From Chloromonas sp. AAM2 (Eukaryota; Chlorophyta; Chlorophyceae; Chlamydomonadales; Chlamydomonadaceae): a stretch of 48,777 nucleotides of DNA. The notes under the pieces were generated by a model. That model had not been told where the DNA came from. It worked only from the letters and a program-made list of their open reading frames with translations, and did not search any database. Numbering within the stretch: the first letter of the stretch is position 1; the number at the start of each line of letters is the position of its first letter. The translations under genes and the position numbers were made by a program. The DNA lies in assembly GCA_004335635.1 (NCBI GenBank), contig QAXH01003779.1, forward strand, positions 1 to 48,777, in the 5' to 3' direction. Positions 1-48,777 of the stretch are shown here, piece by piece.

Positions 1-330
1 TGCTTGTGTTCATTTCGTGACAACCAATAGCTGGGCACCATCCAGCTGACAGACAGACACCTGCTGACAGACACGGGCTTCAGTGGCTGATGTCAAACAA
101 TTGGTCGATCAGTACGAGTGCATATGAGGCAGTGGCATGAAGCTGGTGATCTGTACTGTGTGCACCCCTTGATGGGCTGCCGAGCACGTTTCTTGAAATT
201 GATCAACATCACCATCTCATGAGCGATGGAATAAAGAAAGTAGAAAAGATCACATGGTGACAAATACACGCAGGGGTTTGCCAAGCCTGACGAAACCACC
301 GGCCTCTTAGACAGCCAAACTATGTACACT
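1..330. other. 3' flank of the VHS/GAT adaptor gene
   Basis: This stretch lies downstream of the adaptor stop codon and is probably its 3' untranslated region plus spacer. I see no TGTAA signal on the minus strand here and no convincing exon. The one longer minus frame that crosses it overlaps the adaptor's last exon out of frame and is a shadow. Confidence 0.5.
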
Positions 331-3300
331 TCAGAAGCTGACCCATTCAGAAGGTGGAGTGGCCGCCGCTCCTGGTGTAGCCATGGTGCTGCCCAGAGCA
401 GGCGGCACATGCCCTGACGATGTTGGCGCAATGCTTGCATAGAATGCTCCGGGAGCAGCCAACATGCTGCCTTGCTCTGCTAAAGACGCCTGGCGAGACA
501 CTGCGGCTCCTCTGCTGGCCAGCTCTTGCTCTAGCAGTGCAATGCGCTCATGCATCCCTGCCATGGCCTGTGCTGCACGCGCGCTGACCATTGCTAGCTC
601 CTGCTCGTGACGCGCTTGCATGGCCGCTAGAGACGCAGCATGCTGCGCACTAGCGCTCACAAGAGCATCCTGCAGACCCCGTGTTGACATCCTAAGAGAC
701 ATTAGCTCCTGCTGCACTGCATGTGGCAGCATAGCCTCCTGACCCATGTAGCCATCAGCATAGGCCGGCATCGATGGGGTTTGATGCAGCTGGGCTCTGG
801 GTGCAGCCTCTTGCCAGGACTGGTGCTGTGGCAGGGCAGGCCCTGGTGTGGGTGGCTGCCAAGTTGGCTGGCCGCTGCCACTGTGCTGCAGGTCGACATG
901 GCCTCTTTGCTGCTCCACAAACGGGTTACTGGATGATAGAGGCAGGGACACTGCACCTTCTAGGCCGGACAAGGGTGCTTCCGAAAGGGCACTTCCTTGG
1001 CTTGGAAACCCTGGCACAGGCTGTGGCGGGAGACCAGTGCCATAACTTCCAGCTGAAGCACCTGCCAGAGCAATAGTATTCTGAGATGACACTGAGCCCG
1101 GTGTGCTGCTTACTGGAGGCCGGGGTGTGGGCACTGCAGCCAGCTCTGCAAACGGATCATCGATGTCAACCGCCAGTGCAGGAACAGTACCAGGGCTTGG
1201 ACCAGGCACTGTGACTGGCGGAGGTCTCAGAGCCGCGCTGGTACCAGCTGCTGGGATGGCAGGTGATGGCTGTGATGCGGCATCAACAGGCGCAGGAGCA
1301 GGCCCGATATTATCATCAAGTGATAGCAAATCAAGGGTTGGCTTGGCAGGCATGGCGGTCTCCACTGGTGCCTTTGGTGCTTGTGCGTGGCCGTTGGCGC
1401 CTGAGGCTTGCGCTTCGCCTGTTGGTGCCACACGGCTGGTGTACTGCTGTGACAGGGTCTGCCAGCGCTCCTGCTGAGTGTTGAGCGCATCAGCCACTTC
1501 GCAAAGCTGCGCCATAGCCAGGTCTGTCAAACTCGCCCTGCTCAAACCCTCCTGTGGCAAACAATACACAGCGGAACGCGGGATGGCACTTGTGCTGTGC
1601 AGCCCAAACACTTATGATGACTGAAAAAAAAAGAAGTTTGCCAGTTCTGGGACAATTCCTGGATCTGGCACTGGAGCCGGTGTGTTTGTGGTGCGTATGT
1701 TTAGTGGTATCATGGTTCAGAGTTGTCGTGTATGATTGGGCTGTGCGAATGTTATCTGTCACTGTAAACCGCAAATTGTAGCCGCGGTGCGCCAGGCTCT
1801 GAGGGCCTGAGACAAATGCAGGCAAGCACACTCATGCCTCAGCCAAACGGGGAACTTGAGGCCAAGCAGGGTGCATGAGGTTGTGCCGCCAATCACGGAC
1901 AGGAAATTGAGCAGCCAGCCAGGGCATAGACCCTCAATAAGTTGAGCCTCAAGCAACTGAACCTGTTGCATGCCGTTGCCCACACAAAAACCAGCTGAGC
2001 CTGGATCTTGGATTTTTACCCTGCCCTCCCATTCCACTTCCTTAGTGCTTGTTCAGCAAACGCACAACATAGGATGCAGAGACCTCTCCCACCCCCGCCC
2101 CTTCCACCTGCAGGTGCGCCACATGCAGCGTGACCTTTGCCTGCAGCTCCTGCCCGCGCGTGTGCAGCTCCGGTGAGCGCGCGTCCTCCACTGTGGGGGC
2201 CTCCAGCGCCTCGGCCAGCGCGTCACTCGCACAGGCCAGGGCGATCGCATCCTGGGACATGCCCTCAGCCTGAAGGGGAGGGGCCACGACAATGGTCAAG
2301 TGCGTGGGCTCAACAGAAACTTGCACTTGCAGCAGAGCGAAGGATGTCAGAAGGGCCGCTCGATACCGGGCCACATGGACGCGACAGCAGTCAACTGCAT
2401 GGGCTGAACCCAGACGTTATGCACGGGGGCGCCATTGCTCCAACATCTGGGTGGGTGCTGATATGCAGCTATGAATGCAGTGGGAAGTACATATGCAGAG
2501 TTGACGAAAAGGCAGGCTTTTGCCAGTCCGTGATTCCTCATGTGCACCAGGACGAACAAGTTGTAGCATGCAGGCTGATGTGAGTAAGCATAAGCATTAC
2601 AGATCAACCACAACTCTAACTCCTTCACATCTGAAAGTTGAGCAGTTGATCCCAAGCCTCCAAGCATCAGACGAGCTTGTGTTCGTCACTGATGTGTGTG
2701 CAGGAACATGGGTGGGAGCGAGGAAGAACTGTGTGTGCGCACATAGTCACACCCATCAGATGCTGACTGGTCCATGAGAGCCTACCTGCGATAGCAGCGC
2801 TGCTTGGGTGTACTGCCCTTTCTTTGCATGGGCTGTACCGCTGCTCCCCGGACTGACAGGGTCCTGCCTGCTGGCCTCGGCATCTGCGGCCCTAGGCGAG
2901 GCGGATGTGGGGCTGGAGCCCAGTGCTATCACAGTGGGCCTCGGTCCGTCCACCTTCCAGGAGCCTTCCAGAATGATGCCCTCGCCCTCCAGCTCAAACA
3001 ACAGCTGCACCAGCCAGGCACAGTGTGTGTATTGTAACAGGTTGACCACTTGGCAAAAAAAGCAAGAGCTGGCAAAACAAGAGCTGGCTAAGTAGAGCCT
3101 GAGGCACTCTTAGAAGTCTGTTACACTGACAGCGAAGTCTGTTACAGGAGCTAGGAGCTGGCACAGGCAGACATTCCTTAAGAGCTGCTGCGAGAGCTAT
3201 TGAGCGATGCTTACCTGTTCCATACTGATTCCATAGTCATGCGACCTGCACAAGGCATAAGACAACACGTGTGCAGTGAGTGAGGGTGCTGGCAACGCAG

Positions 3301-5115
3301 GGAATCAGATGGCAAGAACTGCGTGTGGCCGCTCACCGCCAAGCAGTGGCCCACTTGAAGATTAGCTGCACCACGGCATCCTGAAGCGGAGGACTGAAGC
3401 TTTCCGTGGCCGCCTTCTTGAGTCTGCACAAGAGCAAGGGCAGCACGTGGCTGTTGCTTGCACACTGACTGGAGGCGCTCCTGCCCTTGACACATGCGGG
3501 TGTGCGTCTATCCAGTCCCATCACAACAAAACCAGCTTCGCAACATTGGGTGCTGATATGGCAACTTCAATCGTTTGGCTTAACTTGACTACACAATGTG
3601 GGATCCATGGGGCGACCACAGTCACTGGCTTGTCGTGCTGCATCAAGACGATAGCCGGTCAAAATAACACAAGCGACCAGGTGTGGCCTTAACGACAATT
3701 CTAGGGCGTTGCGCCAACCACCACAACAGCAAAACGTGAAATGTGGCCATGTCGTCATATCCCATACGTGCAACCAAAGCGACTGTTCAAAGCATGCTGT
3801 CAATGGTGAGTTTGGAATCTGCCGCACCAGCAACCGACTGCATGCATGCCCAACTCGTGTCTACCTGTCACGCCACTTGACAGTGGCCAGCTGTTCCATG
3901 AAGTTGCAGCCCACAGTGCTGTGTGAGGAGAGGAAGTCTATGACCTGTGCGGCAAGAGGCAAACAAAGACAGATAAGGCCATAGACAGTGAACGCTCTCT
4001 GAACTCCGTAGTGAACAGTGACTAGCTTGTGTCAGGTTCAAAAGCAGAACCAAGCACGCCCCAACTCTGTCCAACTTTGCACTCCCTGCCAGCCAGTGTG
4101 GCTTGCGCTGGGTTTCGATCACACAAGTACCTGTGATCCCTCAAGTACCTGATCACTGCTGAAGCGCACACAGCCACTTCACCTTCCTCTCACACCGCAA
4201 ACACACCCCACCTGGTGAACCCTTATTGACTTCAACTACATCGAAGTAGCGTTTGTATGCATGAGATGCACTCACTGCCAATGCCCGAATCCTATGTGGA
4301 GCATCCCACCCAGTGCCCTGCTGCACGTGGTCCTTGATGACCTGCGGCCAAGCAGCAAGGCATGCAGCAACAGGACTGGAACAGTTCTGTGTGTGTGTGT
4401 GTAGTCATGCTACAAAAGATGTCATTTCCGTGCTCAGGGCCCACGCAAGTGCACGAGACTGCCAGGCTGCAGCCTGCAACTAAGCACTGTTGGTGCAATT
4501 TCCAACAACCTCAGTTTTACTTGATGAGATATCAGGCCTTTGCAAGCAGCTGAGCGCCTTTGCCTGACTAAACCAACGGTGACATCTCATCGCATGACCT
4601 GTGGTGACAGACAATGTGGGGAATAGACAGCATGAGGCATTGACCCTTCTTCTGACAGCCAGACGTACCCTGAGCGCTTCTTTTGCATTCAGCTGTCGCT
4701 GAACGACATGGTCTGCCATGAAAACAAGCTTTTTGCGATCATCCGCCGTTGTGGGAGGACTGCAGGCCAGTAGAACAGCAACTGTCAAAATGCCTGGCAG
4801 ATCAGACTGGATGTGTGAGTGCAAATGTCGTCTTGATCTGCAACAACCGGACTGTGATGCCCTTCACGCTTGTGAGCGTAAAGACTGCTTTACATGCAAT
4901 GTCTTGACCATCACAATTAATGCAGGGGAGGGCACTGCAATTTGAAAGACCCGGACCTCCATCCCAAGCCGTGATTCTGTGTGTTGAGTAGTACCCCTGG
5001 GACCACCACTGTGCATGTACTCCTAGACTCACCTTGCCACGAATTCATCAAAAGCCCGCTGAAAACTGTTGATTCCTTGCGATCCAGCCCTTCCCAAACT
5101 CAGAAGGCGCTGCAT
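331..5115 (-). CDS. VHS/GAT-domain (TOM1-like) ubiquitin-clathrin adaptor, 9 exons
   Basis: Exons: 5115-5033, 4759-4669, 4341-4276, 3944-3865, 3423-3337, 3245-3215, 3004-2786, 2269-2108, 1551-331. All phases agree and give 679 residues. Residues about 20-165 read as a VHS domain, with helices such as KEALRVIKDHVQQ and AVVQLIFKWATAWR and then LLFELEGEGI, which matches the end of TOM1-type VHS domains. Residues about 220-315 look like a weaker GAT domain. The tail carries a clathrin box (LLSLD, about 348-352), a DPF (about 405) and an NPF (about 482) peptide, and a coiled coil near 570-640. Family members (plant TOL, animal TOM1) bind ubiquitinated cargo on endosomes and act as an ESCRT-0 substitute. 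The function is inferred from the family. The start ATG lies in a short first exon with a clean GTGAGT donor. VHS is firmer than GAT; an ENTH-like fold is the main alternative. Confidence 0.75.
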
Positions 5116-5347
5116 CTTACAATTATGTGGCAAAGTGATTTGTTCTCGCAACATGACGTCTCCATCGCATCCCCGACGAAATCACCGTTGTGAAACGGCA
5201 GGCCCATCACTTGCCACATCACCAGTGCAGCTGCAGCAGTAAGCATAAGCACGGCTACAGCAATCGTACGAGGACATCATCAACATGTTGCTCGCAAACC
5301 GGACTGTGCCTGGCAATGGATGTGCATTCACGCAGCAGCAACGCACA
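5116..5347. promoter_or_regulatory. Shared divergent promoter region, adaptor and chlorophyll synthase
   Basis: Only 232 bp separate the start codons of two divergent genes, so both promoters and both 5' leaders must lie here or overlap the first exons. I could not assign a TATA box or a named element with confidence. Confidence 0.5.
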
Positions 5348-8342
5348 ATGTTGAGGAGCTGCGTGCCCAAGGCTGCACCCTTCACATCTGTGCGCGTCAC
5401 CCGTGAGTTTGCTGCTCTTTTGACAGGAATTCTTAGGTTTGTTTTCCGTGCCTGATATTGCCAAGGATCTCAGAGTCCGCTCGGCACGTACAGATGCAAT
5501 GGATATGCACGGATCCGTAAAAGGATCCAGAGAATCGTGGCCAGAGCCGCCCATCGTTCTGCCCTGCAGCGTCGAACACCCGCGTGGTGCGCATCGCTGC
5601 ACAGCAGAAAACAGAGGAGAAGACGTCAGATGCTAACAGCGCCGCAAGACAGCTGCTGGGCATGAAGGGCGCTGCGCTGGAGACGGACAAGTTCAAGATC
5701 CGTGTCCAACTCACTAAGCCTGTGACATGGATCCCCCTCATCTGGGGTGAGGTCAACTTCGTCGTGCCGGGCAAACCCAGCCTGATGCATACGGCTCATC
5801 ACAGTCAGCATCGTGATGTTGATCAAGGCTGATTCCAACATGCATCGTTCTGCACGCAGGTGTGGCATGTGGTGCTGCTGCCTCTGGCAACTACGTCTGG
5901 AACAACCCCGAGCAAGTTGCGCAGCTCCTCACATGTATGATGATGTCCGGCCCTTTCTTGACTGGCTATACACAGGTGAACGTCCAATGCCAGCGCTCAT
6001 GACTTGTTACAACATGTTTGCCAGCAGCATTACAGCAGCTGACCTTCATGCACCTCTTTCAATGGCCAAGCTGCATTTCTTCATGCATGTTGCAGACAAT
6101 CAATGACTGGTACGACCGTGAGATTGATGCTATCAACGAGCCCTACAGGCCCATTCCATCTGGTGAGCAGCCTAAGGCAGTGTGCGGCGACAGATAGGCA
6201 ATATGCCACGGTGGCTGCTCGGCAGGTAGAGTGATGCTCTGAATGCTGCTTCTAGCACGCAGCAATGTCAGTGATGCATTGTCGAGCATGAGGCTGCATG
6301 CGTTGCGCTGTCTCAGCCCGTTTTCCGCTTCATGTGGTCACCTTCACATCTGCGCACGCATTCAGAATAGTGCAACGATGTGCATAGGTCATACACACAC
6401 ACACACACACATGCATGCATGCAGAGCGTTGCGGTACATGATTGTTTGTTTCCCTGTGCAGGTCGCATCACTGAAGGCGAGGTGATTGCTCAGATCTGGG
6501 CGCTGCTGGCTGCCGGCATTGGCACTGCGTACCTGCTGGACACCTGGGTGGGACACGAGTTCCCCACACTCACGGTGGGTGCAGCCACAGGCACGGGCTA
6601 GGTGTACTGGAAGCACTAGGAGCAGAGCATGCCGGTATCCAAGAATTGCCAGCACCATTACACATGCCTGGTTGCGGAATGTGATGCAAGTTCAATCGGA
6701 CGATTGAACGAACAAACCATCTGGTCTTCGCAGGTGCTGGCTGTGTTTGGATCCTTCATCTCCTACATCTACAGTGCACCACCACTGAAGCTCAAGCAGA
6801 GCGGTTGGGCGGGCAACTACGCGCTGGGCTCCTCGTACATCGCACTGCCCTGGTGGGCGGGACAGGTGCGGTCATGCTGCGCAGGAGCATGGATGCATCA
6901 GGTGCACAAGCTGAGGCAAACAGCTGATGAATGGTCACATTGTCAGAGTGCTGGACAAAACTGATGCTTTGCGGTACTCATGCACTGTACGGCAAAGGCC
7001 TTTCAGATCTCCCTGGCAAAGGGGCACAGCAGGTGACACACCTGGGTGGGAGAAGGGCCTGTAGGGCCTGTACATGACACACGCATGACCTGAGGCTGTG
7101 TTTGTGTTACGCAGGCATTGTTCGGTACCCTGACGCCTGATGTGATGGTGTTGACCGTGGCCTACTCCATTGCTGGCCTGGGCATTGCCATTGTCAACGA
7201 CTTCAAGAGCATTGAGGGCGACAGGTGTGTGGTGACCTCACCTGCTCGTGCACATGTGAACCTGTAGGAGGAGCAATGCGCCGAGTACCGCAATTGCTCT
7301 TGTGAGCCCTTCCTCAATCTGTCTACTTCGCTGCACTTGGCTGACCAGCAAGCCAAGCTTGCTGGATTGGTTGCTTGCCTACATCCGATTTGCCCGTCAT
7401 GGTCCCTCGATTGGTCCCGCTTGTGCCTGTACAGCTTCAGCTCAACAGCTTATGCCTGTACGGCTAGTCCTGCTTGTGTTGACTGCATGTCCGCACATGT
7501 TCTCCTCGCAGGGCCATGGGTCTGCAGTCGCTGCCCGTTGCCTTCGGTGTGGACACGGCCAAGTGGATCTGTGTCAGCAGCATCGACGTGACGCAGCTGG
7601 GCGTGGCCGCGTACCTGTGGCAGGGCCTGCACCAGCCCACGTACGCCGCCGTGCTGCTGGGCCTCATCTTGCCGCAGATCTTCTTCCAGTTCAAGTACTT
7701 CCTGGTTGACCCCATTGCCAACGACGTCAAGTACCAGGTGCGGGCATGTGACAGTCACGTGCATTGCGTAGCATGGCATTGTGCTGTTGAAGCCCTGTTT
7801 TCTAACCAATTGTGTTGTTGTGCAAGTTTGGTGCAAATATTCATGCAGCACTTGCATCAATGATCATGTCAATGTGGTTGGACTTGATATATGTATGCCA
7901 TGGACGGGGTGAAAGCATCTGCCAAGGAAGCCATGGGCCATATCAAGGCCATCATCTTCGGATGGTTTAGATTACGGTCAATGTGTTCCAACTTGGTTCA
8001 GGAGGATAACAGATGCCAAGACGGAGGGTGAACTCAATTTTGGACAGGATATGCCACTAGTTGTCCTGTTCATGTGTAGTTATGAATGTTAGACTGTACT
8101 TGAACCTTGTGCAGTGGCACATGGACACCTTCACAAGCTGCAGTGAAGTGGGTTGCGCTGAGCATGGTCTCGCCATATCAACTACCAAGGGCCAGGAAGT
8201 GAAGAAGTAAGCAACACAAATTCATAACACAACCATGTGATGCCGTGCCTGCTTGTAGGCGTCTGCTCAACCGTTCTTGGTTTTTGGCCTGCTCACTGCT
8301 GGCTTGGCCGTTGGCGCCGCTAACAGCGTTGGGGCGGTCTAA
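5348..8342 (+). CDS. CHLG: Chlorophyll synthase (UbiA prenyltransferase), 9 exons
   Basis: Exons: 5348-5402, 5570-5746, 5860-5975, 6096-6162, 6462-6574, 6734-6865, 7115-7224, 7512-7737, 8259-8342. All phases agree and give 359 residues. The enzyme joins phytyl or geranylgeranyl diphosphate to chlorophyllide, the last step of chlorophyll synthesis, in the thylakoid membrane. The first Asp-rich motif is NDWYDREIDAINEP (residues about 119-132). The second is NDFKSIEGDRAMGL. Both are diagnostic of ChlG within the UbiA family. Several hydrophobic segments fit a polytopic membrane protein. The first 45 or so residues are Ser/Ala/Arg-rich, as expected for a chloroplast transit peptide. The length is normal and no key residue is missing. 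The intron between the last two exons is 521 nt. I am very sure of the family and fairly sure of every exon. Confidence 0.95.
6391..6424. repeat. (AC)n microsatellite followed by ATGC repeats
   Basis: A simple AC dinucleotide run followed by ATGCATGC sits in the fourth intron of chlorophyll synthase. The exons on each side are intact. Confidence 0.9.
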
Positions 8343-8573
8343 GGAGTGAAGGGCAGCTGACTCTGACCATTGTTTCCTTGGATTCCTGACCACGTTTCCA
8401 ACCAGTAACTTGCAGCGTGTCCGGCCAAACTGTTGCCTGAAAAGCCCTACTGTCTGCATGTCGTACTAAACCCCACTTCGCCTTGAGTGAAGCATCAGCC
8501 TGCGCAGAGTCCACGTATGACACCTCAACTGACCTGAGGCGACTAAACAATATGGGCTGCTTTGACCTCCTTT

Positions 8574-8578
8574 TGTAA
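8574..8578 (+). terminator. TGTAA polyadenylation signal for chlorophyll synthase
   Basis: A TGTAA pentamer lies about 232 nt after the chlorophyll synthase stop codon. TGTAA is the usual nuclear poly(A) signal of chlorophyte algae. The position fits a normal 3' UTR, but the cleavage site is not known. Confidence 0.5.
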
Positions 8579-9107
8579 TCACTTGTTTATCCTCGGCGTG
8601 AGGCAGCCACGAACAGAGGGGACTGGCATTCTATAAAACAATGCAGAAAACAAAACAGCAGCAACCGTGTTATTACTTGCTCATGGTCAACTACAGAACT
8701 TACAAACTACAGAAAGTAAACCATTGTACGGGCGTCTGACCAAGCAGACTGAAGTACAGTGACTGTCCCTTTATCCGACCAATTTCCATTACGCTATCCA
8801 CTCGTCGATCGATCTTTGCGGCTCTTTGGCAAAACGGACTGCTCCATGATGCAAGCCCTTTATCCCAAGTCACTGTACCTGCAGCGTTCCAAACAAAGAC
8901 CATGCATAACCAGTGTGGGGAAGGTCTGCGAAGGTTTACCCTTCTACTGATTTTGCAGCATCATTTTATAGTAGTGGATCATTAATAAGAAATGATGTTT
9001 GCCAGTTCTCAGAGCCATCATCAAAAAAGCACCAAGCCTTGGACGACTTGAGACGGCACTTGGACACCCCCTCTTGCGAGGTCAGGCTGCACTCTGTTCT
9101 GCATTTC

Positions 9108-9175
9108 AAAGACCATGCATAAAAACTTTCAGGTGTGATGGAAAGACCATGCATGAAAACTTTCAAGTGTGATGG
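9108..9175. repeat. Two tandem copies of a 34-bp unit
   Basis: Copies at 9108-9141 and 9142-9175 differ at three positions. Each begins AAAGACCATGCAT. A related AAAGACCATGCATAA also occurs singly near 8897. Confidence 0.9.
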
Positions 9176-9785
9176 CCATTATATATCGCCAACGGTCGCG
9201 GTTTGCTGAGCCCCTCAAACTCAAGGTTGTCCAGACCGCGTCCGCCATCGTGGCATGCCACTTGTTGCAGCATTTGGAGGGCTTCGCAGGTGGAAAAACC
9301 AAGCCGAGCCAAAGCTTGCCTGTGCTTCCCAATGCTACTAGCATAGCACCAGCACTTCAGGCCCAGAAATGGCGTGATGCCCGTGTTGCAGATGTCTGGA
9401 ATGCCACTTCGCGTAGACGGCAGCTAATGAGTGTTTTGAATTCAATTACGGTTGCGACCCAAACCGTCGGTGACGTCAGTGGGTCCAATGAGTGAGCGGC
9501 AGAAGATGCAGATGTCAAAGCAGAACGATCACATCAGATGCTCCCAGTTGATACGTCACAGCACATGCAAAGACAAGTTCTCAACGAGCACAGCAGGACT
9601 AGTTGATACCAGGGGGAGGAGGTCCAGGATGTGCCAAGATGAAGGCACCAGATAGCTGCTTGGTGTCAACACGGTCACCACAGGGTCTGACAGTCCCAAC
9701 CTTTTTGAATGCTGCATCTGCAACCAGTGATCTGCAACACTGAGGCCCAAAACAAAGTTGGCCGTACAGCCTAGGTCTTGTACGC

Positions 9786-12700
9786 ATGGCAGCCCAGTCA
9801 GATGGACAGCTGCTCAGCCTGGACAGCGTAACAAACTACGAGAAGTTGTGAGTGTAGCAGGCAGGCAATCTCATGCTGAGGTGCAACACTGCACGCTTGC
9901 ATGCATGCGCTACCGATCACCATGACCCATGCAGGGCATGCACCACTGTATGCTTTCAAAAACTGCCCCAAACCACCACATTTCATGCAGGCATAGGATC
10001 GGCGAGGGCACCTATGGCGTTGTGTACAAGGCGCGAGACAGGCGCACGGGCCAAGTTGTGGCTCTGAAGAAAGTGCGCTTTGAAAAGTGCGTACCAACAT
10101 GCTGGTTACAAGGCCTACGTCACACTTGACAGTGTGGGCAATCAATGTTCGGGTTGTGCCTTGAAAGCCATGCCTTGCCCAAAATGATGTCAAAAGCATC
10201 CATGCTTTCACGGTTCACGTCACAGCAACAAGGTTCCATCCATCTGGCTTTGCACCATCGCGCAGGACGCGTGATGGTGTTCCTGTGACGTCCATCCGTG
10301 AGATGCGTGTGCTGCAGCAGTGCTCACACCCAAACATTGTACGGCTGATCAAGGTGGTCACCGGTAGCAAGGCAGACAGGTGCGCCTGCAAGCCACCTCA
10401 TCCAGTTGCTGCGCGCTCAAAGCATCAAACCAGTTCGTGACAGGATAGTATGGCTGATCAAACAATGCCTGGCTGCTACAGGGTTCTAGTTGTTCACAGC
10501 TCGGTACCGCTGCAGACACGCACCTCAGCCTTTTGAATTTGCCACCAACCTCACCGGGCCTCACTGGTGGAGCATACCCCGCCAAGACTGTTGCAGCTGT
10601 ACCGCCCCAGGCTGTTTATCCTGTCCTCTGCTTGCAGTGTGTTCCTCGTGTTTGAATACTGCGAGTATGACCTAGGGCGCGTGCTGGTAAGTGCAAGGCA
10701 TACCACAGCACACTCTACCAACCGGTGCAGCCCTGGATGTTCAGCCTTGTCTGCATCAACAGACAGCAAGGGATGGGCTAGGCAATGCACGTGCTGCCTG
10801 TGGTTTGATTGCCACTGGACTTGACCGCAGGACACCAAGGCCGCTCCCTTCACACTCCCACAGATCAAGCAGCTCACGTGGCAGGTGCGAACCTACTGGG
10901 CACTTCAGGAGCGGTTTCTGAAACATTCAAGTTCAAGTGTATGCTTAGAGATTGAGTGCACCATGAACGTGTGCAGCCACCACATGTTGGTCACACCCTA
11001 CCCATGGTCCAGGCATGGGGCATGAGGCTCAGACCCTCTGTGAATGCCCCAATGCTGCCTGCCTGCCTGCCTGTCCTGTGTGTCCTCAGTTGCTCCAGTC
11101 AGTGGCCTACCTGCACCACCACTGGGTGTTGCACAGGGACATCAAGGTGGGGACGAGCGGGCCACACTGTGTGCACATGCACGTACATTCTGGCACTGAC
11201 ATGCACACGTTCAAGGCACCAGCATAGAGCAACGCCAATACCCAGGCACTGACATGCACATATTGGAGGCACCAGATAGAGCATTGGGGCAGTGCCAGAG
11301 AGCAATGCCGGTTTCAGGGCACTAGGTGCCAAGCCTGCGGTGGGTGACTGGACAGAAGTTGACTGTCATCCTTCGTTTTACGGGTGTACAGGCGGGCATG
11401 GGCCACTCGGGCGGAAGTGTTGCAGGTTATGCATGCTACTACAATCCAGAACAAGCGACATCTCACTGGCATTTGAACTTGATCACGCGATCAGTGCCGG
11501 GGCCGTTCTTTTGAGGCTGGGGCTAGAGCAGACGAGCTGCACGTCTTAGAATGTGAAGCCTATGTTGATATACGGGAACAGTTTGAAGACGTTTTTGCTG
11601 TTTGCACTGACCCTGGCAACCCCGATGCCTACATGGGGCATGTCATGAACCCAGACACTGGGCATGCATGGAAAAGAGTTGCCCATTTCCTGTTTAGAGG
11701 TATGGTGGCCAAGCGCATTGCTATTGTCACCATAGCCCTTAGTTGCCGATGCCACGGTCCCTGGCATACCCGCCCGGCAAATGCATGTGACCTCAGCCGG
11801 CCGTGTTGGCCTTACTGTGAGGCTTTTTTGACGCTGGGGCGCATTTCCCTGACTGCCGGGCTCCTGCTTCACTCTGACTTTCTGCTTGATGACTCTTATT
11901 GATTGACTTGAAGTTCATTTGTCCCTCAGTTGCAGGACACATCCCTTATTTGTCCCTTGCGCATTGTGCGTATCAACACGGATGTAAAAAGACGACGACA
12001 ACAACAACATGACTGCGTGCATGCCTGCCAGATACCCATTACCTGTAGCAGGCAGCATTTCCCCTGGTTTGGTTTGGGTGAACTGTTTTAAGCACACACT
12101 GCTACAGCTGCGTAGCCTGTTCCTGATCACACACACGTGTGCAAGCACGTGGCCCAGGTGTCCATATGTGTCTGCCCGTAGATGTCCAACCTGCTGTACT
12201 GCAAGACTGGGTACCTCAAGCTGTGTGACCTCGGATTGGCAAGGTAGGAAGCTCTGAGAGGACCAGTAATCAAACAATGCAAAGATTGATTTGCACTGGC
12301 CCAGCTCGCGTGTGCCGCCGGGAGAGTGTGTGAGGCTCAGGATTGTCCCGCGTGTGGGTTTGTTGCCCAGCCCATGCCCCATGCCTGACCCATCGCCCCC
12401 CTGTCAGGTACTTCACGCATGAGCCGGCAGCCATGACGCCCCGCGTGGTCACGCTCTGGTACCGGGCCCCCGAGCTCCTCATGGGCACCGAGGTGCGCTC
12501 TTCTGAAGTGCATTGCGAAAGCCACGGCTGGGGACACAAGCCCTTTGCACGCAATGCAGGCTTCGCTGTCTGGTGCACATCCTCTCAAAGGGCGTGGCAC
12601 GGCACGGCGGGGAGCAGTGAGGCAGTGCGTGGCATGTAGCCCGGTGGCATGAGGCTGCACGCGGCAGGAGCTGGGCACCACTCACATGGGGATGTGGTCC

Positions 12701-15065
12701 CCCGGGCTTGCCCTGCATCAGCACTGGGCCGTGCTATATATTTGTCATGCAATTTTTGCTCAAGGCTAACTTGCTCAGCTGTTCCTTGCAATCAAATTTG
12801 TGGAGGTCAAGCAGCAATCCACAGCAACACACAGAAACCAGTTGCAGCAGGGGTGTCCGCGTGTGGGCTGTCCGCGTGCACAGGTGTATGGCGAGGGCGT
12901 TGACATGTGGGCTGTCCGCGTGCACAGGTGTATGGCGAGGGCGTTGACATGTGGGCTGTCCGCGTGCACAGGTGTATGGCGAGGGCGTTGACATGTGGGC
13001 TGTGGGCTGTGTGTTGGGTGAGCTGCTGGCGCACCGCGCGCTGTTCCCCGCTTCGAGTGAGATGGAGGCGCTGCGCATGCAGGTGGAGCTGCTGGGGACA
13101 CCCACTAGGGACACGTGGCCGGTCAGTGGGAGCCTGGGGCGAGCAGATAACTGAGGCACAGTTTGCTTTGTGCCTGGAACTCCAGGGCTGAAGTGTAGAT
13201 GGCGTCAAGCAGTGAAGCATGTCAGCCTGCCTACTGCCAATGTCTTATCATTTGCAAGCTTCTCGGAGAGCTAGGCTCTGCAAATTGCTGCCTGTGTGCG
13301 ATTGGCTTGTGGGTAGCAGAAGGGTGAGTTGATATGGAAATCAAGTCCAGAGCAGCCTCTTGTGTGTGGAACTACCGATGCAACGCCACGGCATCAGTAC
13401 TGACAGTAGGTGTGAAGCGCGTTGATTCAGACCGCTGGTGGATTTGTTGCAAATAGATGGGTGCTTCAAGACGTCGCACTTGTTGTGTGTGCTCAAGACA
13501 TGGTAGATTATGCTGTTCTCGCGCAGGGCATGGCCAGTCTTCCAGCAGCCAGCATGTTCAAGCTGCCTCACCAGCCCCACTGTCGGCTGCACACGCTGAC
13601 GGAGCCGTTCACCGGACACCCCGCCCACAGACACAGTTCCATCCCACACCGGCACCGCAGCGCATCCCCCGATGCACACATGCGGCGTGCGCGTCCGGAC
13701 TGGCACGAGCGCAGTGCTTCCCCACGCAGGCGCCATGCGTGGGATGGTCACAGGTCCGCCGACAGGTCAAGATCAAGATCAAAATCTCCTCACCGACGCT
13801 CACATGACCACTCGCGTGACAAGGGCTGGCGCAGGTCCCGTTCGCCTGCCAACCGCCATCAAGACAGCCCGCACTGTCACCACAGCACAGGCCGCAGGGG
13901 CCAGGGGGCCTACAGGGATGGCGAGGAACGGTGGCAGCTGCGGGACAGCCCCCAGGAAAGGGAAGACGAGGCAGCCCACGGACGCAGGCGTTCAGGAGGC
14001 CGTGCATCCGACCACCACCACCATCACCACCACCACCATCACAAGCAGGACGGCAGGAGACGAAGCAGAGAAGCAGGACGGAGACACAGTGTCGCTACGT
14101 GCGATAGCAGAGAGGAGCACGAGCCGCTGCTGCTGCACCTGCTGCGTCACCTCCTGGCCTGGGACCCCTCGCACCGCCTGTCCGCTCGGCAGGCTCTGGA
14201 GCACGCCTGGTTCAAGGTGCGCCGTGCACACAGGCCCACAGTGTTCTGTGTCAAAGGGTTTGCATGGGGTAGTGAGCGTGCATGCCATGTAGGTGCTTCT
14301 TCTTACAGCGGAAAGATGCATCATCAATCAGCATCCTTTGCTCAGGTCAGGAATGCCAGGAAGCATGCGTAGATAGCAACGCTGTCAACTGTCAAACCCT
14401 ATGGGGGCACATGATTGCACAGGCAGGTGATCAGCATGTGGCTACTCAATCAGATGTTACCAACTCACGTGATCTACTTGATTCTATTCGACATCATCCA
14501 CAGGCTGGCACGAACAGGTATGGGTTGTGGCATCATGGCCGAGCTAGAAGTGCTTCACCTTGTGCGGCACGTGTAGTTAGGCCACACATGTTTCCAACCA
14601 GCAGTGCTATCTGCCTGCGTAGGAGCTACCTTTGCCCTGCCGGGTTGAGGACATGCCCTGCTCTCCGGTGCCGGAGGAAAGAGGCCACACACACAACGCA
14701 CCCCTCGCGCCGCAAAACAGGCTGGCGCACAGGCGACAGGTAGGCAGGCTGGCAGGACTCGTGCTGACCATGACTGTGGAGGTTGGTGCTCTGATGTTGG
14801 CAACAGGCAGACTCGGGCAGAACAAACAAAACAGAGCTACCACGAACAGAGGTTGCAGTCGAAGAAAACTGCACGTGACTTCAGTGACACGTGCCCAAAG
14901 TGTCGCCACATGTGCTCACACTGCGCTGTGCAGGGTGATGCAGGGCCAGGCGTCTTCATGATCAACAGGGAGGCCGAGCAGGAGCAGCGCTGGGCCCACG
15001 CGTTTGACAGTGGTAGCGCAGGGGCTGGGGCCAAGTCACGAACAGTATTCCTTCACAGGGCTTAG
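9786..15065 (+). CDS. CDK10/CDK11-like protein kinase with RS/His-rich insert, 12 exons
   Basis: Exons: 9786-9847, 9991-10086, 10266-10379, 10638-10686, 10831-10884, 11090-11146, 12182-12243, 12408-12492, 12972-13121, 13527-14216, 14623-14739, 14859-15065. They give 580 residues in phase. Kinase landmarks: glycine loop GEGTYG (25-30), lysine in VALK (47), TSIRE in place of PSTAIRE (61-65), HRD (140-142), DLG in place of DFG (160-162), [15 protein letters not shown] (175-189), and DMWAVGC. The TSIRE helix and the [14 protein letters not shown] loop point to the CDK10/CDK11 (PITSLRE) group, which acts in transcription, splicing or cell-cycle control with a cyclin partner. Residues about 270-438 are an Arg-Ser and His-rich block inside the C-lobe. 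The domain then resumes with [20 protein letters not shown]. Exon 11 (ELPLPC...) matches the usual post-kinase segment. The last exon adds a Cys-rich tail. The last two exons are a little less certain. Confidence 0.85.
11484..11902 (+). other. Unexplained open frame in the 1-kb kinase intron
   Basis: The intron between kinase exons 6 and 7 (11147-12181) is the longest in that gene. It contains an open frame of about 139 codons with no early ATG. Its first half has protein-like composition, with acidic and aromatic residues (for example [14 protein letters not shown]). I do not recognise a family. It could be a transposon remnant, a retained-intron product or chance. Confidence 0.3.
12840..13003 (+). 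repeat. 44-bp tandem repeat spanning an intron-exon junction, three full copies
   Basis: The 44-bp unit carries the end of an intron (GTGCACAG) and the first bases of kinase exon 9. Acceptors fall before 12884, 12928 and 12972, exactly 44 nt apart. A partial fourth copy lies upstream, near 12861. Only the last acceptor gives the correct kinase frame, because 44 is not a multiple of three. Confidence 0.9.
13527..14216 (+). other. Kinase exon 10 carrying the RS/His-rich block
   Basis: This 690-nt exon, entirely in frame, encodes the insert between kinase subdomains X and XI. It contains repeated RS, SP and [12 protein letters not shown] dipeptides and a run of ten histidines at 14013-14042. 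RS dipeptides are typical of splicing-speckle proteins. Their presence fits a CDK11-like nuclear role, but that is inference. Confidence 0.85.
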
Positions 15066-15110
15066 CGAGTTGTATTTTGCCAACATGACCAGCACGCAGC
15101 CAAAAACAGA

Positions 15111-15199
15111 TGTTTGCCAGGTCTGGGACAATTCCTGTGTGAGTCATTGTGTGTTACCATGGGTCATTATGATGTCCATGGGTCCAGAACTGGCAAACA
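15111..15199. repeat. Short element with 16-17-bp terminal inverted repeats
   Basis: TGTTTGCCAGGTCTGG at the left end is repeated inverted, with one mismatch, at the right end (15183-15199). The arms belong to a dispersed motif also found near 1638, 15281 and 17841. Confidence 0.6.
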
Positions 15200-15456
15200 A
15201 CTCTTTTTCTTGTGAACATGTCTTAAAGTGGGTAAGATCCACCTGTCAGAAGCTGGTCAGAAGCTGATTTCTGGCGGTATTCCCAAGAAGTGTCCCAGAA
15301 CTGGCAATTTGTTTTTTTTTGGCAGCTGCTTCACACACAACGTTTCTTCAACTATGCTTTGCTGCCTGAGCATTGACACGGGATCATAGCTAGGAAGGCA
15401 AATCAGAGCAGGCCGATGACAGATGTGTGCGCGTGACTTCAATGCATGAATGCACA

Positions 15457-15573
15457 CAGTTGAGCACCTATCCACAGACTTCCTTACAGTTGAGCACCAA
15501 TCCACAGACTTCCTTACAGTTGAGCACCTATCCACAGACTTCCTTACAGTTGAGCACCTATCCACAGACTTCC
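15457..15573. repeat. 30-bp minisatellite, about four copies
   Basis: The unit begins CAGTTGAGCACCTATCCACA. Copies start at 15457, 15487, 15517 and 15547; the last is incomplete. One copy differs by a T-to-A change. Because 30 is a multiple of three, a minus-strand frame runs through it as ten-residue repeats, but nothing else in that frame looks like a gene. Confidence 0.9.
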
Positions 15574-16063
15574 AGTGGACATTACTCAAGGTCCCCATGG
15601 AGGCGCAGAAGTCTCCATGCTGACACGAATACAAAACAAAGAAACGCACTCTGACCCCCGCAGGACTCCGCACACGTAAATTAGTCTGAGCCTGTTGGTA
15701 AACAACAGTGTTGGAAAAAGCCGTGTTGCGTCCCAGGCAATGCTCCAGAAAGTGCTTGCAACATAAGCTAGGTGAAAGCACTGTTGCACACATCTCTGCG
15801 ATTTGAAACTCGAGATGAAACTACCAGGGCAGGACCACAGCCACCGCTCCGGTCACCCTTTGCCATTTGATTGGACTTTCCCGCTTGCTATTCCCGAACA
15901 AAGTATGAACTCATATAATCAAGTCACAGAAATATGGATAGGCAGTGCCCACAGCTCGCAAGTTGCATTACAGAAACTGAATGTATTAGTCCTTCCTCGT
16001 GTCAGAACCTGCACAGTGCCCTAGCGGCTGAATAATGAAGTGTAAATGGCTTGCCTGTAGAAA

Positions 16064-16435
16064 TCATATGTGAATTGTCAACGTCAGGTGGGGCCTGTCC
16101 ATGAAATCCGAGTGATCCAAAGATCCAAACTGCAGCAGGCCCCGCTGGCTCGTGTTGAGAACACACTGCACTGTGTGCGTCTCTGATCGCCTGTAAGAGA
16201 GCATGGCTAGAAAACCGTCGATCTGCGTGCAGCCTTGGATCACCGATGACAAGCACGCAATAACCCTAACTCTGTCCTTTTGTGCCATGAAAACGCACAT
16301 GGCCTGTCAGGCACAACGTCAACCTTGAAGACCTGCTGCACCAAAAGCATGATGAGCATCCCGTGCACGTGCCGTTTCTTTTGCCCAGATGAACTGAACA
16401 AGTGAACATATCTCGCGGAGGGGCGCATTCTTGGC
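16064..16435 (-). CDS. Possible small spliced gene, exons at 16435-16324 and 16190-16064
   Basis: Two minus-strand stretches have acceptor-like ends and protein-like content. One contains APLREICSLVQF and ETARARDAHHAF. The other ends with LDHSDFMDRPHLTLTIHI and a stop. There is a faint resemblance to SAP18 (LREL...LVKE, a basic AR segment, and an FxxGDFLD-like end). However, the exons between them do not join cleanly, and the donor at 16324 is weak. I present it only as a candidate; no function is claimed. Confidence 0.25.
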
Positions 16436-16735
16436 CTGTGAACAAACGTGGTCTGTAACCCTACAACAGGCGCTGTCCATGTGAAGTGACAGCACCCTTA
16501 GAGTGAGAGGGCATGTCCTTGCGCATGCCGCTAAGTGGTTCATTGTGAGCATGGATTCAAACAAGATCCAGGGTAATGAAAGGTTGCTAAAGAAAATATC
16601 GTGTGTGTGGCTTGTCATGGAGTGCCACTCAGCCAGCTGAAAACTTGCACTCTGGCTGGTCATCCATGTGTATGGCATGTGAGAAACTTCTGTGCGTCAT
16701 GTGCTGGCTCGTACTGAACACCCCATTGGTCCCCT

Positions 16736-17254
16736 TCAGCGTTCAAAGACCTCCAGAGGACCGCCTTCAAAGACCTGCATGGCTGCTTTCCGGGCCTAGG
16801 GCTGGTCATGAGGTCAGCTTCACAAAGAGAACAGATCACGGCCGGGCCGTCCCATGCGCTCATTTACCGTACGGTAGACAAGGTTCAGCAAGAAACCAGC
16901 AATGCCCTGAAATCAAAGCAGCAGTAAGGTTGAGATGCCTGTAGTAAGATTTCAAGTATTCTCCGTGTTATGCCTGTGCAGCTGTGATGCCAGTGCGGTA
17001 GGCTAGGTTCAGCAGTATCCAATACCCTGAATCCAAGAAGCAGTATGGGGATGCTAGGTGATGCAAGCAGTGTGCTGAGCTGGCAACCTTCCTCCCACAC
17101 TGCAGTGTTGCACGACCTGGGACTTGCACAGGGCCACAGACGGGTCCCTCGCATCACTCACCAAGGGCAGGAAGGGTAGCATGCATGCATAGTGGCTCCA
17201 GGGAACCCCGGGAACCCATATGTTCGAGTCCTCGTGGAGAGTGTCCGACGCCAT
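16736..17254 (-). CDS. Candidate small single-pass membrane protein, 3 exons
   Basis: Exons: 17254-17162, 16906-16868 and 16774-16736, all phase 0. They give 56 residues from the first ATG. The middle of the product is hydrophobic (LPFLPLGIAGFLLNLVY) and could span a membrane once; the end reads GGPLEVFER. The donors are GTGAGT and GTAAAT, and the acceptors are good. The frame stays open upstream of the ATG back to an acceptor-like CAG at 17335, so an earlier exon and a longer N-terminus are possible. I do not recognise the family. A degenerate second copy of the middle exon lies in the first intron, near 16990-17040. Confidence 0.4.
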
Positions 17255-17535
17255 ACTGCTGACCTTGCTGCGGCCCGTAACAGCACTGCTGGTTGCAGCT
17301 AGCGCATTGATCGCGCGGATTGCCGCTGTCTTCTCTGCGCAGACTCAAGTCTGCCAATTCAACTTGGCCAATTGTCATTTCGTTTCGGTTTCGTCTGTTC
17401 AGTTTTGTCTGTTCAGATTGTTGGTTTGTTCTTCTTTCTAGTGGCAGGCACACACAAGTGAAGGCAGGCATACACAAGATATGGCACATGGGACAGGCAA
17501 GATATGGCATGGGATTGGTTGCAGCAATACACCCT

Positions 17536-17682
17536 GCGCTCGACGCGGCATCATCTTCTGCCTCGACTCCCTGCACTGCCTCGGCCAGAGGGGCGTGGGC
17601 TTAACGAGTACTCACGAGCAACGGGTTAGGGCATATCCGTCTTCTGATCCCCGCCAATCCCGATTAATAAAGTGTCACTACT
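17536..17682 (-). pseudogene. Decayed copy of part of the giant KDTA exon
   Basis: This segment closely resembles 24742-24892, inside the giant exon of KDTA, in the same orientation. Shared blocks include CCCTGCACTGCCTC, GGGCGTGGGCTTAA and GAGTACTCACGAGCAAC. Small indels and base changes break the frame, so it is a duplicated gene fragment and not an exon. Confidence 0.75.
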
Positions 17683-20510
17683 ATGCAACATGTGATTGGC
17701 AGTGTCGTGTCAGCCTGCGCACAGCCTGGCACAAAAAATGGATTCAATGTGCAGGAAATATAGCTGGTAATCATGTCAGTTTAGCAGATTTAGCAAATTT
17801 AGGGAGTATGTGAGAAATCACATCTGAAAAACGGCCTAGTCCTGGAACTGTTCCAGAACTGGCAAACATAATTTTTTGCCGGTCCATAAGCTGCAGGAGG
17901 AGGCTACCTTGCGCCACAAGCAGCAGTGTCAACTCTAGAGCTGCATGCGCCTAGAGGAGGTGCATGACTCATGCGTAATGTTAAGTCGACATGCGCTGCT
18001 GGCACACGTCAAGTTGCTTTGCTGCCATGCAACGAGGACCAGGCAGGACGCTGGACAAGGACAGCGCACGAGTATCATGTGCTACTCCATTCCATTAAGA
18101 ATAGAACAGCGCATCGCTTTGTTTGTCATAACGTTCACAGTCCGAGGGCTTGAAGGGAAACTTTTTGAGATCCTTAAATACCTGGATATAGAAAACTACA
18201 TCCTGTACTTGCTCCTGTCTGTCTCTGCCAGTTGCTCCAGTGTCAATACGCCGTCGCTCTTCATGCTGTTGTGGTAGTGGCACATGGCCTGCAGAATCTT
18301 TTGCTTTGTAGTCCAGGTTGCGGTAGAGCCTGTCCAAAGTTGTCCCTCGGCAGTTGCAGCCCGGCACCTTGTTAACCCACCTATTAATTTCATTTGGTGC
18401 CACATGATTTCATTGTATCTGGCGTGCAAGGCCATGTCTGAGCGTCCGTCCAAGGTACGCATGTACCAGGTATCTCCTGCTAATGGGCATGCACGCATAC
18501 TCACCATACTCTCCTACTTCGTCATGTCTCAATTAAATCCTGCGGAGAGGCATCCCGCGTGCTCCAGGTCCACCCAGGACAAACGCCAGGGCGACCAATG
18601 TGTGGCCTGTTGCTCCAACACATCCGCATTTTTGCATACTCTTGAAGGAGCGGGGCAGGGGTGTTAAGCGTCAAGTAGGGAGCCTGTTCTGTCAGCCTGT
18701 CACTGAGCCGCGTCAAGGGCCAGCAAAGCTCATCACAATGCACAAGCCACAGGTGAACAGCGAGTTGAGGACTGATGGAGTGTGTTCAACAGGCAATTAT
18801 CTGGCATTTCAGGCACCTTCACAGTAGAGGCAACAGGCCCTGCTTTCCTTTGCTGAGCAAGCCTGCTTTCCGCAGATTCCTTACTAATGTCGAACCTGTG
18901 AGAACTGTCAGGACGGCAAGCACTAGCGCGTGTCATAGGGTAACTAACCGTCCTAGACACGAGACTGTAGTGGAGTGAGCTGCCGGTGTCGCAATGGTGA
19001 GCCCAGGGTCGTGGCACAGGATCATTCAAGGTTGCGAACAGGTGAACCCATGTAACCTGTGGAAGGTATGAGAGAGGAAGCCACTCTGACCTCGCTTCAC
19101 AGTGCAAAAGTCATGCCAGATTTCTAGCCTGAATTCGTTATCGTATCAGGGTCGAGGAATAGCACCAGTCCGGGAGAGAAGGCTCTTTGAGATCACTTCA
19201 AACCAGAGATCACAAAGGTGCAACCCCTGGCCTGCTGCAACGCGTGTGCTGCCGACATGCCTGTCTGAACCCAGCACGCCCAGCTAGAACGGATTGATTA
19301 CAACTGGAGCCTAGGGGTGAACGGCCTGACGGCTTTCAAATCGCGCAAGGACGACTGGTGTCGTTCCAGATCATAACAGGCCCTCATAGCGAACACATCT
19401 TCGCCTCAACGATGTTCGCATCCATCAACCCCGCAATCCCCGGATTCAAAGTCATTTGCGGATGCTGCACTAGAACAGCAACCCACTGACGAGAACAGTC
19501 AAGCGGAGGTTGAGTACTTGCTTATTGACTGTACCTCCCATTATTGGTGGTTAACAGAGCGACCCAAAAAAGCTTTGAGCTTGAACCTTTTTCGAGGGGG
19601 GGGGCGCGATTCCCGATATACAGGCTGATCAGATACTGGGCGCATCCGGAAAATATGGCCTGTCACTGCCAATCCATGTCATTCACCACAAGTGAGGAAA
19701 GTGCGTACTCAATCCCATCCTGCTCTCATCGTGAATGACAATGTCCTGCAATTCGTGTACACCAAGGCTTCACAGCAAAGTCAAAATTGGTGCTTTGACT
19801 TGAATCCCTAACCGGGTGACATCGGAAGCTCCATGGGGTGACCAGCATAGGGGTGACCTGTCTCAGTGAAATTTCCCTCGAGTGTGTTGCTCTCTCACCA
19901 TGTAAGCACACAGTCCAAACAGTTGACCTACTTGGCAGGCAACACACTCAGTGTGGCAGGCAACACACCAGTGACTGGGCAATGACAGCCCAAAGAGTTG
20001 ACGAGAATTGTCCAAGCATCTACAGTGTAAAGCCTGCTGAACGTTATAGTGAGGAAAAGCAGGCCTTGAGCGTCACGCCTGTCAAATTATTTTTGAAGGG
20101 ATGGTTCATAGGCACAACAGAGCCTGTAGCCCAAGCTGGCAGCTTCCTCCTCCCAGGTGATGTCAATCCAGGCCACTGACGTGGTTCTGGCTTCACCAGG
20201 CTTAAAACGGTGACAACATGTGCGCTCAAACATTACGAAGGCCTGCATCCTGCACGTTGAAGTTGAACAACATCATCCTCATCTCAATGCTGATGATATG
20301 GATGGATGAACACCGTCGATATGGATTGATGTCAAAAACACTCCGCATTTCAAGACACACTCTTGGATGCAATTACCCAGGAAAGGGCCGTGATGCAAAT
20401 AGTTGTTCAGTTCACCAAATATTGAGATGGTAGCGTGAGTGAGTGTGGTGCTTGTCCAGCATGTCATGGCTTCACCGAGTGTCATATTTGTCTTGTCAGG
20501 AAGGGAGACT
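17683..20510. other. Gene-poor region downstream of KDTA
   Basis: About 2.8 kb. It has another copy of the GCCAGTTCTGG motif next to a T-run (17841-17882), a G-run near 19601, and scattered frames. The only frame with mildly protein-like content is minus 18196-18507 (about 103 codons), which has no recognisable motif. I call no gene here. Confidence 0.5.
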
Positions 20511-23500
20511 TTATGCTCTGTGTGTGATGACGCCCGTGCCTGGTGTCTGTGTCTGCACGTAGCCATGCAGGGTCGGTGTGATGACTGAATCGTCAAGGAC
20601 ATGCCACACGGTGTTGACCAAGCCACTAGCCAACTTGGCCGCTGCCTGTGCCGCTGCATGGCCGCGCGAGCGCCTTTCCAAGGGGTCGCCCAAGAGGGAC
20701 AGCAGCGCCCCTGCTAGCTCAGTGCTACTGCCCACGTGCCATACTGCGGGCCCTGTGCTGCGGGAGAGCTGCGTGGCGGGCAGAACAAAGTGCTGGGCTG
20801 CTGCCGCACCGTTGTGCGCCATTGGAGGCCGGTGTTCCTGCTGATGTGCTGACCTGCAAGCAAGAGAGGAATGCTCAACAGAGCGTAAGCATGGTGTGTT
20901 CCTGTGTGCCTGCAGGTCTGAACGACATAGATGCTGCGGTAAAGAGGCATAAAGCCATGGCCGTGCATGCAGGCGGTGCATGATGCTAGAGCTATGATGA
21001 CTTCGCACCTGCTTGCAAGGCTAGGCACAGATGCTTGTGAGTTGCTAGCGACAGTCCTGTGGCCCAAGCCCAGGCCAGACCCTGCAGGCTGCTGCTCCTG
21101 CTGCTGGGTTGGTTGCTGTGGGTGTTGCTGCTGTGGCTGCAGTGCTGCTCTGCCTGTCCCGCTCATGATTTCATCAGCTGTGGTGGCACAGGACGTCGAG
21201 GTGGAACCGTTGACGGTCTTGTGCGCGAGAGCAATTGACGGATTCACGGCTGAGTAGACAGAGGGGCCATTGCCGTTTGCTTGTGTGGCCGTGGCCTGCA
21301 CAGGCAGTGTGCATGTTGTTCAATTAAATGAACGTGTGCTCAGCACAGGCTGCCAATCCCTTGCGAAAGCGGCAAACTGATGCGACATTGCGTGCAGGGA
21401 ACATTGCTGACTTGAAACTCTGTACACATGGCGCGAGGTGTCGCATCAGAGCATCAACATGCAAATCCCTACCTGGGCGCGGGTGTGTGGCAAGGAGGCC
21501 ACAGTGGTGCCTGTCCAGGCTGTCTTCTCACTGCTGCCGTGATCCACCACAGTCGGCTGCCAATCTGACTGCAGAGACACAGCCATGGACGCATGCTGGG
21601 TGTTGTCTGGAACAGTTTGGTGGTGCCGTCCCAGTAGAGCTGGTTGCAGTGGAGCCTGTGCAGAAGGCCTGGTCTGGACAGCCGGTGACAGGGTGATGCC
21701 GCTGGCTGGGTGCGCTGCATCAGGAGTGCTGGATGCGGTGGCGGCCAGAGGTCCACTCATGTGGGAGACGAATGCAAAAAGGGAGCCGTTTGAGCTGCCT
21801 GTGGTGCTGCTGCCGTTAAGGACCACTGGCAGCCGCTGTGTGGCAACGGCTGAGACGGATGCGAGGGCTGGGGCAGGAGCAGTCGTCACGCTTCCCTCGT
21901 TGGAGCTATGGCTGCTGGAGCTTGAGCCTGCGCTGTCCAGAATGAGCGCATCGTCCCCAAGGGTGGGCATGCGTGTGTAGGCCGAGCGCACGGGTGCAGT
22001 GCCAGGGGGCGCGGGGTGTGGGGTCACAGAGGGGCCTGCGCCTCCTGCGCGTGCCGTGGCTGACATCCTGCTTGTGCTGCCGTTGTGGGTGAACGGCAAT
22101 CGCAACTGTTGTAACGACGGCACAGCCGACAAGATGTCAGCCATTGAGTTGTCTGACCGCATGGAAGAAGGGGTGCTGATGCTGCTCCCCTGCGATAATC
22201 GTGTCACGAACTCCATGGGTGCGGCCATAAGCACAGGCCCGCTTGCGCCAGGCATGACCAGCGGTACGGTGTCAGGCGGTATGTTGTAGCAGGAAACAAA
22301 TGGCTCGCCTGCAGGCTTGCCGTCCAGGGTAGGCATTGCGGCTCCTGATGCGGCAGCGAGAGCGCTTGGCTTCGTGCCAGCAAGCCTAGGTGAGCTGCCG
22401 CCCATGTCGGCAGAGGCACTAGAAACACGCAGGTTCAGTTGCTCCCAGGCAGCGGCGTCCGTGCCGTCTGCCTGGCTCGCACCCACCACAGTGGCTAGGC
22501 CCGCCATGGCCACTGCTGCATCTAGCGCTGCAGCCACGCCCAGCGACTGAACACGCAGCGAGTATTCTCGCAAGCTGGCAAATGATGACGCGCTCATCTC
22601 GCTCAGCATCAGCTGGTCCAACTGAAGACTGCCTCCACTGCCGCTGAAGCTGCCGCTGATGCTGTCGCTGCTACTGGCCTGCAGGACCTCGGGCCCCAGC
22701 AGCGTCAGCAACTCCTGCAGAGCAAGCTGGACCTGCTCAGGCCCTGCTGCACTGGCTGAGCGAGGCTGTGAACTGGAACCAGGTGCGGGCTTTGCAGCAA
22801 GCGTGGCTTCCAGAACCGTCACGAGTCGCTCTGTAGTGGCTAGCAGCTGTGAACGGTCCTCTGCCCCACTGCCCGTCGTGCCATCAGCAGCAGTCTCCGC
22901 AGACTGCAGCTGTTCTGCTGCACTACTGCTGCTGCCAGGCTTGCCGTCGGTGAGGACGTTTGCCAAGCAATTGAGCAGGTCTGGGCCCAAGAGGTCATTG
23001 CCGCTGCCATTGCTGCTGCAGTTGCTGCCAGGTGCTGCATCAAGAGAGAAGATGGTCGCTGGTATGGGCTGGCCTGAATCATCAAACAGCTTACGGAATG
23101 GTGATCGCGGCGAAAGCGGTATGGCATCTAATTCTGACCAGTTATTGACAGCATCAGCTGAAGCGCCCATGGCAAGGGATGTGATAGCTTGCGCTGTTGC
23201 ATGGGCGCTGCTGAGAACCGACTGCACAGCTGCCGAGTCAGGTGGAAGCGCAGCACAACATTCTGCAGCAGTAGATCGGACCTGGTATGCAGCACGCCGT
23301 GATGATCGGACACCAGATGGAGGCAAGCTTGCTTTGCAAGGTGATGGCAGGGGCTCTGTTGACGAAGCGGCAACCAAGCCACTAAGCATGTGCTGCGCCG
23401 CAGGTGACTCGGGCGATGCCGGCTTTGCAGGTGATGCCACTGAGTCGGTGGTATTTGAACGAGGCCGTTGAGCTGAATCAAACAGCTGCTCTGTGAAGTG

Positions 23501-26500
23501 CAATTGAGGTGTGCTGTGGAACCAGGCTGCAGAGCTGGAGGAACCGTATGAGCGCAGGTCTAAGCTTTCACGCGGCCGGAAGCGAGGAGTTTCTGGCTCA
23601 GACTCATCATCAAGCAAAGCCTGCCTGTTGCTGTAGCCACCACTTGCTGCTGCCGCACTGACATGCGAGGAGAGACGGAGAGCCTTGCTGTCTGCTGCAT
23701 CAGCTTCGCGTCTGCATGCACTCTGAGAGAAGAATCGGTTGTTGATAGAGCGGGCGTTCAAGACCGCTGGCGAAGCAGGGGCGCTGTCGGTGCGTGGCGT
23801 GGTTGCTGTAGAAACGGAGGTGGGCGATGTCAGCGCTGAGTTGCCTTCTGGCAGGGTCGCAAGGGCATGCAGAGGCAGGCGACCACTGCCTCCCAAGGAC
23901 TGCGTGCCATGACCTTGGCGCCCACTCCTGGAGGCTGCCTGTTGCTGGAGCAGCCAGCTCGGCGACCGCCGCGGCACCTGTAAGCTGTCACTGCTGACGT
24001 CTTTGCTAGTGCGCTGCGCATGAGGCTGCACTCCCAGGCGCTCATTCCCTGCCGCTCCCGCAGCCGATGCTATGCTGTCCTCAGATCTTAGCGGATCCAT
24101 GGTGCCAGCATCAAGGGCGAATGGGTTTGGCCGGTCGTAGGTAGCTGTGGAAAACGGCGACGTGACTGAGTTCATGGCAGACAAGCGAGACGTGGGTGTA
24201 GCAGGCTGAGAGTCCTCGTCTGCTGGTTGGTCCGACTTGCCCTGGCCCTGTGCCAGCCGTGCCATCAGCATGTCCGACAAAGCCTCAGCAGTGGTGCTGT
24301 CCAGGCGTGATGGCAGGCCGGTGCTGTCCGCAAATGGGTTTGGCCGGTCGAACACAGAACTTGCGAACGGCGACATTGAGCCGTTGATGACTGACATGCG
24401 TGAGGTTGGGGTTTCAGGCGGGGCTTGTTCGTCCTCAAGGTCTGGCGATTGGTTGGCTGCCAATGCCTGTAGCTCGGCAATGCTGAGTCCTGGCCAGGGT
24501 AGCTGCTCGTGGCTGCCTGCACGAGGACTAGGTGGTGGCAGGGCGGATGCTCGAGGGCTGATAGGTGGCATGCTGGACGAGCTCACTGCTCGGGATGGCG
24601 CTGCTTCCATTGCACGTGGCGTGCGTACGTTGCGCAATGATCCCACGCTGTGAAGACTGCCTGAGTTGTCACGCGACACATGGCCCTCACTACTGCCCAC
24701 GATGTGCACCAATGCGGCTGCATTTCTAGGCAAGCTTGCACCCGACCCGACAGCATCTCCTACCTCGACCCCCTGCACTGCCTCAGCCCCATCCGCTGCA
24801 GAAGGGCGTGGGCTTAATGAGTACTCACGAGCAACAGGCATCTCCGCTCCTACCCGTTTGTTCTGATCCGAGCCATTCCCGATCAATACAGGTGTGCTCC
24901 CAACAGGATGAAGGGTTCCTGAGTATGAACTGATCCGCATGGCCTGCATGAGAGAGGTGTTGGCAGCCTGGTGCAAGCCGGAGGCGAGCGGGTAGTTGGG
25001 TAGACCGCTGCCTGGTGCTGCAGAGACAGCTGAACGCAGGGGCTGCAGTGCTGCGCTGTTCACCACCAAGTTCAGGCTTCCAAAGTCGCCCATCCATCCA
25101 GACACTGACACTCGCATTGGGTTGGTGGGTGAGCCACTGTCGGAGCGTTTCCACATTCGATCACTGCGCACAGAGCTGCAGGATGGGCTGCCGGGGTCAC
25201 TGTGAAACAGGCCAGCAGAAGACCGGCTGCTGTTGGCACTGTTATGCTGATTCAACCCTGGCTGCAATCCTGGCGCGCTCACGGGGACCTTGCTCAGTGA
25301 TGGAGAACATGACACCGTGTCAGTTGCAGAAGTGCTAGCTGAGGGCACCGTTGGCAAAGCAGCAAGTGTAGCAAGGATGGGTGGGGGTGACCCCGACCGG
25401 AACGGTGTGGGAGCCACACCAGAAGCATAGGACAGACGGGATGGCTGGTGCCTAGCCGAAGGCATTGCCATGCTCATAGCAGTCTGCAGTGGCAGGCTAC
25501 CGGCATTCTCTGCTGATCGTTGCTGATGTGCCGCATGCGAGGGGCTGCCCACGCTCATCTTGAATTCAAAACTTTCACGACGAAGTAGTGGTGCGGAGCG
25601 GGAGGACAGCTCAGGGCCAGATGTGAGGTCATCGTCTTCTTCGCCCATTCCCCATGCATCTGATAACCATACATGTGTGGCTGCCGTGGTCTGAGCCCGT
25701 TCAGCGTTGCTAGCAACGGCAGCATGGCCGCCATTGGCAGAATTTGCAGCGTGCGAGTCACGACCACTGCCCTGTACTGGCTCACGCGATGCAGGTTTGC
25801 TTGCAGCCACTGCATTCAGTGCAGCCATGAGCTGCTGGGATGTAGCAGGCTGTTGTGGGGCGTATGCAGGGGCAGGTGAGCCTGTGCCTGTCAATCGAGG
25901 TGACAGGCAATCTGGGGTAGAGGTCGCAGTCCAGGTGCTGTGTCTCAGTGTCAGTTTGAGTTTCTGAGCCCGTGTCTCCAGTGCTGGGTCATCAGCAAAG
26001 CTGGTGCTGCTAGCTGTGGCCATTGGGCTGCTACATAGGCTGCCAGCACTGGCCACTGCGGCTAGGCGAGAGTTGAGCAAGTTGATGCCAGCAACGGAGC
26101 CATTGGCAGAAATACGCACAGGGTAGTGGCCGTTGCTAGTTGCCAAGGGGTTGCTTGGTACGCCCACGGCAGGCAATGCAGTGTGTGAAGGAGCAACTGC
26201 CATGCCTGCAAGGGACGCCTCAGTGCTCCGCAGCGTGTGTAGCAGAGGCAGAAAGGTGCCATCGCCTTTAGACGTGGCAAGGAATGGAGGCGCAGTGCGC
26301 GGACGTTCGGTTTGTCCCACTGCTGCGGGCGTGACAGGGCCACCCTGAGTGTTGAGAGACCCCTGCGCCAGCTGCACACCACACATTGCGCCCACCATAG
26401 CCGCCACCATCACCAGTGACATGCTAGCAGTTGGGGTTGAAGAAGCATGCACTGTCACAGGCTTGCTGTCATCAGCCTCAGGCACGGGCTCAGTTTGAGT

Positions 26501-29500
26501 ATCTGAATCCTGCACGATCTGTGTAGACGCGCTGTGCCTGGCAAAGGGTGACTGCAGCATGCGTGAGATGACAGCTGGTGCAGGCAACAAGCCGCTTAGA
26601 CGTGTTGGGCTTAGGGTGCGCTGCGAAGCAGGACTGGCTGTGCGCTGCGAAGCAGGGCTGGCTGTGCGCTGCGAGGCTGGGCTGGAGCCGAACGTGCTGC
26701 TGCCGCATGCAGTACTGCCTGATGCAGTTGGGGTGCTGGCGCGGCTGCCAGTGGGTACACCGTCTGTCCAGGGTGCGGCGTCCTGCAGCCAAGCCACATG
26801 TGACAACTCAGACGCATACCAGTCTAGCACACTGAGTTGTACACAGTGCGCAAACACTAGCACACTGTGTCAGCTACTGCACCATGTGCGCAAAGGCACA
26901 CACGACCCTACTAGGCAGCCACCCACCTGCACGGCGGCGAACATGCGGTCCCAGCGCCTGCCACTGCCTGCCAAACCGCGCGGGCTCAGACCGCCCAGCT
27001 CCCGCGACCGCATCCCCACCAACTCGGATGCAGTCCTGACCGCAGGTGACGATGGCAAGGAACCTGTAAGGCTGCTAGGCGGGCCCTGGAGCGCACTCAG
27101 TGCCTGCTGCTGTGGCTGCTGTGGCGGTTGCTGTTGTTCGCTGGCACGTGGCGACAGCCACTCGGTAGTGGTATGCATGGGCGCCATGCCTAAGTCGAGC
27201 GCTGGACCACGGCCAGCCAAGGGGGCCTGCACACGTGGCGACCCATCCTGAAAGTTGCCTGATCCCCCTGGGCTGACCGACAGCGTTCCACTGCCACTGC
27301 TGCCAAAGTAGTGGCGCACAAGTTGACGTTGGCTGGTCTCGCTGCACAAGGAGTCCGTGTCCGACACGAGAGTGCGTGGGGAATCCAATGCGAATTGGCT
27401 AAATTGGCTCAACTGCGATGCAAGCATGGGCCGGCTGCCGCCTGGAAGGCTGACGGAAGGCCTGCACGCACAAGAAGGCAAGAGCGTCTGCTTGTCAGCG
27501 AGGTGCGTTGAATACATACCAAGGTACCACGGGCGTGCCAAGGAGTCAGCTACAAAAGCATTACATTCCGCAGACATGGCTACACAGGTTGCAGGTGTCC
27601 ACCATCACGTGTCAAGTGTGCGGGTGTTGAATCCACGTTTAACAACCATGCCTATCTGGCAAGGCTGAACTCATGTTCCAAGCATGCACATGTGCCTACC
27701 TGCCAGTGCCATCAGCAAAGGCACTGCCCGTGCTGTGGCGCTGCACTAGCCTATGAGGGTTCCCCAGCAAGCGGCTGGCCAGTGCGGCAGTGCCACCGTG
27801 TGCCTCGTCCCCACCCAGGTCCTGAGAGGTGTGCGCTGCGGAGCGCGGGGGCGAGGTCGGCGCGTCATCCCAGCCACCATCGTCCATGACCTGTCCTGTG
27901 CTGCGCACCGCTGCCGCTGCATCCTCTGCTGCCATCACTGCAGCATTGTTCAGCTCCTCCGCCATGTGCTCGCTTGAACCTGCGCAGCCAACAACACGTA
28001 CAGCGGTGTGCCAGTGCTGTCGTCAAGGGCATGCGTTGTCAACAGGGGTAGATATTCAAGCTGTGGCCGCGTGATGTATGCACAGACACAGTGTAAGTGC
28101 TTGCTTGTACGCCAGGTCGCACCTGCATGCGGTCCGAGCAGCAGTGCCGTGCCGGCCACTGCCGCCTGGGCCAAGCTGTGGCCGGAGCAGCCCTCCACCA
28201 GACTGTTGCCCATCAGTGTGATTTCACACATCCTACAGACCACCAAGCATACACTGGGTTGGCAGTCAGGTAACTGCACGTATACCCATGGCAAGGTTTT
28301 GGATGTGTTGGCCATGTAAGCTTTAGTTCACAGTTAGACTGGTTTGTACTTACGCCATGCCAAGACTGACTGGCCATGTCAGACAGCCAACGAACTCACG
28401 TTCTACACGCTGCGCAATGTTTGATCAACCAACTCGAGTATTTGACAGTCACCCACCTGTAGAACATGGGCAGCTGCCTGGCATCGTCCACCAACAAGAT
28501 GTCCATGTTGGCATCTGCACCCATAGACGCAAAGAATGCACACAAACAGTTATGCATGAGGTCATCAGCGACTTAGATGGAATTCATCCAAGCAAGCCAC
28601 ATTGACGTGTTGGCTGCTGCTGAGCGCCTAGCTGGTTGGTCCTGCGGTACCGTGGGTTGAACCTTGAGAAGCTGTGTAATGATGAGGATCCAAGCAAGCT
28701 GGCAATCAGGAGTCGCAGGAGCAAACTCACATGATAGAGAGTCCTGCATGCTCCAGATGGCCACGCGCAGTCCCATCTCCCCCGCCAACAGCTGTGCCAC
28801 CTCCTGGCAACGGCCCGAGTCCTGGGGCACCACCACGGTCACCAGGCTGGGCTGCTTGGCCGCACACAGCTGAGGGGCCAGCTGCAGGTGCAGCCTGCCC
28901 ACCACCTCCTCCTCCCCTTGCACTGTGTTGGCAGCGAGCCATGTGGGACGCCCGGCAAGAGCTGCACACATCCAGTACACATCAACTTTGACCATGCCTA
29001 AAGCTAGCACATGATTTGCCTAAAGCTAGCACATGATTTGCCTAAAGCTAGCACATGATTTGAGTGCAACAGCGTGTGCCACAAGCCTGGCCTGCATCGC
29101 CTTGTGCGGTGGCAGTCCCACCTTCTTTGAGCTGCAGTAGCGCCATGTCCGCTGGCTTCCACAGGTGCCACACGCTGTTGCCCATCAGCGCAGCGTACTT
29201 GAGCTCGTTGCACCACCCAGGCATCTGCTTCATGGTGGCGCCAAAGATGCGAAAGCGACCAACGTCCTACATGCACACAATGTGTTCACACAGTGTTTCG
29301 AATTGAGCGTGCCAACAGCGCCCAGCATTGCTGTCAACCATGAAACATGCTTGGCTCCCATGCCTGCGACTCACTGACAGTATGCATCAGCAACAAGGTA
29401 CCGGCAAAGACCACATGTTCATGGGCCGACATGAACATGGGCTGGTGCTCATGCAACATGCGCTCAAAACTCACCACGTCGCTTTGTGGGATAATCAGAG

Positions 29501-31057
29501 CGAACTTATCCAGCATGCTACCCAGTGTGGACCGCAAGTGGCGTTTGGCATGCCACACATGGAGGTCGCTGGGTTCAATGTGGGCATTGATAAGCGCCAG
29601 TTTCACTTGGAAAGAGGCTGCCAGAAGTACCAGCTGGGGGGAGAAGGGGGACTCCTACGCGCACCAAGGGCAGGTACCGACTGTCAGCATGCAAGGCCAT
29701 ATGCATTGTGCCGGCGAATACAGAAATTCCAGACAGCGTGCAGTGCTTTGTTGTGATGTGCTTACCACCAGGATGCCCACTGTAGGTCGCCACCTCCTCA
29801 TGAACAGGCTGACGCACACGGCATTGTCCAGAGGCATCATCTGCACAATGACCTGCAAGCAAACCAGTGCCAGCATCAACCATGACTTCTGGACATGCGA
29901 TGCAGTTGACTGGTGGCCATCAGCAATCCACCCTCTCAATCAAAGTCGCCAAGTTTTTTTTTGCTCAGTTGCTTGCACTCGAGCACACTTGACTGACTTG
30001 GCGCTCATCACCTTGAGCCTTTCCAGAGCCTTCATTGCCAATAATGCTCAACTTCAGGGGCATGGCACTGATGCTGTACTGCTCATACATCCAAACTTGT
30101 ACTGGTTCAGCCTTCCTAAGCAGCGCGTCGGACTGCTTGCATTCCAAAGCACCTACTCTAGGAGGAAGGGAGGACCGCAGCATGTTGTAAGCCTCCACGG
30201 ACGCAGTAGTCAGCATTACAGCAACCTTTTCATTGTACTCCTGCATGCATGGCGTGTTGGTTGGCTGGTCGTCCTTCCACCGCCACCACCGTCAATTTTT
30301 TGTGGAAAAGCCAGAGTGCCAAAGCCAGGGGAACTGATCCCTTACCATGGCGGACAAGCTGAAGGCGAACATCATCACTGTGGCAGGGCTGGTGGTGGGG
30401 CTGCCGGGCAGGTGCCACCTATCTGTGCTAGCATGCTGAAGGGCCAGCACAGGCAACTCACCAGCAAGCACCGGAACAGCACCGGCAAAGCGACTGCACA
30501 TTCGCCTGCGCAGGGCATATCCAAGTTGCACGGGTAGGCGATGAAGCAAGACAGGTGCATGATGGGAACGGGGCAGGACCGGTTCCCATCGTACTCTGAG
30601 CAACGCAGTTGGGTATGTACGCGCAAGTCTAGGCAGAAGCAGATGTGATAACAGAAGCCCAGACATCGTTGCAGCGAAATTGTCAGCCAGCGCTCACCAA
30701 AGGTGGAGGCGTGAAACCAAATCAGAGGCCCCGGAGACCTTGTATCGTAGGAGATACCCAAACGTTGCATCTGCGAGCCAAGCATCGGCGAAGCATGGTC
30801 AAGGGCTTTGCTGAATTAGGTTCTTGGCCGGCGATGCCACATGACCCTCGCACTCACAGTGGTAGTGGCTGATACTGCCTCCGTTCCTCGCCAATGCTTA
30901 AGAGCCAGGCCGGCAACTTGCACCGGGAGTGCCGATGTGGCCTGCGGTGCGAGCGGATGAGCCACATCATGCTACTGCGCGAGTCATGCTGGGACAATTC
31001 CTGCAGGTATCCTGCCTCAAGACACATCACAGCAGCTTGAGCAGCTGTATAGAGCAT
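20511..31057 (-). CDS. KDTA: 3-deoxy-D-manno-octulosonate (KDO) transferase, GT30, with ~2,150-residue insert
   Basis: Exons: 31057-30858, 30810-30698, 30505-30462, 30240-30157, 29852-29766, 29633-29475, 29266-29122, 28961-28731, 28514-28457, 28232-28123, 27979-27700, 27461-26927, 26782-21473, 21295-21009, 20853-20511. They predict 2,661 residues with consistent phases. WaaA/KdtA enzymes move KDO from CMP-KDO to lipid A or its precursors. The plant version is mitochondrial. N-terminal half: PGPLIWFHASTFGE (the conserved Glu is about 106), VMLTTAS, LALINAHIEPSDL, WLAANTVQGEEE, GNSLVEG...GHSLAQAA and GPHA (about 410). The family's C-terminal helices reappear only at about 2584-2630 (STELAGALLSLLGDP, LASGLVNTVWHVL). 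Between them lie Ser/Ala/Pro/Gln-rich exons. The usual ESELWPN segment is missing at the exon 5-6 join. The first exon is the least certain. Confidence 0.8.
21473..26782 (-). other. Giant 5,310-nt low-complexity exon of KDTA
   Basis: This single exon encodes 1,770 residues (about 683-2452) with no stop. The composition is rich in Ser, Ala, Pro and Gly, with many SP and TP pairs. Three copies of ASQRT(A/L)SP lie near the start. Two diverged copies of a TPTSR...SPF...DRPNPFA module lie near residues 1497 and 1567. No globular domain is recognisable. The plus-strand frame at 22659-23471 is its antisense shadow. Confidence 0.85.
28996..29061. repeat. 22-bp tandem repeat, three exact copies
   Basis: The unit GCCTAAAGCTAGCACATGATTT is repeated three times in the KDTA intron between exons 7 and 8. 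The copies appear identical, which suggests recent expansion. Confidence 0.95.
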
Positions 31058-32740
31058 CGGACATCTGGCCGTGATGATGCATCAAAATGCCATCCTGCTC
31101 GGCTGTTTTGCCGGTCTCTGACCTTCAGGGCCACAACGAGCTTCTCCATCCTGCCGCTCTTGCCTCGTTCTCTCTTAATCCTCCCTTCCGGGCTGCTCAA
31201 GATGTGCTGTGTGCATCATGTTGGTACGATGGCCGTTCAACAGTGTGCGTGGCACGAGCCACGCTCTGGCCGAGCCTGGAGAAGTTGTCCAGACTCTTCA
31301 GTGATGAATCGAGAAGCCAGTGATGATGGGAAAATAAAAGAACAGCAATTCACCTTTTCCGTTGAAGTGCTTTTCCCGTTGGACCAAAACAACGAGAGCG
31401 GGGACCAAAGCTAGCTGCTATGTTAACGCGTCTTGATCTTCAACATGATTGACGTGCTGAGCACCGTAAGACAGGTATTTCGACATTTTCCAGAGCAGGC
31501 CGTAGGAAGACATGCTGTAGCAGCCTCCAATTTTATCTAATATCACAGCAGTGCTTTTGACGAGCAGAGTAGAAGGTATGAGCCACACAAGGCTGGAGGG
31601 TGATTTTTGTTTTGGGTACAACGATTAATCATTGCACCGACTCCACAAAGCTTGGTCCTGCAACCCCACGGAACTGCAATTATGGCTCCACTCACCTGCG
31701 AGTGTACACACTATCAACTATTTCTGTAGGGATAACTACGTAAGAATAACGTTGCCACCTGCCAACGGGGGGGCATGCATGCGTGTTGTCAGGGCCCCTG
31801 ACCATATCAATCCTGATCAATTTTTGCAATTTGCAATTTGCGTTGGACGTGCTTCATGGTGTGCACTCCCTCCTTGTAAGCCCAATCATGACTCGGGCAC
31901 CTGTCTGGTTGCATCAGGAAATGGTGTTGTGATTCGCAGTGTACACACGTTGTTCATTGGTTGTACACGTACGATACGCAAACTTGAACATGGACAACAG
32001 ATGTTTCCTGCTGATAACATGGCGTCTGAGATGCGCTCTGGCTTTCTGAACAAACCTGATGCTGCTTGCCAAAGGTGAAGGCACCCAGGCCTAACAGGAT
32101 GGAAGTGGTACGTCGTTCTCTTGCTGTTATTGCTAGAGCTTGGCCGCAAGAGGTATCAAAAGAAAATCACTGCTCATGTGGTTCCGCCCTAAACTTGGCG
32201 GCCCACATCTTGATCAGAACAACTACGGGACGCGAGATTACGCTCAAAAATCTGTGGCATGCAGCACAGGAGGGCTGTTGCTGCAGCAAGCACCTGTCAG
32301 GCATGCAGGCCACATGCATGGGCAAAGGGATTTGACAACTGGGGCTTCATCCATTTGGACCTGCGGTACCAGGCATCAGGCTGGGATACGCTTTGTATTG
32401 AGAAAAGGGCTATGACGATGGGAATGTGTGGAGAAACGTTTATTCATGAACCAACCTCCCATGAAGAACTTCAGCTCGGATTGCGCGTAGGAGCCATTCT
32501 CCGACTTTTAGCGTAGGCGGTGCTCACGATCCACACAAAAAAAGCCCTGGTCGAAACTTCTGCAGATTGCTGATGATGACCAATCTTCTGGTTGCTTCGC
32601 GACAACACACTGGGAACGTCGGTCACCGATGCCAGCCCGTTCAACCTGGCGTTATTCATTCCAGCTTCCACCCGACCTCCTATAGCCCTCAAGCCCTCTA
32701 TGGCGATGGCATGAGGGCATAAGTCTACACTTGGCTCGCA
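31058..32740. other. Divergent intergenic region between KDTA and the lipase gene
   Basis: About 1.7 kb that must hold both promoters. Plus-strand frames at 31632-32078 (148 codons) and 32066-32516 (three overlapping frames) have protein-like stretches, such as WGFIHLDLRYQASGWDTL. They are in different frames with no clear splice sites. This could be a decayed gene or transposon; I recognise no family. Confidence 0.4.
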
Positions 32741-35700
32741 ATGGACCTTTCGGATGATGATAATCCTCTGGTGGAAGTGGTGGAGAACCAGCGCTACTGG
32801 GGCGTGATGTGGTGAGATGCTAATGCACCCATGCATCCAGGCCTGACACAGGGTCACAGTGCGTTTTAGTCGAACTTTGGTGCTGAACATCTGACAAGGA
32901 AGCCAGGCCAGGCTCTGTCAAGCGTACCATGCTGTGCAGAGTGTGCATGCACCCCTGCGTACAGCTGGGTCATCATCACACATTGGAGAAGCAGAAGTAC
33001 AGCAGGCTATAGTACAGGCGATAGAGTTGCATGCTTACTTGATATACCACCACACTGTGCTGCCTGAGATTCAAAATTTCATGTGCCGCGTGTCAGCAGG
33101 GGCGGCCCTGTGGATAAGCCACCCTGGACTGATGCAGCAGGGCAGGCTGTGCAGTTGCGTCACCCTCCGGAGATGGACGGTCAGAAGGGTTGGTTCGTGG
33201 TGCGCACCCCCAACACTGATGAGGACGGGTGGCTCTACGGCACTCAGTTCAACAAACTGACCCACCCACGGCCTGGGGGTCGAGCATGCAGGCGTGCCAA
33301 CGATGTAGTGAGGTCCCGTGTGTGGCGCAGGCTCAGCAAGGACCAGGTGGGCTCGGCTGCCCGTACTGGCAGCGCAACACTGTCTGCTGGCAGGGTAGTC
33401 GCTATGGAGAGGCATGACGCTCACCCACGCTTGCTTTCCTGTCTAATGCTATCAATAGCAGACCCCGGTTGCCATGCCAGCGGGCCATGGTCCATCGGCA
33501 CGCACTGCTCCCTGCCTGGCTGATGACAGCCCCAGCATACTTACACAGGATTGTAGCTAGGCTTAGCTGTGATTTATCAGACAGACAGTGAGCTTGGGTT
33601 GAGCTAGACGGCCGGCGGCTCTGTGTGACCGAATGTTCCACATGTGTTTGGCTGCGTGTGGGCGCAGGAGCTTCAGCCTGTCCGCTCTGCAAGCGTGTCT
33701 ACGCCGCTGAACAGTGCGCAGACCACTGAATGGGACGAGGCACCCTCTGGTGCAAAGCGGAACCCCTCCCAAGTCAGTGGCACCCAGATCCTGTCTGCTC
33801 TCACCAGCAACTTCATACACAAGCAGGTAAGCCACCTAGTGAGATGATTTCATGCAATGCAGGGTCCAGTTCGTCGATCAGGGTCCCCTGATGTATGCAC
33901 CTGGTTCTCAACCAGCATGGACAATGGCGCATGGGTGAACTTGCACTGTCACTAGTTGAGTTGGTCTGTCACTGGCTGTTGTTGTTTGTGTCTATCTTGG
34001 TCGCAGCTGCCCAAGCCGTCAGTGTTCCGCATGTGGCAGTTGCTCATGGAGCTCTGGAACGACACGGCAACGCGGAACAAGCTCAACAGGGTGCGGCTAA
34101 GCATGCGAGCACACATGGCCAGGGGACAGTGTCCCAGATCAGGACATGACAGGTGTAAGCGGTCTACTCTTGTGAGTTCGTGTCAAGTTAGACCACTGAC
34201 AGCAGCCTATCTTTGCTTGGTGTGCTGCACCTCTCATCAGGGAGGTGCAGGCAGGCAGTAAGTGGGGATAGCCGGTTGTGGTGCACCAATGGCACACTCC
34301 TGGCTTGACACACGTAGCAACTGCTGTTTGTGGCGCGCAGCAAGTGATTCCCATGGATCCATTCGGGCTCTACATGGCAACCAAGTCGCACCGGACGTCG
34401 GCTGCCTCTGCCCGCCGCTCCACCCTGCAAGCGGCTCAGACCATGATTTTGGGCGCGTGCCCCGACCCCTCGCCCCGCCTCAGCAGCACCAGCGGGGCAG
34501 ACTCCGGTGCAGCGGGAATGCTATCAAACCGGTCATTCCGGTCCTGGGCCAAAGTGACACCAGCCAGCTCGGATATCATTGACAAAGGCCCCATGGCTGC
34601 AGTTGCGGGTGTGGGCGGGGCCGCTACGGGGTCAGGTGTGCAGACCATCCCGGTGATGGCGCATGGCTCTGATGGTCTGGCTCGGGTCCAAGGAGCAAGG
34701 CGCAGCGCCGCATCCAATCGTGTGTCATCAAGTGGAGTGGGCATGGGGCCAGCTGGTGATGCAACGGATGGCCTGGGCGCGCAGCAACACCAGCATGCCG
34801 GGGCACGCATGGCCCACACACCCACTCACGGCCGCTACGCCCGCCGCCCCCTACACACCCCGTCTACGGGAGCACTGCGTACCGCAGGCCACCCGTCCCC
34901 TTCTATTCAAGGTGCACACCCAAGTACCCATAGCACGTTACCGGTGCCCGGCACTACCAACAATGTGGTGAATGCTGGTGTTGGCTCAACAAGCAGTACG
35001 GAAGCTACCTCAGATGCCACCAGGTTCACACGTCAGTCAACTTGGCGGTGGCCGTGGGAAGGGCCTACTGTCAACAAGCCCCGGTATGACTTCGCTCGGA
35101 ATGAACCCTCTCCTCTCCACGCTGCCGCTTCACTGCTGGGCCCGTCCTCGGTTCAAGACACCACAGCAGAGGACTCACTTCCAACTTCGGCTGGACCATC
35201 ATTCACAGCAGGTGTGTGCATGTCACAGTGGTTACAATTGGTTTCTTCATCTCTGCATCATGTTTACAGTTGGACTTGCGTTGCTAGGCAAAGTAGTCTG
35301 GTGACAAGACCTATGTTTTTTTTTTTCAAATGCCACTGACTGCCAGACACGGCATGGGCTTCCCGTCAGAAAGCACAGGAGTCTGCTCCTATACAGAGTC
35401 GCTAGTTGGTTTGTTGGGAATTGCTGCCACGTGTCTTACAGGTGCGGGAGCGCCTGCTTCTTCCACCAGCCCGCCCAGCCTGCTGCCCGACATGAGCAAT
35501 CCCACCGCGCTTGTGGAAGAGCTGCTCACCATCGTCAACTACACACGCGCTGCGTACGGATACGTCATGGCAGCAGGTGGGGCCTTGGGATTGCCAGGTG
35601 ACCAAGGGGCTGTGCGGAATTCCTTTTGAAGGTGAACAAGGTAGCAACGCCTGGGTGCATATGCTTGAGACTTTGCCTGTTTGAACCATGTTTGTGGCAA

Positions 35701-38700
35701 TAGCGTGCCAGTCTATTAATGACAGCATGGTTAACACCACAATGTGAGGACTGTGTGAGGAGAGGTAGGTGTCATGTCTAGGGTCATCTTTGCAACCACT
35801 GAGCCGATATGAACGATCAAGAAGTTGTCAGAAAGCTGACGTTTAGTGTATCGCGTCAAGCCAGGTTTCTTCAAAATCCGCTATGGCATCACGCCATGGC
35901 TTTCTCCGACACCTCGCGGCCCTGAGCCCACCACCAGCAACCGAGCTAAAAGCACCCGGAAAACGTACCGGTGGGTGCGCGAACAATGTTTGCAGTCTTC
36001 AAAAGAATCACGATGCCGCAACAGGTCGGTTTTGACGTATGACTTGCACTTCGGCAGACCATGGAAATGACACGGAATGATGCAGCGGAGAATCAGCGTG
36101 TAAGGTGCACATTCGACCGGTCCAAGGCCTTGTAAATGTTGTAAGCTATCCAACAAGCTTCATCGGTGGCCGGGTTGGCAAGTTATGGGCCTCGGAGCGT
36201 TCGACATGGTCAAACTTTGAGCGACGATTGCGGTGCAGCTGCAACGCGTTCCAAAACGCTCGACGCTGAGCCTTGTAGTTGCCGATCTCTAGTTTCTGGA
36301 ATGGCTGGTTTCATTCTGAAACGCGTTGCAGTCGATCTGCAATGGATTATACCATGGGAGGTGTTATCATAACCCGTCGTGTTATCCTGTGATTCATGTC
36401 TACTTTCTGTCTGAGAGAGTGTTGTATGTGACTGATGCATTCCTATTCGTGGCTGTTGATCACGTTTTGCCCAGGTCACATGGCCAATCTTGGCACCATC
36501 ATCAACCTGGTTGGCATCTCAGCCTGGTTCAACCCCGTGACAGGCGCAAGCACAGAGGCCAACAACGAGGCCATCCACACCCTCACAGGCATTCCAACGG
36601 TGAGCTTGTTATCGCATGGCGTGGGTGAGTGTCGTGTGACATTTTTATCGTCCAACACGTAGAACAGAAGATGGCGAAAGTGTCTATCCACGACATCATC
36701 ATACTCGCATGGCAATGTCCTAGGGAAAAGATCGCTTGCCAGTGTGGCAGAAATGATGTCAGTTACTTTTTCAGTCGTTATGCCTTCAACCTGCAGTATG
36801 CATTTGTTAGTGCTTGCCTGTCCTACGTTGTATGCATGCAGTCCGACATCCTGTTTGCTCAGTGGCGCAACCATGTCTTCCGGCCATGCCATTTCCTGGC
36901 AGTAGACAGAGCACACGGGTGCGTGACATGCTGTGAAGCATGGAAGGCCAGCGATTGGTTCTGTGCGCTTTCCAGCCCGTCAGCTATCTCAGGCTGCACA
37001 ATAACTCTCGTGGGTTTTGTAGATCAGGCACATGCAGCTCATAGTCATGAAGGTGCAGCAGCAGTGCCAGGTGCTGTGTCACAGCGCCGCTGACCACTGG
37101 CCCACACGTGGCTGTGCTGTTCCTTCAGGCGCCTGGTGCTGTGCGTACGGGGAAGCATGGAGCTGGGGGACATTTGCACGGACCTGGCAGCTAAGCCAGA
37201 GCCCTTCAGCTTTGGAGGCGGCATGGGGTCGTGCCATGTACATCAGGTGCGTGGTACGCCCTAGGTTGAACAGGGTCGGCCGGTCTGTGCTCTCGCTTGC
37301 ATAGTCCTGCTTAGTCACGGGCCAGTAGCACATGTGTTCGTGCTCAAGGTTTGCCGCATGCTGCGTATTGCTCTGGAGAGGGTTTCCTGTCCATGCAACA
37401 CAGGTCTGCTTACCAAGCGTCTGACCCTGGCATGGGTCCTACTGCTTCTGTCTGTCTCATATTAACGTACTACATCCGCGCCAACGTCGACAAGCATAGC
37501 CGCAGCTGTGCTTACATGACATCCCGCTTGTCTGTCTACCCGCCTGTTCAGGATTTGATTGCCGCTTGCAGCTGTGTTGACATGACAGCTCGCTTGGCCT
37601 GTCTGTCTGTCTGTCTGTGTCTGCGTCACACTCTGCAGGTATCATCAGTCGCTGCTGCACCTGGGTTTGCTTGACCTTGTGCTTGCTCTGTCTGCCTGCC
37701 CGTCCAGGGTTTGATTGCTGCTGCTGAGTACGTTGAGCAGTCGACCCGCTCTGCCCTGGAGAAGGCAGCCCGGGACTACCCAGGGTGGCCGCTGCTGCTC
37801 ACAGGTCAGTGTGGCAACACCGCAGGCCAGTCGCACAACCAGGCCAGTCAGTGTGGCATTTCCCTGGGCCTGGGAACAGCAGGGAGTGCATGATTGACTG
37901 TCACTCCTTCAGCCATGAAATGTATTACTAGGGTGACATGATGCTTCACTGAACTGCCTGGTCGCTTTTAGGTTGAGCCTGTTCTTTCTTCCCTTGTGTA
38001 GGAAGATATCTAGATGCTTGGCCGTTTAAACCCATATCTGAATTCATGCCTGCCCATGCGCGTTGGTAATCACGTGATATGACCATGCCTGCACTTGCAG
38101 GTCATTCCTTGGGCGCCGGCGTGGCGTCTCTGCTTTCCATAATGAAGCGCTACGGCTACGGCCCCAGACCGCAGCCCTCTCCCCTGGCAGACCGCATCTT
38201 CTGTGTGGCGGTGGCCTGCCCTCCCGTGGTCTCAGCGCACGTTGCTGACCGCTGCAAAGACTTCATTGTCGCCCTGGTGAGCTAGCTGGGCTTGAAGCCC
38301 TGCAATGGGGCAAGCCAGGCACATAGCTTGGTCTGCAAAATGCACGTAGTGTTGATGCGTTAGAACTGGAACAAGTGCACAGGGTCGAGTAGGGCACAGC
38401 TTGATGAGGTCTGAAGCTGGTCCTACAGCCTGATTACCCATCTGCTGGTCTTACAGCCTGATCTGATGGCCTGGGCTGGTAATCGCAGATTGCTGTTGAT
38501 GATGAATTAGAACTGGAACAATCACACACAGGCTTGTCAGGCCGTCTAGGCACAACTTGCATCAGAAGTTTGAAGGGCATGAGTTTCACCACCTTTTTCA
38601 CTCTATGTCCGCCAGAGCACAGGGCCACTGCATACAAGGCCATGGATGCGCCAACTCTGGTGTTCAACGTCCAGCCCGGTGATGTGTCACAATCAGCATT

Positions 38701-41459
38701 GATTTTCTGACGTCAGGTTCCATGCATTGTTTCAGGTGAACAACATGGATGCGGTGCCCCGGCTCAGCCATTACAGCGTTGAGCTGGCCGTCATGGAGAT
38801 ATCTCGCAACAGCCCGCTGATCAGCATTGCAGACAACCTGAGCACCGCCATGACCAAAGTGAAGCAGGCGCTACCCTGGGGCGAAGGCTCGCCCACCGGC
38901 CAGCAAACCCGCAGCGGCGGGGCTGATGGATTGGATACCCGCCAGGCTAGTCTGCACAGCCTAGATCCGGAGCTAGCAATTGACATCTTGTCACCACCAA
39001 CACGACCCACTGAAGTTGAACTCGCACCTTCGCAGTTGTTGGTTCGGCAGCAGCCGTCGGTCTCGGCCTCCGCACCGGTCACACCACTCCCCAAGTGCGC
39101 CTCACAGCCCTCCCTGACGGCTCAGTGTCGTGACGGCCCGGTTGCAATGCGGGCGACACGAGGGTCTGAACTTGGAGAGCTGCAGCAGCCCGAAGCCACG
39201 TTTGATGCTCGGTGGTTTGGCGAAGGCGATGGACCAGATACCTCAGGATGGCAAGGCTCCATCCTTGGCAGTTGGCTGAGCAACCGTGGCTCGGACGATG
39301 GCGATGCATCTGCCCAAATGTGGGCTCCGGGACCTGGCAACAGGCGGCTACAGGGAGCCACAAGCCTGACAGCTCCGCGGGGCAACGACAACGGTGGTGA
39401 CAGCACCCAGCCTGGGCTGGGCGCAGCGACCAGTGAGCCGTCCAGCCCGTCTGAACGGTTCTACAACTGCTGGTCTGGCATCGTGGGTGCAGTCAAGGCC
39501 GAAGCGCAGGCAGCAGTTGAGGCAGTGAGCACTACATGGGATGCGTCCGTGAACGGCACACTGGGTGCAGTGACAGCCGCTGGGCGCCAGCAACCGCCCG
39601 AGGAATTAGTGGCTGGTGCCAAGGAAAACATGCCAGACGAGCGGCAAACCTCCCGTCAGGCACTGGTGTTTGACGACTGGGTGGTCCCAAGCTCTGGCTC
39701 CAGCCAAACAGCACGAGATGCTCCTGCTCAAGATCTCCGCTCAGGCAACAGTCGGCTTGGGCCTCTCGACGGCTCTGTAACTCACAAGGGCGACGCGGCT
39801 TGCAGCATGGACGGACTAGGCGTGATGCCACATGATGCGGATGCTGCCGGGGGCGGGAACAGCCGAGCAGAGTCGCCCTCTGCGGCAGTTCATGGTCCCA
39901 CCACCTTGCCAGAGGTGATGCGCCAGGTGGCCGATGATCTCCGGGAGGCATCAGATGAAAAGATGGCACACGAGGGAGAGGGTGGGGGTTCGGGAGATGC
40001 AGGCGAGCTTACCAAGGAGGACATAGCCAAGCGACTCACCCCCACCAAGCTGTACATCCCTGGCCGCATTCTTTGGGTGCTGTTAGAGGATCAGAACGTG
40101 GTGTGGGAAGCCATAAATCACAACAAGTCCTCACCGCAGAAAGAGCAGCAGCAGCAGCAGCAGCCGCCCAACATGCCCGCAGCGCCTCAGGACGCTGCTA
40201 ATGGCAACGCCAACGTGGCAAAAGGGGCTCCAATTAAGCCAGGGCTTGCTGCCACACCTGCCGTGGTATTAAAGCCAGAGCAGATTATGCCGCCCGCTGC
40301 CAACCAGCCGCGGCCTTGGTCCATTTCACGCAGGCCGGGGGCTGAGGATGCATCCGCAGGGGCCCAGGACGGCAGCAGCCTCGAGCAGTTTGGTCAAGGT
40401 GGCAAGTCTACAGCACAGGGCGATGGGTTTGCACAGTCGAGCAGGCCAGTGGAGTTGTCCATTGCTCAGGATTTTATGCCAGGGTTTGTGGATGTGGAGC
40501 GCTCGCTGTCAGGAGCCAGCAGTCAGCGGAGCAACAACTTGCCATCATTCAGTAGGGAAGCGCCGCATGGGAACTCCCAGGCTAGTGCACACGCGCTCGC
40601 AAGCCATCCAGTCCACCACCTGGACAGTCATGGTAGCCGGCCAGGTAGCTCGACAAGCACGGGATCGAGTTGGGTTTTGCCAGCTGGTTTCGCTGGGGGC
40701 CCACGACCAGGCAGCATGACGGGAGCTGTGCCCGGTGCGGGTTGGGGTGGTGCAGCAGGCGGTGCTAGCTCAGTTGGCCCAGGCAAGGGTGGGGCTGAGG
40801 GCATGGACTATGACGAGGGCAGTTTGTCCCAGCGGTTCACGTTGGGGTTCAAGCAGCTGCAGGACGGCATCGAGCAGGTGCTGGGCCGAGCGATGGCGCT
40901 GGACCAGCATGGGGAGCCGGCAGCACAGCGGCATGGTGGCCCGGATGGGAGCAGCAGCGGCGTGGGTGGTGGCGGGGCCAGCTGGGATGGCGGGTGGTCG
41001 GCATGGGGCATTGGCGGGGGCGATGGAGGCCAGCAGCAGATGGTGTGTCTGGTAGAAGCGGACCGAACCACCTTCGAGGAACTTTCCCTCGTGTCCTCTT
41101 GTGCAACGGATCACATCCCGGACGCGTACTACAGCGTGTTGAAAATGCTGCACATTGCGATCATGACTGGGAGAGTGCATGTTCCAGCGGCGCACAGAGC
41201 GAATCAAGGGCAACCAGGGAGGCGCGAGGATGTGCCTGCCAGTGGATGTCAAGCACAGCAACCGCAGGACAGCTTGGTTTGCAGCGGTGCGAGCGATGCC
41301 CAGCGGCAGGGTGCTGTGGGTGAGAGCAATGGGGGTGGTGGTGGCGAGTATGTTGTGGAAAATGCTTCGGCCGCAGGGCTGTTGGGGCAGGGCCCCGGGC
41401 ATCCCGCACGCACACCCGGGAAACGGCCGTGCGTCGCAGACCTTTGGCGCCTGGCTTGA
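32741..41459 (+). CDS. Dysferlin-domain and sn-1-specific diacylglycerol lipase-like protein, 12 exons
   Basis: Exons: 32741-32811, 33100-33346, 33668-33826, 34007-34090, 34341-35211, 35442-35576, 36475-36599, 36842-36918, 37129-37246, 37708-37804, 38101-38276, 38736-41459. They give 1,627 residues in phase. Residues about 10-100 match a dysferlin (DysF) domain: VVENQRYWG, DKPPWTD, then DEDGWLYGTQF and a basic VRSRVWRRL. After a low-complexity linker, residues about 490-780 are a class 3 lipase: LVLCVRGSMELGDICTDL, GHSLG (nucleophile Ser664) and NNMDAVPRLS (Asp725). Later pieces LYIPGRILW (about 1159) and ATDHIPDAYY (His1513) match the end of DAGL enzymes, completing a Ser-Asp-His triad. Animal DAGLs release 2-acylglycerol from diacylglycerol and have N-terminal membrane helices; here a DysF domain takes their place. 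Low-complexity blocks separate the catalytic parts. Confidence 0.8.
37529..37748 (+). repeat. Tandem-duplicated intron segment with a decoy exon start
   Basis: The acceptor and first bases of lipase exon 10 (37688-37735) have a diverged copy at 37529-37581, including a CAG followed by GATTTGATTGC. A CTGT microsatellite lies between them. The upstream copy soon diverges and its reading frame is not that of the lipase. Confidence 0.7.
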
Positions 41460-43274
41460 CCAGAAGGTTACGCATGCCTAGCACATGCATGCATGGTCGA
41501 CGATGGGCTTGAATTGGGTTTGCATCTAGCTGATTCACAATATGAGTAGTTTGCATTGACCTTTACCGTTTTTCCATTACCAAGTAGGTATTCCCATGAG
41601 CCGCACGGCCAACGATATGTATCTTGGTAGGCCACCTTCGTTGGCACTGACACCTGAAGTTCGTATTCATGATCTAGTCCTAGCTGGTTTCTACAGTATT
41701 GTGATTGATGCTGACAGACATTGTATGAAAAGGACCGAAGGACCAAAGTTTCCACCACATACTGGTGCGCCCGGAGCCTGAAGACTGCTATTGGCAGGTA
41801 GCGTTACCTGAGTTTGCATTTGGTGCCTGCGGAGGCATGTTACACAACCGCGGCCGACTTATTCTGGTCCTGGAGCCCTGTCCAACACAGTGTGTATTGA
41901 GTGTTCAGACAGGCTTAATCTGTATGGCAGTCAGGTGGTGTCTCTGGTTACTGGAGGAGGGAAAGTCTGCGCATGAGAGGTGGTGCATTGTGGCTGACAG
42001 GAGAGGTTAGAAGTCACGTAAGACAGTGGTGCACACAATCGCGAGCTTCAGGACAAAGAAGATTGGCGGGTGGCAGTGGTTGAGACTAACTGCAGAGCAG
42101 GCACAGCACTGTCACCTGAGTACTGACGCTATTGAGCATGTATTCTACTGAGCATGTAATTCAGTTGGCTATTGTATGTAATTGGCACGCCTATTGCGCC
42201 GTGGCTGGACACACAGGGATGGCCTCATAGCAGAGTTCAGCCCTGCCAGATAGTCACTGACTTTTTCAGCGCACCAGCAGTGCGCTGCCAATGCTCGAGT
42301 GACCAACCAAAGGACTAAAGACATTAGGAAGATTGGAATATGCGAAGCCCCTTTAGGATACTCTTGGTATAGCAGTGCTCGCAACCCAGTTTGAGGCTTT
42401 GATTGGTCACTTGTCACGAGTATGGGTCTCATATCACTTGTAACAACATCTTTAGAGACACAACCTGTCTCTCTCATTGCTTGAAACGTGCATACTGCGG
42501 CAATGCATGGTTGGCAATCGGTGCATCCTGTGCGGTCTGTCCAGACAGTCTGGCCTGTATATAGCGTCCCTCAGTTGCGATGGCCTTTGCAATTGGGTCT
42601 CAGTCGCGGTGTAGAGGGCTTGGCCGCCTCCCCAAGGAGGCGGGCGGCCATGGCAGTTTGGTGTGCTGACTTGCTGACTGCGTAATCAACCCACCTGTCT
42701 CTGTTTTGTACACCTATTCCGCATCTGTGTTTTGTACACTTAAACACCTCACGCCTGCTAACTGCGATTTGGCTACAAATATCATATCATGCGCAACAAT
42801 TTCCTGCAATTCACTTGCACAGGTGATTGCTCCTTTCCAAGAAAACAGAGGCAGACCGAAACTCATACAGCTGCAGGGGGCAGTCACATTGACAATCACG
42901 CCAGCGCAACTGGCAGTGCATGGAGCCGCAAAGGTGAATAGACAGCCAAAAGAAAAAGCCAGGCCGACCACTTGAATACCTTGGACGGTACGAAACACTT
43001 TTCATGTGGCAGAGCGATTCAAGACCTTATTCATGACGAGCTCGCCTAATGGCATGTCTGCTGTGCGCGTTGCTAGCTATCTTCGCCGAGTTCGTTGCTC
43101 AACCGCAGCTGTTTTCGCGTAACAATGGCCGTACTCTTCGCGCGATAAGCCAGCGCTGCTCCGTTGTTGTAGAGCTGTTGTCGTTAGGCTAGCAAACTCC
43201 TTGGCTTGGAGCAGCCCACAAGTCCAAGGTGCCTTTTGGCTGGAGGAGCCCTCGCAGCATACTCCTGAAGCAAG
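41460..43274. other. Intergenic region between the lipase and the coiled-coil gene
   Basis: About 1.8 kb. Open frames lie on both strands at 41468-41781, and a possible lone exon lies at 42822-42933 (GTGATTGCTCC... to a GTGAAT donor, encoding PFQENRGRPKLIQLQG). No partners were found, so no gene is called. The last 200 bp are probably the leader of the next gene. Confidence 0.45.
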
Positions 43275-46200
43275 ATGACAAGCGTGTTGCAAGAGTTAGA
43301 GCAGCTCCGAGCAATACTGGAACAGCCACCTTCGCAGCCTTTCCAACTTGCTGCTACCTCCATGGCACAAGCCCCACGCATATCAGTTGCGCCTTACCAG
43401 CCTCAACCCTCGCTGCATGTGGCGGAGGTGTGTGTGTAGATATGCATTTGCCGCTCGACCTCTCTTCCATGTGACCCTCAGCCTTCCATGCATGATTATG
43501 CATGTCGGTCCGACCCATGTGTCTTTTGTTTTCTTGCTTCACAGCGCGGAGTAGACCGCTTGGGAAAAGCTATCGAGGTGCGTGGCACAATCTGGGCATG
43601 GAGCTGTCATTGGTTCAAGGCCCAGGCCCCAGCCATGCAGCACATGGTGTTTTCTGGCACCACATGGCGTCTTTATTAATCAGTTTGCATGTCAGCTTTA
43701 TAGTTGAAGTCAGTAACAAGGGCCAGGTTGGCGCCAGGGCTGGGTAAGTTCTTGGTGGACTGGGGCGTCCTTGTGAAGCACTGTTGTGGAGTTGAATGAC
43801 ATTACTGGGGCATAAGCGGGGGTGGAGGGGCTGTGACATTGAGGCCCATGCATAATATGCACTGGGATTAGCCTGGGGTGCATGGGCGACATGAATCAAG
43901 TTAGTTGTGTGTGCTAGTGCAGTACTGGCCACTGTGTATTAGGCTTGAGAAATCTGACCAGTGCTCTCATGCACACTTGAATATGAGCAAGCCTGCCAAT
44001 CCCTGCAGGCCGCTGAGGAGGAGATGGAGAATGCCCTGAGGCGCACGACCGAGGTGCACAAGAGCCAGCTGCGGCAGAAGGAAGTGAGTGGGCCCGGCAG
44101 CAGCATGGGGCATTGCATATCACAGCTTTTTTCGTTCGCACCTGAGATGTCCAGCTCTGCCCATGCACTCTCCATGTACTTTCCTGGCAGATGAGGGCTC
44201 CTGACGGTTCCGTCATCCTGACCTGATGGTTAGTGAAACCTGACGGTGATGGTTAGTGATAACATGCATAGTCTTGACGTGTTGCCTCTGGCATGGCAAA
44301 CATGCGCCCTGCTGCTTGCCCTTTTCCAGCATCAACACATGCTGTTGGTACGGCCTGGCAGGAAGGTATGCACAAACAAGCAAACAAACAAACACTGAAC
44401 AAGTAACACCTTGAATTCCTGGTATTATAATTGCCTACAATCCTAATCCCAGCTCAAGCTGTTCTTTCCACTCATGTGCTGCGTCCTTCCTGTCATTGTC
44501 CGCAGGTGGAGCTATCAGAGCTTCAGCGGCTGCTGGCCTCCAAGGAGCGCAGCATTGACAGCCTGAGGGACACGCTGGCGACCACCAAGCGCAGCTTTGA
44601 GGCGCGGCTGGCGCAGGCTGAGAGCGCACTATCACTCAAGGAAGCAGAGGTAGGAAGGGCGCGCAAGGAAAGTAGACGTAATTGGCATGCAGTCACTGCC
44701 AGGCATGACTCAACCTGGCTGAATCACTTCAGCTTGAGCAAAGCTCAGCCCAGGCAAGTGGGCTAGTAGCAGGACCTACAGCAGCGGGCCCCGCAGGTCT
44801 CACGGTCGCTGGCTGTGGGTTGCAATGCTTGAAAGGGGGCAAATGCCTACCAGCCAGCCGTGCCTGCCTGTAAGCACGCCTGTGGAGAAAGAGTGCTCAA
44901 TCAGCCACTTGGTGTGTTTGAGTTTGCCACGTTTGCGGATGCATGAACAGGCACAGACATTCGCAGTTGATTTGATGTGTATGTGTATGTGTATCTGTGC
45001 GTTTGCCGGTCAGGTGATTGCCATGTCGGAGGAGGCGCGTGTGCTGCATATGGAGCGGGACGCGCTGGCAGCGCAGGTCCAGAAGCAGGCCGTGCAGGCG
45101 GGGCGGGACATGGACGAGATGCAGGGGCGGGAGGCAGCGCTCCTGGCGGACGTGCGCAGCAGGGGCGAGGAAGCAGCACGCACAGCGGTGAGAGCAGGAT
45201 GGGAAGCATGCGCATGAGGGGTTGGGGGGCAGAGTGAAAGTGGAGCATGCAAGGGCGCGCATGGAGAAAGGCAGTGAGTAGGTGGCATCAGGCAACCAAC
45301 TATCAGTTCTGGCGGGGCCACTGATTATGGGTGCACGTTTTATTTGAATGGGGTTGATACATTCTAAGGTCAGTTGGGCAACGCAATCTCGTGGCTGGCA
45401 CCAAGAGCTGCTGCTGCACTTGAGGAATTGATGTTGTCAGTCGTCAGCTGACAAGGTTGAGCCTGAAGAGCTGACGTGCAAGCATGGAATGACCAGCTTC
45501 TGTGAAAATGTATGGCGTAAATGTTGCTTCTGCACGACCTGCCCGCTTCACAATGATGGGTGTTGCTTAGCTGTGTGTGCGATCATCTGCTGCCGTGCCC
45601 AGACCGCCCTGCGGGTAGAGCATGAGGACTCTGTGCGGCAGCGGGCCGAGCTCAGCGACATGCGGCGGCAGATGGAGCTCCTGACTGATGAGCTGCGGGT
45701 CGTGAGGGCAGAGAGCAGGGCGGAGCGGGTGAGGCTGGCGACACCCGCACATGTATGCATTCAACACTCCTCATGCAAACTCGCATGCAGAATGTCCCAC
45801 TCACACTGGCCAGCGACCATGCGCAACCCTGTTCACGCAGAAGCAGATTGCCGTCCAGGAACAGGAAGCGTCTTATGGCCATGCTTCAGCCAGCCTTTGA
45901 ACTGTGGTGCACATTAGTGTTGCTCTTGATGGAGTATGGGAGGCCATCATAACGCACATGTATGCGCTGCCCCTGCACAGGAGCGGTTGCAAGGGGAGGT
46001 GGACTCGCTGAGCCAGCGCCTGCGCACGGAACGGGGCGTCAGGAAGGCCTGCGAAAAGTGGCTGCGCTCAGAACTAAAATCAAGGGTAAGCAGCTGTTCT
46101 GCTGACTGGACCCAGCTAGCCCCAGGCACAGCTTCCGAGCTTCTTGCAGGTCACCAACACAGGTCTTGTGGGATGCCCAGGCCACCGGTTGGCCGGTTCT

Positions 46201-46900
46201 TCCGGGAGTTCCCGGGGCACCAAGTGCTGCGGCAGGCGATGGATGGATTCCAGGTTCTGCCGCAAGGTCCGCGAGGCGTGCAGCGTACTATGGCTGGCGA
46301 CTGTGCAGGAGGAGATGGATGTGCTGCTGAGCGCCATCCGGGAGGCGGCTGCAGGCAAAGCCCCGCTGGCACTCGGGGAGGCAGGCTCTGCGCTGCTGGG
46401 GGCCGGGCCACGCGGCATAGACCATGAGGACGATGCGTTGCTGCTGCTGGATGCGCTGCGCTTACATGAACATGGAGAGGGAGTACACCGGCATGCGGCG
46501 GGCGGCCACATGAGCGCAGCGGGGGCATTGCGAGCGGCGCCGGCGCATCAGGCCGTGATGCACTTGGATGCGCAGAGCCGGCAGGTAGGGATCGGGTTGC
46601 AAATGGGCACTGACGTTTGGGCAGGAATAAGTACAAGAGCAGGGCAGAACAAAAGACATCGGGCGTCTCTATTGCATGATCATAACTCCGAGGGGCCAGG
46701 TCATGCAGTGTAGGTGTGACCTCAGCCATAGGCGTTGACAGCATCATGCAGTGCTTTGGCTGTGTGGTGTGCTTGTCATCGGACTGCGCACTAAAGGACG
46801 CGAGTTGTCCCCTTGGCCGCAGATCGCGGATGAGAATCGGCGGCTGCAGGCGGAGCTCAAGTCCGTGCAAAGGTTCCTCACGCAAAAGCTTGCCAAATAG
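43275..46900 (+). CDS. Coiled-coil protein of unknown function, about 11 exons
   Basis: Exons: 43275-43427, 43545-43577, 44009-44083, 44330-44365, 44506-44649, 45014-45187, 45603-45728, 45981-46085, possibly 46150-46266, 46309-46584, 46823-46900. All are phase 0, so any exon can be dropped without a frame change. The product is 399 residues, or 438 with the uncertain exon. Heptad-rich helices run through most of it: AAEEEMENALRRTTEVHKS, LSELQRLLASKERSIDSL, LQGEVDSLSQRLRTERG, and finally NRRLQAELKSVQRFLTQKL. The N-terminal 50 residues are Gln/Pro-rich. No catalytic domain is visible. Such proteins are often centrosomal, basal-body, flagellar or tethering components, but nothing here decides between them. 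The short exon 44330-44365 is the least certain of the others. Confidence 0.7.
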
Positions 46901-46977
46901 AAGGACTGGTGCTGGAGTGACGTTCTTCTGTTCTTGCTTGCAAACTCACCGCCACACACAAATACACACACACGGTT

Positions 46978-46982
46978 TGTAA
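46978..46982 (+). terminator. TGTAA polyadenylation signal for the coiled-coil gene
   Basis: TGTAA lies 78 nt after the coiled-coil gene's stop codon, a typical chlorophyte poly(A) signal position. Confidence 0.6.
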
Positions 46983-48239
46983 AATGTTTTCATCGTTTTC
47001 TTCCTTTCTTTTCACCTTTGTACTACACCGTGCTGTTCGCACCTTGCTGCTTTCATACGCAAGGGACAACTAGCTTTGAATTGTGCTGGAAGACCTGCTC
47101 AACTGTGTACGTTGGATCTGCCTCCTTTTGTTGGCAGTTGATATCAAGCGGATGTTGTCCCGTAACCCAGCATTTGACTCCAGACAATCTTGGTCTTGGT
47201 ACAACACGGTTCTCATACATCTGAATGTATGCTGGCGCAGACTGTACATTTGTCCGGTCTTCAACACGACCATTGGGGCTGTGTGTTGCCACCACTGTCT
47301 TCTGAACTCAATTAATATCTTATGTATGTGCAATTGATTGATTGGCCTGCAGTGTTCTCAAGCTGAATTTTTCAAGCTGGACTTGCTGCTGTGTGGACAT
47401 GTTGCAAGCATGTTAAAGCGCTGAATTGCATGTTTTCCCTTGGTTATTCTGAGCCCTGTATGGCAAATGTAAACAGGCTATACTCAGGTTTGCCCAGCCG
47501 GGTTTGAATGTAATGCCTTCTGATGTAATACTAGCACATGGCAGGCTGCAAAATGCCTGGCAGGCTCCAAAATGGGTTTGCTGGTAGCAACGACTAGTCT
47601 GTTTAATGTTGCGCTATGGTATTCGACAACTGAGAGCCTAGTAACTGATGAGCAGACATTGTTTTTGGTACAAAACATCAGGGCCCCTTTGGCTGTCAAC
47701 TCACGTCACGTACTCCTGTGCTGCTCATCATACCGCGCCATGTTCACTTTTCTGGTCATGCACGTCGTGCTTGACCAGCAAGAGAGGTCAAGGTCATTGT
47801 AAAAGGCCATTGCATAAGGTCACGAGTCAGCAAATTGTCCATCGACCCCATAGTGCTGTGGCCAAGGGTCAATCTGATGCTCGGTAATCCCACGGAACGT
47901 ATATGTTGTGTAAGCATGGAGTGTGATTGGGGTACCTGCTGTGTGAGCGTGGCACACGTGCATGGCGGCTAGCAGGCACAGTGCTTGCCACTGCCAATGC
48001 CTCTCAGTTCATGGTCCGTACAGCAAACTCAACTCGCCCATAACACAGTCCCTGCCACTTGATGCACCCAGCAGACATTCTTGCTCATGGCTGGGTCATG
48101 AGCAAAGGCCTGGTCCCAAGGCCTGCTCTGCACGCGAGCACTGGGGCGTTGTTTCCTGATCCACAGCCACAGCGACTGCTTGAACAGCAATGCATATGAT
48201 TCAGGCCCCTCAGGTTCTCTGGCCGAGGTGCAGTTAGCC
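46983..48239. other. Intergenic region between two converging genes
   Basis: About 1.26 kb lying between the 3' ends of two convergent genes. Open frames of 60-90 codons on both strands (for example 47070-47337) have no motif or splice support. I see no gene. Confidence 0.5.
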
Positions 48240-48762
48240 TTAGGCAGCCATGCCTGGACCGGCTGGCACCTTCCGCCCCAGCAAGGGGCACAGGATACAG
48301 TCATAGACGCCCATCACGGTGCCCCTGGTTGCTCCAGTCAGGAAGTAGGGGACAGACACAGCGGTTAGCAGGATGTTCGTCATGAAGCCGGTACGGGCTG
48401 GCGCCTCGCCTGCGCACAGAGAAGAGTTTGGGACGTAAGATTGCCACTCTTAGAATCACTCACATACAGAGAGGAACACAACAGGACTGGAGTGCAGTGT
48501 CTACAGGTGCGGGATGTCTACATTATCAGACATGAGATCGATTATTGGGTTCAAGTAAGACATCATGGAAGCAACAGTGACACATTTCTCCCATTGGTCG
48601 CACTGCGTGAGGCTGCCGAACATGTAAAGGCAGTCCTCGTTATAATAGCTGCCCACCCTGTGCTCACAAGCTCACCTGGACGTGGCCAATTGTAAAGGAT
48701 GGCAAGGGCGGCCAACTCCTCCTCAATGGCAGCGAGGTCAACGTCAGCTAATTGGTGCTCAA
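48240..48762 (-). CDS. 3' end of an unidentified membrane-protein gene (partial)
   Basis: Two exons are visible: 48762-48676, which follows an acceptor and ends one base into a codon, and 48409-48240, which ends in TAA. The 5' part lies beyond the window. The peptide contains DLAAIEEELAALAILYNWPRP, then a hydrophobic stretch (FMTNILLTAVSVPYFL), and ends with CPLLGRKVPAGPGMAA. The phases match and the donor is GTGAGC. The hydrophobic segment suggests a membrane protein. I do not recognise the family. Confidence 0.5.
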
Positions 48763-48777
48763 CTGCAAGGGCGGCAT

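Follow-up and report, generated by a model that had tools for sequence, protein, structure and literature searches.

A GT30 (KdtA/WaaA) homologue, probably green-algal, whose C-terminal domain appears to be split by a 2,157-residue low-complexity block

Can a gene of the GT30 family be interrupted, within one of its folded domains, by more than two thousand low-complexity residues, and can its product then still be a KDO transferase? The question is raised by a locus on the minus strand of a 48,777-nucleotide stretch of Chloromonas sp. AAM2 (contig QAXH01003779.1; here, the window), where a preliminary description had placed a KDO transferase divided in frame by about 2,150 such residues. Fourteen exons (A to N, running from 30810 to 20511; Table 1) form one stop-free, in-phase chain of 2,601 residues, and this chain bears out the coordinates, the strand, the open phase and the splice sites of that description, those of the 5,310-nt exon included. 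With its ends as set here, the insert comprises 2,157 residues, close to the length first claimed. The start of exon E is taken as 29654, where ESPFSPQL pairs with ETELWPNL in the alignment.

Table 1. Features of the GT30 locus, in positions of the window.
Feature	Position	Strand	Remarks
Exon A	30810-30698	-	RSPGPLIWFHASTF; N-domain; SxGE-type motif finished by exon B
Exons B-F with introns	29122..30505	-	remainder of N-domain; G30, E31, E98 and K162 equivalents retained; W102 to S
Exon B	30505-30462	-	
Exon C	30240-30157	-	
Exon D	29852-29766	-	
Exon E	29654-29475	-	
Exon F	29266-29122	-	
Exon G	28961-28731	-	donor domain begins; PQD where PRH expected (R212 to Q)
Exon H	28514-28457	-	GDTMGELMLLY to VDDARQLPMFY (G248 to R)
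Exon I	28232-28123	-	MGNSLVEGCSGHSLAQ...GPHA plus one base; N273 to S, E276 to Q; donor phase 1
Exon J	27979-27700	-	GT30-like start, insert-like tail
Exon J, first part	27939..27979	-	(G)SSEHMAEELNNAA; GT30-like continuation past GPHA
Exon K	27461-26927	-	535 nt; entry phase 2, exit phase 0
Exon L (giant)	26782-21473	-	5,310 nt; entry and exit phase 0
Exon M	21295-21009	-	287 nt; entry phase 0, exit phase 2; rich in Gln
Exon N	20853-20511	-	first 100 bases belong to insert; ends in stop
Exon N, GT30 C-terminal part	20511..20753	-	GPAVWHVGSSTELAGALLSLLGDP...LASGLVNTVWHVL, stop TAA
Insert	20754..27938 (introns included)	-	2,157 residues: rest of J, then K, L, M and first 100 bases of N

GT30 homology had been claimed on both flanks of the low-complexity block, and matches to GT30/KdtA profiles confirm it. 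The N-terminal domain, with the exons as first joined, scores 86.5 bits against PF04413 (Glycos_transf_N), for which the curated cut-off is 23.9; when the insert is left out, positions 42-417 of the 440 of NF004387 are matched at 168.1 bits, a match that reaches through the C-terminal domain. None of the five NCBIfam equivalog cut-offs for lipid IV(A) KDO transferase, set on models made for bacterial and archaeal genomes, is passed (the best score is 168 vs. 617 bits). Identity to a panel of 14 bacterial sequences is 18-28%, the nearest being alphaproteobacterial (28%).

The insert lies in the C-terminal (CMP-binding) domain, just behind GPH. The match to KdtA was originally seen as far as GPHA; it is indeed found there, but runs about 14 residues further, into exon J. 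In our own GT30 HMM, the insert-free join of J and N scores 164.8 bits, a value that none of 200 shuffles and none of 200 real pieces of the giant exon attain in place of the C-terminal part behind J, while the score obtained with the start of J (156.6 bits) is reached by 5/200 shuffles and 1/200 giant-exon pieces. The same HMM gives the exon N part no separate match in the full-length protein, and exon N brings no gain if it follows GPHA with the J residues left out (151.5 vs. 151.9 bits). We also considered, and rejected, splicing GPHA straight onto the (A)AQHFVLPATQ of exon N: this join keeps the phase and gives a protein of suitable length, yet it scores 161.4 or 160.3 bits on our HMM, below the continuation through J, and is 1.3-5.3 bits lower than this continuation on all five NCBIfam models; its acceptors rank only 50 and 337 of 562, and it needs a 7.3-kb intron.

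The reality of the exons across the insert can be judged from splice sites, codon usage and gene parsing. At the five junctions from I to N, the sites are usable, with donors ranking 1-25 of 383 GT and acceptors 3-25 of 562 AG on matrices built from only eight upstream introns. A codon table taken from two other open frames of the window, themselves low-complexity, gives the chain frame 0.41 bits/codon in J, 0.26 in K, 0.21 in L and 0.25 in M, and no more than 0.01 in any of the five other frames of each; this table rates several GT30 exons low (B at -0.47, D at -0.21). With a table from exons A-I, the values are 0.04 for K, -0.01 for L and -0.03 for M, and one reverse frame of K is higher (0.08). 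The coding signal of the insert exons thus stands with the former table and not with the latter. A gene parse anchored only at the beginning of I and at the terminal stop reproduced I-J-K-L-M-N exactly under two of the three exon penalties; under the loosest (-4), it broke L into six pieces and N into two and scored higher than the described chain (570.1 vs. 556.8). Splice sites, codon usage and parse together favour J-K-L-M-N, with its 5,310-nt exon, as the predicted structure.

The insert was called low-complexity, and its composition agrees: S, A, G, P, Q and T make up 60% of it, as compared to 41% of the core. Giant exon L yielded no domain in Pfam, NCBIfam or PDB sequence searches, and the fold predicted for a 231-residue part of it, from single-sequence input, has a mean pLDDT of 39.9 and carries no structural information. 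Two motifs, both picked after inspection of the insert, exceed their shuffle means, [ST]PR (13 vs. 2.5) and NPF (2 vs. 0.1), while plain [ST]P is not enriched over shuffles. The frame runs for 1,807 codons from stop to stop; when 20.5-28.2 kb was replaced by 200 second-order Markov copies, the longest open frame had 269 codons on average and 575 at most. Low-complexity insertions are common in green-algal proteins; their composition is like that of the insert here, which is far longer and sits inside a compact enzyme domain. In 18 nuclear-like stretches sampled from the same genome, all five open frames that reach 350 codons consist of S/A/G/P/Q/T to 52-62%, the longest frame having 712 codons. 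Since these frames are low-complexity too, it is the size and position of the insert, not its kind, that are exotic.

Could the giant exon belong to another gene? One arrangement, which we consider unlikely, is that K, L and M form a separate gene on the same strand, nested in a 6.8-kb GT30 intron, with J joined to N. Such a join is in phase (2 to 2) and, because the GT30 exons J and N themselves bear low-complexity tails, any J-to-N transcript would still carry about 113 inserted residues; upstream of K, its frame stays open for 47 codons and has an ATG, and the frame of M can be read on to a stop at 20716. The extensions required are, however, intron-like, at -0.32 bits/codon before K and -0.18 after M. 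These scores do not decide the matter, since some GT30 exons are rated as low by the same table. K has an acceptor at rank 4 of 562, and all 13 introns of the chain measure 111-304 nt. Exon phases also permit in-frame skipping of K-L-M together or of L alone. A very unlikely variant has the GT30 message ending just past J, with K-L-M-N a second gene that has taken over the former GT30 C-terminus. Reading J through its donor meets a stop codon at once, TGTAA occurs at 27561-27565, about 130 nt beyond this donor, and the minus strand is without TGTAA for 1 kb past the stop at 20511. Against this, TGTAA is close to its expected frequency in the window (62 vs. 51.7, with as many in 10/100 shuffles) and is therefore uninformative as an end signal; a second copy sits inside exon C. 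The donor of J ranks 5 of 383, to be set beside the rank of the K acceptor, and the open stretch upstream of K has no coding score.

Slightly less probable still is a misassembly that put low-complexity exons inside the GT30 gene. The assembly is a draft of 2,324 contigs, with bacterial-type and plastid-like stretches; the window, however, contains no N runs, phase is preserved on both sides of the insert, and the giant exon matches its own genome only once. The insert-like tails on J and N point to a native origin of the block. Taken as a whole, a GT30 gene split by the 2,157-residue block, expressed as one transcript and altered in its CMP contacts, is the best explanation of the sequence data and, in our view, a probable one.

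What the product does depends on its donor site. In Aquifex WaaA, according to a review, CMP is contacted by R212, N273, E276 and the amide of G248, and the acceptor-side residues are G30, E31, E98 and K162 (PMC6286764). The equivalents of the CMP contacts are changed in the alga (R212Q, G248R, N273S and E276Q). In the bacterial panel, G248, N273 and E276 are kept in 14/14 sequences and R212 in 12/14, the two Bacteroidota members being likewise without it. W102, also present in 14/14, is S in the alga, while all four acceptor-side equivalents are retained. In columns invariant outside Bacteroides, C-domain residues are kept at 8/13 positions in the alga, as in Bacteroides (8/13). S28, S54 and R56, which bind the 1-phosphate, were left out of this comparison, residue mapping near R56 being unsafe because none of the 14 bacteria has R in that column. 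Judged from these residues, the donor site of the algal homologue is eroded, a feature that the preliminary description does not mention. The activity implied by the name KDO transferase is not upheld, and with its CMP contacts changed the protein is filed as a GT30 homologue rather than as an established KDO transferase.

The protein may still be an active KDO transferase, with other residues contacting the donor and the insert tolerated; we hold this to be somewhat less likely than not. This reading would fit with the four retained acceptor-side residues, with the lack of R212 in the two Bacteroidota sequences of the panel and with an LpxC-like exon on an algal-type contig; it is at odds with the changes at N273, E276, G248 and W102, all universal in the bacterial panel. 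A family search gave neither LpxB nor LpxK, but nothing follows from these blanks since searches of this type overlook the GT30 gene of the window as well. A KdsB match was discarded as support for the pathway, its locus having a GC content of 0.34 and intronless bacterial-type genes. Repurposing, or conversion to a pseudoenzyme, is about as likely as activity.

Bacterial WaaA/KdtA resembles the algal protein in both domains, in the SxGE-type motif, in the acceptor-side Glu/Lys residues and in the succession of motifs as far as GPH and then the C-terminal part; it differs in the four CMP-contact residues and in lacking the donor-domain insert. The plant KDTA sequence used for comparison, which is approximate, has PRH, GEL and GHN..E and no insert; as a query, it had exon I as its sole match in the algal genome (E = 0.027). 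No algal relative emerged from scans of genome-contig and viral-contig collections, and no paper among the matches listed from a mainly open-access literature names an algal KDTA with an insert. Arabidopsis KDTA (At5g03770), another eukaryotic homologue whose role is unsettled, is described as a putative, mitochondrial Kdo transferase whose null mutant has unchanged RG-II (PMC4404806, PMC12168206).

The preferred explanation would run as follows. A nuclear, probably green-algal gene encodes a GT30 (KdtA/WaaA) homologue in which a low-complexity, probably disordered stretch with exons of its own interrupts the C-terminal nucleotide-binding domain. A single transcript would cover the exons across the insert, and the two parts of the domain would assemble into one fold, with the insert as a long tether between them. 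With its CMP contacts changed, the protein would show reduced, altered or no normal CMP-Kdo transfer, and its membrane-associated GT-B fold might now bear this tether, with its [ST]PR and NPF motifs, or be regulated by it. The homologue may thus be repurposed and no longer make a bacterial-type product. In a more specific version, which we advance only tentatively, it is a pseudoenzyme that has kept its membrane/acceptor half and lost CMP binding, and its donor half frames a phosphorylatable, skippable tether of 2,157 residues, so as to act as a scaffold or regulator.

If this last reading is true, an LPS-type enzyme would have been turned into a scaffold or regulatory protein. With the acceptor side kept, the donor side changed and the insert present, a role of the GT30 fold apart from Kdo transfer becomes testable, which bears on why plants retain GT30 genes. 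The locus would also be an extreme case of the low-complexity load that a Rossmann-type domain may carry.

The part of the algal protein outside the insert is related to GT30 (KdtA/WaaA). Freed of the insert, it scores 86.5 bits against PF04413 in the first exon join (cut-off 23.9) and 168.1 bits against the KdtA model NF004387 (positions 42-417 of 440), and its sole credible PDB matches, 2xci and 4bfc, are both KDO transferases. Our own HMM, trained on 14 bacterial sequences (that of Escherichia, L032, three from other enterobacteria and ten plasmid-collection records), gives 151.9 bits up to GPHA, the motif that ends exon I, and 164.8 bits when 14 residues of exon J and the GT30-like part of exon N are included; the latter score was reached by none of 200 shuffles and by none of 200 equal-length pieces of the real giant exon, L, replacing the N part. 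With the first 22 residues of exon J the score is 156.6 bits, a level attained by 5 of 200 shuffles and by 1 of 200 pieces; a contribution of exon J to GT30 is therefore likely but weaker. Joined directly to GPHA, the exon-N part brings no gain (151.5 bits), and no separate exon-N match was found with this HMM in the full-length protein. Two bacterial plasmids, from Marivivens (L121) and Aestuarium (L122), encode GT30-like proteins in which GD replaces the catalytic GE, and the Marivivens gene adjoins kdsB.

Section 14 of a review (PMC6286764) describes how, in Aquifex WaaA, E276, R212 and N273 hold the ribose and phosphate of CMP, while the G248 amide, among others, holds the cytosine; the same section reports activity assays backing R212 and the acceptor-side residues G30, E31, E98 and K162. 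We mapped these numbers via the 2xci alignment and the panel alignment, the number offset being our own reading. The alga retains all four acceptor-side residues and has Q for R212, R for G248, S for N273, Q for E276 and S for W102. None of the 14 bacteria departs from G248, N273, E276 or W102; at position 212, 12 have R and the two Bacteroidota have H. Exons G, H and I contain the altered donor residues, none of them close to a splice site. The preliminary description of a KDO transferase stands as regards GT30 homology, but it missed the donor-site change, which leaves that function unsupported.

Six of the 12 columns invariant across all the bacteria are retained by the alga. In leave-one-group-out counts over the C-domain, the alga fell below the left-out group in six of seven cases and equalled Bacteroides in the other (8/13 each); its overall divergence is therefore not extreme, and the loss of the donor site is the point. 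An exon-by-exon search of the genome found no second GT30 gene. The enzyme may be active and use substitute donor contacts, though we consider this somewhat doubtful in view of the altered CMP contacts.

The gene had been described as a minus-strand chain of open, in-phase exons, with its last part separated from the rest by over 7 kb and one exon of 5,310 nt, and this is borne out: the 14 exons A to N, with borders set by homology and splice consensus, join open and in phase into 2,601 residues without a stop (with exon E starting at 29654), exon L included. The open frame of the insert region, 1,807 codons, is not due to chance, because the longest frame in 200 second-order Markov copies of this stretch had 575. 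GT30 likeness extends about 14 residues into exon J (GSSEHMAEELNNAA versus TFNFKDICARLEQA in E. coli) and restarts at GPAVWHV in exon N; on the Escherichia WaaA model, whose confidence is low at residues 325-369, the insertion point would fall where helix 355-364 ends and in the loop that follows. Exon J holds about 80 further insert residues and the start of exon N holds 33, so about 113 inserted residues remain in any J-N message, whether or not K-L-M are included. Since exon J ends and exon N begins in phase 2, and L runs from phase 0 to 0, K-L-M or L alone could be skipped without a frame shift.

With a codon log-odds table trained on the frames at 38703-41459 and 331-1611, both low-complexity themselves, exons J, K, L and M score 0.41, 0.26, 0.21 and 0.25 in the chain frame and at most 0.01 in each of the other five frames. 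When the table is trained on GT30 exons A-I, the scores of K, L and M drop to 0.04, -0.01 and -0.03, and some GT30 exons score below 0 with the first table; part of the coding signal is therefore amino-acid composition. By splice matrices derived solely from the eight introns upstream, the five junctions from I to N rank 1 to 25 among 383 GT and 3 to 25 among 562 AG sites. A gene parse in which only the exon I start and the final stop were fixed gives exactly I-J-K-L-M-N at exon penalties of -8 and -12. At -4, the parse divides L among six exons and N between two, scoring 570.1 versus 556.8 for the chain, but J, K and M and the two outer borders of L are unchanged; with a 400-nt limit on exon length, K and L are broken up more (520.7). 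Scored in this way, the chain has 49.4 without K-L-M and 147.5 without L, but this gap is mostly coding score and indicates the coding look of K-L-M rather than a shared transcript.

Features of the window by position
Feature	Position	Strand	Remarks
Low-complexity frame	334-1611	-	426 codons; NPF motif; no Pfam match
Tandem repeat	12862-13003		44-bp unit x 3.2, 100%
Open frame	13416-14369	+	RS/His-rich stretch; weak protein kinase tail (E 0.0015, under Pfam cut-off)
Tandem repeat	15456-15573		30-bp unit x 3.9, 97%
GT30 homologue, exons A-N	30810-20511	-	14 exons
Tandem repeat	28995-29062		22-bp unit x 3.1, 100%; in F-G intron of the GT30 homologue gene
Low-complexity open frame	38703-41459	+	918 codons; some motifs resembling class 3 lipase; no Pfam match at E 0.1 here or in nine nearby frames
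Weak match	45930-46424	+	Lzipper-MIP1 (E 0.0014, under cut-off)

The residues S, A, G, P, Q and T make up 60% of the 2,157-residue insert versus 41% of the core. Searches of Pfam, NCBIfam and the PDB gave no match to exon L, whose one match in the 74.4-Mb genome is itself. Among motifs chosen after looking, the insert has 13 copies of [ST]PR, against a mean of 2.5 in shuffles, and two copies of a DRPNPFA block. The low-complexity style is a local custom of this genome. In a sample of 20 stretches of 10 kb, GC was nuclear-like for 18 (0.50-0.56, N excluded). These 18 contain five open frames of at least 350 codons, and each of the five, taken as a frame alone, has 52-62% S/A/G/P/Q/T (longest, 712 codons). 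Another stretch of the genome (L028, C2098; GC 0.26) carries a 2,535-codon frame that reads like plastid rpoC2. Together with the low-complexity style and the preliminary description, this frame suggests that the host is a green alga.

Plant KDTA is mitochondrial, and RG-II is normal in the null mutant, according to PMC4404806 and PMC12168206, where a mitochondrial lipid A-like product is only suggested. Of four other pathway families searched (LpxC, KdsB, LpxB and LpxK), LpxC alone has a match on an algal-type contig, weak and at the cut-off; the KdsB match sits on a bacterial-type contig. Two stretches, L020 (C1170) and L031 (C1614, the locus of the KdsB match), have low GC (0.39 and 0.34) and long bacterial-type frames, and there appears to be bacterial contamination within the assembly. 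The most likely mechanism would be that the GT-B fold still binds membrane or lipid via its N-domain, with its donor half altered, and that the insert acts as a long tether, perhaps controlled by proline-directed phosphorylation and splicing.
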